Source: Gemmatimonadales bacterium
Lineage (GTDB): Bacteria > Gemmatimonadota > Gemmatimonadetes > Gemmatimonadales > GWC2-71-9
Direction of reading: 5' to 3'
DNA length: 64,000 nucleotides
NCBI GenBank assembly: GCA_036500345.1
Contig: DASYCE010000011.1
Location: 1 to 64,000 of the forward strand
Shown here: positions 1-64,000 of the stretch, in pieces
Position numbering within the stretch: the first letter of the stretch is position 1
Layout of the letters: each line of letters opens with the position of its first letter
The notes under the pieces: generated by a model
The model's database searches: none
What the model was told of the DNA's origin: nothing
What the model saw: the letters and a program-made list of their open reading frames with translations, nothing else
Made by a program: the position numbers and the translations under genes

Positions 1-2
1 AG

Positions 3-626
3 GAGATCATCGGCTTCTTCATCTCCGGACATCCGCTCGAACGGTTTCGCGCCGTCGTCGAGGTCGTCGGCACACGGACGACCGCGACCCTTGGCGAGTG
101 GGACGAGCGGCCGGTCACGATCGCCGTGGTGGTGACGGCGATCAAGCGGCAGATCTCCAAGAAAACCGGCAAGGAATACGCGCGGATCACGCTCGAGGAT
201 TTCCACGGGACGGCGGAGGCAATCGTCTTCCCCGAAGCGTGGAGCAAGCTCAACCAGGTGATCCGGGTCGACACCGCGATGATGCTCAATGGCGGATACT
301 CCCCGCGGGATCGCGGTGAGGAACAGGCGCCGTTCATCGTCGAGGGGGCCCGCGATCTGGCCGAAATGGAAGCGTCCGGGTCGCTGGCGGTTGCGATTCA
401 GTGGGACTCCCCGGCGCCGCCGTCGGCCGACGTGGTCGGGGCGGTGGTACAGGTCTGCGAGGCCCACCCCGGCCCCGCCGCGCTCTATATTCAGTGGACT
501 GATGGCAACGGCCAGTCGGCGCGGCTCCGGTCGCGCCGGCTGCGGATCGGCGCCGAAGAGGAGACGCTCCGGGCACTCCGCGACCTCTTCGGTACGACGG
601 CCGTTTCACTGATCCGGGCGGAGTGA
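3..626 (+). CDS. dnaE: DNA polymerase III alpha subunit, C-terminal fragment
   Basis: This is the last ~207 residues of the replicative polymerase catalytic subunit; the gene begins before the window. The frame opens with the typical IIGFFISGHPLERF segment. The OB-fold follows, with the motif TGKEYARITLEDFHG and then AIVFPEAW, which is highly characteristic of DnaE/PolC alpha subunits. The tail (about residues 125-207 of the fragment) matches the tau-binding-like end of DnaE in position but is not recognisable in detail. The gene ends 4 bases before accA, so the two are probably co-transcribed, as in many bacteria where dnaE and accA are neighbours. Confidence 0.93.
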   Translation, partial: EIIGFFISGHPLERFRAVVEVVGTRTTATLGEWDERPVTIAVVVTAIKRQISKKTGKEYARITLEDFHGTAEAIVFPEAWSKLNQVIRVDTAMMLNGGYSPRDRGEEQAPFIVEGARDLAEMEASGSLAVAIQWDSPAPPSADVVGAVVQVCEAHPGPAALYIQWTDGNGQSARLRSRRLRIGAEEETLRALRDLFGTTAVSLIRAE

Positions 627-630
627 TCTG

Positions 631-1593
631 ATGGCCGTAGCGTACACCCTCGAGTTCGAGAAGCCGCTCGCCGAGCTGGAGCGCCAGATCGACGAGCTGA
701 AGCGGATCAGCGGCGAGCGCGGGATCGATGTGGCCGAGGAGATCGGCACCCTCGAAGCGAAGCTCGGCGCGCGCCGCGACGAGATCTATCGCAACCTCAC
801 GCCGATGCAGCGCGTCCAGGTGGCCCGGCATCCACGCCGGCCGTACACCCTCGACTACCTCTCCTCCATCTTCACCGACTTCATCGAACTCCACGGCGAC
901 CGGCTCTTCCGCGATGATCCGGCGATCGTCGGCGGATGGGCACGGATCAATCGCCAGTCGGTGATGGTCATCGGACACCAGAAGGGCCGCGACACCAAGG
1001 AGAACATCAAGCGCAACTTCGGGATGCCGCATCCCGAGGGGTATCGCAAGGCACTGCGCCTGATGCAGGCCGCTGCGCGCTTTCATGCGCCGATCATCAC
1101 GCTGATCGACACCCCCGGCGCCTATCCCGGACTTGGCGCCGAGGAGCGCGGTCAATCGGAGGCACTGGCGCGGAACATTCTCGAGATGTCGGCGCTCGCC
1201 ACCCCGATCATCTCGGTGGTGATCGGCGAAGGCGGCTCCGGCGGTGCGCTCGCCCTTGGTGTTGCCGATCGGGTGATGATGTTCGAAAACTCGGTGTACT
1301 CGGTGATTTCGCCCGAGGGATGCGCCGCAATCCTCTGGAAGGATGCGACCCAGCGCGAGCGCGCCGCCGAAGCGCTCAAGCTCACCGCCGAGGACCTCAC
1401 CCGGCTTGGCCTGGTCGACGAGATCATCGCCGAACCGCTGGGTGGTGCGCACTTCGATCCGGAATCCACCGGCGAAGCGTTGCGCGAGGCGCTCATCAAG
1501 GCACTCGCCGAGCTCAACAAGGTCCGCCCCGAAAAGCTGGTCAAGCGCCGCCACGACAAGTACGCGGCGATGGGATCGTACGCCAACGCGTGA
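631..1593 (+). CDS. accA: Acetyl-CoA carboxylase carboxyltransferase, alpha subunit
   Basis: AccA pairs with AccD to transfer CO2 from carboxybiotin to acetyl-CoA, the first committed step of fatty-acid synthesis. The 320-residue length is normal for the family. Visible family signatures are FIELHGDRLFRDDPAI (about 85-100), the GHQKGRDTKENIKRNFGM block, the TPGAYPGLGAEERGQ loop and the IGEGGSGGALALG oxyanion/CoA-binding segment. The N-terminal helix starting LEFEKPLAELE is also typical. The ATG lies 5 bases after the dnaE stop. No accD is seen in this window. Confidence 0.97.
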   Translation: MAVAYTLEFEKPLAELERQIDELKRISGERGIDVAEEIGTLEAKLGARRDEIYRNLTPMQRVQVARHPRRPYTLDYLSSIFTDFIELHGDRLFRDDPAIVGGWARINRQSVMVIGHQKGRDTKENIKRNFGMPHPEGYRKALRLMQAAARFHAPIITLIDTPGAYPGLGAEERGQSEALARNILEMSALATPIISVVIGEGGSGGALALGVADRVMMFENSVYSVISPEGCAAILWKDATQRERAAEALKLTAEDLTRLGLVDEIIAEPLGGAHFDPESTGEALREALIKALAELNKVRPEKLVKRRHDKYAAMGSYANA

Positions 1594-1595
1594 CG

Positions 1596-2705
1596 ATGCA
1601 AACGGTCGAGGTCCGCTTCAAGGGAAATCGCCGCGGCTTCTTTGACTGGGGCGTCGCGTCGGCTCCGCTGCGCCTCAATGAGGCGGTCCTCGTGCAGGCG
1701 GAGCGCGGCCTCGATTTCGGCCGGGTGAACGCGGTAGGTGCCGCGGCGCTCGCCAAGTGCGGCGGCTGTTCCTCCTGCGAGACCTCACCCGCAACCGGCG
1801 TTGAAGGGCGAGGAACCGCCGTTGCGGATGAATCCCCGACCGACGCAATACCGGCCACCTCGGTGGCAGCAGCCGAACACGCGTCGCCCGCCGAAGCCGC
1901 AACTCCCGACACGCCAGATGAGATCGCGGCGCCCACCGAATCGTCCGCCGCCGAATCGGTACCGGCAGCAGCACCGAAGCCCGAAGGCGAGCAGCGCCCG
2001 CGCGTGATTCGCCGCGCGGGGCCGCGCGACGTGGCCCAGCACGAAGAGCTCCGCCGCAACGAAGACGACGTGCGCCGCCAGGTGACTGAGCGCGCCACGC
2101 GCCAGAAGCTGCCGATGCGCGTCTCCGATGCCGAATGGCAGTGGGACAAGAACCGGCTGACGATCTATTTCACGGCGGAGACGCGAGTCGACTTCCGCAA
2201 CCTGGTTCGCGAGCTCGCCACGCAGTTCCGCACCCGGATCGAGCTGCGCCAGATCGGCGTTCGCGACGAGGCGGCGCGGATCGGCGGGATCGGCCGCTGC
2301 GGACGCGAGTTCTGCTGCAGCACCTGGCTCACCAACACCGGACCGGTGAATCTCTCGCTGGCGAAGGATCAGCATCTGTCGCTCAATCCGGCCCAGATTT
2401 CCGGCGGCTGCGGCCGGCTGCTCTGCTGCCTCAAGTACGAGCACGAGTTCTATCTCGCGTCGCGCAAACGCTACCCCAAGGAAGGGAAGACAGTGGTGAC
2501 GTCGCGCGGCCCCGAGAAGGTGATCGCCGTCGACATCTTCCGCGAGCGCGTTGCGCTCCGGAGCGACGAGCATGGCAGCCGGATCATCGCCGCGGTCGAC
2601 CTCCGCGACGAAATGGAGCGCGCGGCAGCCGCTGGCCCGCCCGACGCGACAACGCCTGCGCCGGCGCCCACAGCTGCACCCCATGACAAGAAGCGCCGCC
2701 CGTGA
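1596..2705 (+). CDS. PSP1 / RicT-like cysteine-rich protein
   Basis: A 369-residue protein of the PSP1 (YaaT/RicT) family. In Bacillus, RicT belongs to an Fe-S-containing complex that influences RNase Y-dependent RNA maturation; whether that applies here is inference. The N-terminus has the PSP1-type VQAERGLDFGRV segment. It is followed by a low-complexity Ala/Pro/Glu linker (about residues 65-135). The conserved C-terminal half carries clustered cysteines in GRCGREFCC and GGCGRLLCC, which fit metal or Fe-S binding, plus an N-terminal CGGCSSC motif. The ATG lies 3 bases after the accA stop and the end overlaps the metG GTG (GTGA). The dnaE-accA-ricT-metG order suggests one transcript. Confidence 0.85.
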   Translation: MQTVEVRFKGNRRGFFDWGVASAPLRLNEAVLVQAERGLDFGRVNAVGAAALAKCGGCSSCETSPATGVEGRGTAVADESPTDAIPATSVAAAEHASPAEAATPDTPDEIAAPTESSAAESVPAAAPKPEGEQRPRVIRRAGPRDVAQHEELRRNEDDVRRQVTERATRQKLPMRVSDAEWQWDKNRLTIYFTAETRVDFRNLVRELATQFRTRIELRQIGVRDEAARIGGIGRCGREFCCSTWLTNTGPVNLSLAKDQHLSLNPAQISGGCGRLLCCLKYEHEFYLASRKRYPKEGKTVVTSRGPEKVIAVDIFRERVALRSDEHGSRIIAAVDLRDEMERAAAAGPPDATTPAPAPTAAPHDKKRRP

Positions 2706-4219
2706 CGAAGGCGTTTTACATCACGACCGCGATCGACTACTCCAACGGCGACCCGCATCTCGGCCACGCGCTGGAGAAGGTCGGCGCGGATGCGATCGCC
2801 CGCTGGCACCGCCTCAACGGTGAGGCGGTCCATTTCCTCATGGGGATGGACGAGAACGCGCAGAAGGTGATCCAGGCAGCCGAAGCGGCCGGAAGCACGC
2901 CTGCGGAGTGGCTCGACGCGATGAGCGAGCGCTTCAACTCGACCTGGAAGCGGCTCGAATGTTCTCACGATGAGTGGATGCGCACCACCGAGCCGCGCCA
3001 CGCACGCGGCGTGACTGCACTGATTGAAGCGATCCGGAATCGGAATCCCGAGGATCTCTTCGTCGGCGAATACGAAGGACTCTACTGCGTCGGCTGCGAG
3101 GAGTTCAAGTCGGAAAGCCAGATTCGCGACGAACGGTGCATCGAGCATCCGTCACGCGAGCTGGTTCACACCAAGGAGCGGAATACCTTCTTCCGGCTGT
3201 CGCGCTGGCGGGATACCGTGCTGGAGAGGACCCGCTCTGGCGAGTTCCGCGTCGAACCGGAGATCCGCCGCAACGAAATCCTCCGCGTCCTCGAGGACGG
3301 CCTCCAGGACATCTCGATTTCGCGCGGACGCCTGCCGTGGGGGATTCCCTTCCCCGGTACCAACGATGAGACGGTCTACGTCTGGTTCGACGCGTTGATC
3401 AATTACCTCAGCGCCACGGGATATCCCGACGCCAACTACACCAACCTCTGGCCGGCCGACGTGCACGTCGTCGGCAAGGGAATCACCCGCTTCCACTGCA
3501 TCATCTGGCCGGCGATGCTCCTCGCCGCGGGCGTGGAACTGCCGCGGATGGTGTGGGCGCACGGGTACGTGCAGTGGGGCGGCGCCAAGGTGAGCAAGTC
3601 GGAAGGCACCTCCGTGTCGCTCGACGAGGCGATTGACTATCGCGGCCCCGACGCGCTCCGCTGGTTCCTCCTCCGCGAAGTCGGCTTCGAGAACGACGGC
3701 GATTTTTCCTTCGAACGCTTCGACGCCCGCTACGACGGCGATCTCGCCAACGGCCTCGGCAATCTCGCATCGCGCGTGACGGCAATGATCGTGAAGTACC
3801 GTCAGGGCACTATACCATCGGTTACGACAGCAACCTCCCTCGACACTGCGGCCGCTGCAGCGCAGCAGAGCTATGCCGAGGCGTTCGCGCGCAATGCGAT
3901 CAAGGACGCTGCGGCCGCGCTCTCGGACCTGGTGACCGCTGCGGACGGCTTTATCGCCGCAACCGCACCGTGGTCGCTGGCCAAGGCCGGCAACGACGCA
4001 GAGCTCGACGGGACGCTCTCTGCCCTCGCCCGCACACTCGTCCGCCTCGCCGTGATGGCGTCGCCATTCATGCCGACCAAGGCACAGGCGCTCTGGACCG
4101 CGCTCGGCCAATCGGGATCACCTGGCGACCCCGAGGCGTGGGCTCGCGCCAAGGATCCCGATATCGGTGGGTCGAAGGTCACCAAGCCCGACAACCTCTT
4201 TCCGAAGCCCGCCGCCTGA
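2702..4219 (+). CDS. metG: Methionyl-tRNA synthetase
   Basis: Class I aminoacyl-tRNA synthetase that charges tRNA-Met. The HIGH signature is PHLGH (residues 18-22). The KMSKS loop is KVSKS (about residues 296-300). A cysteine pair in YCVGCEEF (about 128) sits in the connective-peptide position that often binds zinc. At 505 residues it ends after the anticodon-binding helical domain and lacks the C-terminal EMAP/Arc1p-like tRNA-binding domain found in longer MetG forms. The GTG start overlaps the previous stop by 4 bases, giving translational coupling. A strong hairpin terminator follows within 10 bases. Confidence 0.96.
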   Translation: MTKAFYITTAIDYSNGDPHLGHALEKVGADAIARWHRLNGEAVHFLMGMDENAQKVIQAAEAAGSTPAEWLDAMSERFNSTWKRLECSHDEWMRTTEPRHARGVTALIEAIRNRNPEDLFVGEYEGLYCVGCEEFKSESQIRDERCIEHPSRELVHTKERNTFFRLSRWRDTVLERTRSGEFRVEPEIRRNEILRVLEDGLQDISISRGRLPWGIPFPGTNDETVYVWFDALINYLSATGYPDANYTNLWPADVHVVGKGITRFHCIIWPAMLLAAGVELPRMVWAHGYVQWGGAKVSKSEGTSVSLDEAIDYRGPDALRWFLLREVGFENDGDFSFERFDARYDGDLANGLGNLASRVTAMIVKYRQGTIPSVTTATSLDTAAAAAQQSYAEAFARNAIKDAAAALSDLVTAADGFIAATAPWSLAKAGNDAELDGTLSALARTLVRLAVMASPFMPTKAQALWTALGQSGSPGDPEAWARAKDPDIGGSKVTKPDNLFPKPAA

Positions 4220-4225
4220 TACGAC

Positions 4226-4257
4226 AAAGGGCGAAGAGAACCGTCTCTTCGCCCTTT
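4226..4257. terminator. Bidirectional hairpin terminator between metG and lemA
   Basis: A perfect 14-bp inverted repeat with arms 4226-4239 and 4244-4257 and a 4-base loop. The arms begin AAAGGGCG and end CGCCCTTT, so an A/T-rich tail exists on either strand. It sits between the convergent ends of metG (+) and the lemA-type gene (-), which fits a bidirectional intrinsic terminator. Confidence 0.85.
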
Positions 4258-4278
4258 CGCCTGCCGGCAACTACTTCG

Positions 4279-4851
4279 TCAGTTGAACTTCACCGTCGGC
4301 ACGTTCGCCGCATCGGGGCTGCTCAGATCGAAGTACGGTCGAGGCTTGCCGAGCCCGAACATCTTGGCAGTGAGCACCGTCGGGAACTGCCGGATCGCGC
4401 TGTTGAACTGCTGCACTGCCGTGTTGTAGTCGGTGCGGGCGGTGGCAATCCGATGCTCCATTCCTTCGAGCTGATCCTGCAGCGTCCGGAAATTCTCGCT
4501 GCTCTGCAACGTCGGGTACGCCTCCTGGATCGCCAGGAGCCGGCCGAGGGGTGCTGCCATCGCCGAATTGGCGGCGGCGATCTGCTGCATGTCGTTGCTC
4601 TGCAACGCACCGCTCATCTTTGCCCGCGCGTTGGCGATGGAGATGAAGACGGTGTCCTCATGGTTGGTGATTCCCCGCACCGTGTTCACCAGATTGGGGA
4701 TCAGGTCATTGCGTTGCTGCAGCTGCACCTTGATCTGGCTCGACGCCTGGTTGATCTGCTCGTCGAGACGCTGCAGCCGGTTGTAGCTGCAACCACTTGC
4801 AAGAATCACCAGGCCAGCGAGAAGCGGAGCCGAATAACGGGTACGGCGCAT
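4279..4851 (-). CDS. LemA family lipoprotein
   Basis: About 190 residues of the LemA family, whose members are membrane-attached helical proteins of uncertain function. A short N-terminal hydrophobic segment ends in the lipobox-like LASGC, predicting a lipoprotein anchor. The mature part starts with the classic LemA features: a long helix with QINQASSQIKVQLQQRNDLIP, then the NLVNTVRG segment and an aromatic C-terminal region (PYFDL). Two adjacent ATG codons exist; I use the inner one. It is the last gene of a minus-strand operon with a nucleotidyltransferase-like gene and a TPM-domain gene. LemA and TPM-domain genes are commonly adjacent, which supports the call. Confidence 0.85.
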   Translation of the reverse strand: MRRTRYSAPLLAGLVILASGCSYNRLQRLDEQINQASSQIKVQLQQRNDLIPNLVNTVRGITNHEDTVFISIANARAKMSGALQSNDMQQIAAANSAMAAPLGRLLAIQEAYPTLQSSENFRTLQDQLEGMEHRIATARTDYNTAVQQFNSAIRQFPTVLTAKMFGLGKPRPYFDLSSPDAANVPTVKFN

Positions 4852-5573
4852 CACTGATCTCCGAGGTGAAATGTGTCTACCAGTTCAACCGTCCGGCACA
4901 CCAGGTCGAGATACCGGGTGAATGTCTCGGGCGGGCAATTCCATTCGTGTTCGGCGCGATGCATTGCGATCTCGATCGCCACCTGCACGTCGGCGCCGAG
5001 TTCGGCGCTGAGCGCCTTCGCCGTCTCGGGCGGCGTGACGCCCGGGCCGCGGCGATATAGCACCGCGATGCACCGCAACAGGGCGAAATAGGTCGAAATC
5101 GACGCCAGCGCAAAGCCGCCGAGGATCATCCCGGCATCGCCAAATCGGACATATGCCTGGCGCAGGCGGATCAGCTTTCCGCGCAGTTCCTTTTCGACTG
5201 CCTCGCGAAGGTCGGCGGGTGCGACACTCATCCCCTGCACCGGATCGTTGCCGCACAGCACCTTGTGCGACAGCTGCATGTCGGTGATTTCGATCGGGAA
5301 GACGTCGTTGGAATGCTCCCATTCGCCGCGGCCCATGATCAGCGGCGGCACGAAGCCGGCCGCATGCCACGCCGTCACCGCCGGCGTCAGCTTGCGCAGC
5401 GCGGCGTGCGACACGTCGTCGACCAGCAGCAGCAGATTGACGTCCGAACGCCCCGGAATCCAGTCTCCGCGCGCGGCCGAGCCGTAGAGCATCACGCAGG
5501 CATTGAGCCCCGGCAACGCGCTCACCGCGCTGGTCAGTTTCCCGAGTGCCTGGTCGAGCTTGGCACGATCCAT
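4851..5573 (-). CDS. Nucleotidyltransferase-like domain protein
   Basis: A 240-residue cytosolic protein. The N-terminal GSAARGDW followed by GRSDVNLLLLV has the pol-beta nucleotidyltransferase form G-S-x(3)-G-D ... S-D-x-x-x-x-L. The second metal-binding acidic residue of the usual D-x-D pair appears as D-V-N, so catalytic competence is doubtful. The remainder is helical, with a segment GFALASISTYFALLRC that may pack as an inserted hydrophobic helix. The ATG overlaps the stop of the upstream TPM-domain gene (ATGA). The longer upstream frame is an Arg/Trp-rich shadow of the glycine-rich tail of that gene, so this start is preferred. Confidence 0.65.
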   Translation of the reverse strand: MDRAKLDQALGKLTSAVSALPGLNACVMLYGSAARGDWIPGRSDVNLLLLVDDVSHAALRKLTPAVTAWHAAGFVPPLIMGRGEWEHSNDVFPIEITDMQLSHKVLCGNDPVQGMSVAPADLREAVEKELRGKLIRLRQAYVRFGDAGMILGGFALASISTYFALLRCIAVLYRRGPGVTPPETAKALSAELGADVQVAIEIAMHRAEHEWNCPPETFTRYLDLVCRTVELVDTFHLGDQ

Positions 5574-6451
5574 CAGAAGCTCCCTCCGGCGCCGCCGCCG
5601 CTGAACCCGCCACCACCGCCAAAGCCACCGAATCCGCCGCCGCCACCACCGCCGCCGCCAAATCCTCCGCCGCCGAATCCGCCACCGCCAAAGGAGCGGC
5701 CGATCATGTACGGCAGGATCCAGCTGCTTCCGATTCCGCCGCCGCCACCACCACGGCCGCCGCGACCACGCGCGATGAGCGACACGATCCACACGATGAA
5801 GATCACCGCGTAGATGATCATCTTGAGCTTGGTGCCGAGCGGAATCGAATCGTCGGATCTCGGCGGCGGACGCGGCCGACGAAGCGACGTATCCTCCACG
5901 CCGAGCTCTCGGGCGACCATGTCGCCGATACTGCTCGCGGCGACGTCGAGTGCGCCCGCGTAGTTCCCCTGCTTGAGCGACGGGAGCATCGCGTCACGGA
6001 TCTGGCCGGAACGGGCGTCGGTGATGGTCCCCTCGAGCCCCTGCCCGGCGCTGATCCAGACCGACCCGTTGTGATCCTTGGTGTGCGGCACCACGAGCAC
6101 TACCGCACCGGCGTTCCGCAACTTGCTCCCGATCGGCGCATTCTGGCCGACCTTCCAGACGCGGCCGATGTCGCGAGCGACATCCGCCGGGTCGTAGTCG
6201 CCAATCGTCGGGAGCGTCACCATGGCGATCTCGGCCCCGGTCACGTCCTGGAGGTGCTGGAGCCGCGCCTCGAGGGCGCCGCGAGTGCTTGCGTCGAGCA
6301 GGTTGGCGGCGTCGGTGACGAACCCGGTCGGAGTCGCCGGGAACAGCTTCGCCGTGGGCGGGAGCTGCTGCCCACCGAGCGCCAGAGTTACACCGAGTTG
6401 GAGCGCCGCGAGGGCGCCGGTACCTTTCCTCAGAGTCGCCATCTGCTCCAA
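5573..6451 (-). CDS. TPM-domain (YgcG-like) protein with glycine-rich tail
   Basis: A 292-residue secreted or membrane-anchored protein. A signal peptide covers about residues 8-27. The TPM domain follows (about 40-180), starting GFVTDAANLLDASTR and containing the GAEIAMVTLP and NAGAVVLVV strands. A single TM helix (MIIYAVIFIVWIVSLIA, about 210-228) is followed by a tail made almost only of Gly and Phe repeats. That arrangement is typical of YgcG family members, which pair with LemA proteins. The first gene of a three-gene minus-strand operon; its upstream region is shared with the divergent thioredoxin gene. Confidence 0.85.
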   Translation of the reverse strand: MEQMATLRKGTGALAALQLGVTLALGGQQLPPTAKLFPATPTGFVTDAANLLDASTRGALEARLQHLQDVTGAEIAMVTLPTIGDYDPADVARDIGRVWKVGQNAPIGSKLRNAGAVVLVVPHTKDHNGSVWISAGQGLEGTITDARSGQIRDAMLPSLKQGNYAGALDVAASSIGDMVARELGVEDTSLRRPRPPPRSDDSIPLGTKLKMIIYAVIFIVWIVSLIARGRGGRGGGGGGIGSSWILPYMIGRSFGGGGFGGGGFGGGGGGGGGFGGFGGGGGFSGGGAGGSF

Positions 6452-6524
6452 AGCCTGGTGGACATCACCGGCACCGGACGTCTTTCAGTTCCGGTCCGCA
6501 ACAAAGATACTCGTTGAGGGCCTC

Positions 6525-7196
6525 GTGAGTTTCGTTTCGGTCGTTTCGCGCCTGCAACATCTGTCACCGAAGTCCGCCGCGCTCATGCTCGCGTGCGGCG
6601 CCTTGTCACTTGGCGCCGTGACACTCGACGCGCAAGCCCAGGCCCAGACGCTTCCGATTGCGGCGCGAGCGAAAGGCCTCAAGACCGCGCCGGTCACGGT
6701 GTACGAGATGGCGGACTTCCAGTGTCCGTACTGTCGTCAGTTCGCCGTCGAGACGATGCCGACGATCGACAAGGAATACGTCAAGACCGGCAAGGTACGC
6801 TGGGTCTTCATCAACCTGCCGCTGCAATCGCTTCACGCCAACGCCGAGGCCGCGGCCGAATTCGCCGCCTGCGCCGGCCGGGAGAATCGCTTCTGGCAAG
6901 CGCACGACATGCTGTACCAGGCACAGGCCGACTGGGAGAACCTTCCCAATCCGGCCGCCTACTTCCAGTCGCACTTCGTCTCGCTCGGGCTCAAGCGCGA
7001 CAGCATGATGCAATGCCTCACCTCGGGTGCCGGCGCCGCGATGGTCAAGGACGATGCCGCCGGCGCCGAAAAGGCGGGTGCGCACAGCACGCCGACGTTC
7101 TACATCGAGGGCGGAATGATGGACGGCGCGCAGCCGATCGGGATCTTCCGCAGGGTGCTCGATTCGATCTACACCGCGAAGAAGAAGCAGCACTGA
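6525..7196 (+). CDS. Secreted DsbA/DsbG-like thioredoxin-fold oxidoreductase
   Basis: A 223-residue exported protein. The GTG start is chosen because GAGGG lies 5 bases upstream and it gives a clean signal peptide ending near LDAQAQAQ. The thioredoxin-fold active site is ADFQCPYCRQF (CPYC). The cis-Pro loop appears as STPTFYIEGG. This layout (thioredoxin_4 / DsbA-like with a helical insertion around AACAGRENRFWQAHDML) fits periplasmic disulfide exchange. No dedicated DsbB-like partner is next to it. The frame upstream of the GTG overlaps the TPM gene on the other strand and is not credible as coding sequence. Confidence 0.88.
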   Translation: MSFVSVVSRLQHLSPKSAALMLACGALSLGAVTLDAQAQAQTLPIAARAKGLKTAPVTVYEMADFQCPYCRQFAVETMPTIDKEYVKTGKVRWVFINLPLQSLHANAEAAAEFAACAGRENRFWQAHDMLYQAQADWENLPNPAAYFQSHFVSLGLKRDSMMQCLTSGAGAAMVKDDAAGAEKAGAHSTPTFYIEGGMMDGAQPIGIFRRVLDSIYTAKKKQH

Positions 7197-7211
7197 CCGA
7201 TGCCGTGAGCG

Positions 7212-7943
7212 TCAACCGCCACTGACCGTCACGATGATGTCGTAGAGCGAGTGGGTCCACGCGGTGATCCCGAAGCCACGCATCAGGTAGAGGGTGCTGA
7301 ACACCAGGCCGGCGAGGAAGCGAAAGAGGAACGACGACACCTTAAGCGTGTCGCCATAGGCACCGATGTAGTGGAAGGAGGAGAAGAGCAGCGCACTCAG
7401 CACCGCCGCGAACACGCCGGCACCGCGCGCCTTCCACCCGAAGACCCTCGTCGCGACGAGCGACAACCCGCCCACGAGAATCACCCGGAACAACAGCTCT
7501 TCGTAGATCCCGGCGCCGAGCGACACCATCAATTGCGTCTTGATGTCGAGCCCCTTGATCGGCGCCGCCAGGACGAAGTAGTGGAGCAGTGCCGCCGTGG
7601 CATATCGCAGCAGCACGCCGACGACGACGGCAAGGATCACCGACTCGGCGAACATCCCCGCGAAGATCGCCGGCTTGAGCGGACCGCGGTTGCGGCGCCA
7701 GTCACGAATCACCAGCCACGCACCGAACGTCACGAGCAGCACGTCGAAGGCGATCACGCCATTCGCGCCGGCGAGCCTCGCGAACGGCGCCTTCAGCATC
7801 ACGTCAGCGCCGTTGCGCACCCCCGGCGCCGCCGGATCACTCAGCGCCCACGCAAGTACCTCGTAGGCGGCAAGCAACGGAGCCGCGAAGAGGATCGAGT
7901 ATCGCGGGCTGCGGCTGTAGACGTAATACGCCGGCTGAGGCAT
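7212..7943 (-). CDS. CPBP-family intramembrane glutamic endopeptidase
   Basis: A polytopic membrane protein of the CPBP (CAAX protease and bacteriocin-processing) family with about 6-8 TM helices. The diagnostic motif 1 is EELLFR. The two later conserved histidines lie in SSFHYIG and AWTHSLYD. These define the active site of Rce1-like membrane proteases; the substrate here is unknown. I use the internal ATG at 7943. An alternative ATG at 7991 would add 16 residues and overlap the divergent waaA start codon on the opposite strand. Neither start has a strong ribosome site. Confidence 0.85.
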   Translation of the reverse strand: MPQPAYYVYSRSPRYSILFAAPLLAAYEVLAWALSDPAAPGVRNGADVMLKAPFARLAGANGVIAFDVLLVTFGAWLVIRDWRRNRGPLKPAIFAGMFAESVILAVVVGVLLRYATAALLHYFVLAAPIKGLDIKTQLMVSLGAGIYEELLFRVILVGGLSLVATRVFGWKARGAGVFAAVLSALLFSSFHYIGAYGDTLKVSSFLFRFLAGLVFSTLYLMRGFGITAWTHSLYDIIVTVSGG

Positions 7944-7989
7944 CGGCGAAAGGTAGCGGCCCCGGGGAGACCCCGGAGTAGCTTTCGCC

Positions 7990-9294
7990 ATGCCGCGAAC
8001 GTCAGTCGCTTACCGGATCGCCGCCACCATCGGCGTTCCACTCGTTCCATTGGTGGCACGCACCGGAGGCAGGCGGCATGCTCACGCCGACCGGCTCGAT
8101 GCGCCGGAAGACCTTCGCGATTGGGCGCAGACGCATCGTGATGCAGCGCGCCCGCTCGCCTGGTTCCACGCTGCTTCGGTTGGTGAGGGGCTCCAGGCGC
8201 TGGCGGTGATGAACGCGTTCCGGCAGATGGTGCCCGAGGCGCAGGTCATCTACACCCACTACTCGCCATCCGCCGAAGAATTCGCGGCGACAACCGGCGC
8301 CGACTGGCACGGCTACCTCTGCTATGACCGCCGCTCCGATGTCGAGCAGATGCTCGCTGCTGCCGCTCCGGATCTTCTTGTCTTCGCCAAGCTCGATCTC
8401 TGGCCCGAACTCGCGACACGCGCTTCCGCCGCAGGTGCCGCGGTCGCAATGGTCGCCGCCAGCGTGAGCCCCGACAGCGGCCGCCTCCGCTGGCCGTCGC
8501 GCGTCTTCGCCCGCCCAGGCTACACCGTGCTCGATCGTGTTGCCGCGAATTCCGCCGAGGACGCCGAGCGACTGGTCATCCTCGGCGCACCGGGCGACCG
8601 CATCACCGTCACCGGCGACCCACGTGTCGACTCGGTCATCGATCGTGTCGACCGCACCCCCGCCGATGATCCGTTGCGACGAATCGCAGAAGCAGAGCGG
8701 ACCCTCGTCGCTGGAAGCACCTGGCTGCAGGACGAGGAGGTCGTCCTCGCGGCCTTCCGGCGTGTTCGCGACGCCCATCCGCGTGCGACGCTGATCATTG
8801 CGCCGCATCAGCCGACACGTGAAAATCTCCATCGCATTGCACGCCGGGCTGCCGAACTCGGACTGCCGGAAACGGTGCGGCTCTCGACGATGCGAGGCCC
8901 GGGAGAGCATCCGCTGATCGTCATCGACACCGTCGGCGTCCTCGCGCGCGCATATGCGTCGGGGTCGATCGCCTACGTCGGTGGCGGATTCGGGTTGAAG
9001 GGGATTCACTCGATCCTCGAGCCGGCGGCATGGCACCGGCCGGTGATCATCGGACGGCACGACCGCGGCTCGCGCGACGCGGCAATGCTCGACGCAGCCG
9101 GCGCTCTCACTCGGTTGACCGCGTCCGATCCCGCTGCGCAGCTCACTGCACGCTGGTTGTCGTGGCTCGACGATCCCGCCGCCGCGCACGCCGCCGGTGA
9201 AGCGGCTCGCCGCGCACTCGAGGGAGACCGCGGGGCGGCACAGAGATCTGCCGATCTCCTCGTGCCGTTGTTGCGCCGAAAGAGTGGCGGGTAA
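7990..9294 (+). CDS. waaA: 3-deoxy-D-manno-octulosonic acid (Kdo) transferase
   Basis: Adds Kdo from CMP-Kdo to lipid A precursor at the inner membrane, so the cell makes an LPS-type outer membrane. The 434 residues show the family's N-terminal GT-B domain with the catalytic loop HAASVGEG (Glu66). VIYTHYSPSAEEF and LDLWPEL follow, then a C-terminal domain with VAGSTW, APHQPTR and the nucleotide-binding GGGFGLKGIHSILEP segment. These are hallmark WaaA motifs. The N-terminal membrane-anchoring helix is short but present (about 8-22). It reads divergently from the CPBP gene. Confidence 0.94.
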   Translation: MPRTSVAYRIAATIGVPLVPLVARTGGRRHAHADRLDAPEDLRDWAQTHRDAARPLAWFHAASVGEGLQALAVMNAFRQMVPEAQVIYTHYSPSAEEFAATTGADWHGYLCYDRRSDVEQMLAAAAPDLLVFAKLDLWPELATRASAAGAAVAMVAASVSPDSGRLRWPSRVFARPGYTVLDRVAANSAEDAERLVILGAPGDRITVTGDPRVDSVIDRVDRTPADDPLRRIAEAERTLVAGSTWLQDEEVVLAAFRRVRDAHPRATLIIAPHQPTRENLHRIARRAAELGLPETVRLSTMRGPGEHPLIVIDTVGVLARAYASGSIAYVGGGFGLKGIHSILEPAAWHRPVIIGRHDRGSRDAAMLDAAGALTRLTASDPAAQLTARWLSWLDDPAAAHAAGEAARRALEGDRGAAQRSADLLVPLLRRKSGG

Positions 9295-9314
9295 GGCGAC
9301 CGCTTAAACGAAAC

Positions 9315-9334
9315 GAGGCCCCATCGGGGCCCCG
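9315..9334. terminator. Possible short terminator hairpin after waaA
   Basis: A GC-rich hairpin, GGCCCC-ATC-GGGGCC, lies between the convergent ends of waaA and the minus-strand outer-membrane gene. It lacks a good T-run on either side, so the terminator call is weak. Confidence 0.35.
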
Positions 9335-9358
9335 TCGACGATCAGATTGTCGCTGCAA

Positions 9359-9973
9359 TCACGGCGCGAAGCCGAGCCCAAGACTCACGATGCTCGGATG
9401 CAGCCCGTCGTTCGACACGTGGTCGTACGCGGCGCGGATCGTTATGCCGTTGATCAGCGAGAGATCGATCCCGCCGCTGAAGCCAAATTCCGTGTTGGTC
9501 CCCGTGACGTCGGAATGCAGCATGTCGAGGCGCGGCGCGATCCATGGCTTGATCGCGAACGCCGGGTTCGGGATCGTCGCGGCGAATCCAATCGACAGCG
9601 GCACGTGGGTGAAGTGTTCGTTGCCGAACGACCAACTGCCGACGCCGCCCTGGAGCATGATGCGGAACGGCACCAGCGGTCCGCCGAGTAGGCGCAGCGA
9701 CGCCGCGACCGCCGGCGACCATACGCCGTCCGCGTCCTTCGGAGAGTAGTGCGAGAGCTGCCCTGACACCCCGAAAAACCCGAGGCCGATCGCCGCGCGC
9801 CCTGCCACTGCGGTCCCCGAGCCGTAATCGCTGTTCGGAAAGCCGACATCGGCGCCGATGGTCAGTCCGGTTGGCGCGCCGTTGTTCACGACCGGCATGC
9901 CGAGCGCCTGGCCTTCTGCGGCCGTGGTGATCGACGCGGCAAGGCCGAGCGTCAGCAGGATACGACCAACCAT
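9359..9973 (-). CDS. Putative outer-membrane beta-barrel protein
   Basis: A 204-residue exported protein of unknown function. It has a signal peptide (about 1-22, ending AEGQA). The rest is alternating hydrophobic/polar strands rich in Gly (GLTIGADVGF, AAIGLGFFGVSGQL, IVSLGLGFAP) with an aliphatic-aromatic C-terminal strand, typical of small outer-membrane barrels. It lies 16 bases after another barrel-like gene that is coupled to atpC, so it is probably the last gene of the ATP synthase operon transcript. Confidence 0.6.
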   Translation of the reverse strand: MVGRILLTLGLAASITTAAEGQALGMPVVNNGAPTGLTIGADVGFPNSDYGSGTAVAGRAAIGLGFFGVSGQLSHYSPKDADGVWSPAVAASLRLLGGPLVPFRIMLQGGVGSWSFGNEHFTHVPLSIGFAATIPNPAFAIKPWIAPRLDMLHSDVTGTNTEFGFSGGIDLSLINGITIRAAYDHVSNDGLHPSIVSLGLGFAP

Positions 9974-9989
9974 CAGGCTCTCCAGGTCT

Positions 9990-10598
9990 TCAGTGCAGGA
10001 ATGCGGCGGTGAATCCGATGCCGCTCATGTCGCCGATCGCGGCGCTGAAACGCAGATCGAGGCGAGGCGTCACGCGCGCGTCGAGACCGAAACCGAGGGT
10101 GAATTGCGTCCCCGACGCGTCGCCGAAGAGTAATCTCAGCACCGGCTGTGCATAGGGGACCAGTGAAATATCGGACCCCTCGATCAGCACGCGCCGGCCC
10201 ATCGAAAAACCGATCGGGACGTAGCCGAAGGTGAAGCCGTTGCCGCTTTCCATTCCGAGCCCCGCGGTAAATGATCCGTCAAGCGGGAACGACTCGGAGT
10301 GGGTCACCAGCCGGGCGCGCAGGTCGGTTCCGAGGAGGAGATCGGTGCGTGAATCGGGGCCGGGACCGTTGTGAAAGCCGCCGCGGAAGCCAAGATCGAC
10401 GGAATTGGTGAAACCTTCGCGGTAGGAACCTTCGAGGTCAAATCCGGCGCTCGGCTCCGACAGCGAGATGCCGATTTCGCTGTGGGCAAAGGCGCGGTAC
10501 GGCGCCTGGAAGACCGGCGTACCAGTCGACTGCGCAGCACAGATGGCGAGCGGAAGTGCCACCATCAGTGCCGCACCATACAGACTATTACGGAGCAT
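9990..10598 (-). CDS. Putative outer-membrane beta-barrel protein coupled to atpC
   Basis: A 202-residue protein with a signal peptide (about 1-22, ending ICAAQ) followed by amphipathic, glycine-rich strands (GISLSEPSAGFDLEGSY, SVDLGFRGGFHNG, FTLGFGLDARV). The C-terminus, GIGFTAAFLH, is a plausible terminal barrel strand. Its ATG overlaps the atpC stop (ATGA), so it is translationally coupled to an F1 subunit gene. No function can be assigned. The two barrel genes of this pair have similar lengths and layout and may be paralogues. Confidence 0.6.
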   Translation of the reverse strand: MLRNSLYGAALMVALPLAICAAQSTGTPVFQAPYRAFAHSEIGISLSEPSAGFDLEGSYREGFTNSVDLGFRGGFHNGPGPDSRTDLLLGTDLRARLVTHSESFPLDGSFTAGLGMESGNGFTFGYVPIGFSMGRRVLIEGSDISLVPYAQPVLRLLFGDASGTQFTLGFGLDARVTPRLDLRFSAAIGDMSGIGFTAAFLH

Positions 10599-10848
10599 CA
10601 GCTCTCTCCTTGAACTCGTTCTGCGAGAATGCGGACGCTGTTCTTGACGACCTGCAGAAAGCCGCCTTGCACACGAAAACGACGCGTCATTCCGCCGGCC
10701 TTCACGGTAAGGAGACCGGAGCCGAGCACGGTCATCAGCGGCGCGTGGTTGGCGAGGATACCGAGCTCGCCGTCGAACGCCGGAGCGATCACGGAATCGG
10801 CGTCGCCGTCGAAGACCGCCGCTTCCGGCGAGATCACGGTGACGTGCA

Positions 10849-10849
<1 letters not shown>
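10598..10849 (-). CDS. atpC: F1 ATP synthase epsilon subunit, short form
   Basis: The epsilon subunit of the rotor stalk, 83 residues. The N-terminal beta-sandwich is intact: HVTVISPEAAVFDGDADSVIAPAFDGELG is recognisable in pieces (VTVISPEAAVF, GELGILANHAPLM), then FRVQGGFLQV. The normal C-terminal two-helix domain, which in many bacteria inhibits ATP hydrolysis, is absent because the protein stops after the sandwich. I start at the ATG overlapping the atpD stop (ATGA); a TTG one codon upstream is possible. Confidence 0.92.
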
Positions 10850-13253
<2,404 letters not shown>

Positions 13254-13254
13254 C

Positions 13255-14832
<1,578 letters not shown>

Positions 14833-14965
14833 GACACTCAACGGCTGAAGGTTCAGGAACGGGATCGTGAATAGCTTGTGAAAATAGTCACAAGGGCCGG
14901 TTTGGAACAAGCGCAAAAGAATAGTCTGGCGCCCCGTTTTGGGCACCGATTCCGGCGTCTTCCGA

Positions 14966-15736
14966 TCACTTCCAGCGGCTGCTGATTCCGGTGCCGAGAC
15001 GCTCGGCGATCCGGGACGCATCGAGGGTCGCGACCCGGCGGGCGGGAACGCCAAAAGTCCGCCGCGCGGTCTGCTGCAGCAGCGAGACCGACGAGAATCG
15101 AAGCAGCCGCGCTGCGTCCTCGACGCGATAGCCGGGATTCCCCAGCAGCTGTCCCGCCGCCACCAGCCGCACCGCGTCGATCGCCCGCTTGAGCGAGGGG
15201 GCGCCGCCGGCCCCGAATCGCCGCGACAATGTCTCCCGCCGCACGCCGAGGAGCCGGGCCAGCGCGTCGGTGTCGAGTCCCGCGGGCGCGTGGGAGATGA
15301 TCAGCGACCAGGCGTCGCGCTGCATCGAGTCAGTGAGATCGAGGTCGTTCGAGAGCGGGAGAAGTTCCGAGAGGCGCCGGCCAGTGAGCCCGTGCCGATC
15401 GAGGATCCTGCTCAGGACCGGTTCATCAAGTCCCTCGACTGCCAGTGCCGCGACCCGTTCGCGATGGAGGCGGCGGAGGAGGTCGGCGTCGTCGGAACGG
15501 ATCGGGAGATAGGCGATCAGCGGGATCGCGGGAAAATCGCGACGCAGCGCGTCGAGCACCGGGCCACGTGCGGCAGCCGGACCAAGAATGATCGCGTCGA
15601 GACAGTGACGATGGAGGAGTGCGGCGAGCTGCGCCGGAGTCCGTGCGGTGAAGAGCGGCCACGCGGTGCGCGGGAGTGCCCGCCGGAGTGCCACGGTCGC
15701 AGGCTGCCGTTCGAGCAACGCCGCGACCGCTGGCAT
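14966..15736 (-). CDS. AraC-type helix-turn-helix transcription regulator
   Basis: A 256-residue regulator. The C-terminal ~110 residues contain two helix-turn-helix units: [17 protein letters not shown], then [31 protein letters not shown], which fits the second AraC helix pair. The N-terminal half (about 20-110) alternates strand and helix like a degenerate receiver-type domain ([23 protein letters not shown]), but I see no canonical phosphoacceptor Asp context. The targets are unknown. It lies upstream of the F1 operon on the same strand, with about 130 bases between them. Confidence 0.7.
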
Positions 15737-15742
15737 CTCAGC

Positions 15743-16240
15743 TCACGAGCCGCTCGGTTGCACCGGCTCGGGGAGCGGCCGCGCGCGCCCCTGCCCCACT
15801 GCGATCATCGTCCGCGCCATCTCGGCCGCACGCCGGAGGACACCGCGCGCGTTGTCGTAGCTCAGCACGTCGAGGGCGCGATCGAGATGCTCCCATCGCA
15901 CCGCAGTGATCCCCTCGTCGAGCTGCGGAGTGCATTCTCCCTCCAGCGACTCGAAGAGAAAGAAGTGGCAGAATTTGTGGATGTAGCGCCCGCGGAAGCG
16001 GAAGTGCCAATCGATGATCCGGATCGGCCCCTGCACGGTGAGCTCCGCGAGCCCGGTCTCTTCGCGGGTTTCGCGCACCGCCGCGATCACCGGCGACTCG
16101 CCGTCTTCGAGGTGTCCCTTGGGAAAGCCCCAGTGCTGATAGCTGTCCTTGATCAGCAGGAAGCGCGGCGTCCCATCAGCGTCACGGCGATAGACGATCC
16201 CGCCGGCAGAGACTTCGCGCTCGGCCTTTTTCTTCGACAT
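15743..16240 (-). CDS. Nudix hydrolase
   Basis: A 165-residue Nudix protein, which hydrolyses nucleoside diphosphates linked to another moiety. The Nudix box is complete: GHLEDGES then AAVRETREETGL (G-x5-E-x7-R-E-x-x-E-E-x-G-x), at about residues 42-64. The N-terminal SAGGIVYRR and WGFPKGHL segments resemble the diadenosine-polyphosphate / MutT-like subgroup. The substrate cannot be told from sequence alone. The stop is 6 bases from the start of the AraC-type gene, so the two are likely co-transcribed. Confidence 0.9.
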   Translation of the reverse strand: MSKKKAEREVSAGGIVYRRDADGTPRFLLIKDSYQHWGFPKGHLEDGESPVIAAVRETREETGLAELTVQGPIRIIDWHFRFRGRYIHKFCHFFLFESLEGECTPQLDEGITAVRWEHLDRALDVLSYDNARGVLRRAAEMARTMIAVGQGRARPLPEPVQPSGS

Positions 16241-16285
16241 GGAGGCAATCTAACAACGGGAAACGTGAGGGGAACGCAGTACCGT

Positions 16286-17284
16286 CTACGCCGCGAAACT
16301 CTGCAGGGCGCGCCCCACTTCGCCCTCGCGCAGCCGCTTGAGCGCGCGGTCACGGAGCTGGCGCACTCGCTCGCGCGTCACGCCGAGCATGGTGCCGATC
16401 TCCTCGAGGGTGTGCTCGCGGCCGCCGTCGAGACCGAAGTAGAGCGATAGCACCTTCGAGTCGCGCGCCGGCAGGGTTTTCAGCGCCTTGGCGATCTCCT
16501 CGGCCCGGAAGCGCTGCATCACCTCTTCCTCGGCGTCGACCGGGCCGTCCATCGAGAAGCGGTCGATCAGCGAGCGATCACTTTCGCCGTCGAGCGGCGC
16601 GTCGAAGCGGACCTCGGCGGTGTTGAGTGCGGCGAGCGACAGCACCACTTCGACAGTGAGGCCGGTGGAGCGAGCGAGTTCTTCCGGCGTCGGTTCGCGG
16701 CGGAGTTCCTGGCGCAGGAGTTCCGCGGTGCGGACGATGCGCGAGAGATCGGCGGTGCGATTGAGCGGGACGCGAACGGTGCGGCCGTGCCGGGCGAGCG
16801 AGGCGAGGATCGACTGGCGGATCCACCAGACGGCGTAGGAGATGAACTTGACCCCCTGGTCGGGGTCGAACTTCTTCGCCGCGGTCATCAGGCCGACGTT
16901 CCCTTCACCGATCAGGTCGGTGAGCGCCATCCCGCGGTTCTGGTACTTCTTGGCGACCGAGATCACGAAGCGGAGGTTGCGCTTCACCAGCTCCTGCATC
17001 GCGTCTTCGTCGCCCATCCGGACCCGCTTGGCGACGGCGATCTCCTGCGGGAGGGTGAGCAGCGGAGTGCGCGACACCTCGTAGAGATATTGGTCGAGGA
17101 TGTCGCCGTCGGCGTCAAAGACGCCCAGGGACCGGGATGTATCGTGCTTGCGAGGCTTTCGTGGAGGCGGCGATTCGGCGGCGAGGATCTCAGCGAGACT
17201 GAGACCATCGGCGAGCCGGCGAACCGTCGCGGAGAGGAGCGGCGGCCTTGGCGCACCACGAGCGAGAGCGGTCGAGCTTTTCAT
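16286..17284 (-). CDS. Sigma-70 family RNA polymerase sigma factor (RpoD-like)
   Basis: A 332-residue sigma factor of the primary/group 2 type. Region 1.2 starts at DILDQYLYEVSRTPLLT. Region 2 has NLRFVISVAKKYQNRG, LIGEGNVGLMTAAKKFD and FISYAVWWIRQSI. Region 3 follows, and region 4 has the helix-turn-helix TLEEIGTMLGVTRERVRQ with the usual ALKRLR end. There is no long region 1.1; about 55 N-terminal residues are low complexity. Such short RpoD homologues are either the housekeeping sigma of some lineages or an alternative group 2 factor, which the sequence does not decide. The ATG at 17284 is preferred over one 11 codons upstream. Confidence 0.9.
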   Translation of the reverse strand: MKSSTALARGAPRPPLLSATVRRLADGLSLAEILAAESPPPRKPRKHDTSRSLGVFDADGDILDQYLYEVSRTPLLTLPQEIAVAKRVRMGDEDAMQELVKRNLRFVISVAKKYQNRGMALTDLIGEGNVGLMTAAKKFDPDQGVKFISYAVWWIRQSILASLARHGRTVRVPLNRTADLSRIVRTAELLRQELRREPTPEELARSTGLTVEVVLSLAALNTAEVRFDAPLDGESDRSLIDRFSMDGPVDAEEEVMQRFRAEEIAKALKTLPARDSKVLSLYFGLDGGREHTLEEIGTMLGVTRERVRQLRDRALKRLREGEVGRALQSFAA

Positions 17285-17420
17285 CGATGCGTGCCCTACG
17301 ATAGGCGTGCGACGCAAACCACGAAAGATCTACCGATTTTCCTTGACACCATCTGACGCGACAGATAGGTTGACCGCCCGCTGGACCGGGCCGATTTGTA
17401 TGCGGTGCAGCAAAGGTAAC

Positions 17421-17493
17421 GGGGGCGTAGCTCAGTTGGGAGAGCGCGTGAATGGCATTCACGAGGTCAGGGGTTCGATCCCCCTCGCCTCCA
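17421..17493 (+). tRNA. tRNA-Ala (GGC)
   Basis: A 73-base cloverleaf. The acceptor GGGGGCG pairs with CGCCTCC. The anticodon stem is CGTGA/TCACG with loop ATGGCAT, giving anticodon GGC. The T-arm contains GGTTCGATCCC. CCA is not encoded after the discriminator A. First of a five-tRNA cluster. Confidence 0.95.
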
Positions 17494-17520
17494 CTTGTCC
17501 CGAGCGCAGCGAGGGATCGG
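17494..17520. repeat. REP-like motif between tRNA-Ala and tRNA-Gly
   Basis: TGTCCCGAGCGCAGCGAGGGATCGG is related to the copies at 12330 and 17864. It is a short imperfect palindrome of the form CCCGAGCG...CGAGGGAT in a tRNA spacer. Confidence 0.4.
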
Positions 17521-17567
17521 CTGGAGTGGCAAAAAGAGGGTCGGGACGATAGTTTCGGCACCTCGAT

Positions 17568-17640
17568 GCGGGAATAGCTCAGTTGGTAGAGCACAACCTT
17601 GCCAAGGTTGGGGTCGCGGGTTCGAGTCCCGTTTCCCGCT
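17568..17640 (+). tRNA. tRNA-Gly (GCC)
   Basis: A 73-base cloverleaf. The anticodon stem is CAACC/GGTTG with loop TTGCCAA, so the anticodon is GCC. The acceptor GCGGGAA pairs with TTCCCGC. The T-loop is GGTTCGAGTCCC. Confidence 0.95.
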
Positions 17641-17663
17641 CTCGTGCAGGATGATTGAATCGT

Positions 17664-17737
17664 CGCGGGGTGGAGCAGTCTGGTAGCTCGCCGGGCTCAT
17701 AACCCGGAGGTCGTGGGTTCAAATCCCACCCCCGCCA
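17664..17737 (+). tRNA. Initiator tRNA-fMet (CAT)
   Basis: The anticodon stem CCGGG/CCCGG has the three consecutive G-C pairs typical of initiators; the loop CTCATAA gives CAT. Position 1 is C facing C72 (acceptor CGCGGGG / CCCCGCC), the unpaired 1-72 end that marks initiator tRNA. In E. coli the mismatch is C-A; here it is C-C. Confidence 0.92.
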
Positions 17738-17746
17738 TGGCAGGAC

Positions 17747-17786
17747 ACGGGCAGCCGGCCTTCGGGGCCCGTTGCCCGTCTTGTTT
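17747..17786 (+). terminator. Terminator between tRNA-fMet and tRNA-Val
   Basis: An inverted repeat ACGGGCA (17747-17753) and TGCCCGT (17773-17779), with further GGCC/GGCC pairing inside the loop, followed by CTTGTTT. Confidence 0.6.
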
Positions 17787-17790
17787 GATG

Positions 17791-17863
<73 letters not shown>

Positions 17864-17864
<1 letters not shown>

Positions 17865-17910
17865 TCCTGAGCGCGGCAGCGGCATCGCCGCTGCGGAGTC
17901 GAAGGATCGC
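17864..17910. repeat. REP-like hairpin between tRNA-Val and tRNA-Arg
   Basis: ATCCTGAGC and GAAGGATCGC flank an inner perfect hairpin CAGCGGC-AT-CGCCGCTG (approximately 17878-17894). This is the longest of three related intergenic copies in the window. Confidence 0.5.
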
Positions 17911-17925
17911 TCACGAGCAGTTCGC

Positions 17926-17999
17926 GGGTCCATAGCTCAACTGGATAGAGCATCTGACTACGGATCAGAAGGTTGGGGGTTCGACTCCCTCTGGGCCCA
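17926..17999 (+). tRNA. tRNA-Arg (ACG)
   Basis: A 74-base cloverleaf. The anticodon stem is TCTGA/TCAGA with loop CTACGGA, anticodon ACG (A34 is normally edited to inosine by TadA). The acceptor GGGTCCA pairs with TGGGCCC. Confidence 0.95.
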
Positions 18000-18005
18000 T
18001 TCACG

Positions 18006-18045
18006 AGGTGCGAAGGTCGCCGACCTTCGCACCTGTTTCTTTTTC
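18006..18045 (+). terminator. Strong intrinsic terminator after the tRNA cluster
   Basis: Arms AGGTGCGAAGGTCG (18006-18019) and CGACCTTCGCACCT (18021-18034) are perfectly complementary; the tip bases form the loop. GTTTCTTTTT follows. It ends the tRNA cluster transcript, so the helicase gene downstream needs its own promoter. Confidence 0.9.
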
Positions 18046-18087
18046 GGCGCATTAGAGTCCTGTCCATCCTCAACCCCGGAATCCCCG

Positions 18088-19425
18088 CTGACGTTCACGT
18101 CGCTCAAGCTCCACCCAGCCTTGCAGAAGAGCCTCAAGGAACTCGGATTCACCCGCCCCACGCCGGTGCAGGCGGAGGCGATCCCGCCGGCCGTCGAAGG
18201 GCGCGACGTCCTGGCGTGCGCCATGACGGGCAGCGGCAAGACTGCCGCGTTTCTCCTTCCGATTCTCAACCGGCTGATCGACCAGCCGCGCCGCACCACG
18301 CGCGCGCTGATCCTCACGCCGACGCGTGAGCTCGCGGCACAGATCCTCGAGGATTGCAACGCGCTGGCGATTCATACGCCGGTGACAGCGGCCGCGATCT
18401 ATGGTGGCGTCGGAATGGGACCGCAGGAACACGCGTTCCGGAGCGGCGTCGACGTGCTGGTCGCGACACCCGGGCGGCTGCTCGATCATTTCAAGTTCTC
18501 GTATGCGCGGCTGACGGGAGTCGAGGTGCTGGTACTCGACGAAGCTGATCGCATGCTCGACATGGGATTCCTCCCCGACATCAAGCGCGTCCTCCGTCAC
18601 GTGCCGGCCAAGCGTCAGACGCTCTTCTTCTCCGCCACGATGCCACCGCCGATTGCCGCGTTGACGCGCGACATGCTTCGCGATCCGGTGTTGATCCGCT
18701 TGCAACGAGAGGCGGCTCCCGCGGTCGGGATCACCCAGGCGGTGTATCCCGTGCCGCAGGATCTCAAGGTCGGTCTGCTCATCGCGCTGCTGCAACGCGG
18801 CGAAATCGACGACGCGCTGGTGTTCACCCGCACCAAGCACCGTGCCGACCGGTTGGCCAAGTATCTGAGCGCGGCCGGGATCCCGGTCGACCGGATTCAC
18901 GGCAATCGCTCGCAGTCGCAGCGCACCGCCGCCCTCCGTGCGTTCAAGAGCGGCCGGGTTCGCGTGCTCGTGGCGACCGATATCGTGGCGCGGGGTATCG
19001 ACATCACCGAGCTCGGCCATGTCGTCAACTTCGACGTCCCCGCGGTGCCGGAGGATTACATCCACCGGGTGGGCCGGACGGCGCGCGCCGCCGCGACGGG
19101 TGATGCATTCACTTTCGTGTCGCCTGCCGAAGAAGAGGATCTGCGGGGGATCGAGCGCGCGCTGGGCAAGAGACTGCCGCGCGTGACGGTGCCGGATTTT
19201 GACTACACTGCCCGCGGAGAGGTGCCGCCGCCGGCGCCGAGACCGCAGGCGCGGCGATCAGGTCAAGCGAAACGCCGGCCACCGGAAGGGGCGCACGGAA
19301 AGACGCCAGCGGCCAAGCCGGTGGCAGGGCCCGGGGCGGGGGCGGGGGCGGGGGCGCGCCCCGCGCGCGATCCGAATTCGTCGCGCAGCAACCGGCGGCG
19401 GCGTTGGCGCGGGAAGCAGGATTGA
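18088..19425 (+). CDS. DEAD-box RNA helicase (RhlE-like)
   Basis: An ATP-dependent RNA helicase with all motifs in order: Q motif GFTRPTPVQAEAIP, I AMTGSGKT, Ia PTRELAAQ, Ib TPGR, II DEAD, III SAT, IV LVFTRTK, V ATDIVARGID, VI HRVGRTAR. The C-terminal tail (~90 residues) is Pro/Ala/Arg-rich and basic, as in RhlE proteins that use a charged tail for RNA binding. The start is a problem. The conserved aromatic residue of the Q motif (FTSLKLHPAL) lies upstream of the first usable TTG (18121), and no ATG or GTG is in frame between it and the terminator. I place the start at CTG 18088, which restores the motif. Confidence 0.85.
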   Translation: MTFTSLKLHPALQKSLKELGFTRPTPVQAEAIPPAVEGRDVLACAMTGSGKTAAFLLPILNRLIDQPRRTTRALILTPTRELAAQILEDCNALAIHTPVTAAAIYGGVGMGPQEHAFRSGVDVLVATPGRLLDHFKFSYARLTGVEVLVLDEADRMLDMGFLPDIKRVLRHVPAKRQTLFFSATMPPPIAALTRDMLRDPVLIRLQREAAPAVGITQAVYPVPQDLKVGLLIALLQRGEIDDALVFTRTKHRADRLAKYLSAAGIPVDRIHGNRSQSQRTAALRAFKSGRVRVLVATDIVARGIDITELGHVVNFDVPAVPEDYIHRVGRTARAAATGDAFTFVSPAEEEDLRGIERALGKRLPRVTVPDFDYTARGEVPPPAPRPQARRSGQAKRRPPEGAHGKTPAAKPVAGPGAGAGAGARPARDPNSSRSNRRRRWRGKQD

Positions 19426-19474
19426 AGAGGCGTCGGAAAATCGGCTGACGGCGAAAAACATTGCGTCCGCCGGA

Positions 19475-19935
19475 GATGACATCGCTTCCGGCGCCTTGGA
19501 CCATCCTTTCCCCGTCGAGAAATCGCTTTCCCGGCCGATGATATCACTTCACCAGAAAATAGATTGCGTCAGTTCGCGATGACATCGCTTCCCGGCGCGA
19601 GGACCGTATTTCAGGCGGGATAAACTCTGTTTTACCCGGAAGGAATTCCGCTTCACCCCAGCAAGAAATCACTTTCCGGTGCCATGACGCCGCTTCCGGC
19701 GCTCACGACCTCGTTTCCGCGGCCGCGACGTTACATCACCGGATTGGAATCGTCTTTCCCGGTGAAGTATCGAACCCTGGCGCCAATTCACCGAGCTTCA
19801 GCAAGCGAATCGCTCTCTTCGGGAAATGATACGCTACTTCGGAAGTCGAGTACGGTTCTTCCGAAGTCGAAGACGAAGCTTCCCAGGAATGAGATCGAGC
19901 TTTTGCCGAACGATATCGAGCTTCAGCGGCGGGAT
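19475..19935. repeat. Degenerate tandem array with a ~21-bp period
   Basis: About 22 successive diverged copies of a unit resembling GAnATCGCTTTCCGGnG. Clear examples start near 19475, 19517, 19578, 19661, 19683, 19744, 19807, 19828, 19848, 19869, 19891 and 19912. Unit lengths run from 20 to 24 bases with a mean close to 21, two turns of B-DNA. Lengths that are not multiples of three argue against a repeated protein-coding unit. It lies downstream of the helicase gene on the chromosomal side of tRNA-Pro, outside the island. The rest of the gap from 19426 to 20123 shows no credible gene. Confidence 0.6.
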
Positions 19936-20123
19936 ACTGCATCGGGATTGGATGGCGCAGTGCTACCAGTGGGGGGACGCGCCGACTATGTTCGCCGACG
20001 TGTCTGGCGGGCGGAGTTTGCGAGGAGGGCGTGGTTGGGAGCGGGCGGCGGTATCGATCGCTTCGAGATATGGCCCTTTTCCCGAATTGAAGTGTCGTGT
20101 AAGTTGTTCCGCCGCATGAGTTT

Positions 20124-20198
20124 CGGGGCGTAGCGCAGCCCGGTTAGCGCGCCTGCTTCGGGAGCAGGAGGTCCGGGGTTCAAATCCCCGCGCCCCGA
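20124..20198 (+). tRNA. tRNA-Pro (CGG), integration target of the island
   Basis: A 75-base cloverleaf. The acceptor CGGGGCG pairs with CGCCCCG. The anticodon stem is CCTGC/GCAGG with loop TTCGGGA, giving CGG. The T-arm is CGGGGTTCAAATCCCCG. From position 20155 its 3' half, plus 3 bases beyond the gene, is repeated exactly at 36065-36111, marking it as the attachment site of a tRNA-targeting integrase. The gene itself remains complete. Confidence 0.95.
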
Positions 20199-20201
20199 TG
20201 A
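20155..20201. other. attL: 47-bp direct repeat at the left end of the island
   Basis: Identical over 47 bases to 36065-36111. The identity begins in the anticodon arm (GCTTCGGGAGC) and runs past the tRNA 3' end to ATGA. This is the usual layout for tyrosine-recombinase elements that integrate into a tRNA and restore its 3' end. Confidence 0.93.
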
Positions 20202-20274
20202 GTTTGCAAATGATTGCCCTGCTTCGGTCTACACGACTTTGCGGGGTTTTCGTTTTCGGGGGTTTTCCTGCGTT

Positions 20275-20319
20275 GGTGTCCGTTCCGGTGTCCGTTGCGA
20301 AAAACACGGTGTCCGTTTG
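20275..20319. repeat. Arm-type repeat cluster next to attL
   Basis: Three copies of GGTGTCCGTT in direct orientation between attL and the integrase stop codon, two in tandem (20275-20296) and one at about 20308. The same motif forms the large palindrome near attR (35911-35961). This is the position and repetition expected of integrase or Xis arm-type binding sites; binding itself is inference. Confidence 0.6.
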
Positions 20320-20320
20320 C

Positions 20321-21466
20321 TCAACTTTCCAGCACTCTTCTCGCTGCTTGCGCAGCGCGCATCGCCTCTTCGCTTGGGCGCTGGTAGCACTTCACCACCG
20401 TCATCGGGTCCTTCCATCCTCCCAAATCGCAGAGGTCTCGCAGTCCCACATGGCGAAGTTCTGATGCAAAGTTGCGTCTGAACGCATGCCATCCCCTTCC
20501 CTTCACCACCGACAACTTCGCGAGCAGCTGCGCCTTCTGCATCCAATCGCGTGCAAGGTCGGTACCAACCTGCCTTGCTGTTGCCTTTACTCCGGGAAGG
20601 ACGGGAGTATCTCCGATGCCTGGCGCTTGTCGCCGAGCATTTTCGAAGGCACATCGTGCAGTATCTGTCATCGGCGTCACATGTTCGTTGCCGATTTTAT
20701 CCGCTTCCTCTCGCCACGTAATGCGTCCCGTAGCGAAATCGATGTCCCGCCACTGAAGTGAAAGAATCGCGTTGAGCCGATGCCCCGTCTCATGCGCAAG
20801 TACGAGCAAGCAGCCGAACTGCCATGGAAAGGAGTCGGCGGTGGCGAGCAACGCGCGGTACTGTGGTTCGGTGAACACCGGACGATGCGGTGTGCCATCA
20901 TCGGTGATCTTGAGCGTTGCCAGCGGATTCCGTTCAAGGAACCCTGCGGTCACTCCCCACGTCAGAATCCCCTTAAGGAGCCGGAGATCGTAGGCAATAG
21001 TGCGCCGCTTGAGCGGGAAGTGCTTGCCGCGGTCCGCCTTCTTGCGAGGTCTGAGGTCGCCGAGGCGGCGCCTCTCGACTTCGAATCGTGCAACATCTCG
21101 CGCGGTGAGTTCGTACGCAAAACGCTGTTTCCCGAGGATGCCCCGGAAGAGCGCGATAGACGCCTTGTCGTGTCCCTGGGTTGATAGTGCTTTGGTTGGC
21201 GTAACGGTCCGTTCGTAGTTGTCAAAGAGCGTGTCGAGCGTGACGTCTTCCGGGCGGTCGGGGAGTCGCAACGTTGCCGCGAGTTCATCGGCTTGCTGCT
21301 TGGCCCGTGCGCGGTCGGAGTGTCCCAACGATTCGCGAACCTTCCGACCGTCCCGCCTATACTCGGCGAACAACCTTCCGGAGTGGTGTACAAAGATCCG
21401 GACCCTGTTCGCTCCCTTCTCGCCGCTGATGTATTTCCAGCGGGCCTGCGTGGTAGCGCGTGGCAT
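20321..21466 (-). CDS. Tyrosine recombinase / integrase of the island
   Basis: A 381-residue integrase that would recombine attP with the tRNA-Pro 3' end. An N-terminal arm-binding domain (about 5-65) and core-binding domain (about 75-180) precede the catalytic domain. The catalytic set is complete: Arg230 in ETGHRLNAIL, Lys257, His327 and Arg330 in GWHAFRRNF, Trp351 at the His/Trp position (LGGWKDP), and the nucleophile Tyr361 in VVKCYQRP. The gene reads towards attL. Its ATG overlaps the stop of the upstream Xis-like gene (TAATG). The complete catalytic set suggests it is still active. Confidence 0.95.
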   Translation of the reverse strand: MPRATTQARWKYISGEKGANRVRIFVHHSGRLFAEYRRDGRKVRESLGHSDRARAKQQADELAATLRLPDRPEDVTLDTLFDNYERTVTPTKALSTQGHDKASIALFRGILGKQRFAYELTARDVARFEVERRRLGDLRPRKKADRGKHFPLKRRTIAYDLRLLKGILTWGVTAGFLERNPLATLKITDDGTPHRPVFTEPQYRALLATADSFPWQFGCLLVLAHETGHRLNAILSLQWRDIDFATGRITWREEADKIGNEHVTPMTDTARCAFENARRQAPGIGDTPVLPGVKATARQVGTDLARDWMQKAQLLAKLSVVKGRGWHAFRRNFASELRHVGLRDLCDLGGWKDPMTVVKCYQRPSEEAMRAAQAARRVLES

Positions 21467-21855
21467 TATTTGCCTCCATCTGGCGTCAGGTGTGACGCCC
21501 GCGCTGTCTGCCGAGCAGGTCGAACATGCAGGGGGCGGCCGGGAAGCCGCAACGGCTTCCGGGGTAGGTCGGCTGCCCGGACCTTGGGAGCATTCTTCCG
21601 CCCCCGGTTGACCAGCCGACCCGTCCGCAGCATTCGCCCGATGGAATCGGGGCTGTAGCCGCTCCGGAGGGCCGCCTGGGTGAGGTTCAGGAGCTCGGTC
21701 CCCTCATCCCGGGCGACCGAGTCTAGGTCGGCCAACAGCTCGTCTAGAATAGGGCCGACCGGGGCGCTGAAGCCGCGCCGGGACCACTCGTCCCGAAGCC
21801 CGACCCACTTGGCGTTGAAGTCGTGACGCGTCACCGCTCGGCCTATTCGTCCCAT
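21466..21855 (-). CDS. Small helix-turn-helix protein, possible excisionase
   Basis: A 129-residue basic protein between the integrase and a MerR-like gene, overlapping both. The helical core LTQAALRSGYSPDSIGRMLRTGRL is followed by RKNAPKVRAADLPRKP. It looks like a winged helix of the excisionase/MerR class, with a wing formed by the basic stretch. Its place immediately upstream of int suggests a directionality factor. The C-terminal ~25 residues are low complexity. No enzymatic motif is seen. Confidence 0.6.
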   Translation of the reverse strand: MGRIGRAVTRHDFNAKWVGLRDEWSRRGFSAPVGPILDELLADLDSVARDEGTELLNLTQAALRSGYSPDSIGRMLRTGRLVNRGRKNAPKVRAADLPRKPLRLPGRPLHVRPARQTARASHLTPDGGK

Positions 21856-22742
21856 TCGCGGAGAATGTCATCGACAATTGCGACGGCATCGTCTCGCGTC
21901 GACTCCGGATCGATTTCGTTTCGAAGCGCGTCCTTCACCTCTCGCGCAACGTCTCGGCGATCCCATTCGTCCCAGAGTTGGGTCTCGCGTTCCGCGTGTG
22001 AGAGCCCGTACTGAATCACTTCCTTGCGGCGCTGGCGGTTCTTCGCTTCTTCGCGTTCGTCGGCCGCATGCCGGGCAGTCCGTTCCCGCTCGTCGCACCA
22101 CGGTTGCAGGATCTTGTCGACGCGTACCTTGATGTATTGGTACGCATGCGCTGACGCCGAACGCGGGAATTGCGTCGCGGTAACGTAGGAGGCGAGATCG
22201 CGCGTCACCTCGGCGCGGTGCTCCACAGGCGCGCCAGCAAGAGCCGCCACCATATCCCCGTACTGCCTCAGCCCGGACAATCGTCGCTCGTCGTCAGCTT
22301 GGGCGCGTACCTGTTCGTCTCGCTCTCGCGAGGCGCGCTCTGCGGCCCGCGCTTGGGCATCGCGCCGTTCAGCTACCTCTCGCACGCGCCGATCGATCTC
22401 GTCGCGCTGAATCGCGATCTTGCGGACTTGAAGGTCCGCCCGCGCCTGATGGACGGAATCTTCCCACGGTTTGGATGGGGCCGACGACGGGCTGAGCGGT
22501 TCGTCTTCGGTGACGTAGTCAAACTCTGGCATCTCGTCGCTATCCGGCGGATCATCGCTCTGCCCGTTCGCCCGTGAACTCTCGTGAGCTCGTTCTGACC
22601 GAAGCTCCTCGATCTCACGTTCGTCGTACCGGCGCTCGCCGCCCGGTGTCCGTACCGGGTGGACGAGGCCCCGCGCCTCCCACCGCCGGAGCGTCGCCTG
22701 CGCTACGCCCAGTCTGATCGCAGCTTCGTTGATTCGCAGCAT
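21843..22742 (-). CDS. MerR-like DNA-binding protein with long charged helical region
   Basis: A 299-residue protein. The N-terminal ~50 residues form a MerR-type winged helix: INEAAIRLGVAQATLRRWEARGL, then HPVRTPGGERRYDEREIEEL. The middle (about 55-165) is acidic and then highly charged, rich in Arg/Glu/Ala, and likely a long helix or coiled coil. The C-terminus (about 170-299) is helical, with no recognised effector domain. AAGGAAGG lies before the ATG. It heads the int operon and faces the repressor gene across a short gap with two palindromic operators. A regulator of integration and excision is plausible but not shown. Confidence 0.65.
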   Translation of the reverse strand: MLRINEAAIRLGVAQATLRRWEARGLVHPVRTPGGERRYDEREIEELRSERAHESSRANGQSDDPPDSDEMPEFDYVTEDEPLSPSSAPSKPWEDSVHQARADLQVRKIAIQRDEIDRRVREVAERRDAQARAAERASRERDEQVRAQADDERRLSGLRQYGDMVAALAGAPVEHRAEVTRDLASYVTATQFPRSASAHAYQYIKVRVDKILQPWCDERERTARHAADEREEAKNRQRRKEVIQYGLSHAERETQLWDEWDRRDVAREVKDALRNEIDPESTRDDAVAIVDDILREWDE

Positions 22743-22773
22743 CGCGCCTTCCTTGGCCCAGCTAACTGTGTCC

Positions 22774-22783
22774 AGACATGTCT
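22774..22783. promoter_or_regulatory. Operator-like palindrome AGACATGTCT
   Basis: A perfect 10-bp palindrome in the divergent gap between the MerR-like gene and the CI-like repressor gene. A near-identical site lies exactly 30 bp away, centre to centre. It falls where the promoter of the int operon should be. Confidence 0.6.
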
Positions 22784-22803
22784 AACGGCCGGGTCCCGTC
22801 GGC

Positions 22804-22813
22804 AGACTTGTCT
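22804..22813. promoter_or_regulatory. Operator-like palindrome AGACTTGTCT
   Basis: The second copy of the AGACnTGTCT operator, on the same helical face as the first (30-bp spacing, about three turns) and just upstream of the -35 element at 22823. This suggests cooperative binding by the repressor encoded next to it. Confidence 0.6.
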
Positions 22814-22822
22814 ATGCATACC

Positions 22823-22851
22823 TTGACCACAAAAGAGAATTGGCATTTATT
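22823..22851 (+). promoter_or_regulatory. Promoter of the repressor/Hsp70 operon, probably leaderless
   Basis: TTGACC (22823-22828), a 17-base spacer, then TTTATT (22846-22851). Transcription starting about 7 bases after the -10 box would fall on the ATG at 22858, so the first gene is likely translated from a leaderless mRNA, as in the maintenance transcript of phage lambda cI. Confidence 0.55.
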
Positions 22852-22857
22852 CACTAT

Positions 22858-23637
22858 ATGGCAATACCCACTCATTCTGATCTGAGCGGCAAGGTCAACG
22901 CACTGATCGAGCGATTCTTCGGAGGTAATCGGAGCGCCGCCGCGAGGACCTGGCGGGTGCCGCAGCCGACGGTGCAGCGCCTTGCGGTGGGCGACACCGA
23001 GACGGTTCGGGCGTCGACACTCATGAAGATCGCCGCGACACACGAAACCTCCGTTGACTGGCTATTGAACGGGCGGGGACCGGATCCTCTGGCTACTGAC
23101 CCGCTGCCCTTCGTCGAATACACGGACCTCGAACAGATCGTCGACAGTTTGGGGCTATCTGCGGTGACGCGCCGGTACGTCCTCGACCTGCCGAAAACGA
23201 TCTCCACCGCCCATTCAATTCTTTGCGACTGGGGAACAGTCGGACCGGACGCCCCGCCCTCACAACCGGACGACGTCGTTCAGGTGGCGCGAGATGCGAA
23301 ATACAAGGCATCAGCGCTTCAGTATGTGAGTTGGGCCTATTTGTTCGATGGGATGATCAAAGCGTACGGGCGGGAGCGTGTTCGGGAGAAATTGGAGAGC
23401 GAAGTTCGAAGAATCAGACTAGGGTTTCATCCAGTTCCGCTGGAACTGATGTGGATGAAAGAGGCGGCTCCAATTCTGGATGCACTCGACGCGCGACTCG
23501 CTCTGTACGGTGGCGGGCCCGTGGGGGTGGCGATGTATGACGATCCGCCGATCCTCGCGCTGAACTCGATTCCACCGGAATCGTCGAAGCCAAAGCGAGG
23601 ACGTCCAGCGAAAGTCCACCGGTCAATGAGGGGCTAA
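22858..23637 (+). CDS. CI-like helix-turn-helix repressor
   Basis: A 259-residue DNA-binding protein. The N-terminal ~75 residues are a phage-repressor-type helix-turn-helix: GNRSAAARTWRVPQPTVQRL followed by ASTLMKIAATHETSVDWLLNG, the CI/Bro-type signature. The C-terminal ~180 residues are not recognised. They are helical (YKASALQYVSWAYLFDGMIKAYG) and show no S24-type peptidase dyad, so cleavage-based induction is unlikely. I use the ATG at 22858; a TTG at 22840 is possible. The stop overlaps the ATG of the J-like protein gene (TAATG), so the regulator belongs to the Hsp70 operon and probably controls it. Confidence 0.75.
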   Translation: MAIPTHSDLSGKVNALIERFFGGNRSAAARTWRVPQPTVQRLAVGDTETVRASTLMKIAATHETSVDWLLNGRGPDPLATDPLPFVEYTDLEQIVDSLGLSAVTRRYVLDLPKTISTAHSILCDWGTVGPDAPPSQPDDVVQVARDAKYKASALQYVSWAYLFDGMIKAYGRERVREKLESEVRRIRLGFHPVPLELMWMKEAAPILDALDARLALYGGGPVGVAMYDDPPILALNSIPPESSKPKRGRPAKVHRSMRG

Positions 23638-26246
23638 TGGATCTTAAGGAGATCACGTGGCAACGGCGGCGCCCCGCATTCGCCATGAATGGCCGCACAG
23701 CCCTATTGCTAGTCTCGATCGCAATATTTGGACGGGTGAACGGCATCGACGCGCAAGAAGTTCGGTATGAGGGCTCTGTCACGAATCATGGGTTCGCTTC
23801 ACAACCAAACCAGAAGGGGCTCATCGGCACGCTCCAATGGAGCGGTAGCGTCGCAGATTCCAATAGCGGGGTGTTGAGAATTGGCGCCCCGCTCAGCGGG
23901 TCAGGAGCCGCAGCGTATTGGACGTGGGACGACACCGTCGTGCTCGGGTCGATCAGCCCCACAGGTGATACCATCTTTTGGCTCGGACGGATCCGCGGCG
24001 ACACGCTGGAAGGCGAATACGCAATTGCGGGAGGCAGCGCCCTGGGTCAGGGCGGTACTTGGCGAATGGCACGTACTGCCGGTCCCCCATTCTCAGAGAC
24101 ACCCGATACAGATCGGATTGACCTTACGACGCTTGTGAGGATGACGGCTCCGTTCCGTAGCTTTGCCGATGATGTAAATTCGATTGGTCAGCCGCCGAGT
24201 GCAGTGGACCATTCGGGTGCCTCGGATTCGGCAACCATTCCGGCAGTGACCGATTCACCGAACTCGCAAACCACTCCACCTGAACGCAATCTGAATCGCA
24301 TCATTCCGATTCTGGTACTCGTTGGAGTCATTGTACTCGCGCTAACATGGTTTTTTCGGCGGGCGGAGCCCATCGCAAAGAGACGCGCCCGGGCCCAGGC
24401 GAGACCGGGCAGCGTAACGGTGTCCAGCAAATCAACGGGGACTAGAACTGTGCCAGCCGAAGCCCGCTGGCAAGTCACGGGTGATCTGGACGAACCCGCC
24501 AAGAACAGAGTCAGCACCGCGGCGGTTGCGTGGTTAGGTCGCAATGCCTTTCGCACTTTGGGTCTGCCGGGCGATGCCACAATGAGCGCCATTTACGACG
24601 CGGATCAGGCGGCAAGGAGATCCGTTCGACTCGGGACCCGGAGGCGAACGGTGTGGGATCTGGACTTCATCAGCGAACCGAATCGCTCTGATGCGACACT
24701 TCGCGATGCGGTCGGCCGCCTCGCTAACCCGCTGGATCGTGTGCGCGAAAGGTTGTTCTGGGTGCATCAGTGCCCGGATATCGCACGAGCGTCCGCCCAC
24801 GCTCTAGACCAACTCGCATCCCTTTCATCCGGTGTGTTTGGACCCCACGACTCTGCATTCTTCACACTGTTGCACGTGTGCGTGCACGATCCGCTCATGT
24901 TGGATGAACCTCGGTGGCTTGGAGCCATCGCCGCGTGGACTCGTGCGCTAGAAGGAGACGGCTATTGGGCCGCGGTCGTTGCCCTGGAGGCGACCGGCGG
25001 GTTTTCCTCTCCGGCAGCAGAAACGGACATCACGCTTCTCCGTCGGGAAGCGTTCCGGGGGGTCGCCGACGTACTCGCTTCAATCGCCCGTACCGCCATA
25101 GCTGTTGAATCATTGCCCCTCGCTAGCCGAGCTCTCCGGATCTTGACCCAGTCGGCATTGCCAGGACGACCAGAGGTTGAGCTGCTCGCCGACATATTGA
25201 ACCCTCTGCTTCGGGCGCTCGAAACACTTTGCGAAGAGATTGCCACAGACTGTGCCAAGGAGGTCGTCCGTCTCAATGATGCCAGCGTCATTGCCAGCAA
25301 TGTCGCAGCCTGTTCAGTCGGACTAGCGCGCTTTGACTCCCGAATCCCCAACCGGTTGGATGATATCATCGCTCTGGGCGGCTTGGACAGCGCCGTCGGA
25401 AGAGCTGCGCGCGAGGCCGCAGCCATTTGCTTGCGACGACTCGCGACCGACTTCACATGGGGTAACGAGTTCGCTACCGCGGGCGACCTATTGAACCGGG
25501 CGACAGAAGTGGCACGTGGATTGGCTATCTCGGCTCAAATCGAGACAGAGCGAACCAAGGTTCAAGCGACGGCCGCGCACTTCTATGCGCCGATAGCGAC
25601 GATTGATATCAATGGCACTCCGCTGATCGTGCATCGCGACAAGATCACGTTCGGTAATCAGTCGATAGTCCCGCACAATGTTCGCCATATCAAGCTCGGT
25701 ATCTTCAAGAGGTACACAAATGGGCTGAGGACCAGTCAGTCCTATTGCGTTTGGTTGTCCGACGGATCCAAGACAATGACCATTGAATGCGCGGCCGGTT
25801 GGCTCGTGCCCGGTTCCGTAATCGAGACCCGTTGGAAAGCGACCGTCGGCGCAATCTGGACTGCCGTAGTGGCGCGGATGCTCGACCAGTGCATCAATCA
25901 GCTGCGGAGCGGCGATGGCTTTGAAATCGGCAACCTACGATTCGACAAACGCGGCGTTCATCGCGTCGGCGAGTATTCACCGGTTCACATGGCTCTTTTG
26001 CGGGCGAGACGCCGCGCGTTCGGCGGTGCGAGCGCCGAAGAGCGGCAAAGGTCCGCATTTCATGCAGAATGGAAAGCGGTGTCATTCCGCACCGCCGGCG
26101 GCTCGGTCACAGTGTTCAACGCGAAAAAGGTATTGGCGAGATTTGTGCTTCGCGAGACCTGGAATGCGGTGCTAATCGAACCATTGCTATCGCATCTATT
26201 CGAAGAGGGGCGGCTGTGGGCCGTAATCCAAGAAAAAAGCACCTGA
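23637..26246 (+). CDS. Membrane-anchored J-domain-like co-chaperone candidate
   Basis: An 869-residue protein, first of the chaperone genes. A signal sequence (about 18-39) and a second TM helix (about 222-240) enclose a ~180-residue beta-rich segment that should face outside the cytoplasm. After a basic linker, residues ~303-375 read NAFRTLGLPGDATMSAIYDA, then RLANPLDRVRERLFW. This pattern (N-x-F/Y-R-x-L-G-L-P ... L-x-x-P-x-x-R-x-x-x-x-L-F-W) resembles the J-domain-like modules found beside bacterial Hsp70 genes. The canonical HPD is absent. Residues ~380-640 look helical, TPR-like. The C-terminal ~230 residues are mixed and unknown. Start alternatives exist (Met17). No assigned family. Confidence 0.6.
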   Translation: MDLKEITWQRRRPAFAMNGRTALLLVSIAIFGRVNGIDAQEVRYEGSVTNHGFASQPNQKGLIGTLQWSGSVADSNSGVLRIGAPLSGSGAAAYWTWDDTVVLGSISPTGDTIFWLGRIRGDTLEGEYAIAGGSALGQGGTWRMARTAGPPFSETPDTDRIDLTTLVRMTAPFRSFADDVNSIGQPPSAVDHSGASDSATIPAVTDSPNSQTTPPERNLNRIIPILVLVGVIVLALTWFFRRAEPIAKRRARAQARPGSVTVSSKSTGTRTVPAEARWQVTGDLDEPAKNRVSTAAVAWLGRNAFRTLGLPGDATMSAIYDADQAARRSVRLGTRRRTVWDLDFISEPNRSDATLRDAVGRLANPLDRVRERLFWVHQCPDIARASAHALDQLASLSSGVFGPHDSAFFTLLHVCVHDPLMLDEPRWLGAIAAWTRALEGDGYWAAVVALEATGGFSSPAAETDITLLRREAFRGVADVLASIARTAIAVESLPLASRALRILTQSALPGRPEVELLADILNPLLRALETLCEEIATDCAKEVVRLNDASVIASNVAACSVGLARFDSRIPNRLDDIIALGGLDSAVGRAAREAAAICLRRLATDFTWGNEFATAGDLLNRATEVARGLAISAQIETERTKVQATAAHFYAPIATIDINGTPLIVHRDKITFGNQSIVPHNVRHIKLGIFKRYTNGLRTSQSYCVWLSDGSKTMTIECAAGWLVPGSVIETRWKATVGAIWTAVVARMLDQCINQLRSGDGFEIGNLRFDKRGVHRVGEYSPVHMALLRARRRAFGGASAEERQRSAFHAEWKAVSFRTAGGSVTVFNAKKVLARFVLRETWNAVLIEPLLSHLFEEGRLWAVIQEKST

Positions 26247-26653
26247 AATCCGCCAAGGCGCGGAAAACGATTGCACAGCCGCCGAAACTGACGGCTCTCG
26301 ATGGGGACTCTGGCAACGTCTCGATCTCCTTGGAAGCCCTCGGTGAGCTTGGAGTCGAATGGTGGCGGCTCGATCGGTGGGCGCTCGACGTACCCGACGA
26401 TCGTTTGGTCGCGAGGCATGTCGCTCGCCGTTTATCGCGAGTGCTACAAGCAATCGGCGTCGAAGTGGTCGATCTCACTGGAAAACCCTATGACGCGGGA
26501 ATGGCCGTCGAGGTGCTGGAAACGATCAGCGACCCGACTAAGTCGGCAGTCGGCGACGCGGTGGGTGAAACCGTTGCGCCTTTGGTATCGTTGTCGGGCC
26601 GAATAATACGCCACGGACAAGTCGTGGTGCACAGGGGGATGAACCAACGATGA
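26216..26653 (+). CDS. Small GrpE-like nucleotide exchange factor candidate
   Basis: 145 residues from a GTG preceded by AGAGGGG. The start lies inside the end of the previous gene (31-base overlap). A basic N-terminus is followed by a helical stretch with DDRLVARHVARRLSRVL. The C-terminal region reads GVEVVDLTGKPYDAGMAVE, then VGETVAPLVSLSGRIIRHGQ with VVVHRG. This parallels the GrpE beta domain: G-V/E, a G-x-x-(F/Y)-D-P/A-x-x-x-E/A-V segment, then a G-x-V-x-x-x-x-x-x-G-x-x-x-x-x-R/I strand pair ending in V-V-V. The long GrpE dimerisation helix is much shortened. Stop and Hsp70 start overlap (ATGA). Confidence 0.55.
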   Translation: MGRNPRKKHLKSAKARKTIAQPPKLTALDGDSGNVSISLEALGELGVEWWRLDRWALDVPDDRLVARHVARRLSRVLQAIGVEVVDLTGKPYDAGMAVEVLETISDPTKSAVGDAVGETVAPLVSLSGRIIRHGQVVVHRGMNQR

Positions 26654-29190
26654 CAACGCATCTTCAGTATGGCATCGACCTCGGCACCACAAACTCGTGT
26701 GTCGCACGAGCTACTGGGCTGGACCTGCGGGTTTATCAAAACAACGACCAGATGAACGTAACGCCCTCCGTCGTTCGCGTTCTTAAGACAGGTCGCGTCA
26801 TCACGGGTAAGCGCGCGTACAACGCGATCGCGGACGACGCGGCTAACATCGCTCGTGAATTCAAGAGATGGATGGGGCAGAAAGCGGGTAAGGACTTTCC
26901 GTCCACCGGACGGTCGATGTCTGCTGAAGAGCTTTCTGCCGAAATAATCAAATCACTTCGGGATGATGTTGCACGCGCCGAGGGCGAGTCACCAACTGCC
27001 AGCGTAGTAACAGTCCCGGCTGCGTTCGGAGCCTTGCAATGCGAGGCCACGGCCCGCGCTTGTAACCTGGGTGGGCTAGTTCAGGCACCCCTCCTCCAAG
27101 AACCTCTCGCGGCAGCAATCGCCTACGGCATTGCTCCGGGCGCGCGAGATCAACGCTGGCTCGTCTTCGACTTCGGCGGTGGCACCTTGGACGTGGCAGT
27201 TGTTTCCACAAAAGACGGCCGTTTGAGCGTACTCGAACATCGAGGGAACAACTTACTGGGTGGGAAAGACATCGACCGCGCGATCGTCGAGCACGTCTTG
27301 CTCCCCGCCGTCAAAGCAAGTTTCCGGCTGCCCGATCCGGCCGAAGACCCCGCCCGCTTCGCTCGACTCATGCAACACCTGCTTGTTAGCGCGGAAGAGG
27401 CTAAAATCGACCTGTCGTCAACCGAATCTGTCGTCGTGAGTTTGATTGATTTGGGGCTGGATGCCGACGGGCGTGCGATTGAATTGGAGCTTTCCGTTAG
27501 CCGGTCGGAATTGGAGCGAACAATGGAGCCGATTCTCGACCGGGCGATTCGACTGGCGGAGGAGGCTTTGACCGGTGCTCGTACTGCTTCCGACGACCTG
27601 GATCGAGTCCTACTCGTGGGCGGCCCGACGCAGAGTCCGCACGTGCGCGATACAATCGCTTCGCGGCTGAAAGCTAGAGTCGACCTTTCCGTGGATCCAA
27701 TGACCGCTGTTGCGAGAGGTGCTGCACTCTATGCGGCGACTATTGAGCGGGAATACCATCCACCGCTGTCCGCTACCAGGGTAACCGCTGAAGCAACTAG
27801 ACAACGCATAGTTCTTGCCTACGACGCAGTCAGTGCAACACTGTCGCCCATAATTGCTGGAAGACTCGACGGCGGCGCCGGACGGGTAAGTGAACTCCGC
27901 CTGGAAACGGATGGTGGGTTCTGGACGAGCGGCTGGCTCTCTCTTCTAGATGGTACATTCGAAACACAACCGATGTTACAAGAAGGAAAGGCATCTCGCA
28001 TTTTCATCTATGGTCGCGACGCAACGGGCACCCTTGTCGACGTCGAACCGGATGAACTGTCTATTCGTCACGGCCTGGTGGTAGCGTCTCCACCTCTGCC
28101 GCACACGCTTAGCGTCGAGGTCATGCGAGCCAACGGCAAAATGGAGCTCGATCCAATCTTCAAGCGTGGCACGTCACTCCCTGCTGAGCGAAGCGTGCGG
28201 TATCGGGCTGACAGGTCCGCTAAGCCAGGGCTTGCTGAGACATCCCTAGCAATCAAGCTCTGGGAAGGAGAGGCCTTTAGCAATCCATCAGATAACGATT
28301 GGGTCGGCCACGTGACAATTGAGGCGACGGAGATCAGCCGCACGATTCCTGAAGGATCAGAGATCGAGATCACAATTCGCATCGACGCATCCCGAATTAT
28401 CACCATCGAAGCTTTCGTGCCAATCTTGAATCAGCATTTCGCCGATCGGCTGTTTGTCCCGAAGGAGCAGGAGAAGGACTACGACGAAATCGCGTCGACG
28501 ATGCCTTCCGAGATTGAGGATTATAGGGCACGACTCACGAACATCAGGTCAGCGATGGATGGGATCGCGGGATCAGGCGACAAGCATTCGGAAGAAGTCG
28601 GTCGCGTTCAGGCCGAACTCGAAGACTTGACCGCGCAGTCGAAACAATATTCCGGTCTAGGGAGCGAGGACCCCGACCAAGCGAAGCGCCTCGCGGAAGG
28701 AGCGCGCAATGTGCGCGCGCGCCTGTCCAACTTGGAAGGTGCCGTCGGAGGCGTCGGTCGGGCATCCTCCTTGATCGAAGCAGTTCGGGCAACGCGCGAG
28801 AGTACACGCGAAGTCGTGGAGCGCTTTGGAGACGCCATCGAAAAGAAGGAATTGATGTTGCTGGAAGGTCAGCTCGGACCTAGGTCAGGAGCAGGGTCCG
28901 ACGAGCAGTTGGAGAAGCTGCTCAGCGCGCTGAAATCGTTACGGTGGCGTGTTCTGGCTGCGCAGGACTGGTGGTGGCGCGAGTTGTTCGATTCGCTCAA
29001 GGCACCGGAAAGGGGATTGGAACGCCATCCGGGAGCGGTAGAACTCTTCTCGGAAGGTGACGCTGCCGTACGCAAAAGCGATGGGACGCGGCTGCGGCAC
29101 GTGGTGAACGAGCTATGGAAACTGCTGCCGAAGGATCAATTGCAGAAGGATCAGGAGCGCGTCATTCGCTCGGGGCTTCGGAGGTACTAG
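26650..29190 (+). CDS. Divergent Hsp70 (DnaK-like) chaperone
   Basis: An 846-residue Hsp70, against ~610-640 for DnaK. The ATPase domain (about 1-370) is intact: phosphate-1 loop GIDLGTTNSCVA (8-19), phosphate-2 VFDFGGGTLDVAVV (172-185), the NLLGGKDIDRAI segment and the adenosine motif LLVGGPTQSPHV (321-332). Residues ~380-490 are an extra beta-rich domain not present in DnaK. A substrate-binding beta sandwich follows (about 500-590, with GTSLPAE). The C-terminal ~250 residues are helical and charged, with a Trp-rich stretch (AAQDWWWRELF), and have no DnaK-type EEVD or acidic tail. The ATG overlaps the GrpE-like stop. Confidence 0.88.
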   Translation: MTTHLQYGIDLGTTNSCVARATGLDLRVYQNNDQMNVTPSVVRVLKTGRVITGKRAYNAIADDAANIAREFKRWMGQKAGKDFPSTGRSMSAEELSAEIIKSLRDDVARAEGESPTASVVTVPAAFGALQCEATARACNLGGLVQAPLLQEPLAAAIAYGIAPGARDQRWLVFDFGGGTLDVAVVSTKDGRLSVLEHRGNNLLGGKDIDRAIVEHVLLPAVKASFRLPDPAEDPARFARLMQHLLVSAEEAKIDLSSTESVVVSLIDLGLDADGRAIELELSVSRSELERTMEPILDRAIRLAEEALTGARTASDDLDRVLLVGGPTQSPHVRDTIASRLKARVDLSVDPMTAVARGAALYAATIEREYHPPLSATRVTAEATRQRIVLAYDAVSATLSPIIAGRLDGGAGRVSELRLETDGGFWTSGWLSLLDGTFETQPMLQEGKASRIFIYGRDATGTLVDVEPDELSIRHGLVVASPPLPHTLSVEVMRANGKMELDPIFKRGTSLPAERSVRYRADRSAKPGLAETSLAIKLWEGEAFSNPSDNDWVGHVTIEATEISRTIPEGSEIEITIRIDASRIITIEAFVPILNQHFADRLFVPKEQEKDYDEIASTMPSEIEDYRARLTNIRSAMDGIAGSGDKHSEEVGRVQAELEDLTAQSKQYSGLGSEDPDQAKRLAEGARNVRARLSNLEGAVGGVGRASSLIEAVRATRESTREVVERFGDAIEKKELMLLEGQLGPRSGAGSDEQLEKLLSALKSLRWRVLAAQDWWWRELFDSLKAPERGLERHPGAVELFSEGDAAVRKSDGTRLRHVVNELWKLLPKDQLQKDQERVIRSGLRRY

Positions 29191-30729
29191 ATGAGCACAT
29201 CCAAACGCCCGAGCCTCCCGTCCGGCCATCCAGTAGACGGGGGTTCACGAATCGAGAAGCCACTACATGTCGACGGCGTCATAGAGGTCTACAGTCTGGC
29301 CGGAGATTCCGCGAGAGTCTTCGTGCATGTTCCAGGCGCCAGTGAAAACCCCTCTGCCGTTGGCGTTCGGCTAGCATCATGGTGGGACGCGTTGGGCAAT
29401 ATGCTCGCTACGGTCACGACGGTCCCCGGCTCGCAGCGAGGTTTTGACGCAGTTGTTGAGGTGACAGGCCGCTGGCTTGGTTCGAGGGGGAGCCAGAATG
29501 GGCATCCCATGGCGGAGCCTGAGTTACTGGAACTGCTCAGCGACCTCTCCTCGGTATCCGCAATCTCGATGGCGTGCGGCGGCGAGCCGCTGCTTATGCC
29601 GTCGCTGCTCTGGTGGCCGCGGCCCAATGGGGCGCGTGCGCTTCCGATTTACCTTGCCCCGAATCTGCCTGATGAGGCTCGGCTGGTGAGAGAGGCCGGC
29701 CGGCTTGTCTACGAGTTGGCATCCGGCATCGCGTTGGCTGACGTGAATGGACCCGCGCCACTCATATCGAAGTGGGTCAGGTCGATCAGCCCGGCGTTTG
29801 CCGAACTGCTCCGGCGTTGCCTGTCGGACGGACCCGATCGTATTAGCACATTGGCCGAGCTGGACCACTACTCAGCGAATGGACCGAGCGCCAAGCCTCC
29901 TCCAATCGCCGGTCCGGGCCTCGCAGTGAGCGAACGCGCGGGAAAGGGGCTTTCTGCCGTCGCCGGGATGCATGATCTGAAATCGCTACTCGAGAGGGAG
30001 GTCGTCGGACCCATCCGCGATCCAGAGCCGTACAGGCGATATGGCTTAGGCACTCCAAACGGAGTGCTCCTCTACGGACCGCCTGGGTGCGGCAAGACAT
30101 GGATCGCGCGGAAGCTCGCCGAAGAAGTCGGCCACTTCTATGTCGAGATCATTCCGTCCGAGATTGCCAGCCCGTACATCCACGACAGCGTGCTTCGTAT
30201 CCGTCGGCTATTTGATACAGCAGCCGAAAATGCTCCGGCGATAGTCTTCATCGACGAATTTGAGGCGTTGGCGCCGTCGCGTGCCGATCTTGGCGGTCAT
30301 CAACAATACAAGAGCGAAGAAGTCAATGAATTCCTCGTGCATTTGAATGCTTGCTCAGACAAACATGTGTTCGTAATTGCGGCCACTAATGAGCCACAGA
30401 AAATTGACCCGGCAATTCGGCGCACTGGCAGACTCGACAAAATTATCTACGTCGGCCCGCCTGACCAGGAGGCGCGCATCGAAATGCTGCGCATGCATCT
30501 TGCCAAGCGCCCCGTCGCCCCAGACCTCGATTTTGAGGGAATCGCATCGAGACTGGAAGGCTACTCTGCGAGCGACATACGATTCCTTGTCGATGAGGCT
30601 GCGCGCGGCGCCCTAGGATCGAAGAGCGATATCACCAATGATATTCTGATCGCGGCCCAAGGCCGAGTCCCCGCCTCGGTAAGGCCCGAGGATGAACTGC
30701 GCTTCCGGGATATCATGGGACGGGGTTGA
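29191..30729 (+). CDS. AAA+ ATPase with N-terminal pseudokinase-like remnant
   Basis: A 512-residue protein starting directly after the Hsp70 stop. The AAA+ domain (about 255-500) is of the classic FtsH/Cdc48-like clade: Walker A GPPGCGKT (296-303), Walker B IVFIDE (351-356), sensor-1 Asn400 in AATNEP, and arginine-finger region IRRTGRLDK. GYSASDIRFLVDEA follows as the lid helix. The N-terminal ~250 residues carry no recognised unfoldase adaptor. Residues ~160-225 (GRLVYELASGIA, then SPAFAELLRRCLS and DRISTLAEL) resemble the end of a protein-kinase C-lobe, without any catalytic loop. Likely remodels clients passed on by the Hsp70; this is inference. Confidence 0.85.
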   Translation: MSTSKRPSLPSGHPVDGGSRIEKPLHVDGVIEVYSLAGDSARVFVHVPGASENPSAVGVRLASWWDALGNMLATVTTVPGSQRGFDAVVEVTGRWLGSRGSQNGHPMAEPELLELLSDLSSVSAISMACGGEPLLMPSLLWWPRPNGARALPIYLAPNLPDEARLVREAGRLVYELASGIALADVNGPAPLISKWVRSISPAFAELLRRCLSDGPDRISTLAELDHYSANGPSAKPPPIAGPGLAVSERAGKGLSAVAGMHDLKSLLEREVVGPIRDPEPYRRYGLGTPNGVLLYGPPGCGKTWIARKLAEEVGHFYVEIIPSEIASPYIHDSVLRIRRLFDTAAENAPAIVFIDEFEALAPSRADLGGHQQYKSEEVNEFLVHLNACSDKHVFVIAATNEPQKIDPAIRRTGRLDKIIYVGPPDQEARIEMLRMHLAKRPVAPDLDFEGIASRLEGYSASDIRFLVDEAARGALGSKSDITNDILIAAQGRVPASVRPEDELRFRDIMGRG

Positions 30730-30842
30730 CCTATCGACCGCAGACCCGCCTGGCTCCTAGTCCCTCGGTCCAAGGCAGCGCCCTAACAAAGCACCTCCAA
30801 CGGCCGTATAATCTCCGCTCGCCTCGCATCGCCGGAGCCGTT

Positions 30843-31106
30843 ATGGAATTGCTTGTCGTCTGTGCGTTGATAGGACTCTTGCCTGCTGCGATTGCCAAGA
30901 GCAAGGGACACAGCTTCGCGCTCTGGTGGATTTACGGCGCGGCACTCTTCATTATTGCGCTACCGCATGCTCTGATCATGAAGCCTAGCAAGACAGGATT
31001 GGAAGCCGAAGCTATCGCGGCAGGCAAGAAGAAGTGCCCATACTGCGCCGAAATGATTCAACAAGAGGCGAAGGTTTGTCGGTATTGCGGAAAAGACGTC
31101 GCCTAG
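30843..31106 (+). CDS. Small membrane protein with C-terminal zinc ribbon
   Basis: An 87-residue protein with two hydrophobic segments (about 3-18 and 26-46) and a C-terminal zinc ribbon KKCPYCAEMIQQEAKVC then RYCGKDV (C-x2-C ... C-x2-C). This layout is common in small bacterial membrane proteins of unknown function. It lies about 110 bases after the AAA+ gene on the same strand and overlaps the next gene by one base (TAGTG). It is probably the sixth gene of the operon. Confidence 0.7.
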   Translation: MELLVVCALIGLLPAAIAKSKGHSFALWWIYGAALFIIALPHALIMKPSKTGLEAEAIAAGKKKCPYCAEMIQQEAKVCRYCGKDVA

Positions 31107-31426
31107 TGTCAACACCCCAGAGACGTATCATCGGCGCACTTGCGGTGTTGGCACTCGGAACCTTGTTCTACGCTCTTTGCGGAATTTATACGATTCAACC
31201 AATCGGTGCCCTGCCGGAGGGCAAGACGTTGCTCGTGTGGCGGCAATCTGGCTCGCCCTTCTTTGATTCACCTGACGGCACATGCTTACGGCGCACCGGG
31301 AGCGTTTCGATTTTATGCCGACTCATAGCACTGAAAGCCGCACCCGTCGACCACATTATCATGCGCTTTGCCTACAGCCGATGGGCGTACATGCAGAGTA
31401 CCGATGGCGCGACATTCGACCGCTAG
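31106..31426 (+). CDS. Hypothetical small membrane protein
   Basis: A 106-residue protein starting at a GTG that overlaps the previous stop. One TM helix (IGALAVLALGTLFYALCGIY, about 9-28) is followed by a ~75-residue extracytoplasmic or cytoplasmic tail with PEGKTLLVWRQSG and SPDGTCLRRTG, not recognised. It is the last gene of the plus-strand cargo. The 190 bases after it, up to the convergent ATPase gene, hold nothing I can support. Confidence 0.5.
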   Translation: MSTPQRRIIGALAVLALGTLFYALCGIYTIQPIGALPEGKTLLVWRQSGSPFFDSPDGTCLRRTGSVSILCRLIALKAAPVDHIIMRFAYSRWAYMQSTDGATFDR

Positions 31427-31615
31427 GCCGCTCGCACGTCGCCGTGCGCACGCAGATCGATTCGACGCCGCTCCCAATTCGCCGGCGAGTGAGGCGCCGC
31501 CCCAAGCGTTCAATTCCAGCGTCGCGCTGAAAGCTGTACCAGATTTGGAGAGAGGAGTCGTGATACCACTCCCTGTTGCATTCGAGATTGTTCTCGCGGG
31601 TTTGCTTGCAGCCTG

Positions 31616-33070
31616 TTAGCCAGGACGAGACTCGCCCCACAGCGCGTCGAGGACCCCCGCACCCAGCCAACGGGCGAGCTCGCCAGTTGGTCGTTGCTTG
31701 CCGATAGCCGCACCAACACGCTGCGTCCAGTGTACCCCCTTGGGATCCAGAATCTTGCTAATCTCTGAAATCACGACCTTCACATCGTCCGATACTCTAT
31801 CCCATGACCGTACCGCCGCTAAGCGGCTAGCCTTATCTCCAAATTGGTTCGCAGCAGCTTCGATCCTCGAGCATCCGGCATCCCAGGTCAGTCCCGGCTC
31901 CAACGACGCGAGAACGTCGGTAGTTAGGTAGAGGTTCTCAGCCTCACGACACTCCGTGCGCAAAAACCGCACATGCCTCTGTTGTGGATTGTCTCCCACC
32001 GGAAGCGGTTGATCGCCATCGAGGAGAGCGAATCCTGCCGGCATAGCAGCGTCGTCCCTCAGGCTAGCGAACACCCGTTCGAGACTAACCTGGTATTGTC
32101 GAATTTTTTGGCCTTCGCACGGAACCACCGCGAATGACGTTATGTGGTGACGTGGCACTTGACTCCAAATCCGGTAGTCATCGTCGCCCTCCACAAGCAA
32201 TAGCGGAACTCCGAAGAGCGGGCCCATGAGCGCGTGGCCGCCCAAAACGGAAGCAAGCTCCCGAAGAGCTTCTGAGAACGGCACCGCGTGCAACTCGGTC
32301 TTCGTGCGATCCATGTAGATCTGTGACGTGTTCTCTTTCCCGAATTGCCCAATCGCCGCCAACAGCGTCGTGCTGTGCGTCGCGACCACAAACTGCAACT
32401 CAAAACGATCGCCTACCTGTACTAAGAAATCGGCAAAACGGACCTGAAGATCCGGGTGGATATGTGCATCTGGCTCGTCAACAAGTACGACTCGTGGCAC
32501 TCCCGCTTGAAGCTCCCAAATCGCCGCAATTGTGAGAATGTCGATTCCAATGCTTAAGAGCTGAGCTTCGCCGCTGCTCAATTGATCCACATTCTTAATC
32601 TCTTGACCGTCGCTGGCGCGACTAAGGCGATATGGCGGCACGGCGCTTCGAAGCTTGACGTCGAAGTCAGGCAACAACATGGAAAGAAAGCGCTCAAGCT
32701 CATCTGGCGCGGGAGTCCCAACTGCACCTGCTCGCCCTGCTCCCCGCTCCATGAAATACGCTTGCACTCTCGCGAGCGTGTGGCTGCGGTATTCTGGTGT
32801 AAAGTTCCTTTGTGACTGCTGACTGCGTTCCTCAGCGCTCAATTGAGGCTTCAGAAAATTCGCGTTGTAGTTGAATTCGCCTGTGCGTTCTGGAACGACA
32901 TAGTGTGTACCGATTCGGTTGTGGTCCCGCCAAGAACGGAGCAAGAGGCTCTTCCCGCTGCCATTCTTGCCGAAAAGTACCGTCAATGCGGTGAGATCAG
33001 CGAGCTGCCATGCCCCGCCGCCGAGAACGGCAGCTCGTGGAACGCTCGATTGCTGGGTGTAGACCTTCAT
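31616..33070 (-). CDS. OLD-like ABC-type ATPase with TOPRIM domain
   Basis: A 484-residue protein. The SMC/ABC-type ATPase half has Walker A GKNGSGKS (34-41), signature LSSGEAQLL (164-172), Walker B VVLVDEPDAH (194-203) and switch His in VATHS (232). A TOPRIM-like half follows with LLLVEGDDDYRIW (Glu294) and FALLDGDQPL (Asp351/Asp353). This is the architecture of OLD-family nucleases found in anti-phage systems such as OLD, Gabija and retron effectors. I use the ATG at 33070; the frame opens 16 codons earlier. A gene for a 2-TM protein lies 85 bases upstream on the same strand. Nuclease activity is inferred. Confidence 0.8.
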   Translation of the reverse strand: MKVYTQQSSVPRAAVLGGGAWQLADLTALTVLFGKNGSGKSLLLRSWRDHNRIGTHYVVPERTGEFNYNANFLKPQLSAEERSQQSQRNFTPEYRSHTLARVQAYFMERGAGRAGAVGTPAPDELERFLSMLLPDFDVKLRSAVPPYRLSRASDGQEIKNVDQLSSGEAQLLSIGIDILTIAAIWELQAGVPRVVLVDEPDAHIHPDLQVRFADFLVQVGDRFELQFVVATHSTTLLAAIGQFGKENTSQIYMDRTKTELHAVPFSEALRELASVLGGHALMGPLFGVPLLLVEGDDDYRIWSQVPRHHITSFAVVPCEGQKIRQYQVSLERVFASLRDDAAMPAGFALLDGDQPLPVGDNPQQRHVRFLRTECREAENLYLTTDVLASLEPGLTWDAGCSRIEAAANQFGDKASRLAAVRSWDRVSDDVKVVISEISKILDPKGVHWTQRVGAAIGKQRPTGELARWLGAGVLDALWGESRPG

Positions 33071-33155
33071 TCCAGCCTCCCCGGCCGAGAAAGCCACAGC
33101 TGCCAGATAGACGGGCAACGCATGTCTGTGGCTCGCGTGAACGCAACGGGTTCGC

Positions 33156-33758
33156 TTATTCGGCCGACGTGGCCTGGTTCGATGCGACTTCGGCCGACTT
33201 CGCGTCGTAGTCGTTGATGAACAGCCAAATCAGGTCACCCCGTTGGAGCTTTGCCCGGTTACCCAGCTCAACTCGAATAGCTCTTAGCAACGCCTCAACC
33301 TTGTCCATTCCGTCGATTGAGCTAGATGCTTTCCAGTCGTGGTTTCGAACGATTCCCCAGGCTCTGATTACGTCGTTTCCGCCCCACATAAGCGTTTGCT
33401 CCGTGAAGCCTTGCATGGCAGCCTGGACTTCTCGATCTGACATCTTTTGATGCGGGTACTTCGACGCCGCCATTGTCCGCATCAACGTGGTAATAAGCTT
33501 TTCATAAACCGGTGCCTTTCGCTCGCGAAGATCCTGCTGCAACTTCACGCGTTGCTCCCACGCCTTACCAAGCACCACCGTCGCAGCGGCCACGATTATC
33601 GCAGTTGTACCGCCGACAATGGCTTTTCCGACGTCCGAACCGACCTGACTCAACCGACCTATGATTCCAGCCACAAACAGGTAGAGGCCACCGCCGAGGG
33701 CGCCGATCATAAGAATTCCGAAGATGACCGATGTGAGCTGACCAAATCTCGCTCGCAT
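33156..33758 (-). CDS. Two-TM membrane protein upstream of the OLD-like ATPase
   Basis: A 200-residue protein from an ATG with a strong GGAGGGAG ribosome site; the upstream 19 codons are therefore unlikely. Two TM helices (about 8-30 and 40-62) are followed by a cytosolic, mostly helical region. That region includes QQDLRERKAPVYEKLITTLM and KVEALLRAIRVELGNRAK, ending DLIWLFINDYDA. No enzyme motif is seen. It is read just before the ATPase gene, so the two may form a membrane-tethered effector/sensor pair. The family is not recognised. Confidence 0.65.
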   Translation of the reverse strand: MRARFGQLTSVIFGILMIGALGGGLYLFVAGIIGRLSQVGSDVGKAIVGGTTAIIVAAATVVLGKAWEQRVKLQQDLRERKAPVYEKLITTLMRTMAASKYPHQKMSDREVQAAMQGFTEQTLMWGGNDVIRAWGIVRNHDWKASSSIDGMDKVEALLRAIRVELGNRAKLQRGDLIWLFINDYDAKSAEVASNQATSAE

Positions 33759-33872
33759 TCTCTCCCTCCGTGCTCGTCGAGTACAATGCCTGCCATTCTT
33801 GTCGCTTACGTTCATCCACCACAGCGCCAGGTCAGAAAAGTCCGTTAGTTCGCCGTTCGAATCGGCACCGGG

Positions 33873-34319
33873 CTAGCTCATGAGAAACTGGAGCGCGAGC
33901 GCCGAGCCGTCCGTCAAGCCCAAGTCGGCGCGAAAGGCCGTGGCCGAAATCAGCTCCATATGCCGACGGCCGGAACAATCAGGAGAATCGCCGACGAATC
34001 GCAGTCCTTCGTCGTCCGATCTCCAACGAAAGTTCCAGGCCAATACTACCTGATCGACTATGACGGGATAGAGTCGTGGATCGAACCCAAACTGGTGCCG
34101 GCGCCGTTCGAGGGAGACAAGATCGGCGTAAGCTGCTAACGAGAAAAAGGATTGGGGCCAGGTTGGGTCGACATCCGCGCAAGCGTTCGCTGTACCTCGC
34201 GCCAATTGAATCCTCTGATCCCGCGCCCATGCGTCAAGCATGGGTTGTAGGAAGAGTCCCGCGGTTCCGGTGCCTGGACAAAGTCTGCACCGAACATGCG
34301 ATCCGTTAGGGCGAGTCAT
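33873..34319 (-). CDS. CTP-dependent (archaeal-type) riboflavin-kinase-like domain protein
   Basis: About 148 residues from ATG 34319. The order of motifs parallels the DUF120/RibK family: RLCPGTGTAGLFLQPM against the family VSGxGEGxxFL strand-loop, ARGTANACAD against the PGTLN loop, and LYPVIVDQVVLAWNF for the central strands. The C-terminus reads RRHMELISATAFRADLGLTDGSALAL, shown here in part as MELISATAFRADLGLTDGS, against the family IIEIIAPxxLRxxLxLxDGD. The Mg-binding Asn of PGTLN is kept but the Leu is Ala. Such kinases are mainly archaeal, and the island location argues for transfer. The frame continues 83 codons upstream with low-complexity sequence. A related non-kinase protein is possible. 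Confidence 0.5.
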   Translation of the reverse strand: MTRPNGSHVRCRLCPGTGTAGLFLQPMLDAWARDQRIQLARGTANACADVDPTWPQSFFSLAAYADLVSLERRRHQFGFDPRLYPVIVDQVVLAWNFRWRSDDEGLRFVGDSPDCSGRRHMELISATAFRADLGLTDGSALALQFLMS

Positions 34320-34626
34320 CGGTAGTCCAAGATGGGGGGATCGGCGCCGAAGGCACAGATGCATACGTGGCAGCGGCTCAGGGTCAACGCCAAATGGTCC
34401 CCTTGCCATCGGTGCGTAGCCCGGCGGACAGAACTGAGAAGCCCGGCGGAGGTCTGTGACCGGCTTGAAGTTTGAAACACGCCTAGCTCTTGCCTGGAAA
34501 CGAGGCAATTTATCGAAAATTCCCGCGACCGTCGTAAGGATAGTTCGCCGCTCCCCCGAGGTGCCCACGCTCGTTCGAAGGGCGAACAGCGGCAGTGGCC
34601 GTGACGGTGCGTTCTTCGTTAGGCTA

Positions 34627-35544
34627 CTACTCCGGCTGGTCGACTGTCAACGCAATCGCGGCGCTGATTGGCGCGCCACGCTCGGAAAACACCCGGCGGA
34701 CGCCGTCGTCGTTGGGAGAGGTGGTAACGTAGCCTTGGCGGCAGCTGACTAGTTCGTCGACGAAGGTCTCAAGTCGCCATCCCGCCGAGTGTTGTTCCTC
34801 GTCAAAGGGCGACCTAAGCAGATAGAGCAGGTCCCCGTAGGAAGGGCTGTATCCCTTCTCACGACTAGCTAGGCTGTCGCGTAGCGCGGCCGCAGGCACC
34901 ACTCGAACCCCGACGTCGTTTCGGCGGCGGCGGTACGGGCGGGGCGAAAGCGGAAAAGATTGACTCAGAGGTATGCGAGTAGGGTGGTAAAGCATGTAGT
35001 GGACCGGAATCTGGTGTGTCCTCTCGTACTCCCGTATTGCGCGGTACTGTTCGTCGTCAATTGTCAGCGCCTTGTATCGCGCGCTTGTCGAAAATGAAAA
35101 CGTCCGGGCTTCAGTGCTTTTCGCAAATGATAGGTCCGATTGCCAAAGTCGCCCGAAGCCAACCTGATAGTCGATGGGCCGATCTTCCTCGAAATCTTGC
35201 TCGATTGGGTACAGGCGCTTGCTTTGCAGCAGCGCAATTTTGCCCTTTCGAACTTTGCCACCGCGGCGCAATAGGAACAGAATGCCGATGTCGGCGATCT
35301 CCCAGGAGCCCCAGTGATGCATTCCACCGAGGTAATGGATGTCCATGCGTACGACCCATTGGGACGGAAGAACCGTCGGCGCCGCGACGTTCGAGAAGTG
35401 TTCTACCAGCGAAAGGTCAAAGTGGGTTTCGTGAAGCGTGGGAATGTGCGCCATTTTGTGAGCCAAGCGCCAGTTGCACTCGGCGAACGTCGCGCGAAGC
35501 CAATCGCGAACGTCCTTAGGGATCGGAACCTCAGACCTAGCCAT
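34627..35544 (-). CDS. Hypothetical protein with possible PD-(D/E)XK-like core
   Basis: A 305-residue soluble protein not assigned to a family. In the first half, WEIADIGILFLLRRGGK is followed by GKIALLQSKRLYP. The spaced D ... Q-x-K on two hydrophobic strands is compatible with a restriction-endonuclease-like fold (Q in place of the usual E). A later segment GYSPSYGDLLYLLRSPF precedes a helical C-terminus. Its start overlaps the end of a small upstream gene by 8 bases, and the RibK-like gene follows. An island cargo gene, possibly an effector; the nuclease idea rests on one motif. Confidence 0.5.
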   Translation of the reverse strand: MARSEVPIPKDVRDWLRATFAECNWRLAHKMAHIPTLHETHFDLSLVEHFSNVAAPTVLPSQWVVRMDIHYLGGMHHWGSWEIADIGILFLLRRGGKVRKGKIALLQSKRLYPIEQDFEEDRPIDYQVGFGRLWQSDLSFAKSTEARTFSFSTSARYKALTIDDEQYRAIREYERTHQIPVHYMLYHPTRIPLSQSFPLSPRPYRRRRNDVGVRVVPAAALRDSLASREKGYSPSYGDLLYLLRSPFDEEQHSAGWRLETFVDELVSCRQGYVTTSPNDDGVRRVFSERGAPISAAIALTVDQPE

Positions 35545-35776
35545 TGGGAATTAGGCTGGAGTCCTTCACGTAGACGAAAAAGATTCCTTTGATCAACTCA
35601 TGCCTGCGATAGAAGTCATCCTGACTGAGCATCTTGACTGGTTTCCCGGGTTCAATTTTGGGCAACCCCAATGGCCAAGTGATCTCTTCCCGATCGATTA
35701 CAGGTTCCGGCAACCACTGCCACGTCCCGTCTGAAAACAAGATGATTGCCTTTCGATTCACCAGTGTGTACATCAT
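35537..35776 (-). CDS. Small hypothetical protein upstream of the PD-(D/E)XK-like gene
   Basis: A 79-residue protein. It begins TLVNRKAIILFSDGTWQWLP and has a hydrophobic-aromatic C-terminus (GIFFVYVKDSS). The regular strand pattern and the 8-base overlap with the next gene support real coding. No family is recognised. It is the first gene read from the attR side of the island. Confidence 0.55.
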   Translation of the reverse strand: MMYTLVNRKAIILFSDGTWQWLPEPVIDREEITWPLGLPKIEPGKPVKMLSQDDFYRRHELIKGIFFVYVKDSSLIPNG

Positions 35777-35910
35777 GCCTCCTTGAATTTCGCGCCCTAG
35801 ATTGTAAGTATACCGCGAATCGAGGCGCAGTTCTGTTGGTTACCGAGGCAGATCTGCCGCAGCTATGTCGCCTCAACGGACTTCGAACGCGCCCGCCCCC
35901 CCCCCAGACG

Positions 35911-35961
35911 AATGGACACCGGAACGGACACCACGTTTTGGTGTCCGTTCCGGTGTCCATT
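35911..35961. repeat. 22-bp perfect palindrome near attR, probable recombinase/Xis site
   Basis: Arms 35911-35932 and 35940-35961 are exact inverted copies separated by 7 bases. Each arm contains GGTGTCC twice (GGTGTCCGTTCCGGTGTCC). The same motif occurs as direct repeats beside attL. A run of ten C residues (35896-35905) lies just upstream. The gap from 35777 to 36064 holds no gene I can support; this palindrome and attR are its main content. Confidence 0.65.
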
Positions 35962-36064
35962 GAGGTACGTTTTCGTGTCGAATCGAGAGAAACCATCCCG
36001 GCAGACAGGCGGGCTTTCTCAGGAAACTCCGGCATTGCAGCGTGATTGGGCACTTGCGTAGGAC

Positions 36065-36111
36065 GCTTCGGGAGCAGGAGGTCCGGGGTTCAAATCCCCG
36101 CGCCCCGATGA
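36065..36111. other. attR: 47-bp direct repeat at the right end of the island
   Basis: An exact copy of 20155-20201, the 3' part of tRNA-Pro plus 3 bases. The 5' half of the tRNA is missing, so this is not a functional tRNA. The distance between the repeats gives an element of about 15.9 kb. Confidence 0.93.
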
Positions 36112-36228
36112 ATTGGAAGTGATCGCCTCGCTTGGGTCTACATGACTGAGCGAGGTTTTCGCTTGCCCCGTCTTCCGAAGCGCTGACGCGACGTTGCGCC
36201 TGATGGCGTGCCATCCCCTTTCCTTGAC
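36112..36228 (-). pseudogene. Decayed integrase remnant beyond attR
   Basis: Minus-strand codons at 36178-36228 read VKERGWHAIRRNVASAL, closely matching GRGWHAFRRNFASEL of the intact island integrase, including the catalytic H-x-x-R. The bases directly after attR (36112-36160) also resemble those directly after attL (20202-20250), with GGTCTACA-GACT and GGTTTTCG shared. About 190 bases between these two blocks, which should encode the Tyr end and arm sites, are missing. This is the left edge of a second, mostly deleted element. Confidence 0.7.
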
Positions 36229-36258
36229 GCCCGCCCGTTTGTTCTGTATTGTAGAACA
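36224..36258 (+). promoter_or_regulatory. PadR promoter with overlapping palindromic operator
   Basis: TTGACG (36224-36229), 17 bases, TATTGT (36247-36252). The inverted repeat TGTTCT-N7-AGAACA (36240-36258) covers the -10 box. A start about 7 bases downstream coincides with the ATG at 36260, so the transcript would be leaderless. Autorepression by the PadR product is the obvious reading. Confidence 0.6.
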
Positions 36259-36259
36259 T

Positions 36260-36586
36260 ATGCAACCCTCCATGGGCGACCTCGAATTCTCCGTCCTGCT
36301 CGCGGTGGCCCGCGAAGCCGACGCGGCGTACGGCGCAGCGATACGCAGGGATGTCTCGACCCGGGCACGGCGTGACTACTCCGTCGGAGCGATCTACTCG
36401 ACCCTGCAGCGCCTCGAGGACAAGAGGCTGCTCACCTCCCGTGAATCAGAGCCCATGCCGGTTCGCGGCGGTCGCGCGCGACGCTACTTCATGCTGACCG
36501 TCTCGGGCCGGGGCGCACTGCGGGCGGCCGCGAAGGCTCGCCGGGCACAATTGCGCGACCTGCCGTTCGGATGGCGGCCGGCATGA
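36260..36586 (+). CDS. PadR family transcriptional regulator
   Basis: A 108-residue single-domain PadR repressor. The winged helix shows GDLEFSVLLAVAREADAAYG, DYSVGAIYSTLQRLEDKRL and the wing GGRARRYFMLTVSGRGAL, the family hallmarks. It is the first gene of a three-gene chain with ATGA overlaps (membrane protein, then a large esterase). In Gemmatimonadota and Acidobacteria, PadR genes often control adjacent membrane or permease genes. The start at 36260 is chosen because of the promoter position; ATG 36272 is an alternative. Confidence 0.9.
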   Translation: MQPSMGDLEFSVLLAVAREADAAYGAAIRRDVSTRARRDYSVGAIYSTLQRLEDKRLLTSRESEPMPVRGGRARRYFMLTVSGRGALRAAAKARRAQLRDLPFGWRPA

Positions 36587-37185
36587 CGCGTACGCCCCCG
36601 CCTGACGCCCGACTGTTGCTGTCGACGCTCATAGGCACGCACCCGTATCGCGACAGCATTCTTGGTGATCTGGAAGAGCAATACGCAGAACGTCTCGAAT
36701 CCACCGGCGAGGCCGCCGCCCGCCAGTGGTATCGCCGTGAGGTAGTCCGCTCGATCATCCCGTTCGTGGCAATGCGAGGTGCGGCCTGCCGGTCAGCGCT
36801 TCGCGTCGTCGCGGCGGTGCTCGCGGCGTACGCCGGAACCCTCGGCCTCATTGCGGCCCTGGTTCCACCGCTCGAGCGGATCGCTGCAGTTCGTGGTGCC
36901 CCGCCATTTGGTCTCGGCTATCTCGTGTTGCTGACAATCATTGGCGCAATGGCCGGGTACGCCGCCGCGCGCTTTGCCGCCAAGGATGCCAGGCTGGGTG
37001 CGCAGATCCTGTTGATTGTCACGCTGGCCATAGGAGCCGGTCACGTCGCAAAGGGTGCGCCATCCGAACGCTGGTTGCGCGCGGTCAAGGTGATCATGCT
37101 TGCGACCGCGTTCGCCGCCGGAGCGGCCGCCGCATCGAGGCGACATCGATCATCTTCACTGCCCAGGACAGGATCGATCCGATGA
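36583..37185 (+). CDS. Hypothetical membrane protein downstream of PadR
   Basis: A 200-residue protein whose ATG overlaps the PadR stop. The N-terminal ~60 residues (PDARLLLSTLIGTHPYRDSILGDL... EQYAERL) resemble the prefix segment found in front of MacB/FtsX-type permeases controlled by PadR. Here it is followed by about four TM helices rather than a permease. It may therefore be a stand-alone or shortened form. The function is unknown. Confidence 0.7.
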   Translation: MTRTPPPDARLLLSTLIGTHPYRDSILGDLEEQYAERLESTGEAAARQWYRREVVRSIIPFVAMRGAACRSALRVVAAVLAAYAGTLGLIAALVPPLERIAAVRGAPPFGLGYLVLLTIIGAMAGYAAARFAAKDARLGAQILLIVTLAIGAGHVAKGAPSERWLRAVKVIMLATAFAAGAAAASRRHRSSSLPRTGSIR

Positions 37186-38900
37186 AACTGTCAGCCCGTA
37201 CGATCGCTATCGCACTCTGCCTTTCCCCAGCGTTCGCGCCCAATGCTCGCGGTCAATACGCCGCGCGGCCGCAACCAGCCGTCGCCGGACTCGTCGCGGC
37301 GTTTGCCCAGCATCCCGTGGTGGCAATCGCGGAGGCACACTCGCTGCGCGAAGCGGGCGATCTGTATGTCGCGCTGGTGCGTGACCCGGAGTTTCAGCGA
37401 ACCGTCAACGATATCGTGGTCGAATTCGCGAGCCGGCAGTCACAGGCGTTGCTCGACCGCTACGTCGTTGCGGGAGATTCCGTGGCCGAGGACACGTTGC
37501 GGACGATCTGGCGGAACACCACGAAGGTGGCCGGCTGGGACTCGCCCGTGTACACGCGGTGGCTTACCGCAATTCGCGATGTCAATCGAAAGCTTCCCGC
37601 CGGCCACAGGATCCGCGTGCTCGCCGGAGACACGCGCGTGGACTGGCAGGCATTGCACACACCCGCAGACTGGGCCGCACTGGGCGACAACAACGTGTCG
37701 TTCGCGGATGTGATCATCAACGACGTCCTGAAGAAGCGGCACAAGGCACTCGTCGTCCTCGGCAGCAATCACCTGATGCACGGCGGCTCGCCGCGTGACG
37801 GCACGCCCAATACCACGTCACGCGTCGAGGCGCAGTTTCCCGGGGCGATGTACGTGGCACTCGAGTTTACCGGATGGCCAGGAGGCGACACCACCGGCAT
37901 GCGCATCGCCAGCGAACGCTGGCCCAACAGGAGTATTGCTGCGGTGGCCGGGACGTGGCTCGCCCCGGTGCTCGTCGGCAGCAACAATTACCGATTCGAT
38001 GCGCTCGCCGATGGGCTGCTCTATCTCGGCCCCGCAGAGGCGTTTCATCGGGAAGAGATGCCGCCGTCATACTACGATCAGGCATACATCACCGAAGTGC
38101 CGCGACGTTCGTGGATCGAGTTTGGCGATTCAGCTCGCCTGGCAGGACTGATGCCGGTTGGACAGGTTATCGAACATCAGGTGCCGAGCCGAGTGTTGCC
38201 GCGGGACCGGCATGTGTGGGTATATATACCGCCGGGATATCGCATGGCGGACAGCGCCAGCACGTCGCTGCTGATCGCGTTCGATGGAGGCGTCTACACC
38301 GGCGACATTCCGCTTCCACGGATCCTCGATTCGCTGATCACCGCGAAAGCGATTCCGTCGACTGTGGCTGTCATGATCGACAATGCTTCGGGTCCGGAAC
38401 GCATTGCCGACCTCGGCAATCGTGTTCCGTTCGCGACCTTCGTGACCGACGAGCTGGTGCCGTGGATGCGAACTCACTACGGCGTCACCCACGCGCCGGA
38501 ACGGACGGTTATCACGGGGTCGAGCGCGGGTGGGCTCGCGTCAGCCTACATCGCGTTGCGCCGCCCGGATATTGTCGGCAACGTGGTCTCGCAGAGCGGC
38601 GCCTTCTGGCGCGGCATTGACGCGAGCGATGGCCCGCCATTCGAGCTGATTACACATCAAGTAACCGCTGCTCCGCGCGCGAACATCCGGTTCTTCCTGG
38701 ATGTCGGTTCCACCGAATCGACGGGGGCAATGGGCGGGACGGCGCCATCCATTCTCGATGCGAATCGCCATCTGCGGAGTGCCTTGATTTCGAAAGGATA
38801 CGCTGTGACATATTTCGAGGTGCCGGGCGGCGCTCACGCGCCGGATTCATGGCGGAAACGGCTTCCCATCGACTTGGCCGCCGCGCTGAGGGTGAGGTGA
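37182..38900 (+). CDS. Secreted two-domain protein: ChaN/erythromycin-esterase-like plus Fes-type esterase
   Basis: A 572-residue exported protein. A signal peptide (about 1-24) ends at NARGQ. The first domain (about 30-300) has VVAIAEAHSLREAGDLY and ALVVLGSNHLMHGG, a pattern seen in EreA/ChaN-type folds with conserved His/Glu. The second (about 340-565) is an alpha/beta-hydrolase of the enterochelin-esterase type: DRHVWVYIPPGY, LLIAFDGG, then nucleophile elbow GSSAGG and a late GGAHAPDSW carrying the catalytic His. Fusion of the two is unusual. The substrate is unknown. Coupled to the previous gene by an ATGA overlap. Confidence 0.7.
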   Translation: MKLSARTIAIALCLSPAFAPNARGQYAARPQPAVAGLVAAFAQHPVVAIAEAHSLREAGDLYVALVRDPEFQRTVNDIVVEFASRQSQALLDRYVVAGDSVAEDTLRTIWRNTTKVAGWDSPVYTRWLTAIRDVNRKLPAGHRIRVLAGDTRVDWQALHTPADWAALGDNNVSFADVIINDVLKKRHKALVVLGSNHLMHGGSPRDGTPNTTSRVEAQFPGAMYVALEFTGWPGGDTTGMRIASERWPNRSIAAVAGTWLAPVLVGSNNYRFDALADGLLYLGPAEAFHREEMPPSYYDQAYITEVPRRSWIEFGDSARLAGLMPVGQVIEHQVPSRVLPRDRHVWVYIPPGYRMADSASTSLLIAFDGGVYTGDIPLPRILDSLITAKAIPSTVAVMIDNASGPERIADLGNRVPFATFVTDELVPWMRTHYGVTHAPERTVITGSSAGGLASAYIALRRPDIVGNVVSQSGAFWRGIDASDGPPFELITHQVTAAPRANIRFFLDVGSTESTGAMGGTAPSILDANRHLRSALISKGYAVTYFEVPGGAHAPDSWRKRLPIDLAAALRVR

Positions 38901-38993
38901 GGCGCGCTGAGACCCGGACAGCGGCCGCGATCGTCGTGCGTAAATGACGCACAACTGAAGAAGAGGCCACCCCGTCCTCACGAGGAGCAGCCC

Positions 38994-39467
38994 ATGACAA
39001 CCGCCCCCGAACGGCATGTCCTCCCTGAAGGCGCCGGACTTCGCCTTCAATCCGGCCCGGGCCGCGACCTGATCTTCAAGGTCACTGGCGACGACACCAA
39101 CGGCGCCTTCGACTACTTCATCGTCGAGGTGGCACCGCATGGCGGGCCACCGCTTCACGTTCATCACCGGCAAGAAGAGACGATTCACGTGCTCACGGGG
39201 AAGTTCAAGGTCCGGATCGGCGAATCGACCTATAGTCTCGACGAGGGAGGCTTCGCGTATCTCCCGGCCGGCGTACCCCACGCGTTTCTCAACCTCACCG
39301 CCGAACCAGCGGAGATCATCGTGGTGTACACGCCGGGCGGCGGCCACAGATTCTACGAGGATCTCGGTCCGGTGGCGCGGAATCCAGCATCGACTCGCCA
39401 GGAAATCGCCGACGTCTTCGAGCGACATGGGATGACACTGCTGGGGGCGCCGCTCACGGCGGACTAG
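38994..39467 (+). CDS. Cupin domain protein
   Basis: 157 residues with one cupin_2 fold. Motif 1 is PPLHVHHRQEETIHVLTG, with the His/Glu metal ligands. Motif 2 is GGFAYLPAGVPHAFLN. No partner domain is seen. A GAGGAG ribosome site lies before the ATG, so it is probably transcribed alone. Many such proteins are quercetinase-like or metal-binding sensors; the substrate is not predictable here. Confidence 0.88.
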   Translation: MTTAPERHVLPEGAGLRLQSGPGRDLIFKVTGDDTNGAFDYFIVEVAPHGGPPLHVHHRQEETIHVLTGKFKVRIGESTYSLDEGGFAYLPAGVPHAFLNLTAEPAEIIVVYTPGGGHRFYEDLGPVARNPASTRQEIADVFERHGMTLLGAPLTAD

Positions 39468-39519
39468 CCGACGTGGCTGCCTCCGTGCGTAGAATATCGA
39501 CCTCGCTCCCGACATTTCC

Positions 39520-40167
39520 TCACGAGGAGGAACGCCCCGCCCCGCGAGCACCCCTCGTCATTTCCGCTTCTGAAAACGGATACTTCGATTCCTTGTTGCG
39601 AAGGAGGATGATCGGCAAGAGGAACAACACCAGCGCGGCGGCGAACACACCGATGCCCCCAAGGATGAAGTCTTCCGTCGTCGCAAGATTGTTCGTCACC
39701 ACATACCAGATGTACCAGGCGCCGATCGGCCAGAAGAGGAGGACGTTTGTCGCGAACCCCGGGTTGTAGAGCCTTCTCTGCTTGATGGGAATCACGACGA
39801 CATGGGCGAGCGTCTGAAACAGGCCGAGACCGATCTGGGCTAGGCCGAGCCAGATCATACCGGGGAAACAGATTGCCAGGATATAGAAGGGGTAGGTCAA
39901 AAAGACGTTGCTGATCATGCACTGGTTGGCGTTCAACGGGTATCTGTCTGGATGCGCCTTCTCTCCGAACATGATCGTGTTCGATACCGTAGGAAATCCT
40001 CCGGGGTAGGCATATTCCTCGACCTGGTGAGCCAGCATCGCCATGAAGCTCAAGATGAGGATTAGCTGAATGGTGCTGAAGCTGCTCCCCCGGAAGCCCA
40101 AGAGAAACGCAAGGGCGACGAAAAGGATTCCTCCGACATGGTACCAGTTGTGGCGGTAGTATTTCAT
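39520..40167 (-). CDS. HXXEE-domain membrane protein
   Basis: A 215-residue protein with about six TM helices. The second helix ends with HQVEEY, the H-x-x-E-E signature of the family. ANQCMISNVFLTYP and a later HVVVIPIKQR follow, as in other members. Family members are of unknown function. The start at the internal ATG gives a normal N-terminus; the frame extends 45 codons further over the end of the NmrA-type gene upstream and is not used. Confidence 0.8.
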   Translation of the reverse strand: MKYYRHNWYHVGGILFVALAFLLGFRGSSFSTIQLILILSFMAMLAHQVEEYAYPGGFPTVSNTIMFGEKAHPDRYPLNANQCMISNVFLTYPFYILAICFPGMIWLGLAQIGLGLFQTLAHVVVIPIKQRRLYNPGFATNVLLFWPIGAWYIWYVVTNNLATTEDFILGGIGVFAAALVLFLLPIILLRNKESKYPFSEAEMTRGARGAGRSSS

Positions 40168-40190
40168 CTGTGGTAGACGTGTTCGCCGCG

Positions 40191-41045
40191 CTATGCGTGG
40201 CGCGGCAGCGTGCGAACCCAGTCGGTGAACGTCAGCGCGCGAATCCCATACCGCTGTTCCGTTCCCGCGATGTCGGCTGAGTAGCCGACCCTCTCGAACC
40301 ATTCGGTCATGAGTGCCACGTCCTCGCTCTGCTGGCGCACCTGCTCGATCGGGATCTGCTGGTACGTGAGCGCCTTGCCGACGACCGGCGAAAGTGCGGC
40401 AGCAGCTTCGGTCATCGTAACGGAGTCGCCAGCGATGTCGACTTCGGCGTTCTCCATCCGGTCAGCATCAGCAAAGGCCTTCGCACCGAATTTGCCGATG
40501 TCGTCGACGGCAATCATCTGCAACTTTGTATCAGGTGCCAGCCCCATGGCGAGCTTGTCCCCGGCAAGCGACCACGGCGAGAGGAGGTTCTCCATGAAGA
40601 ACACCGGGCGGATGATCGCGTATGACGGGAAGCCAAGTCCCTTGACCGTCTGTTCGATACGGAACTTGTTGTCGAAGTGCGGAATGCCGGTGTCCTTCTG
40701 GGCCGAGCTGACGGACGCGTACACGAACCGCTGCACGCCCTGGTCGCGGGCGAGTTGCGCGAGGCGCTTCCCCTGGATCTCTTCCTTCTCGACCCCGGCT
40801 TCCCACGTATTCTGCACCGAGTAGACTCCCCATGCATCGTCGAGCGCGCGCGCCAGCGAAGCATCATCGTCGAGATCGCCCGCGACGATTTCGACGCCAG
40901 CGGCGGCGAGGGCCTTCGCCGCGTCGGATTCGGGTTTACGTGTGAGCGCACGAAGCATGAACCCGCCGCGCTTCACAAGGTGACGGAGCGTCGCGCCGCC
41001 CTGATGTCCCGTCGCGCCGGTGATCAAGATCAGTTTGTCAGGCAT
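40191..41045 (-). CDS. NmrA-type NAD(P)-binding reductase
   Basis: A 284-residue atypical short-chain dehydrogenase. The nucleotide-binding motif is LILITGATGHQGGATLRHL. GDLDDDASLARAL and RFVYASVSSAQ follow, then HFDNKFRIEQTV, which are typical of the NmrA / isoflavone-reductase-like family acting as redox sensors or quinone-type reductases. The catalytic Tyr-x3-Lys of classical SDRs is replaced (FDNKFRIE), as usual in NmrA. It is the first gene before the HXXEE gene on the same strand. The ATG at 41045 is preferred. Confidence 0.88.
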   Translation of the reverse strand: MPDKLILITGATGHQGGATLRHLVKRGGFMLRALTRKPESDAAKALAAAGVEIVAGDLDDDASLARALDDAWGVYSVQNTWEAGVEKEEIQGKRLAQLARDQGVQRFVYASVSSAQKDTGIPHFDNKFRIEQTVKGLGFPSYAIIRPVFFMENLLSPWSLAGDKLAMGLAPDTKLQMIAVDDIGKFGAKAFADADRMENAEVDIAGDSVTMTEAAAALSPVVGKALTYQQIPIEQVRQQSEDVALMTEWFERVGYSADIAGTEQRYGIRALTFTDWVRTLPRHA

Positions 41046-41224
41046 GTGAACTTCCCATTGAAATTGTTGCACGCCCAGCCTTCAGACGGCGTTTCACCAC
41101 CCAGCTCCCGAAAGGTAGAACCCTGCGGACCCAACCGGCGTTGCGGAGCCTCCGCCCAGGCGCGATACTCCACTCCTCCCGCCGACTGCGCCGCAGCCGA
41201 CCGTCCTCGTCCGATGAGCCAACA

Positions 41225-42148
41225 ATGAAATCCGGATTCCATGCCCGCTTCGCCGCACTGATCGCTGCTTCGATCCTCGCGGCCTGTTCCGGCTCCGGGT
41301 ACGGCACCACCACGCCGCCACCCCCGCCACCGCCCGCTCCACCACCACCGCCACCACCTCCGCCGCCGCCGCCGCCGGTCACGCAGCATCTCTATCTCGG
41401 GCAGGACGACGTACCAGGGAAGCTTCTCGTCTACAACTTGCCGCTCAGTGCCAGCAGCACGGCGGTCGACAGCGTGCCGTACAATGCCAACGGCTCCCTC
41501 AGCATCAACACGACGACACTCGTGGCAACCCGGATCACGGACCTCAGCGTCTCGTTGTTCCAGCTCCCGCTGACATCGGCGAGCAGTGCGTATGCCACGA
41601 TCCCGGTGGGACTCGTCGAGTATCCGCTCCTCCTGCCGAGCGGTGCACTCTATCTGAGCGCGCGGGACACGATCCACATCTATACGCCGCCGTTCACCAG
41701 CGGTTCGACGCCAGGCAGCCAGCTGGTGACGCCAAACTTCACGGCCGGCATGACCATTGATCCCAACGGCACGGTCTACGCGAGCAATGCAACGCAGATC
41801 GACGTCATCAGCGGCGGTATCCTCACGACAACGCTGACAGCCGCCCCAGGAACCGAATTCGATGCAGTCGCCGCGAGCGCAACGCAGCTCTTCGCGTGCG
41901 AGGGGACCAACATCGCCAGTCATGTCTACATCTATTCGCTGCCGCTCACCGCAAACGCAACTCCCGCGGTGACGATGAATTCAGGAACCATAGGCATCAG
42001 CGGCTGCGCGCTCGATTCGAGCGGCAAGCTCTACCTCACCTGGGGGCCGACGGTCGTTGTCTTTGCTCCGCCGTTCACCAACAGCAGTACTCCCGTCCTC
42101 TCCCTCACCGTCAACGGCGGTGCCAGCGGCATTGCGATCGGACCGTAG
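41225..42148 (+). CDS. Lipoprotein with polyproline linker and repeated beta strands
   Basis: A 307-residue surface protein. A signal sequence ends in the lipobox ILAACSG. A stretch of about 20 prolines with few other residues follows, encoded by CCG/CCA/CCC triplet runs. The remainder (about 65-307) is built from repeats with the pattern LLVYNLPLS or IYIYSLPLT, TSASSAYATI, and closing GGASGIAIGP, as in beta-propeller or SMP-like secreted proteins. The role is unknown. The 250 bases after it, before the next start, hold no gene I can support. Confidence 0.7.
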   Translation: MKSGFHARFAALIAASILAACSGSGYGTTTPPPPPPPAPPPPPPPPPPPPPVTQHLYLGQDDVPGKLLVYNLPLSASSTAVDSVPYNANGSLSINTTTLVATRITDLSVSLFQLPLTSASSAYATIPVGLVEYPLLLPSGALYLSARDTIHIYTPPFTSGSTPGSQLVTPNFTAGMTIDPNGTVYASNATQIDVISGGILTTTLTAAPGTEFDAVAASATQLFACEGTNIASHVYIYSLPLTANATPAVTMNSGTIGISGCALDSSGKLYLTWGPTVVVFAPPFTNSSTPVLSLTVNGGASGIAIGP

Positions 42149-42398
42149 CCGGCGCTTTCACCACTTTCGTTCAGCGCCAGGTTGCCCGCGTGGTCGAACG
42201 GACGGACCAGCAGGCAAGCTGACGAGAAGCTGTCAGCATCCGTCGTTTACGATCCGGATAAAGCCGGATCCGCCTTGCACCGGCATACATGCTGCGTCAC
42301 GATTGAGTCATGATACGCGGGACTCAGCAGCTTTGTCGTCGCCAATCCGAACCAGCGTTCACCGTCGCTGGAGTACGTCGGCCGAGGTTGCGCGCGGC

Positions 42399-43944
42399 GT
42401 GATTGCCATCATCCTCGCCGCGGGCCGCGGGCCGCGGCAGGCGGCTCGGCGATCTCGGCACCGGGATGCCGAAGTGCCTCCTGCCGATCAACGGGCGATC
42501 GTCGCTCGATCTCTACGCCAGCGCCTTCGAGCGCGCCGGGGTGATCGACGAGGTCATCGTGGTGGGCGGCTACCGGATCAATGATGTTCGCAACAGTCTC
42601 CCCGCCGGCTTTCGCCTGATCGACAACCCCGACTACGCCACCACAAACAGCCTGGCGTCACTCGCACTGGCACTGCAGTCGATTCCCGCTGACGACGACA
42701 TCGCGGTCTTCAACGCGGATGTGATCTATCAGCCCGATCTCCTCGGCCGCTTCGTGCGATCGCCGCGACGGACGGCGATGCTGATCGACGAGCTCCGAGA
42801 TCATGACCCGAACGAGTACCAGGTACGGGTCGTCGATGGCATGATCGCGCGCCTCAGTCCGTTGATCCCGCCCGAAGAGTCGTTCGGCCAGGACGCGCAG
42901 GCGTTCAGGATCGCACCAGAGCATTTGCCATTGGTCCGCGACTTCGTGCAGCAGGAGCTCGACGGCGGCGGCCGCACCACGCTTTACAGCGGCTGGGTCC
43001 TGACCATGCTTGCCAAGCAGGGCCTGCTCCATCCGGTGTACACCAACGGCCAGATGTGGAGCGAGTTCGATACTGCCCACGATTACCAGCGATGTGTCGA
43101 ACTCGCGACCGCGGAAGAAGGACGGACGCCGTTCTTCGGATCGTACGGCCTCGACGACACCGCGCCGGTCACCAACGCAGATGAGGATGTCGTGGAGCTG
43201 GCGCAGTTGGAACGCCGGTCGTTCGGCTCGCTGGCGCGGCGCACGTGGGATGCGGTTGCACATGGCAAGCTGCCGTGGCGCCTGCAGTGGCTCGCGGAGT
43301 TGCCGGCGGCCCTGCGTGCCTCACCGCGACGGGCGCTGCGCTGGATGATGCCACTGGCGACTCGCTCGATGACGAGGGAGAGTTTCCGCCTCCAGGTGCA
43401 CGGCGCACGGATGATGGCGGACGTGATGGACGCAGCGGCGGAGGTCGGCATCCGGCCGTACCTGATGTGGGGGACACTCCTCGGCTGCATTCGCGAGGGC
43501 GGCTTCATTCGCGGCGATCATGACGTCGATCTCGGCGTTGCCGACGGGGAGTTCGAACGAATCCCCGAATTGACTGCCCTGATGCTTGCGCGGGAATACA
43601 CGCTGCGTGCAGAGACCGACACCAAGGTGTCGTTCATCCATCCGAAGGTCCCACTCTGGATCGACCTCGACCGATTGGTCGAGTCCCGCGATCACTTCTG
43701 GATCCCCGATCCGCCAGGACAGAACGCGTTCAGACATGCATACTGGTTTCCACGCCCCTCCTTCGAGACGCTGTCGGTGCGCCGCTTCGAAGGGGTCGAT
43801 GTATTCGTGCCGGATGGCGCGGAGGAGATCCTGACGGCGATCTACGGAACGTGGTGGATTCCGCAGCAGAAGCGCCACTTCCAGCGCGGCCCGCTCAATC
43901 TGATGATGCAGGAACAGCCGGTCGGCTCAGTCGTCGAACGTTAG
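42399..43944 (+). CDS. Nucleotidyltransferase-LicD fusion interrupted by a 7-bp duplication
   Basis: A large fusion likely to decorate a surface glycan with a phospho-amine or phospho-polyol. The N-terminal half is a MobA/LicC-like sugar-nucleotidyltransferase (GMPKCLLPING, FNADVIYQPD). The C-terminal half is LicD-like (YLMWGTLLGCIREGGFI, then DHDVDLGVADGEF). The expected start GVIAIILAAGRG is in a different frame from the rest. The tandem copy of CGGGCCG at 42421-42427 and 42428-42434 causes the shift: removing one copy gives the standard LAAGRGRRLGDL signature. A downstream TTG at 42403 could initiate in the second frame but would lack the first strand of the fold. Confidence 0.75.
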
Positions 43945-45027
43945 CGTCACCGCGCTCGCGTCGAACGTTGCCCAGAGCGTCTCGCCGATTCGAGGAATGC
44001 CGAATGTCGTCAGGTCACTATTCAGGACTGCGCTGAGCACCGGCTCACCATCGAGTGTCATCAGGGTCTGCCGGCCGCCGTGCGCCGGAACGATTTCGAG
44101 CAACTCGCCCTGCACCACGTTGATGCCCCGCCGATCCGCCGGCCGTTCGCGATGCAGCGTGATCACATCGGGGGAAATCGTGAGTGTCACGGCATCGCCG
44201 TTCCCTGGCGCCGGCGCCGCACACCAGAGATCTCCCCATGTCGTGGCGACGCGCCGCCACTCGCCATCGCCGCCGGGGGCCGGAGCGCGTTCCACCATCG
44301 TGCCACTCAGGAGGTTCACGCCAAGAAACGCCGCGACGTACGGCGACCGCGGCCGCCTCACGAACTCGTCTCGACTGCCGATCTGCGTGATTCGTCCATC
44401 TTCGAGCGCCGCGATCCGATCGCCGAGAATGAGTGCTTCCGACGGCGCGTGAGTGGCATAGACCGTCGCGCAAGCGAGCGATTCGAGGATCGCGCGGAGT
44501 GCTGTCCTGATCGACCGCCGGGTCGCGAGATCGAGCGCCGACATCGGCTCGTCGAGGAGGAGGAGTTGCGGCCGAAGGACCAGCGCACGCGAGAGTGCCA
44601 CGCGTTGCTGCTGACCACCCGACAGTTCTCGCGGGCGCGCGCCGGCGAGCTTCGCGATCCCCAGCTGTTCCAGTGATTCTGCCACGCGAGACTCGATCTC
44701 GGCCCGATCGGTCCTCATCGCACGCAAACCGAAGGCGACGTTCTCGAACACGGTCAGATGAGGGAAGAGCGCGTAATCCTGCGGCACAAAGCCGATGGCA
44801 CGCTGCCACGGTGGCATCATGAGATCGCGCGCGGCGTCTGCGTACACCACATCGTCGAGTGCGATCGATCCGTTGTCGGGGACTTCCAGCCCCGCGAGCA
44901 GCCGCAGCAGCGTGCTCTTCCCCGATCCGCTCTCACCGACAACGACGAGCGTCGTCCCTGCGTCGACGGAGAACGCGACGTCGAGCCGGAAAGCGCCGAG
45001 ACGCTTAACGACCGCGACGTCGAGCAT
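43927..45027 (-). CDS. modC: Molybdate ABC transporter, ATP-binding subunit
   Basis: 366 residues. Walker A is GESGSGKSTLL, the ABC signature LSGGQQQRVAL and Walker B LLLLDEPMSALD, then YATHAPSEA. The C-terminal ~120 residues form a MOP/TOBE-like domain (INVVQGELLEIVPAHGG), as in ModC. The start MLDVAVVKRLG overlaps the end of modB by 23 bases. Its 3' end overlaps the convergent LicD-fusion gene by 18 bases. ATP hydrolysis by ModC drives molybdate import through ModB. Confidence 0.9.
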   Translation of the reverse strand: MLDVAVVKRLGAFRLDVAFSVDAGTTLVVVGESGSGKSTLLRLLAGLEVPDNGSIALDDVVYADAARDLMMPPWQRAIGFVPQDYALFPHLTVFENVAFGLRAMRTDRAEIESRVAESLEQLGIAKLAGARPRELSGGQQQRVALSRALVLRPQLLLLDEPMSALDLATRRSIRTALRAILESLACATVYATHAPSEALILGDRIAALEDGRITQIGSRDEFVRRPRSPYVAAFLGVNLLSGTMVERAPAPGGDGEWRRVATTWGDLWCAAPAPGNGDAVTLTISPDVITLHRERPADRRGINVVQGELLEIVPAHGGRQTLMTLDGEPVLSAVLNSDLTTFGIPRIGETLWATFDASAVTLTFDD

Positions 45028-45826
45028 CGGAGTCCCTGCCGCCGATCGCCGCGCCCCATGGCGCAAAGCGGAGTGCGGCGAGGATCGCAAAGGAGAAGAG
45101 GATCAGGAGGACGGCGAGCGCCACCGCGCTGTCGAGGTCGCTCTGCAGCGCGGAATAGACTGCGAGCGGCATCGTCTGCGTGCGCCCCATCAGGTTGCCG
45201 GCGAAGGTGATCGTGGCGCCGAACTCGCCGAGCGCCCGCGCCCACGACATCGCCGCACCCGCGAGGAGCGATGGCAGCGCCAGCGGCAGCAGCACGCGCC
45301 GGAAGAGATGCATCGGCGAGGCACGGAGCGTCATCGCGACATCACGATATTTCGGTTCGACTTCGCGCAGCCCCGCGACCACCGCCGAGATGAAGTACGG
45401 CGTCGCCACGAAGAGCTGCGCGAGGATCACTGCCAGCGTGGTGAACGGAATCGACAGACCAAGCGCGCTCAGCGCCTTCCCGGCGATCCCGGCCCGCCCG
45501 AACGCCAGCAGGAGCCCGACACCGGCCACCGTCGGCGGCAGGACGATCGGCAGTTCGACCAGCACTTCGACCAACCGCTTGCCACGGAAGTGATAGGTGG
45601 CGAGAAGATAGGCGACCGGGATTCCGAGCGTTGCGACGGCGATCGTGGCGATCACGCTGGTGAAGAGCGAGAGCTTGAGCGCCTCGATCACGATCGGCTG
45701 CTGGATGTAATGCCAGAGCGAAGCTGGTGGCACCCTGAAGAGGAGCGCCACAAGCGGTAGCGCGAGAATGACGAGGAGTGCCGCGATCGCAACCGCGACG
45801 ACAAATCGCAGCGCGAACGATCGCAC
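45005..45826 (-). CDS. modB: Molybdate ABC transporter, permease subunit
   Basis: A 273-residue permease with about five TM helices, starting at a GTG. It has the LPIVLPPTVAGVGLL motif and the ABC-interacting EAA-type loop YRDVAMTLRASPMHLFRRVLLPLALPSLL (read in parts), followed by ALGEFGATITFAGN, which is highly characteristic of ModB. It sits between modA and modC on the minus strand. Confidence 0.93.
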   Translation of the reverse strand: MRSFALRFVVAVAIAALLVILALPLVALLFRVPPASLWHYIQQPIVIEALKLSLFTSVIATIAVATLGIPVAYLLATYHFRGKRLVEVLVELPIVLPPTVAGVGLLLAFGRAGIAGKALSALGLSIPFTTLAVILAQLFVATPYFISAVVAGLREVEPKYRDVAMTLRASPMHLFRRVLLPLALPSLLAGAAMSWARALGEFGATITFAGNLMGRTQTMPLAVYSALQSDLDSAVALAVLLILFSFAILAALRFAPWGAAIGGRDSDARRRGR

Positions 45827-45834
45827 CGCGTTGG

Positions 45835-46635
45835 TCAGTGGCTCGCTCGCACGGGGACGAAGCCGTTCCGCGCCAGCACGTCCTGGCCGCTTGGCGAGAG
45901 GACGAGCTGCACGAACGCCTCCGCCGCTTTGCTGGTCGAGCGCCTGAGTACTGCAATCGGATAGTCGGCCAGCGGATTCGCGGGCTCGGGGATTGCGATC
46001 CGGGTTACCGCCTTCGCCACGGCGGGAGTGACGTCGGAGAGGTAGACGATCCCCGCATCGGCCTCGCCGAGTTGCACCTTCGCGACCACACCCTTCACGT
46101 TGTCTTCATTCGAGACGACGCGGGCGTTGACGTCCTCGGCGTAATTAGCCGGGAAGCCGGGCTGCTTCGCCAATGCGTCGATCGTCGTGCGGGCATAGTG
46201 TCCGACAGGCACGGCGGGATCGGCGAGGACCAGCTTGACGCCGGGCTTTGCAAGATCGTGAAGCGTCACGATGTGCGCCGGATTCTCCTTCGGCACGATC
46301 ACGACGAGGTGATTGTGCACGAAGACCGCAGGCGCGCCCTTCGTCAGGCCGGCGTCGTGCACCACCTTCATCCAGTGATCGTCGGCGGAGGCGAAGACGT
46401 CGGCGGGAGCGCCTTGCTGGATCTGCAGCGCAAGCGCCTGTGATCCGGCGAAGTTGAACGCGATCTCGACAGTCGGATCGTGATGCCTCAGCGTATCCGC
46501 GATCTCGTTGAACGCTGCCGTGAGCGACGCCGCCGCGAAGACCGTCACCTTCTCGCGTTGCGGCGCCGGTTTGCCGGGTGGAATGATGGCACCCACCATC
46601 GTGACCAGCATGAGGCTCTGCATCGTGGCGATCAC
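45835..46635 (-). CDS. modA: Molybdate ABC transporter, periplasmic binding protein
   Basis: A 266-residue exported protein. The GTG start at 46635 is chosen because CGGAGGA lies 5-6 bases upstream; an ATG four codons later is less well spaced. The mature part begins VTVFAAASLTAAFNEIA, the standard ModA opening, with FNFAGSQALALQIQQGAPADVFASAD following in parts, then YPIAVL and LSPSGQDVLARNGF. The start overlaps the stop of the ABC-2 permease gene, so modABC is coupled to an unrelated exporter operon. Confidence 0.93.
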   Translation of the reverse strand: MIATMQSLMLVTMVGAIIPPGKPAPQREKVTVFAAASLTAAFNEIADTLRHHDPTVEIAFNFAGSQALALQIQQGAPADVFASADDHWMKVVHDAGLTKGAPAVFVHNHLVVIVPKENPAHIVTLHDLAKPGVKLVLADPAVPVGHYARTTIDALAKQPGFPANYAEDVNARVVSNEDNVKGVVAKVQLGEADAGIVYLSDVTPAVAKAVTRIAIPEPANPLADYPIAVLRRSTSKAAEAFVQLVLSPSGQDVLARNGFVPVRASH

Positions 46636-47750
46636 AACGTCCTCCGGAAGAGCATTACCGATCCGGCAAACATCAGCACGGCGAAACCGAGAAGGAAGAG
46701 GATATCGGGCAGAATGACTGTCACGGCCGCTCCCTTGAGCAGCAGCACTCGCAACGCGTGCACGGCGTAGGTGAACGGGTCGATCATCGACACGACGCGG
46801 AGCCATCCCGGCAGCGCCTTGACCGGGTAGATCGCGCCGCTCGGAAAGTAGAGCAGCGTGTTGAGCATGCCGAACAGCGCCCGCGGCGCGATCGGGTTGT
46901 TCATTCGCGCCACAAGGCACGACGTCATCGCCATGAATGCGAATGACGAGATCGCCACCAGGACGATCAACGCCAGCAGGCGCCCCGGTTCGAGCACTGC
47001 CGTGGCGCCCGCGCCGAGACCGCCGGCCACGATGATCAGCACGCCGCCGAGGGTCGCCTTGATCGTCCCGGCGATGTTCTGCCCCATCAGCAGCTCGAGC
47101 TTGGTGATCGGCGTGACGAGATACCCCTCGTGCACGCCGCGCTGCTTGTCGTCGAGATACATGATCGCGCCGCCGATCATGACCGACATGAAGAGGCCCA
47201 GCGAGATCACGCCGGGGAGCATGTAGCGCGCGTATGGGATGTACGGATACAACTCCACCGGTTCGAGATTCACCGCCGGCGTGAGCCGCGGCTCCGGGCG
47301 ATCGCGCACCGCTTCCGTCACTGCGCCCTGCGCCAGCCCGTGCAACGTGGAGGAGATGAAGTTGTCGGTGTTGTCGAGGAGGATCCCGACTTCGGGTTTC
47401 TGGCCCGAATACACATCGCGGGAGAAGTGTGGCGGAATGACCAGCGCTCCCTGCACCTTGCCGCTGCGCACGTCGTGCACCGCCGATTGTTCGTCGGCGT
47501 ACTCGACCGGCTCGACCATGTCGCCGTTGGCCTGGAGGACGTAGAACGCCTCGCGCACGCGGCGCCCCGCGGGGCCGCCATCTTCGTCGACCATTGCCAC
47601 CGAGAGATGCGTGATCCTCCCGGCAAAGGCGTTGCCGAGCACCAGGAGATTGAGGAGCGGCATCAACCCCGTCATCACAAGCACCAGTGGCGAGCGCACG
47701 AACTTGCGCAGCTCGCGCTCCATGATCGCGAGGACGCGGCCGAGGTTCAC
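46632..47750 (-). CDS. ABC-2 type transporter permease
   Basis: A 372-residue permease. A first TM helix (about 22-42) is followed by a ~125-residue periplasmic loop containing LSVAMVDEDGGP and KVQGALVIPPHFS. Five further TM helices include GLFMSVMIGGAIMYLDD and the RGVHEGYLVTPITKLELLMGQ segment typical of ABC-2 / YhhJ-DrrB-like exporters. It overlaps the ATPase gene (GTGA). With that ATPase and HlyD it forms a tripartite export set resembling YbhFSR/YhiI systems. Confidence 0.9.
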   Translation of the reverse strand: MNLGRVLAIMERELRKFVRSPLVLVMTGLMPLLNLLVLGNAFAGRITHLSVAMVDEDGGPAGRRVREAFYVLQANGDMVEPVEYADEQSAVHDVRSGKVQGALVIPPHFSRDVYSGQKPEVGILLDNTDNFISSTLHGLAQGAVTEAVRDRPEPRLTPAVNLEPVELYPYIPYARYMLPGVISLGLFMSVMIGGAIMYLDDKQRGVHEGYLVTPITKLELLMGQNIAGTIKATLGGVLIIVAGGLGAGATAVLEPGRLLALIVLVAISSFAFMAMTSCLVARMNNPIAPRALFGMLNTLLYFPSGAIYPVKALPGWLRVVSMIDPFTYAVHALRVLLLKGAAVTVILPDILFLLGFAVLMFAGSVMLFRRTL

Positions 47751-48802
47751 CGCCGACCTCGCGGCCCCGCGCCGGCTTCCGCACCAGCGACGTTGTGCTC
47801 ACCAAAGGAATGGCCGGCGTAGTGCGCGAAGACGTCGTCGAGGGTCGTGGTGCTCACCGCCAGCGATTGCAGCTGGACCCCGGCATCGCGCGCCATCCCG
47901 ACCAGTGCCGTCGCCGTGCGCCCCGCTTCTTCGGCCACGATCCGCCAGGTATCACCGCCGAGTGGTTGAACGACGCTGACGCCGGGAAGTGTGTGCAGGC
48001 GTGCGTCCCAGTCGGCGGGAACTGCACCGAACCGTGCATCGATCGCGCTTGCCCCGGGTACCGAGAGCTTTAGCGCCCTCGGCGTGTCGAGGACAACGAG
48101 GCGCCCACGATCGACAATGGCGATCCGGTCACAGAGCCGGTCGGCTTCGTCCATGTAATGCGTGGTGAGGAGGATCGTCAGCCGCCGCTCCTGCTTGATC
48201 AGCGTGAGCAGCTCCCAGACTTCGGCGCGCGACACCGGATCGAGACCGGTTGTCGGCTCGTCGAGAAAGAGAATCGCCGGCGAGTGCACCAGCCCGCGGG
48301 CGATCTCGACGCGACGCCGCATCCCGCCCGACAGCGTGCCGACCAGCGATTTGCGACGATCGGCGAGGTGCACCATCTCGAGGAGTTCGGTGATGTTCTG
48401 CAGCCGGCGCTCGCGCGGCACGCCGTAGAGCTTGGCGTAGATCGACAGGTTTTCCTCGACCGACAGGTCGACATCGGTCGTAAGCGCCTGCGGGATTACG
48501 CCGATTGACAGGCGCGCGCGGTCGGGATCAGCGGTCACATCGTGACCCGCCACCGTCACCCTGCCGCTGGTGATCGGCACCAGCGTCGTCATCATCCGGA
48601 TCAGCGTGCTCTTTCCGGCGCCATTGGGGCCGAGGAGCCCGAACGTCTCCCCCGCGCCGACGGTGAACGACACGTCGTTGACCGCGGTCAGTGCGTCGTA
48701 CTGCTTGACCGCGTGCTCGACCACGATCGCCGGAGCAGCGGTCCCGGTCGTCCCGTCGCGATCGGGGCCCGCTGCCACCGGCAGCGGCGGTGCAGCAGTC
48801 AT
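47747..48802 (-). CDS. ABC exporter ATP-binding protein
   Basis: 351 residues. Walker A is GPNGAGKSTLI, signature LSGGMRRRVEIARGL and Walker B ILFLDEPTTGLD, then TTHYMDEA. The C-terminal extension (~90 residues, with GARFGAVPADWDARLHTLPG in its central part) resembles the DrrA/CcmA-type regulatory end. The start MTAAPPLPV overlaps the HlyD stop (ATGA). It would energise the adjacent ABC-2 permease; the likely substrates, drugs or lipids, cannot be read from sequence. Confidence 0.9.
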   Translation of the reverse strand: MTAAPPLPVAAGPDRDGTTGTAAPAIVVEHAVKQYDALTAVNDVSFTVGAGETFGLLGPNGAGKSTLIRMMTTLVPITSGRVTVAGHDVTADPDRARLSIGVIPQALTTDVDLSVEENLSIYAKLYGVPRERRLQNITELLEMVHLADRRKSLVGTLSGGMRRRVEIARGLVHSPAILFLDEPTTGLDPVSRAEVWELLTLIKQERRLTILLTTHYMDEADRLCDRIAIVDRGRLVVLDTPRALKLSVPGASAIDARFGAVPADWDARLHTLPGVSVVQPLGGDTWRIVAEEAGRTATALVGMARDAGVQLQSLAVSTTTLDDVFAHYAGHSFGEHNVAGAEAGAGPRGRR

Positions 48803-49851
48803 GACTTCTTCACCGGGAGGATCACGTTTGCCGACATCCCCGGCACCAGGGTGTGATCGGGATTCGGAATTGCCACGCGGAACGCCACCGCGCGGATGTC
48901 GCGCTTCGACGAACTGATGTCGTGCTGCGTCGCGAAATCGGCTTCGACGCTCTTGCTCAGCACCACGCCGCGAAGCTGGCGTCCGCTCGGGAAAGTCACC
49001 GTGAGCGAATCGCCGACGGCGACACCGCCTGCATCGGTTTCCGGCGCCGCGACGCGCACCCACAGATGATCGGGATCGATGATCACCGCCACCGGCGAAC
49101 CGGGGCCAACCAGTTCGCCACGCCGCGCCACGAGCACCTGAACCACGCCGCCAACGGGCGCCGTGAGATCGGTGTAGCCGAGGCGCGTTCCCGCCGCTGC
49201 CGAATCCGCCTGGGCGCTGTGCAGCTGTGCGCGGCTCGCCACCACCTTGCTCTCCGCTGCGCGCGAGGCGAGCGCAGCGGCATCGGCTCGGCGCACGTCG
49301 GCCTGTGCCCCGCGCAGCGTCTCGCGTGACGCGGCCAGTGTCTGCTCCTGCACCTTCGCCGCGGTGCTCGCCTGCTCGAGGGCCTGCTCCGATACCGCGC
49401 CGCCGGCCGCGAGTGCGGCAGTCCGCTTGGCGTCGTTGCGCAGCCGCGTGAGCTCGGCCGTCTCCCGCACCACATCGGCGCTGTCGGCCGCCAGCTTGGC
49501 GCGCGCCGCCGCCTGATCTGCCACCGCTTCGCCGGTTGCCTGCTGCGCGGTCGTGGTCGCCTCGGCCAGCGCGGCACGTGCGCCCGCAGCCGTTGCGCCA
49601 GCCGACGACGCCATCGCCGCGAGCTCGCTCGGATCGAGCGATGCAATCCTGTCTCCCGCCTTGACCGTGGCACCCTCGTCGATCCAGATCGAATCAATCC
49701 GCGCCTGCACCGGCGGGGTCACTACCACCTCGTTGGCGTCGACGATCCCGGCGAGGGTGAGCTGGTTCGCGCCGCGGTGGACCAGCAACCACCACGCCAC
49801 CACGAGGATCGCGACCACGAGAGTGGCAATACCAACGACGCGGCGACTCAT
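48799..49851 (-). CDS. HlyD-family membrane fusion protein
   Basis: A 350-residue periplasmic adaptor anchored by one TM helix (about 5-23). The lipoyl-like half domains are seen as ANEVVVTPPVQARIDSIW and GGVVQVLVARRGELVGPG. They enclose a long Ala/Gln/Arg-rich coiled-coil hairpin (about 95-225). The final beta-barrel has VRVAAPETDAGGV and GMSANVILPVKKS. It lies between an MFS pump gene and an ABC exporter, so it could serve either. Confidence 0.9.
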   Translation of the reverse strand: MSRRVVGIATLVVAILVVAWWLLVHRGANQLTLAGIVDANEVVVTPPVQARIDSIWIDEGATVKAGDRIASLDPSELAAMASSAGATAAGARAALAEATTTAQQATGEAVADQAAARAKLAADSADVVRETAELTRLRNDAKRTAALAAGGAVSEQALEQASTAAKVQEQTLAASRETLRGAQADVRRADAAALASRAAESKVVASRAQLHSAQADSAAAGTRLGYTDLTAPVGGVVQVLVARRGELVGPGSPVAVIIDPDHLWVRVAAPETDAGGVAVGDSLTVTFPSGRQLRGVVLSKSVEADFATQHDISSSKRDIRAVAFRVAIPNPDHTLVPGMSANVILPVKKS

Positions 49852-49879
49852 CGGGCCGCCGCGTGCATGCCGTTCGACA

Positions 49880-51502
49880 TCAGTGCATCTCCCCCGCGGC
49901 TGCGGGTCCGGAGTGTTTGCGGAGCAGGAAGACCGCCGGCGCCACGACGGCAAAGCAGATCAGGATCAGGATCCAGCAGTCGTTGTACGCCAGCATCGAC
50001 GCCTGCCGCATCAGCTGCCCGTCGAGAATTCCCACTGCGCGGTGTTGCGCCTCGACCAGCGACCCGCCCTGCTGCAGCATCCCGCCGACCAGGCCGTTGT
50101 ATCGCTGCTCGAAGATCGGGTTGCCGGGGTAGGTGTTCGCCACCAGATCGGCGCGGTGATACGCCGTGTGCCGCGTGAGATACGCCACCAGCACGGCGAT
50201 TCCGAATGAGCCGCCGAGCTGCCGCGAGAGATTGATCAGGCCGCTCGCCTGCTGCGCCTGCGCCGGCTCGAGCGCGCCGTACGCCGCGTTGTTGATCGGC
50301 GTGAAGAGGAGGCCGAGGGCAAGTCCGCGAATGATCAGCGCCAGTCGCGCATCGGGTTCGCCGGACTGGGTGCTCAGATGTCCCAGCGTCCACATCGCCA
50401 GCAGCATCATCCCCATGCCGGCGAGGATCAGGTACCGGGCATCGGCTTTCGGCTTGGCGCCGTTGAGCAGCAGGCCGCAGAAGATCGCCATGATCCCTGT
50501 CGCGATCCCGCCGGGAAGCATCGTGAGCCCGGTTTCGGTGGGCGTGAAATTGAGAATCCCCTGGGTGAAGAGCGGGAAGAGGAACGTCCCGCCGTAGAGC
50601 CCGAAGCCGAGCACCACAAAGAGGAAGATCGACGCCGACAGGTCGCGATTCTTGAGGACCCGGAACTCGATCACCGGGTGCTTGTTCCTCGCCGACAGTT
50701 GCCACCAGACCATCGTGACCAGGGTCACGATCGATACGATCGACAATTCGACGATCAGCGAATCGGCAAACCAGTCCTTGCGATTCCCCTCTTCGAGGAC
50801 GTACTGCAGCGAACCGACGCCGATGATGAGCAGCGAGATCCCGAGCCAGTCGACCGGCCCCGAACGGCGCTTCATCTCCGGCGGATCATGCAGGAACGTC
50901 GTCACCAGGAACGCCGCCATGAAGCCGATCGGGATGTTGATGAAGAAGCACCAGTTCCAGTTGTAATTGTCGGTGATCCAGCCGCCGAGCGTCGGGCCCA
51001 GCGTCGGCGCCATGATCACGCCGAGAATGAAGATCGCCTGGACCAGCCCCTGCTCTTCGCGCTTGAAGACCTGTCGCAGCGTCGCCTGCGCCGTGGAGAG
51101 GAGTGCCGCGCCACCCGCGCCCTGCACCAGGCGCCAGACGATGATCTCCGACAGGCTCGACGACATCCCGCACATGAACGACGCGCCGACGAAGATGAAG
51201 ATCGAGACGGTGAGATATCGCTTCCGGCCGAACGTCGCCGTGAAGAACGCCGTCATCGGGAGGACGACAACGTTGGCCAGGATGTACGACGTGGCAACCC
51301 ACGCGATCTCTTCGCGCGTGGCGCCGAGATTCCCCGCCATGCTCGGCAACGACACGTTGATGATCGTGGTGTCGAGGATCTCCATGATCGCCGCGGTGAT
51401 CAGGCCGAGGAGGATGAACCACCGGTATTTCTCGACGAACTCGGCGTGGTCCTCCGCGTCGGCGGCGCCCGCCGCTGATTCCGGTTTCGCGGCCGCTACC
51501 AT
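49880..51502 (-). CDS. DHA2-family (EmrB-like) MFS drug efflux pump
   Basis: A 540-residue, 14-TM antiporter. Motif A-like segments include ATFGRKRYL. Motif C is GVIMAPTLGPTLGGWI. The N-terminal LDTTIINVSLPSMAG is diagnostic of DHA2 pumps such as EmrB. The start gives MVAAAKPESAAG; the longer frame overlaps the upstream gene in a shadow frame. HlyD follows 28 bases later, so this pair resembles EmrAB. The gene starts 6 bases before the end of the PPIase gene. Confidence 0.93.
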   Translation of the reverse strand: MVAAAKPESAAGAADAEDHAEFVEKYRWFILLGLITAAIMEILDTTIINVSLPSMAGNLGATREEIAWVATSYILANVVVLPMTAFFTATFGRKRYLTVSIFIFVGASFMCGMSSSLSEIIVWRLVQGAGGAALLSTAQATLRQVFKREEQGLVQAIFILGVIMAPTLGPTLGGWITDNYNWNWCFFINIPIGFMAAFLVTTFLHDPPEMKRRSGPVDWLGISLLIIGVGSLQYVLEEGNRKDWFADSLIVELSIVSIVTLVTMVWWQLSARNKHPVIEFRVLKNRDLSASIFLFVVLGFGLYGGTFLFPLFTQGILNFTPTETGLTMLPGGIATGIMAIFCGLLLNGAKPKADARYLILAGMGMMLLAMWTLGHLSTQSGEPDARLALIIRGLALGLLFTPINNAAYGALEPAQAQQASGLINLSRQLGGSFGIAVLVAYLTRHTAYHRADLVANTYPGNPIFEQRYNGLVGGMLQQGGSLVEAQHRAVGILDGQLMRQASMLAYNDCWILILICFAVVAPAVFLLRKHSGPAAAGEMH

Positions 51503-53610
51503 GACGGCGCTCCGATCACTTCGACCCTGGCGATGATGTCTCCCTCGAGAATCCTGTCGACCACGTCCAATCCGTTCGTCACCGCACCGAACACCGTGTA
51601 GAGGTGATCGAGGCGGGGGTTGTCGGCGAGATTGATGAACCACTGCGCGTCGCCGGTGTCCCGTCCACGAGATGAGATGCCGATCGTACCACGCGCATGC
51701 GAACGGCCGGTGAGCTCATCCCGCATGAACAGCGAATCACCGACGTACTCCGACGCGTCGGGACCGCCCCCCTGCACCACGAAATTCGGTTCCACGCGCT
51801 GGAAGACGTGGCCGTCGTAGTAGTGCGCACGCGCGAGTTCGACGATCCGCGCCACGGTTGCGGGGGCGTCGGCGGGGTCGAGAAGAACGGTGAACGTGCC
51901 CCCGCCACTGGAGTCCGACATTGTCACGCGCAACGTGATCGCCGGCGTGAAATACAACGCGGCGAGCGGCCGGCTGCGCAGCGCCAGAGGCTGTGGATGC
52001 GCTTCGACCGCACTCCCCGACCATTTGGTGAGAATCACCGCGGTATTCGTGGCAATCGTCGTATCGAAGTCAGCGAGATATCGGGTGAGCCTCGTGCTGG
52101 TGCCGAGCGAGCCCATCTCGCCGATCCGCGTGAGGAGCATCACCCGAGGATCGCGGGCATTCTCCCGGCGCTCGGCGCTGAGCGAGTCGAAGGCGTCGAG
52201 GATCGCGGGAAGTGCCGCGGGCGACGTCGAACCGCGCAGCGCGGTCGCTGCTTCGAGGACGACCTGGTTCCCGTGTGAATGGAGCGCTGCGATGAACTCG
52301 GGATCGGCTTGATGGTGAACCAGGCGTGAGAGACCGGCGATTGCGGTTGCGCGGACGTTGTTGTCGGGATCCTGCGCCAGCGTTTGAAGGACCACGACAT
52401 TGCGCGAGGCGGTGGCGGCGTTCGCGGCAAACACACGAGCCGCAGAGGGCGGCGAAGTGGTCGCGAGCGTCGCAACGAACGGCGCCGCGCGAGCGGAGTC
52501 AATCTTCGCGAGCGCAACGATCGCGTGCGCCCGGCGCTGCCAGCTGTGGCCCGGAGCCTTGGCCCGATCGGGGTGTTCGACCGTGCCGAGGAGTGCCGCG
52601 ATCACCATCGCGGTGTCGGCGCAAGGCGAGCCAAGTGCGTCGATCGCGGTGAGCGCGACATGATCGGAATGATCGCGAGTCGCGGCAAGGATCGGAGCGC
52701 ACGCCGGGCGTTGCGCTCCGGCGCGTGCAGCGGCGACGGCACCGACCCGAACGATCTGGCTCGGATCGGCAAACGCTGCCTGTACCAGTTTGCGCCGAAG
52801 ATCGGGCGACAATCCCTTTGCACCGACCAGCGCGAGACGGCGAACCTGTTCGTCGTGATCGCGAAAGGCGGCGACGACCGTCGCGGAATCGAGCGCATTG
52901 AGATTGCCGAGCGCTTCGACGGCGAGGCGACGCGAAGCGGCCTCGGCAGGCGGAGTTGCAGCTGACTTCAGGTAGACGATCGACGCCGGCGTCGACGCCC
53001 GAATAGTCGAGAGTTCGTAAAGCGCGTCGACGAATCCCGGTGCATGGTCTGCCTGCGCGCGCGCGAGGATCGCCGAGATCGCCTCGCGGGACTCCACGGT
53101 ATCGGCGTACGGCAGCCGGCCGATTGCGGTCGCGATGATGCCGGCCACCTCGTCATTCCGCTCGGTGGCAAGTGCCAGGCGCAGCGCTGACGCCGCGGCG
53201 CGAACTGCTGGCTGCAGCGAATCGTTCGGGCGCCGAGTTGCCCGGCTCACCCCCTGGGCGATCGCGTTGGCCGCTTCGCCCCGGATTGCGGGGACGGGAT
53301 CATGGAGGAGGGGGAGTAGATCGAGGGAGGGATTGTTCGTCGTCGGAGCGACGTGGATCACGAGGTCAGGGCGCTGCAGCCGCCCCAGCGCCCGAATGGC
53401 GATGCGGCGCAGCAGCGTGTCGCTCGAACCGAGGTAGGCGATGAGCGGTCCCGCGCCATCGCTTCCCGTGGCGCGGGCGTCTTCGATCTGCAGGATTCGT
53501 TGGAGTGCGGCGGAGTCGGCGTGGGGCCGGGACTGCGAAAGGGCCCGGTCCGCCCTCGCGAAGGCGATACAGCCAACAAGCGCGATCGCGAGGGGGAACC
53601 GGCGTCTCAT
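51496..53610 (-). CDS. Exported HEAT-repeat protein with C-terminal cyclophilin domain
   Basis: 704 residues. A signal peptide (about 1-26) is followed by ~14 HEAT-like helical repeats, recognisable by recurring LLRRIAIRALGRL, AIRGEAANAIAQG and VRVGAVAAARAG units. The C-terminal ~165 residues are a peptidyl-prolyl isomerase of the cyclophilin type: YYDGHVFQRVEPNFVVQGG, then GTIGISSRGRDTGDAQWFIN and LDHLYTVFGAVTNGLDVVD. It probably assists folding of exported proteins, with the repeats as a binding platform. It heads a minus-strand gene chain that runs through the efflux and mod genes. Confidence 0.88.
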   Translation of the reverse strand: MRRRFPLAIALVGCIAFARADRALSQSRPHADSAALQRILQIEDARATGSDGAGPLIAYLGSSDTLLRRIAIRALGRLQRPDLVIHVAPTTNNPSLDLLPLLHDPVPAIRGEAANAIAQGVSRATRRPNDSLQPAVRAAASALRLALATERNDEVAGIIATAIGRLPYADTVESREAISAILARAQADHAPGFVDALYELSTIRASTPASIVYLKSAATPPAEAASRRLAVEALGNLNALDSATVVAAFRDHDEQVRRLALVGAKGLSPDLRRKLVQAAFADPSQIVRVGAVAAARAGAQRPACAPILAATRDHSDHVALTAIDALGSPCADTAMVIAALLGTVEHPDRAKAPGHSWQRRAHAIVALAKIDSARAAPFVATLATTSPPSAARVFAANAATASRNVVVLQTLAQDPDNNVRATAIAGLSRLVHHQADPEFIAALHSHGNQVVLEAATALRGSTSPAALPAILDAFDSLSAERRENARDPRVMLLTRIGEMGSLGTSTRLTRYLADFDTTIATNTAVILTKWSGSAVEAHPQPLALRSRPLAALYFTPAITLRVTMSDSSGGGTFTVLLDPADAPATVARIVELARAHYYDGHVFQRVEPNFVVQGGGPDASEYVGDSLFMRDELTGRSHARGTIGISSRGRDTGDAQWFINLADNPRLDHLYTVFGAVTNGLDVVDRILEGDIIARVEVIGAPSW

Positions 53611-53614
53611 CCCT

Positions 53615-54103
53615 TTAATATGTCACGTCAAAGGCTCCGTTGGTGACGGTGAGCGTCCCGGTGGCCCCGCCGCTTACGGCCGCCGCGACCATCGAAAAGG
53701 TCCCCACCACGTGATTGGACGTGAAGGTCGTGAAAGTCACGCTTCCAGAGCCGCCCGGTGCGTAGGTGTCCCATCCACCCCCTGTGCCACTGGCGACAAT
53801 CCCGGAGGAGCCGGGAGTATTGAGGTAAGTCAGTGAGTAGGTCCCGGGTCCGGTGGCCTGGACGACTGCCATCGAAATCCCGTAGGTCAGGTTGAGCCCT
53901 GCCATCGCGAAGATGCCGTTGCTGACGGCGACTGACGGCTTGGCGGCTGCGGCCCAAGCCTGGCCGTTGATCGTGGCGCTCATGCCAAAGTTCCCCTGCG
54001 GTCCGCCGCCGCCACCGGGGCCGGTGGTCGAATCGGAGGAGGAGCAGCCAGCGGTAGTGACGAGGGCGGAAAGGGCGAGGGCGGAAAGAACGCGGCGGAT
54101 CAT
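53615..54103 (-). CDS. Hypothetical lipoprotein
   Basis: A 162-residue secreted protein. The signal sequence ends in the lipobox VTTAGCSS. A Ser/Thr/Gly/Pro-rich spacer follows, then a beta-rich domain starting MSATINGQAWAA and ending FSMVAAAVSGG with TGTLTVTNGAFDVTY. This matches the style of small lipoproteins with a single beta-sandwich that are frequent in Bacteroidota and Gemmatimonadota. The function is unknown. It lies 4 bases from the PPIase gene's start and is on the same strand, so co-transcription is likely. Confidence 0.7.
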   Translation of the reverse strand: MIRRVLSALALSALVTTAGCSSSDSTTGPGGGGGPQGNFGMSATINGQAWAAAAKPSVAVSNGIFAMAGLNLTYGISMAVVQATGPGTYSLTYLNTPGSSGIVASGTGGGWDTYAPGGSGSVTFTTFTSNHVVGTFSMVAAAVSGGATGTLTVTNGAFDVTY

Positions 54104-54268
54104 CGGGATTCTCCAGGCGAGGTGTGGGGACGGGGACTGGTTCGGCGTCGAGGGTTTGGTCCGTTAGCATTGCGCAGGACGCGGGCAGCGCCCGTCATTG
54201 GGGTGTGCGCGGCCGGTTGTGGGTTGCTGGCGGGCGCCCGGGTGCCTGGAACTGAAGCGAGGGTGATC

Positions 54269-54547
54269 ATGGAAATCGTGAACGACGAGGAGCGGGGGCG
54301 GTTTGTCGTCGACTTCCCCGAGGGGGAGGGGGTGCTGATCTACCGCTTACCGAGGGCGGGTGTGATCGAGCTGTTCCACACCGAGGTCGACCCGTTGCTC
54401 CGAGGGCGCGGGGTGGCGGGGATGCTGGCGCAGCATGGATTTGACGTGGCACGGGCGAAGGGGTGGAAGGTGGTGGTGACCTGTCCTTACGTGAAGGCGT
54501 GGGCGAAGCGACATCCGGAGGTCGAGGATCTGATTGTGGAGCGGTAG
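54269..54547 (+). CDS. GNAT-like N-acetyltransferase (YjdJ type)
   Basis: A 92-residue small acyltransferase. It has IELFHTEVDPLLRGRGVAG, with the acetyl-CoA-binding R-G-x-G-x-A/G turn, then ARAKGWKVVVTCPYVKAW and RHPEVEDLI, the pattern of the small YjdJ/GTL3 group of GNAT proteins. The start at 54269 gives MEIVNDEER, typical for the group. Substrate unknown. It lies alone between a minus-strand lipoprotein gene and tRNA-Arg. Confidence 0.85.
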   Translation: MEIVNDEERGRFVVDFPEGEGVLIYRLPRAGVIELFHTEVDPLLRGRGVAGMLAQHGFDVARAKGWKVVVTCPYVKAWAKRHPEVEDLIVER

Positions 54548-54641
54548 CGATGTCGAGGATCTGCTAGTGGCGCGCCAGCGATTTGGTAGCGGGATGCTTG
54601 CTCCGGGAGGCGGGGGGCGATAGAGTTGTCACCCCACCAAC

Positions 54642-54715
54642 GGGTCCGTAGCTCAGCTGGATAGAGCGCTTGCCTCCGGCGCAAGAGGTCGTGGGTTCGA
54701 ATCCCGCCGGGCCCA
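54642..54715 (+). tRNA. tRNA-Arg (CCG)
   Basis: A 74-base cloverleaf. The acceptor GGGTCCG pairs with CGGGCCC (one G-T). The anticodon stem is CTTGC/GCAAG with loop CTCCGGC, giving CCG. The T-arm has GGGTTCGAATCCC. CCA is not encoded. Confidence 0.95.
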
Positions 54716-54767
54716 TGTTCCACCACACCACACTTCGGAATCACCACCGGCATCTCAACGCCGTTCG

Positions 54768-55595
54768 TCATGCGGACACCGCGCCCTCACGTACCCCGAT
54801 CCGGGTGACCCCCTTCCGCCTCGCAGCGGCTCGCCTCCACGCTTCCCATCCGTTGGCCACCAGCAATCCCGCCAGGAGGAAATACGCCGCACCGATCAAT
54901 TCGAAGACGGCGTAGCTCGCCACGCCGGCGATCACACCGAAAACCACCTGGTCACGATGCCGGGGTGACGACGTCGGTGGATCAGTGATCATGAAGAAAG
55001 CGAAATACAATGCCGCATGGAGGTCTGGCGTCCGGTAGACCTCCTCAACGCTGGCCGGATTCCCCAAAAACGCCGCCACGGTGAACAGCAGGTAATAGCA
55101 GCCGAGAAAGGCGAGGACCGCCGGAATCCGGTCAACCCGCTGCGCGATGAACCCACCTGCCGCCACCAGGATGATCAACGCGACCGGCGTGATCTCCGCC
55201 AGCGCACCCCACCAGCTCTGGCCAGTATTGAACAGATAGAACGTGGCAATCAGCGCCAGCGCCGCGGGGTTGAACACATTCGCGGTACGCGCCCGGAACA
55301 GGTACTTGCTCACGACGCCGACCGCCGCCGTCACCGCGCCGACGTACCATGGCTCCTGCGGCGTCAGGATCATCGCGACGATCAACCCGGTGATCAACGC
55401 TCCGCTGGGAAAGGACCAGCGTCCCTTGCGAATCCGCAGGATCGGTGCGTCGACCAGCATCGCAGCACCGGCCGCCGCAACAAGACCGGGGAGCACACGC
55501 ATGGCGTTGCTGCCTGTCGCGGCGAGCACTGCCAGCGCGACGAGTTCGATCATCGCCACGCCTTTGGGCGTGCGGATGAATCTCCGAAACGTCAC
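54768..55595 (-). CDS. RnfD/NqrB-like membrane protein
   Basis: A 275-residue polytopic protein of the NQR2/RnfD/RnfE family. It has about eight to nine TM helices, the segment FPSGALITGLIVAMILTP and the motif TANVFNPAALALIATF, both typical of RnfD and NqrB. Together with the ApbE-type flavin transferase and FMN-binding protein genes directly upstream it makes a minimal flavin-based electron-transfer module. RnfB, RnfC and NqrF-like partners are not in the window. It lies 13 bases after the ApbE gene. Confidence 0.8.
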   Translation of the reverse strand: MTFRRFIRTPKGVAMIELVALAVLAATGSNAMRVLPGLVAAAGAAMLVDAPILRIRKGRWSFPSGALITGLIVAMILTPQEPWYVGAVTAAVGVVSKYLFRARTANVFNPAALALIATFYLFNTGQSWWGALAEITPVALIILVAAGGFIAQRVDRIPAVLAFLGCYYLLFTVAAFLGNPASVEEVYRTPDLHAALYFAFFMITDPPTSSPRHRDQVVFGVIAGVASYAVFELIGAAYFLLAGLLVANGWEAWRRAAARRKGVTRIGVREGAVSA

Positions 55596-55607
55596 CGCGG
55601 CGCGCCG

Positions 55608-56537
55608 CTATGCTGGCGCATGCTGCTCAAGCGCTGTCATCCCCGCCGTCGCGAACCGTTCCAGCCCCGGCGTGAGCAGCAGCCCCTGGACGCCGTGTCG
55701 CTGGAGCAGCGCGAGGCCGTCGTCCGGGCCAAGCACGAACGCTGCCGTGCCGAGCGCGTCGGCCAGCATCGCCGACGGGGCGATGACGGTGACGCTCGCC
55801 AGCGCGGCCGCAGTGATACCACTTCGGGGATCGATGATGTGATGCCCTGCGTCCGTGCGCCGCCGATAGTCACCCGAGGTGCACACCGCCGTATTCGACA
55901 CTCGCAATGTCTCGACGAGGTGATGATCGGTGCGCGGATCCTCGATGCCGATCGCCCATGACTCGCCCTCCACGTTGCGTCCCGCAAGGTAAAGATCACC
56001 GCCGGCGTCGATCGCAAAATCCTCGAACCGCGCCAATTTGCGCGCTGCGGTATCGATCGCCAGGCCCTTCGCCACCGCACCCAGGTCGAGGAGGAGCGGC
56101 CGCTGAAGCGTGATCTCTCGTGTGACGGGATCGAGGTGAACGTCGCGATACGACACCGGGTCGTCACCATCGAGAAGCGTGCGTACCGTGCGACCACTGC
56201 GAGAGTCGACGTTGAAACCACGCGCTTCCAGTTGCCGGCCGATTGTCGGATCGAACGCACCGTTCGTCTCGTCCGCCACGGTCAGCGCGAACTGCACCGC
56301 CTCGAAGAGTAACGCGCTGACTCGCACAGGCACGCCGATTCGGGTCGACAGCTGCGAGAGTTCGCTCTTCGGATCGAAGCGGGTACACACCTCTTCGATG
56401 GCGTGAAACCACCCAGCCGCACCCTGCACGGCGGCGAGGCGTTCACGCCGGTCGCGTTCGGTTGCACCGTGACCCACGACGTCGATCGTCACCACGGTCC
56501 CCATCGCGGCGACGGTATGAACGCAACGGTCGCTCAC
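55608..56537 (-). CDS. apbE: FAD:protein FMN transferase (ApbE family)
   Basis: A 309-residue enzyme that attaches FMN to a Thr/Ser of exported proteins. It has MGTVVTIDVVG, a CTRFDPKSELSQLS segment and TNGAFDPTIG. LDLGAVAKGLAIDTA follows, the core ApbE signature, then FAIDAGGDLYLAG and HHIIDPRSG. The GTG start overlaps the stop of the FMN-binding protein gene (GTGA), so enzyme and probable substrate are co-translated. The protein lacks an obvious signal peptide at this start; export is uncertain. Confidence 0.93.
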   Translation of the reverse strand: MSDRCVHTVAAMGTVVTIDVVGHGATERDRRERLAAVQGAAGWFHAIEEVCTRFDPKSELSQLSTRIGVPVRVSALLFEAVQFALTVADETNGAFDPTIGRQLEARGFNVDSRSGRTVRTLLDGDDPVSYRDVHLDPVTREITLQRPLLLDLGAVAKGLAIDTAARKLARFEDFAIDAGGDLYLAGRNVEGESWAIGIEDPRTDHHLVETLRVSNTAVCTSGDYRRRTDAGHHIIDPRSGITAAALASVTVIAPSAMLADALGTAAFVLGPDDGLALLQRHGVQGLLLTPGLERFATAGMTALEQHAPA

Positions 56538-57280
56538 TTCGCCTTGGCGAGTGCTTCGGAGATGGCGTTGGCAAAGGCGCTGCTGCTCTGCGTAGCGCCC
56601 GACACGTAGTCGACGGCAGCGCTCTGCCGCGCCAGTACTTCCGGCGGAAGATCGGAAATCCACGAGCACGAATAGCGCGTCAGGCACTGGGTGATCGATG
56701 CGGCGGTGATATGACCATTCTTGATTTCGACCGACGCCTCGATGTCACCGTGTCGCGACGTTCCCCACCCGGTGTAGAGTCCATCCTTGAATTGACCGCG
56801 GGGTTTCTCTGCTGCTGCCGTCGAGTCGGTCGACTGCCGCGTGCTTGCCGAGCCCGAGGTATCGGGTGTGACGACAGGCGCGGTCGCCGCCGCGACGACG
56901 GCGGCCGACATGGTAGTCGAATCGATAGCCTGCACCGGAGCCGCGGTGGGTGCGGCGGCCGGCACTGGCTTGCCGTTCGCGCGGGGCGTACCGACGGGAG
57001 AATGTCGATTCGTGTCGACTTGCACCGTTTTCGACGCGGTGACTTTCACAGGCGCGCTGTCTGCTCCCGCGATCCCCGTGACCGGTTCGGCGACCGACGA
57101 ATCAAGTGCCACCGCAATGGCATTCAACACGACTGGCCTCACCGGCCCGGATTCCTCGGCAATTCGCTCCGCCGCCGCACGGGTGCGCGCGTAACCCGCG
57201 GCATACACCGTGAGTACCGCAGCTGAGCTGAGTACCAGTAGCCGACTCTTGATAGTGTTGGGTCGTTCGTCGGGCGTCAT
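56534..57280 (-). CDS. FMN-binding domain (RnfG-like) protein
   Basis: A 248-residue protein anchored by one N-terminal TM helix (about 12-30). A long Ala/Thr/Pro-rich linker (about 35-165) leads to the FMN-binding domain: FKDGLYTGWGTSRHGDIEASV in parts, then NGHITAASITQC and the C-terminal DYVSGATQSS. The S-G-A-T motif is where ApbE attaches FMN through phosphoester linkage to Thr. It probably carries electrons outside the cytoplasmic membrane for the RnfD-like partner. It is divergent from the kinase gene. Confidence 0.87.
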   Translation of the reverse strand: MTPDERPNTIKSRLLVLSSAAVLTVYAAGYARTRAAAERIAEESGPVRPVVLNAIAVALDSSVAEPVTGIAGADSAPVKVTASKTVQVDTNRHSPVGTPRANGKPVPAAAPTAAPVQAIDSTTMSAAVVAAATAPVVTPDTSGSASTRQSTDSTAAAEKPRGQFKDGLYTGWGTSRHGDIEASVEIKNGHITAASITQCLTRYSCSWISDLPPEVLARQSAAVDYVSGATQSSSAFANAISEALAKAK

Positions 57281-57403
57281 CTTGGGGGCCTGTGGACGGC
57301 GTCGCGTGCCACAAAGATAGCCTGGAGTGCCAAGCGCGGCGGGAGCAGGGCTACCGCCTGCGAAGTATCATTAAGGCCATTCTCCGCCCCAGATCGGTCC
57401 ACC

Positions 57404-59932
57404 ATGACTACTGCGTTGCTACGCAGCACCGCCGGTGATGGCGTTCGCTTTCTCCCGGGAGAAATCGTCGCGGGACGCTACCGCATGGTCGGGATGCTCG
57501 GCCGGGGCGGGATGGGCGAGGTCTATCGCGCCGACGACATGAAACTTGGCCAGCCGGTGGCGCTGAAGTTTCTCACGCAGCAGTTCGGCGACGATCCCGC
57601 CCGCCTCGAACCGTTCCTCGACGAAGTCCGCCTCTCGCTCCGGGTCACCCATCCCAACGTCTGCCGAGTCTACGATGTCGGCGATGTCGACGGACGGCAC
57701 TTCCTCTCGATGGAGTATGTCGACGGTGAGGATCTCGCGTCGCTGCTGCGCCGCATCGGCCGCCTCCCCGAAGACAAGGCGGTGCAGCTCGCTCGGCAGA
57801 TGTGCGCGGGGCTCGCCGCCGCGCACGACGAAGGGATCCTGCATCGCGACCTGAAGCCCGCCAACATCATGATCGACGGTCGCGGACGAGCGAAGCTCAC
57901 CGACTTCGGACTCGCCGGCGCCAGCGTCGGTATCGCCGGCCGCGATGCGCGCGTAGGAACGCCGGAGTACATGGCCCCCGAACAGCTCGAAGGCGCAGAA
58001 CTCACCGTGCGCACCGATCTCTATGCGCTCGGCCTCGTGCTCTACGAGCTTTTCACCGGCAAGCCCGCGTTCGAGATCCGCAGCGACTACGAGCTCCTCG
58101 CCACACGCGGGTCGTTGCCCAGCAATCCGTCGTCGCATGTATCGGGACTCGATCCGGTGGTCGAGCGCGCCATCCTCCGTTGCCTCGAGCCCGACCCGGC
58201 GCGGCGTCCGCAATCGGCTGCACAACTCGCGGCCTCACTCCCCGGCGGCGATCCGCTGGCGATGGCGCTTGCAGCCGGCGAAACGCCGTCACCCGATCTG
58301 GTGGCGCGAGCCGGCGGAGAGGGAACGCTGCGGCCACGGATCGCAATCTCGCTCGTGGCGACAGCGCTCGTTGCCCTGGCCGCGATCTGGTACGCCGAGA
58401 GTCACGTCATGGGCACTCAGAACATGGTGCCGCTCCCGAAAGCTCCCGAAGAGTTGCGCATTGATGCGCGCGCCGCACTCGCCGCCGCGGGATACACGCT
58501 GCGCCTCCCCAACTCTGCATCCGGTTTCCGCTACGACAGCGGGTACTTCGTGCATCAAGAGCAGAACAACCACTCGCTGCAGCGGTGGAAGGGACTCGCC
58601 ACCGTGACGCCGGCACCGATTTCCTTCTGGTACCGCGAAGCGCCGAGCGCTCTGTCGCCGATCGGCAATCGCGGATATGTCGACAACTTCAATCCGCCGT
58701 CGGTCGAGCCAGGGATGACAACGGTCGAGCTCGACCCGTCGGGACATCTGACTGGGCTCGTTGCGGTGCCGGCAACGCTCGCAGAGACGCCGGGTCCGTG
58801 GCGCGAACCCGATTGGTCGCCCCTCTTCGCGGCCGCCGGACTGGTGGAGAATGAATGGCAACCGGTCGACCCGATCTGGCCACCAACGAGCAGCGCCGAC
58901 ATCACCCGAGCATGGACCAGGGGGACGATGCGGGTCGAGGCGAGCGCGTTTCGTGGACGGACCACTTCGTTCCGCAGGATTCCGGAATGGGTGCGACCGA
59001 CCACGGTGACGCCCGCTGACTCGCCGTTCGAGGCGATCGCACTTGTAGCGGGTGGTCTGCTTGTGCTGATGATCATTGGTGGAGGGGTGCTCGCGCGCCG
59101 CAATCTCCGGCAAGGGCGCGGTGATCGGCGTGGGGCGTTCCGTCTCGCGGCCGCAATTGCGGTGCTGGGTGTGGCAGTTGACGTGTTGCGCCTGAACACC
59201 GCAGCAGCAAGCACATTGCAGGTCTTCATGACCAGCGTCGAGATCACGTTCGCAATCAGTCTCCTGGCATGGATGTTCTACATCGCCGTGGAGCCGTACG
59301 TCCGCCGATTCTGGCCGAACACCCTGATTGCATGGAACCGTGTGCTCGATGGCCAGCTGCGCGACCCGATGGTCGGCCGGCACATCCTCCTCGGCGCCCT
59401 CGCCGGGATGCTGATCACCCTGCTGGACCTGGGATCGCACCTCTTCGTGCCGGTGCCGGCAAGCGACATGCTCAACCTGCAGACCGCCAACCCGATGCCG
59501 TGGGCCTCGGCCCATGCGTATCTGGCCGGCCTCCTGACCATCCCCGAATCGTCGATCTTTTTCTCCATTTTCTTCCTGGTATTTGTCTTCTTTTCACGAC
59601 TGATCCTGCGCCGACCGTGGATTGGCTACATTGTCGCCGGGATCGTCTGGATCCTCCCCTTAATTGGCTCTCCGGGATGGCACGTTGCGGTGGTCTCCGC
59701 GGCTCTGGGCACGATCATCGGACTGCTGGTGCTCATCAGGCTGGGTCTTTTCGCAGCGGTCGTGTCCAGTGTCTTTTCGTCATGGTTTTATGTGTCGCTC
59801 ACCACCGATGTGCATGCCTGGTTCTTTTCGGAATCGGTGGTAACGATGCTCCTCTGCGGTGCGCTGATTCTCTACGGCGGCTGGATCTCCCTCGGCGAGC
59901 AGAAGCTCTTCAAGGAGTCGCTGCTGAGCTAG
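57404..59932 (+). CDS. Ser/Thr protein kinase with multi-TM C-terminal half
   Basis: An 842-residue Hanks-type kinase. The domain (about 25-285) has the Gly loop GMLGRGGMGEVYRAD, VALK, catalytic HRDLKPANIM, DFGLAG and TPEYMAPEQ. A first TM (about 310-330) leads into a ~205-residue extracytoplasmic region with PASTA-like hints (RAALAAAGYTLRLP, near the end of the TM) and YDSGYFVHQEQNN. The last ~300 residues form seven or more TM helices. The full active-site set suggests a live kinase that senses something outside or within the membrane. No phosphatase or substrate gene is adjacent. Confidence 0.9.
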   Translation: MTTALLRSTAGDGVRFLPGEIVAGRYRMVGMLGRGGMGEVYRADDMKLGQPVALKFLTQQFGDDPARLEPFLDEVRLSLRVTHPNVCRVYDVGDVDGRHFLSMEYVDGEDLASLLRRIGRLPEDKAVQLARQMCAGLAAAHDEGILHRDLKPANIMIDGRGRAKLTDFGLAGASVGIAGRDARVGTPEYMAPEQLEGAELTVRTDLYALGLVLYELFTGKPAFEIRSDYELLATRGSLPSNPSSHVSGLDPVVERAILRCLEPDPARRPQSAAQLAASLPGGDPLAMALAAGETPSPDLVARAGGEGTLRPRIAISLVATALVALAAIWYAESHVMGTQNMVPLPKAPEELRIDARAALAAAGYTLRLPNSASGFRYDSGYFVHQEQNNHSLQRWKGLATVTPAPISFWYREAPSALSPIGNRGYVDNFNPPSVEPGMTTVELDPSGHLTGLVAVPATLAETPGPWREPDWSPLFAAAGLVENEWQPVDPIWPPTSSADITRAWTRGTMRVEASAFRGRTTSFRRIPEWVRPTTVTPADSPFEAIALVAGGLLVLMIIGGGVLARRNLRQGRGDRRGAFRLAAAIAVLGVAVDVLRLNTAAASTLQVFMTSVEITFAISLLAWMFYIAVEPYVRRFWPNTLIAWNRVLDGQLRDPMVGRHILLGALAGMLITLLDLGSHLFVPVPASDMLNLQTANPMPWASAHAYLAGLLTIPESSIFFSIFFLVFVFFSRLILRRPWIGYIVAGIVWILPLIGSPGWHVAVVSAALGTIIGLLVLIRLGLFAAVVSSVFSSWFYVSLTTDVHAWFFSESVVTMLLCGALILYGGWISLGEQKLFKESLLS

Positions 59933-59972
59933 GACGGCGACACTAGTACACGTTCTCACAGTTGAACATCCA

Positions 59973-60098
59973 GTGGATGCCAAACTTTACGCCGACTCGG
60001 TATTTGTGGGCGGACATGTCGATCAGGTGCGGGAACGGATGACGCACCACATGCTGCCGGCAATTGGCAGGTGGTTTGCGAAGGACTCAGGTCGCTGA
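59973..60098 (+). pseudogene. Possible short gene remnant
   Basis: A 41-residue frame from a GTG, reading VDAKLYADSVFVGGHVDQ then ERMTHHMLPAIGRWF. The composition is protein-like, and upstream codons without a start read on in the same style (VHVLTVEHP). It may be the end of a gene lost by deletion. The 59933-60124 gap between the kinase and the minus-strand gene holds nothing else that I can support. Confidence 0.25.
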
Positions 60099-60124
60099 GC
60101 GGGAATGCGGAGCCGCGCAATCTG

Positions 60125-60724
60125 CTACGGACGCACCACCAGCAACTTCGCGGAAGTCATGATCGAGGCATCGGTGGGCGCCGCAGGAAATCCGTTCGTC
60201 TGCGCGTACTTGAGCGATGCAGGACTCGCCACGATCGTGCCGGCGCCGGTGGCGATGACGGTCTGCCACGAGGCGTACAGATCGAAGATTCGCGACCCGA
60301 TCAACCCTGAGGCGATCCACCGCGGCAACTGGCGCGTTTGCAGTCGCACCGGCCCCGTCAGCGTGCCCCACGCAAGGCGCGCCGGGTAACGGGTACTGTC
60401 CATCCACGCGCGCGGCAGCCATGCCGCCATCACCAGCGTCGTCACCGCGCCGACCCACATCGAATCGACGGCGAAGTTCATCGCAACCGCAGGGGCGCTG
60501 CGATCGGGGAGCGGCAGCCGGTGCAACACCGCCGCGATCTCGCGCGGAATGCCGATCGCGGAATCGCTGTTCGAGTACGCGATGGCGAACGATTCGGCAG
60601 CCCCACCCAACTGGGCTTGAGCATTCCCTCGCGCTGGCAGAAGAGTGCAGATGGTGAGAGCGAAGTACGATCCGACTGCGATCCCATCGACCAGTCGCAT
60701 TGCGCGAGCCCGTTGCGGTCTCAT
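60125..60724 (-). CDS. Hypothetical membrane protein
   Basis: A 199-residue protein with an N-terminal hydrophobic helix (about 14-31), a central one (about 88-102) and a weak third segment (about 150-166). No motif is recognised. It starts 4 bases after the BsuPI-like gene stop on the same strand, so both probably share a transcript. The sequence between the helices contains ARLAWGTLTGPVRLQTRQLP. Coding is supported mainly by codon style and gene spacing. Confidence 0.45.
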   Translation of the reverse strand: MRPQRARAMRLVDGIAVGSYFALTICTLLPARGNAQAQLGGAAESFAIAYSNSDSAIGIPREIAAVLHRLPLPDRSAPAVAMNFAVDSMWVGAVTTLVMAAWLPRAWMDSTRYPARLAWGTLTGPVRLQTRQLPRWIASGLIGSRIFDLYASWQTVIATGAGTIVASPASLKYAQTNGFPAAPTDASIMTSAKLLVVRP

Positions 60725-60728
60725 GAAG

Positions 60729-61157
60729 TCACGGAACGGTGATCGGCGCCGAGAGTGACTCGTTCGACGTCCCGTGCGAAAAGACGAAGCTCCAGCCGAC
60801 CACCACGCGAACCGTCGCCCCCGGCGTCAACGGCTGCCCCGGAATCGAAAAGCTCATCGACTGCGTGGGCGGGAGCATGCCGAGCACGAGCGCACATTGC
60901 CCCCAATTCGTGACCGTCTTCCATCCATCCGGGGTGAGTTCCTGGACCGCTCCCTCGCACGCACCGAAGCCGACGTCGGCGGTATCGTGATTCGTCATGG
61001 TGAAGTGGACGGTGTAACCGCTGGAGTCGTGATCGACGCCGGCGATTGCCGTGGCGACGCCCGCGCCGGGGGTCCCGGGATTCACGACAGGTTCGGAACT
61101 GCACGCGGCGGCTGCCAGCACAATCGCGCCAACGGCGGCAAGACGAATTGAGTGCAC
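60729..61157 (-). CDS. BsuPI-like (intracellular proteinase inhibitor type) lipoprotein
   Basis: A 142-residue exported protein from a GTG. The signal sequence ends in the lipobox LAAAACSS. The domain begins after ~35 residues: GYTVHFTMTNHDTADVGF, then GWKTVTNWGQCALVLGM and a C-terminal VRVVVGWSFVFSHG with SAPITVP. The fold (an Ig-like sandwich with T-N-x-x) is that of BsuPI-domain proteins. Inhibitor activity is not demonstrated for most members. The much longer frame upstream overlaps nadA on the opposite strand and is a shadow. Confidence 0.65.
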   Translation of the reverse strand: MHSIRLAAVGAIVLAAAACSSEPVVNPGTPGAGVATAIAGVDHDSSGYTVHFTMTNHDTADVGFGACEGAVQELTPDGWKTVTNWGQCALVLGMLPPTQSMSFSIPGQPLTPGATVRVVVGWSFVFSHGTSNESLSAPITVP

Positions 61158-61325
61158 GAAAGCTCCGAGGTGCGGTTGGTATTGATAGTACCGCGGCGCG
61201 ATGTCTGCCGCGAGGGCCATCGGTAATGCGGGATTATTTCGCCACCCGTGCCCCTCATCCGCGATCGCCTCCAACCTCCTTACCTTTCCCCGTCTCACAG
61301 TTCTCAGGAGCGCTGTCCGCCCCCG

Positions 61326-62339
61326 ATGTCCACTCCAATGCCAGCCCTCGACTACACGGCAGACGTCGCCCGCGCCACCGACCCGATCCGCGACCGCCTC
61401 GCCCACCACTACTCCCCCGACCAGTGGCAACGGCTCGCTCCGTATATCCACGAGATCAATCGCCTCAAGGCGGAGAAGCACGCCGTCGTCCTGGCGCACC
61501 ACTACATGACGCCCGACATTTACTACGGCGTCGCCGATGTCGTCGGTGATTCGCTCGCACTCGCCCGCGCCGCTCCTTCGCTCGACGCCTCGATCATCAT
61601 CCAGGCCGGCGTCCGCTTCATGGCCGAGACGTCGAAGATCCTCAATCCCGGCAAGACCGTCCTCCTCCCCGACACGATGGCCGGCTGCTCCCTCGCCGAG
61701 TCGATTACCCCGGCCGACGTCGCCGCACTCCGCCGCGCGCACCCCGGCGCTCCGGTCGTCGCCTACGTCAATACCTCCGCCGACATCAAGGCGGTGAGTG
61801 ATATCTGCTGCACCTCCGGCAACGCCGTCGCGATCGTCGACTCCCTCGGCGCCGACGAGGTGATCATGATCCCCGATCGCTACCTCGCCCAGTATGTCGC
61901 GACGCAAACCTCCGTCACCATTCACACCTTCTCCGGCGCCTGCGAAGTCCACGAGCGCTTCACCGCCGCCGATGTCACCCGGTTCCGGCGCGACGGGGCG
62001 CACACCGCCGTCCTCGCCCACCCCGAGTGCCCGCCCGACGTCCTCGAAGCAGCCGACTTCACCGGCTCGACCGCGCAGATGATCTCGTGGGTGCAGCGCA
62101 CTCGGCCGGAACAGGTGGTGATGATCACCGAATGTTCGATGAGCGACAACGTCGCCGCCGCCAACCCGGGCATCGAATTTCTCGGCGGCTGCCGCATCTG
62201 CCCCCACATGAAGCGCATCTCGCTTCCCAAGATCCTCCACTCGCTCCGCACCATGACCACACCGATCGAGATCGACCACGCCGTTGCCACCCGTGCGCGG
62301 AACGCGGTGGAGCAGATGCTCGAGCGGTCGCCACGATGA
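61326..62339 (+). CDS. nadA: Quinolinate synthase
   Basis: A 337-residue Fe-S enzyme that condenses iminoaspartate with dihydroxyacetone phosphate to quinolinate. The three cluster cysteines are visible in SDICCTSGN, AHPECPPDVL and GGCRICPHMKR. AHHYMTPDIY, FMAETSKILNP and PDTMAGCSLA are also hallmarks. I start at MSTPMPALDY; an earlier start at 61248 is unlikely. The end overlaps nadC (ATGA), giving the second and third enzymes of de novo NAD synthesis in one operon. nadB is not in the window. Confidence 0.96.
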   Translation: MSTPMPALDYTADVARATDPIRDRLAHHYSPDQWQRLAPYIHEINRLKAEKHAVVLAHHYMTPDIYYGVADVVGDSLALARAAPSLDASIIIQAGVRFMAETSKILNPGKTVLLPDTMAGCSLAESITPADVAALRRAHPGAPVVAYVNTSADIKAVSDICCTSGNAVAIVDSLGADEVIMIPDRYLAQYVATQTSVTIHTFSGACEVHERFTAADVTRFRRDGAHTAVLAHPECPPDVLEAADFTGSTAQMISWVQRTRPEQVVMITECSMSDNVAAANPGIEFLGGCRICPHMKRISLPKILHSLRTMTTPIEIDHAVATRARNAVEQMLERSPR

Positions 62340-63214
62340 TCGATCCGGCCGGTCCAGGCAAGCTCGGTCTCGACAAGCTCGACCTGACCTCGATCGAGCC
62401 GCTCCTCCGCCGCGCCCTCGAAGAAGACCTCGGCACCTGGGGTGACATCACCACCGACAGCGTCATCCCGCCAGAGACCCGCGCCCACGCAGTGATGCGG
62501 TCGCGCGCGCGGGGAGTCCTCTCAGGTGGCGAAGCAGCGGCGGCGATCTTCCGCCTTCTCGATCCCGACACCACGATCGACGTCCATCTCGCCGACGGCT
62601 CTCCGCTAGAACGCGGCTCCGGGATCCTCACCATCGATGGCGACGCCTGGGGAGTTCTCGGCGCCGAACGGACTGCGCTCAATTGCGTGAGCCACCTGTC
62701 GGGGATCGCGACGGCAACGCGGCAGATGGTTGACATCGTCGCCGGGACACACGCCCGCGTTTCGTGCACCCGCAAGACGAATCTCGGCCTTCGCGTCCTC
62801 GAGAAGTACGCGGTGCGCTGCGGCGGTGGCGTCAATCATCGCAGCGGACTCTACGATGCGATCCTCGTCAAGGACAATCACATCGCGATCGCCGGCGGAA
62901 TCCGCATCGCCGCGACACGCGCGCTGGCAGAACGGCGCACCGACATGCAAGTCGAGATCGAGGTCGATTCGGTGCAGCAGCTGCAGGAGATCATCGACCT
63001 TCCGATCGACGCAGTACTCCTCGACAACATGCCGCCCGATCTCCTTCGCCACTGCGTCGAACTCGTCGACGGACAATTCACCACCGAGGCGTCTGGTGGC
63101 GTGACCACCGCGACGATCCGCGCGATTGCCGAAACCGGCGTCGACGTGATCTCGATCGGATGGCTGACCCACAGCGCGCCGGCGCTCGATATCGGACTCG
63201 ATATCAGCACCTGA
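62336..63214 (+). CDS. nadC: Nicotinate-nucleotide pyrophosphorylase (carboxylating)
   Basis: A 292-residue phosphoribosyltransferase that converts quinolinate and PRPP to nicotinate mononucleotide. It has EEDLGTWGDITTDS at the start, NCVSHLSGIATATR, then TRKTNLGLRVLEKYAVRCGGG in parts, KDNHIAIAGG and SGGVTTATIRAIAETGVD. These are the standard NadC motifs, including the TRKT phosphate-binding loop. The start overlaps the nadA stop. Confidence 0.96.
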   Translation: MIDPAGPGKLGLDKLDLTSIEPLLRRALEEDLGTWGDITTDSVIPPETRAHAVMRSRARGVLSGGEAAAAIFRLLDPDTTIDVHLADGSPLERGSGILTIDGDAWGVLGAERTALNCVSHLSGIATATRQMVDIVAGTHARVSCTRKTNLGLRVLEKYAVRCGGGVNHRSGLYDAILVKDNHIAIAGGIRIAATRALAERRTDMQVEIEVDSVQQLQEIIDLPIDAVLLDNMPPDLLRHCVELVDGQFTTEASGGVTTATIRAIAETGVDVISIGWLTHSAPALDIGLDIST

Positions 63215-63843
63215 GCGTATCTTTCCCCGGCACCAGCGACGGGACAGCCACTATTCGAATCTCCATTGCCGCAATCTGCTGTGTGATCGTGACACCGATC
63301 GGGGCGCTGCGTGCCCAGGCAACGGCCGACGCCGGAGTGCAGATCACCGCGGCAATGGCTGCGTCCAGGATTCAAACTGGCGACCACGCGGGATCGAAGG
63401 GGCTCTTCAATGGCAGAATCGGATTCCGCGTTGCCCGTTCGCTCTACATTGGCGTGAGCGCCGGCTCGTGGGTGACCGCTGTCAGGCTCGGCCGGTGCAC
63501 CCCTGGATGTGGCGAGATCTTCTCCGGGATCGCCAGCGCGGTTGCCGCGTCTTCATATGCACAGTGGTACCCGTTTCGCGACGCGCGCGCTTTCGTGCGC
63601 GGCGGAATCGGATTCGCACACGCCACGACCTATACACCCGTTCAAGCCTTCACCGACCCCATGCCACTTGCGGAGGAGAATCACATCCGCCCGTCCATTA
63701 CCAGCGGAATGGGCGTCGACCTCCCCGTGTACCATCGTCTGGCAGTTACCCTCTCGGTGGACTACACCCGAATACTTGGCGCACTACCGTCCGCGGAAGT
63801 GCGCAGTCTGGTGATGGCTGGTTTCGGATTGACGCTGCACTGA
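63211..63843 (+). CDS. Putative outer-membrane beta-barrel protein, start uncertain
   Basis: About 210 residues. A hydrophobic segment (ISIAAICCVIVTPIGALRAQA) looks like a signal peptide. It is followed by barrel-type strands (FNGRIGFRVARSLYIGVSAG, AFVRGGIGFAHATT, LAVTLSVDYTRILG) and a final AGFGLTLH. In frame upstream there is no ATG; the candidates are CTG 63211, ATT 63253 or GTG 63283, of which only the first two leave a full signal peptide. It overlaps the nadC stop region. Confidence 0.55.
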   Translation: MSVSFPGTSDGTATIRISIAAICCVIVTPIGALRAQATADAGVQITAAMAASRIQTGDHAGSKGLFNGRIGFRVARSLYIGVSAGSWVTAVRLGRCTPGCGEIFSGIASAVAASSYAQWYPFRDARAFVRGGIGFAHATTYTPVQAFTDPMPLAEENHIRPSITSGMGVDLPVYHRLAVTLSVDYTRILGALPSAEVRSLVMAGFGLTLH

Positions 63844-64000
63844 ATGCCAATCTCGTCAGTGTTCAAACAACGCCAGCGCAGTTCGGCGGCGAATCGATCG
63901 GCCGTGATGGCGATCGCTGGCATGGTCGCGGCCTTCGCCGCCCCGCTGACCGGTCAGAGAATCGCCACCGACCCCCGCGTGCAAGGGACCCTTTCAGTCA
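63844..64000 (+). CDS. Exported protein, N-terminal fragment
   Basis: The ATG follows the previous stop directly. The ~52 residues visible show a basic start (FKQRQRSSAANR) and a hydrophobic segment VMAIAGMVAAFAAPLTG that fits a signal peptide, then the first mature residues. The window ends inside the gene, so the family is unknown. Confidence 0.5.
   Translation, partial: MPISSVFKQRQRSSAANRSAVMAIAGMVAAFAAPLTGQRIATDPRVQGTLSV

Follow-up and report, generated by a model that had tools for sequence, protein, structure and literature searches.

The window, a stretch of 64,000 nucleotides from a Gemmatimonadales bacterium, contains a 15.9-kb island bounded by two 50-bp copies of the 3' end of a tRNA-Pro gene, which are 98% identical. 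The attachment site is the tRNA-Pro(CGG) gene found with ARAGORN at positions 20123-20199. The left copy of the repeat (direct repeat D2, 50 nt) occupies positions 20155-20204 and the right copy positions 36065-36114; the tRNA gene and both copies are on the plus strand. The island encodes a tyrosine integrase on the minus strand (20321-21466; Pfam Phage_integrase, E 1.5e-12). An attachment repeat at a tRNA 3' end together with an integrase characterizes a tRNA-integrated genomic island, in agreement with the integration proposed in an earlier note on this DNA. A clean empty site was sought in same-genus genomes and not obtained. In one of these genomes (G009) the bases after tRNA-Pro resemble window positions 36116-36164 at 84%, which amounts to just a 49-bp continuation match, and the right flank is not conserved. 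An OLD/PtuA/AriA-like ATPase gene is also situated on the island.

Five tightly spaced, overlapping genes are arranged on the plus strand in the order HTH-like protein (22858-23637), membrane-anchored J-like protein (23637-26246), GrpE-like protein (26216-26653, with a GTG start), Hsp70 (26650-29190) and Cdc48-type AAA+ ATPase (29191-30729). Their junctions, TAATG, an in-frame GTG, ATGA and TAG/ATG, are as previously described. Two small proteins follow on the same strand, both with predicted TM segments, as the earlier note had it. The one encoded at 30726-31106 (126 residues) is predicted to span the membrane twice and contains a zinc ribbon (Pfam Zn_ribbon_3, E 2.4e-6); the one at 31103-31426 (about 107 residues) has a single TM segment. 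Neither was seen conserved alongside the other four-gene loci described below. The first gene encodes 259 residues without any match in profile scans, and its relatives are absent from every other module locus examined. The proposal that it is a CI-like repressor, and thus the system's own repressor, was abandoned for want of both profile support and conservation. DnaK, DnaJ and GrpE of the host's own are encoded besides the island set.

The 846-residue product of 26650-29190 is certainly an Hsp70, as judged by its Pfam HSP70 match (E 9e-70) and by its NBD, which aligns to that of DnaK and in which the phosphate and adenosine motifs were located and are intact. It is divergent, as described earlier, and scores 248 bits against an NCBIfam DnaK cut-off of 822. 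An insert of roughly 110 residues lies between the NBD and the putative SBD-beta, and a helical tail completes the protein. Residues 501-588, which the insert separates from the NBD, show a weak collinear match to the DnaK SBD (1.9 bits).

The GrpE fold consists of helices and a beta-wing that contacts the Hsp70 NBD. In single-sequence scans the 145-residue GrpE-like protein gave E values of 0.07 (Pfam) and 0.02 (NCBIfam), scoring 13.2 bits under a Pfam gathering cut-off of 25.8. Its AF2 model has a pLDDT of 83.6, and the top 12 Foldseek matches of this model in the PDB are GrpE structures (E 2e-6 to 4e-3), the next match having an E value of 1.5. The predicted structure thus confirmed the GrpE fold, in line with the GrpE-like label of the earlier note, and the protein is taken to be a nucleotide exchange factor. 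Furthermore, the profile of the GrpE-like proteins recovers canonical GrpE in 9 of the 10 other genomes checked.

The J-like protein (869 residues) is predicted to consist of an extracytoplasmic N-terminal domain, a TM segment at residues 222-240, a J-like domain starting near residue 296 and TPR-like helical repeats. A single-sequence HMM scan of this protein yielded zero matches. A profile built from 14 J-like domains has DnaJ J-domains as 16 of its 18 PDB matches, the best with an E value of 0.0056. The AF2 model of the domain is of low confidence (pLDDT about 35-55), and Foldseek matched only the TPR-like helical repeats of the protein, none at E <= 0.001. The J-like profile of a second layout of the module (layout II) had no J-domain match when compared with the PDB alone; it aligns with the profile of layout I and the window at 92% probability. 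The HPD motif is lacking in all 45 relatives and in the J-like domain of the window. The profile comparisons support the domain as an HPD-less J homologue, so that the J assignment of the earlier note holds at the level of family homology, whereas the J fold is poorly predicted and the motif is missing. A TM segment is predicted in 20 of the 45 J-like proteins. Others are accompanied by a TM or periplasmic partner gene, and another layout has the domain of this partner joined to J in one protein. The absence of HPD makes a classical J/Hsp70 cycle doubtful. The folds of Hsp70, GrpE and the AAA+ protein stand, but the "complete Hsp70 machine" described earlier is insecure in the classical sense of an ATPase stimulated by J.

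The product of 29191-30729 (512 residues) is certainly an AAA+ ATPase by its sequence motifs, as had been stated, with a Pfam AAA match at E 2.5e-33 and intact Walker A, Walker B and Arg-finger regions. In the PDB it matches Cdc48 (E 2.4e-94); it has a single AAA domain instead of the N-domain and two tandem AAA domains of the Cdc48/p97 class. The possibility that its N-terminal domain is a decayed protein kinase, in analogy to a kinase-AAA layout, was not borne out, the profile comparison giving a probability of 1.9%, and this region carries no assignment. The best PADLOC match of the protein is IetA (E 7e-30), with 99 bits of the 510 set by the family cut-off.

The core of the operon is a four-gene mobile module composed of an HPD-less J-like protein, a GrpE-like protein, a divergent Hsp70 and a Cdc48-class AAA+ ATPase. 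These genes are found together in eight bacterial phyla and in three layouts. Among 53 loci of the Hsp70 subfamily, GrpE is present at 41, AAA at 42, J at 41 and all four genes at 33; when only loci with enough flanking DNA are counted, the set is complete at 30 of 45. None of 27 control loci of other Hsp70s has all four. The earlier note had staked its dedicated, membrane-linked module on recurrent linkage, and the linkage does recur. An identical 4-base overlap occurs at 26 of 52 GrpE/Hsp70 junctions. The module Hsp70s form one clade (support 100/100) separate from DnaK and other Hsp70s. Within this clade the three layouts cross host phyla, Gemmatimonadota being represented in all three. Some layouts have Ser/Thr kinase and TerB domains in addition, along with diversified TM or periplasmic partners, and the genes downstream vary from locus to locus. 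The module is rare, being present in 2 of 5426 E. coli genomes and 7 of 395 Gemmatimonadota genomes.

Copies of the module are found on plasmids, beside tnsABCDE of a Tn7-like transposon, and in phage contigs, where they lie between phage lysis or tail genes and integrase or baseplate genes. A search of phage genome records at E <= 1e-20 gave NBD-level matches only, covering 30-48% of the Hsp70, and no full-length match. An E. coli copy sits in a tRNA-Phe island and is adjoined by RADAR and a Dnd remnant. Near further loci there are BREX and SIR2, Zorya and BREX, or Gabija-like pairs; these annotated surroundings come from a small sample of about eight distinct plasmid or E. coli sites. Control stretches of 40 kb elsewhere on two such plasmids show none of these genes. 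One control plasmid is itself full of CRISPR genes. The Pfam families flanking the module include GmrSD, REase-ARP, KilA-N, relaxase and WYL, and those flanking control Hsp70s include DnaJ, GrpE and Hsp20. PADLOC family enrichment showed no clear difference between the two sets of flanks, broad helicase models cross-matching.

No described system of this composition was found in the papers searched, a collection with a minority of the subscription literature, just as the earlier note could name none. The DnaK-DnaJ-GrpE and ClpB bichaperone system likewise combines an Hsp70, a J protein, an exchange factor and an AAA+ motor acting on clients. However, the motor of the module is of the Cdc48 class, its J protein is HPD-less and tied to the membrane, and its genes are carried by mobile DNA in a host that has a chaperone set already. 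IetAS consists of the AAA+ protein IetA and the protease IetS. The resemblance lies in the PADLOC match, which is weaker than that to Cdc48/p97 (E 2e-94), and no protease partner was seen among the scanned island genes. The parts list of tLST includes ClpG, Hsp20 and an FtsH-protease. The module shares with tLST (PMC8290217) the character of a mobile protein-quality-control island, but the parts lists differ, and the tLST chaperones sought are absent both from the operon and from those island genes that were scanned. GAP1-N2 systems are built around a GTPase and a protein with FNIII repeats and are predicted to function in conflict (Kaur et al. 2020, PMC7159879). In their operons, too, Hsp70 and GrpE are linked to a partner that bears a J domain and is located near the membrane. 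The module differs in its Cdc48-type motor and its J without HPD, and neither GTPase nor FNIII-repeat domains occur in its operon or in the island genes scanned. CoCoNuT type IV restriction systems (PMC11090510) place an Hsp70-like protein, CnuD, in an anti-phage operon, in some cases with a CDC48-like ATPase. They require a McrB GTPase and McrC-like parts, which are absent from the module operon, whereas the module has GrpE and an Hsp70 with intact nucleotide motifs.

The neighbourhoods and the mobility of the module suggest, by a modest balance of probability, that it defends its host or its carrier element against phages or rival elements. A role in stress tolerance or protein quality control under heat, oxidants or envelope stress is unlikely: every core protein is a chaperone or unfoldase part, mobile protein-quality islands exist (PMC8290217, PMC8407380) and membrane anchoring with peptidoglycan-binding partners would suit envelope stress, but the ClpG, Hsp20 and FtsH-protease genes are absent as noted above, the annotated neighbours are defence and mobility genes, and the distribution is rare and patchy. 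The chaperones might instead aid replication, partition or assembly of the carrier, as lambda and P1 rely on host DnaJ, DnaK and GrpE (cited in PMC12169576). The annotated copies are indeed on accessory DNA. This role is nevertheless improbable because the carriers (tRNA islands, the neighbour of a Tn7-like transposon, plasmids and phages) are unrelated, and no shared replication or partition gene was seen.

A regulated conflict system such as those of Kaur, Burroughs, Iyer and Aravind is a possible reading: the chaperones would control an unseen membrane effector, and the infected cell would be killed instead of being cleared of the phage. It is a sub-case of defence and its weight overlaps that of the preferred explanation. 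The chaperones of GAP1-N2 GTPase systems, including a DnaJ-fused protein (PMC7159879), and the kinase, TerB and diverse TM or periplasmic partners of some layouts speak for it; against it, neither a known effector domain nor a GTPase, vWA or FNIII domain occurs in the operon, and the downstream genes are unlike between loci. That unrelated chaperone-like genes are adjacent on the island by coincidence has a negligible probability. The J-like and GrpE-like similarities do fall under Pfam cut-offs in single-sequence scans, but this explanation is refuted by the confirmed GrpE fold and by an operon that recurs, its gene overlaps conserved, across eight phyla.

If the module acts in defence, sensing and recruitment may fall to the J-like protein, which would be anchored in the membrane directly or by way of a neighbouring TM protein. 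Through its extracytoplasmic domain or its helical repeats it would encounter a protein derived from the infection, or a perturbation of the envelope. The Hsp70, cycled by the GrpE-like factor, would then capture the client, and the AAA+ motor would extract or unfold it, or use it to trigger a membrane-linked response. This detailed mechanism is put forward tentatively, the sensing, the client and the outcome all being conjectural. Equally tentative is the broader picture of an innate immunity with a private Hsp70 cycle, in which an HPD-less J membrane sensor would pass clients that stem from infection or are bound to the envelope to the Hsp70 and a Cdc48-like unfoldase, and which phages, plasmids, islands and cassettes linked to transposons would have carried across phyla. 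The chaperone machine itself would be the effector, the core having no nuclease, protease or toxin. Phages need host Hsp70 and J proteins, and one NLR-like defence protein needs DnaJ (PMC12169576). Were this picture true, protein capture and unfolding by a mobile, self-contained Hsp70/J/GrpE/Cdc48-type set next to defence genes would be a defence strategy of its own.

The J-like family also bears on J-domain evolution, since as a whole it appears to retain the J scaffold and the Hsp70 partner though HPD is missing. Operons of the module occur in Aeromonas and in E. coli HeN100, the latter with five genes (locus L114, positions 17630-24413); the E. coli copy makes the module directly testable in a laboratory strain.

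The operon is carried by a 15.9 kb island whose ends are two copies of the 3' end of tRNA-Pro (20155-20204 and 36065-36114; 50 nt, 98% identical), with the tyrosine integrase gene immediately inside the tRNA. The GC content is about 65% outside the island versus 56-60% across most of it. The five overlapping plus-strand genes described in the earlier note are borne out by the open reading frames and their junctions. The host also encodes a full-length DnaK, two DnaJ and one GrpE of its own elsewhere in the genome, which makes the set on the island an addition. The cargo of the island includes a minus-strand AAA_21/AAA_15 ATPase gene (31616-33118), whose product is similar (E down to 2e-17) to the defence ATPases PtuA, AriA and GajA and to those of the OLD type. 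A MerR-type HTH protein, also on the minus strand (21843-22742), has an N-terminus resembling the MADS defence protein mad1 (E 7e-11). Adjoining the right att copy, 58 bp (36176-36233) are 78% similar to the 3' portion of the integrase gene (20454-20511) and were probably left behind by an island that occupied this tRNA earlier.

The window Hsp70 matches the Pfam family with an E value of 9e-70 and has intact nucleotide motifs; about 110 residues lie between its NBD and SBD-beta-like region. The solved structures nearest to the AAA+ protein are those of Cdc48/p97 (PDB, E 2e-94), and its Walker A/B and Arg-finger regions are intact. Its best PADLOC match, IetA, is far under the NCBIfam cut-off of that family. 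The GrpE-like protein is sub-threshold in single-sequence scans (E 0.07 and 0.02), the top PDB sequence match of its family alignment is GrpE (E 0.03), and the first 12 Foldseek matches of its AF2 model (pLDDT 83.6) are GrpE, with all others at noise. Among 395 Gemmatimonadota genomes, 113 have ORFs matched by the family profile; nine of the ten checked by BLAST against the host's own GrpE are canonical GrpE.

GTDB genomes and IMG/VR were scanned with the subfamily-specific part of Hsp70, plasmids were searched with whole Hsp70s, and E. coli genomes with Hsp70-AAA DNA. All four core genes (J-like, GrpE-like, Hsp70 and AAA+) occur at 33 of 53 subfamily Hsp70 loci. The same scan also yielded 27 loci with other Hsp70s, and none of these has all four. 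Two of these control loci were scored as having GrpE: L074 is a truncated true module, and L098 adjoins an ordinary GrpE. Among loci having enough flanking DNA the count is 30 of 45, the others being without AAA or GrpE or having one gene missed by the gene caller. Three layouts were found. Layout w, that of the window, has the order J-GrpE-Hsp70-AAA and occurs in Alphaproteobacteria, Elusimicrobiota, two viral contigs and Acidobacteriota, where AAA was not seen. Layout I, J-GrpE(coiled coil)-Hsp70(-Hsp70)-kinase/AAA fusion-TerB, is mainly from Bacteroidota, but also from Gammaproteobacteria, Chlorobiota and Gemmatimonadota, where J is the last gene. Layout II, GrpE-Hsp70-AAA-(TM/periplasmic protein)-J, is found in Pseudomonadota, Bacillota, Chloroflexota, Myxococcota, Bacteroidota and one Gemmatimonadota. 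In the Hsp70 tree, 45 module proteins and one long-branch archaeal sequence form a single 100/100 clade, in which each layout is its own subclade and host phyla are mixed inside the subclades. The module is rare, being present in 2 of 5426 E. coli and 7 of 395 Gemmatimonadota genomes.

In layout I loci, such as L015 (5584-7368) and L049 (10607-12358), a Ser/Thr kinase domain is fused to the AAA+ domain; its catalytic loop is mostly HN[DE] in place of HRD, DFG is retained, and a TerB-like gene often comes next. Three Bacteroidota operons (L042, L043, L059) have two divergent Hsp70 genes each. E. coli NH-21 carries a module remnant without GrpE and Hsp70 (L115, 17566-21237), with IS1 at its 5' end.

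The module adjoins tnsABCDE of a Tn7-like transposon on Shewanella and Aeromonas plasmids, is flanked by Zorya and BREX genes on a Polaromonas plasmid, and lies near Gabija-like ATPase/helicase pairs (as read from the annotation) in Aminobacter and Sinorhizobium. In E. coli HeN100 its site is a tRNA-Phe island that also carries RADAR rdrB and a remnant of dptF, and on two viral contigs its neighbours are an endolysin/amidase gene together with either an integrase or a baseplate gene. No defence genes are annotated in 40 kb control stretches of the Polaromonas and Aminobacter plasmids. A Haliscomenobacter plasmid has SIR2 genes on one side of the module and BREX on the other; defence genes are abundant elsewhere on this plasmid too, and the site is thus weak evidence. 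PADLOC families showed no clear difference between module flanks and control Hsp70 flanks; the Pfam content of the two differs in kind. The distribution is rare and patchy, the carriers are unrelated elements and defence genes lie nearby, all of which makes defence more likely than housekeeping proteostasis or maintenance of the element.

The nearest described relatives are the GAP1-N2 GTPase conflict systems, which have the Hsp70-GrpE-DnaJ theme in common with the module but are built on a GTPase and an FNIII protein, neither found with the window module (PMC7159879). Judged by the features that define these systems, the module is not a CoCoNuT (PMC11090510), IetAS or tLST system, and the main text of the DefensePredictor paper does not mention Hsp70, DnaK or GrpE. 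We therefore place the module among chaperone-based conflict systems as a variant not described before, and there is a real chance that it constitutes a separate kind.

The J-like protein had no Pfam match in any member tested. Nevertheless, a profile of 14 J-like domains found DnaJ J-domains in 16 of 18 PDB matches (best E 0.0056). The AF2 prediction of the fold is of low confidence. The domains follow the pattern N-[PA]-[FY]-x-x-L-G ... NPxxR ... W and lack the HPD motif in all 45 examined, which would argue against the textbook Hsp70 cycle; the role of such domains may be to tether Hsp70, not to stimulate it. A TM helix is predicted at residues 222-240 of the window protein, C-terminal to an N-terminal domain that is expected to be extracytoplasmic. 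In genome G087 this extracytoplasmic domain is encoded by a separate adjacent gene. Similarly, a periplasmic '[QE][IL]R[YW]C' domain is fused to J in layout I and in layout II belongs to the adjacent TM protein, which in some cases also has a peptidoglycan-binding domain. That such domains are fused to J in one lineage and encoded next to it in another supports a working link between the J-like protein and its membrane partner. With no toxin or nuclease seen in the core genes, we propose that the activity would itself consist in capturing and unfolding a client at the membrane or, alternatively, that this would trigger a variable membrane partner.

Another genome of the same family also encodes the extracytoplasmic domain that the J-like protein has in the window (L019; G042:C78, 3713-4090), on a contig without the module. 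Near layout II modules there are paralogous TM proteins (L101, 18944-20389; L111, 15716-17455; L112, 8463-9149) that share the motif 'GFAGLSSLVSD' at the N-terminus and vary in their extracytoplasmic parts, which include a peptidoglycan-binding domain and Cys repeats.

Follow-up and report, generated by a model that had tools for sequence, protein, structure and literature searches.

The window, the whole stretch of 64,000 nucleotides analysed here, carries a gene for a nucleotidyltransferase fused to a LicD domain, the frame of which is broken at a short tandem repeat (Table 1); most likely this is a real, local and ordinary slippage frameshift, and the gene a recent null allele. The window lies within contig C11 of the source genome, a 3.32 Mb draft in 32 contigs that is 96% complete. 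The event is most likely a slip in copying that happened recently and by chance, in a bacterium of environmental type, and not an evolved on/off switch. The initial annotation had described a broken nucleotidyltransferase-LicD gene carrying a 7-bp tandem repeat, a description borne out by our analysis, and had offered phase variation, recent mutation or assembly error as its cause; recent mutation fits best.

Table 1. Features at the frame break, in window coordinates.
Feature	Position	Strand	Basis
Possible weak Shine-Dalgarno, GAGG (candidate)	42384..42387	+	read from sequence
Upstream frame opened by the likely native GTG: VIAIILAAGRG followed by residues out of frame; 61 codons, stop at 42584	42399..42584	+	
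513-aa ORF from a TTG start, body of the nucleotidyltransferase-LicD fusion; begins MPSSSPRAAGRGRRLGD	42403..43944	+	
Three perfect tandem GCCGCGG copies (7-bp unit)	42417..42437	+	repeat detection, sequence
NTP_transf_3 (PF12804), ORF residues 8-120	42424..42762	+	Pfam
LicD domain (PF04991), ORF residues 347-407	43441..43623	+	Pfam

Tandem-repeat detection gave an array of 21 bp with a period of 7, 3.0 copies and 100% matches; it is 100% G+C and contains CCGCGG palindromes. The two tandem copies of CGGGCCG first noticed at 42421-42434 are present in the sequence, as the inner two copies of this array read in another phase, but the full array is three copies of GCCGCGG. On its two sides the gene is read in frames that differ by one base, the 513-aa ORF lying +1 relative to the frame of GTG 42399, and the frame arithmetic given earlier holds, since 7 = 1 mod 3 and the ORFs are offset by one base. 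The upstream frame opens with the usual beginning of a nucleotidyltransferase. The downstream ORF keeps a strong coding signal over 513 codons with no internal stop, suggesting that the event is young or that the gene is still in use. In this new frame the last two GCCGCGG copies encode AAGRG (MPSSSPRAAGRGRRLGD), and the ORF still reads AAGRGRRLGD; it follows from the same arithmetic that the glycine-rich loop is kept. Alignment with three relatives shows that VIAIIL (KAVIL or KAVLL in the relatives), a central strand of the nucleotidyltransferase fold, is replaced by the unrelated residues MPSSSPR in the TTG ORF. As encoded, the ORF retains the nucleotide-binding loop and lacks a complete N-terminal strand. 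The break had been placed at the LAAGxGxR signature, and the frame is indeed broken there, but the signature itself survives and it is the preceding strand that is lost.

Both domains of the fusion exceed their Pfam cut-offs within the one frame of the 513-aa ORF, NTP_transf_3 (PF12804) with 55.1 bits (cut-off 27) and N-terminal positions absent, and LicD (PF04991) with 39.4 bits (cut-off 22.6). The NTP_transf_3 match begins at profile position 5, as against position 1 in the relative G023, and most Pfam and NCBIfam nucleotidyltransferase models likewise begin at position 5-8 in the window ORF, compared with 1-2 for most models in the relatives. The N-terminal domain is MobA/LicC-like; its nearest solved relative by sequence is LicC (1jyk, E 4e-4), and IspD matches it very weakly. 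This gene is the only LicD match in the source genome.

A homologue search of 395 genomes of the phylum at E <= 1e-15 returned matches in seven. Five carry the fusion, namely the source genome, G023, G365 and G370, which match over the full model, and G217, in which the gene is divided between two frames; in G121 and G140 the match is confined to the nucleotidyltransferase part. The fusion occupies a single frame in G023, G365 and G370, with the N-terminus R(K/R)AV(I/L)LAAG(S/R)G, and the window ORF aligns to these three with a five-residue gap exactly at the first strand (KAVIL, KAVLL or RAVIL). Between G370 and G365, dN is 0.29 and dS 0.84; these values suggest that the fusion family is under purifying selection in the relatives. 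All nine genus mates searched lack the fusion gene, and accordingly the two-copy allele of the window gene was not found in any strain and the ancestral copy number was derived from the protein alignment and the frame arithmetic.

Frame-broken fusion genes make up two of the five found. The fusion gene of G217 (L019 about 1800, C48), which shares 94% DNA identity with that of G370, owes its break to a one-base difference, at a site elsewhere than the array, that puts its parts in two frames. The fusion gene of G023 (L053 11195-13053) directly adjoins a tRNA-Pro/Arg/Val cluster, and the window copy is not beside a tRNA; tRNA clusters are common integration sites. No viral relative of the fusion was confirmed.

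We consider a recent loss-of-function frameshift by slipped-strand copying the probable origin of the break. The gene encodes a MobA/LicC-like nucleotidyltransferase fused to a LicD phosphotransferase, which may couple a phosphorylated small molecule to a nucleotide before passing it on to a cell-surface glycan. With AAGRG spelled in GC-rich codons as GCC GCG GGC CGC GGC, its motif would have amounted to two tandem GCCGCGG copies, and a slip at this site would have produced the third. Ribosomes starting at GTG 42399 would then reach a stop after 61 codons, and the rest of the gene would be open only from the poorly placed TTG 42403, the product of which would have the nucleotide-binding loop and lack the first core strand. 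Reversion by slippage would be possible and is expected to be rare. That slippage was the cause, that activity was lost and that the event is recent we infer from the array, frames, domains and intact relatives that were observed directly; a two-copy ancestor of the window gene is likewise deduced from sequence.

The distribution of such arrays is consistent with this origin. GCCGCGG is the sole perfect 7-bp array of at least three copies in the 210,950-base contig, and none arose in 20 order-2 Markov simulations of the contig; arrays of at least two copies stand at the simulated level (20 observed, simulated mean 22.9). A three-copy heptamer above chance is what would be expected of a slip product. 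An intact nucleotidyltransferase-like gene in G177 spells its AAGRG with exactly two GCCGCGG copies, suggesting that two copies are a natural state. The codon usage of the contig predicts the two-copy spelling for about 2.8% of AAGRG motifs. The two-copy pattern gave 33 matches in 32 of the 395 genomes; among the 30 examined in context, that of G177 is by inspection a real nucleotidyltransferase loop and 29 seem to belong to other genes or to frames open by chance, the remaining three lying outside the examined set. A general habit of AAGRG sites as two-copy repeats was therefore rejected (one real loop in 30 examined matches). Hairpin-driven slippage was rejected as well, since the predicted folding of the array region is not unusual and only slightly stronger than in shuffled sequence (z -0.83).

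Other occurrences of short arrays were also recorded. The exact 21-bp three-copy GCCGCGG array is present in six viral contigs (L023-L028). Hexamer arrays of at least three copies number three on the contig, against none in the simulations, and include four perfect tandem copies of GGGGCG at 19333-19356 of the window.

The true copy number may differ from the assembled one if a GC-rich, partly self-complementary stretch was misassembled or if strain variants were merged. The draft state of the genome and the base composition and palindromes of the array would suit such an artefact, and the break in the G217 fusion indicates that breaks of this kind can occur in drafts of this group. We nevertheless hold it to be unlikely: a coding-frame screen of 210,950 bases, blind to breaks near a gene start, including the window's own, returned 99 direct same-strand frame switches, six of them without a nearby stop, and all six had on inspection the look of ordinary adjacent genes. 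With no other frameshift in this screen, the assembly does not appear rich in frameshifts, and the predicted structure of the strand, as given above, barely exceeds that of shuffled sequence. It is very unlikely, too, that the gene is not broken at all and that translation from TTG 42403 yields a functional protein whose N-terminus is altered. The retained loop and some 500 stop-free codons speak for such a product, and TTG is a legal start that here stands immediately after an in-frame TGA; on the other side, the first core strand that it lacks is kept in all three intact relatives aligned, and the weak GAGG candidate precedes GTG 42399 by 11 nt and TTG 42403 by 15 nt, a spacing that suits the GTG better.

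Evolved phase variation, in which the 7-bp array would often gain and lose copies and so toggle a surface enzyme on and off, seems to us quite improbable. The geometry would suit it, the repeat being frame-shifting and close to the 5' end of a putative surface-modification gene, and the window array just reaches the lowest threshold, three heptamers, at which a simple sequence repeat is counted in the portion of an H. influenzae survey drawn on here (PMC2651432). The hmw arrays in that portion are alike in their 7-bp unit, but they have 13-38 copies in two strains and lie upstream of genes, whereas the window has only three copies, within coding sequence (PMC2651432). Pneumococcal capsule genes switch via short tandem duplications (Waite 2001, 2003, as cited in an excerpt of PMC4022640), which are likewise short, frame-shifting, situated in a surface-polysaccharide gene and potentially revertible. 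The same excerpt expects insertions no longer than 9 bp to revert at a frequency of at most about 1e-5 (PMC4022640). Variable copy number is described for promoter tandem repeats in PMC12817950, the relevant section of which has nothing on 7-bp units. The repeat is not conserved at the locus, since G370, G365 and G217 lack it in the DNA of the motif; the three-copy array occurs in one of 298 genomes of the phylum, the source genome itself; and no second heptamer array of at least three copies exists on the 210,950-base contig. The suggestion of phase variation thus gained no positive support. A variant that makes the catalytic signature itself the slippage site, such that a copy added to the two-copy 7-mer of AAGRG swaps the N-terminus and gives a reversible switch between full and altered protein with the LicD half intact, is highly improbable. 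Taken as a recent chance slip, the locus is a tidy example of codon choice making an active-site motif slippage-prone, and it cautions against deducing phase variation from nothing more than a short tandem duplication in a draft genome. Mixed copy number in reads would make it a contingency locus, in a group whose fusion gene is otherwise unstudied in the literature found.

The analogy to licA and surface phosphocholine drawn in the initial annotation is weak. The source genome, the one genome searched for the choline kinase LicA, has no match to Choline_kinase (PF01633), in a search that was positive in 5 of 14 control genomes, and it has the single LicD match; a phosphocholine surface epitope is therefore unsupported. 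Tailoring or activation of phosphonates (PntC-type) is also unsupported, as the only PEP mutase match in the genome lies below the cut-off (TIGR02320, 26 bits vs 319.55). LicC-like enzymes of phosphonates are treated in part of PMC6697681. The bacterial fusions of an ISPD-type cytidylyltransferase to LicD, as outlined in PMC4873967, resemble the window gene in placing a two-step logic in one chain, but their N-terminal domain is ISPD-type, whereas that of the window gene is MobA/LicC-like (PF12804). The Lic-1 pathway, as summarized in PMC10434233, employs related domains (the cytidylyltransferase LicC and the transferase LicD) in the order of reactions proposed for the window gene; its enzymes are separate, while the two domains of the window gene are fused, and the source genome is without a match to the choline kinase family.

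The gene neighbourhood was considered as a further clue to the substrate. The window carries a lipoprotein-like gene at 41228-42148 (+ strand), which contains a long run of prolines, matches nothing in Pfam or NCBIfam and is 70% identical to one in the genus mate G009, where the neighbours are different. The other window genes from 37-48 kb have no match in the G009 region around this ortholog. The neighbourhood is not conserved relative to G009 and hence provides no substrate hint, and it was rejected as a clue. In G121 (L015 2211-3281), an ORF that by inspection resembles an AEP-pyruvate-type aminotransferase stands next to a related nucleotidyltransferase, which suggests that this locus is a phosphonate cluster.
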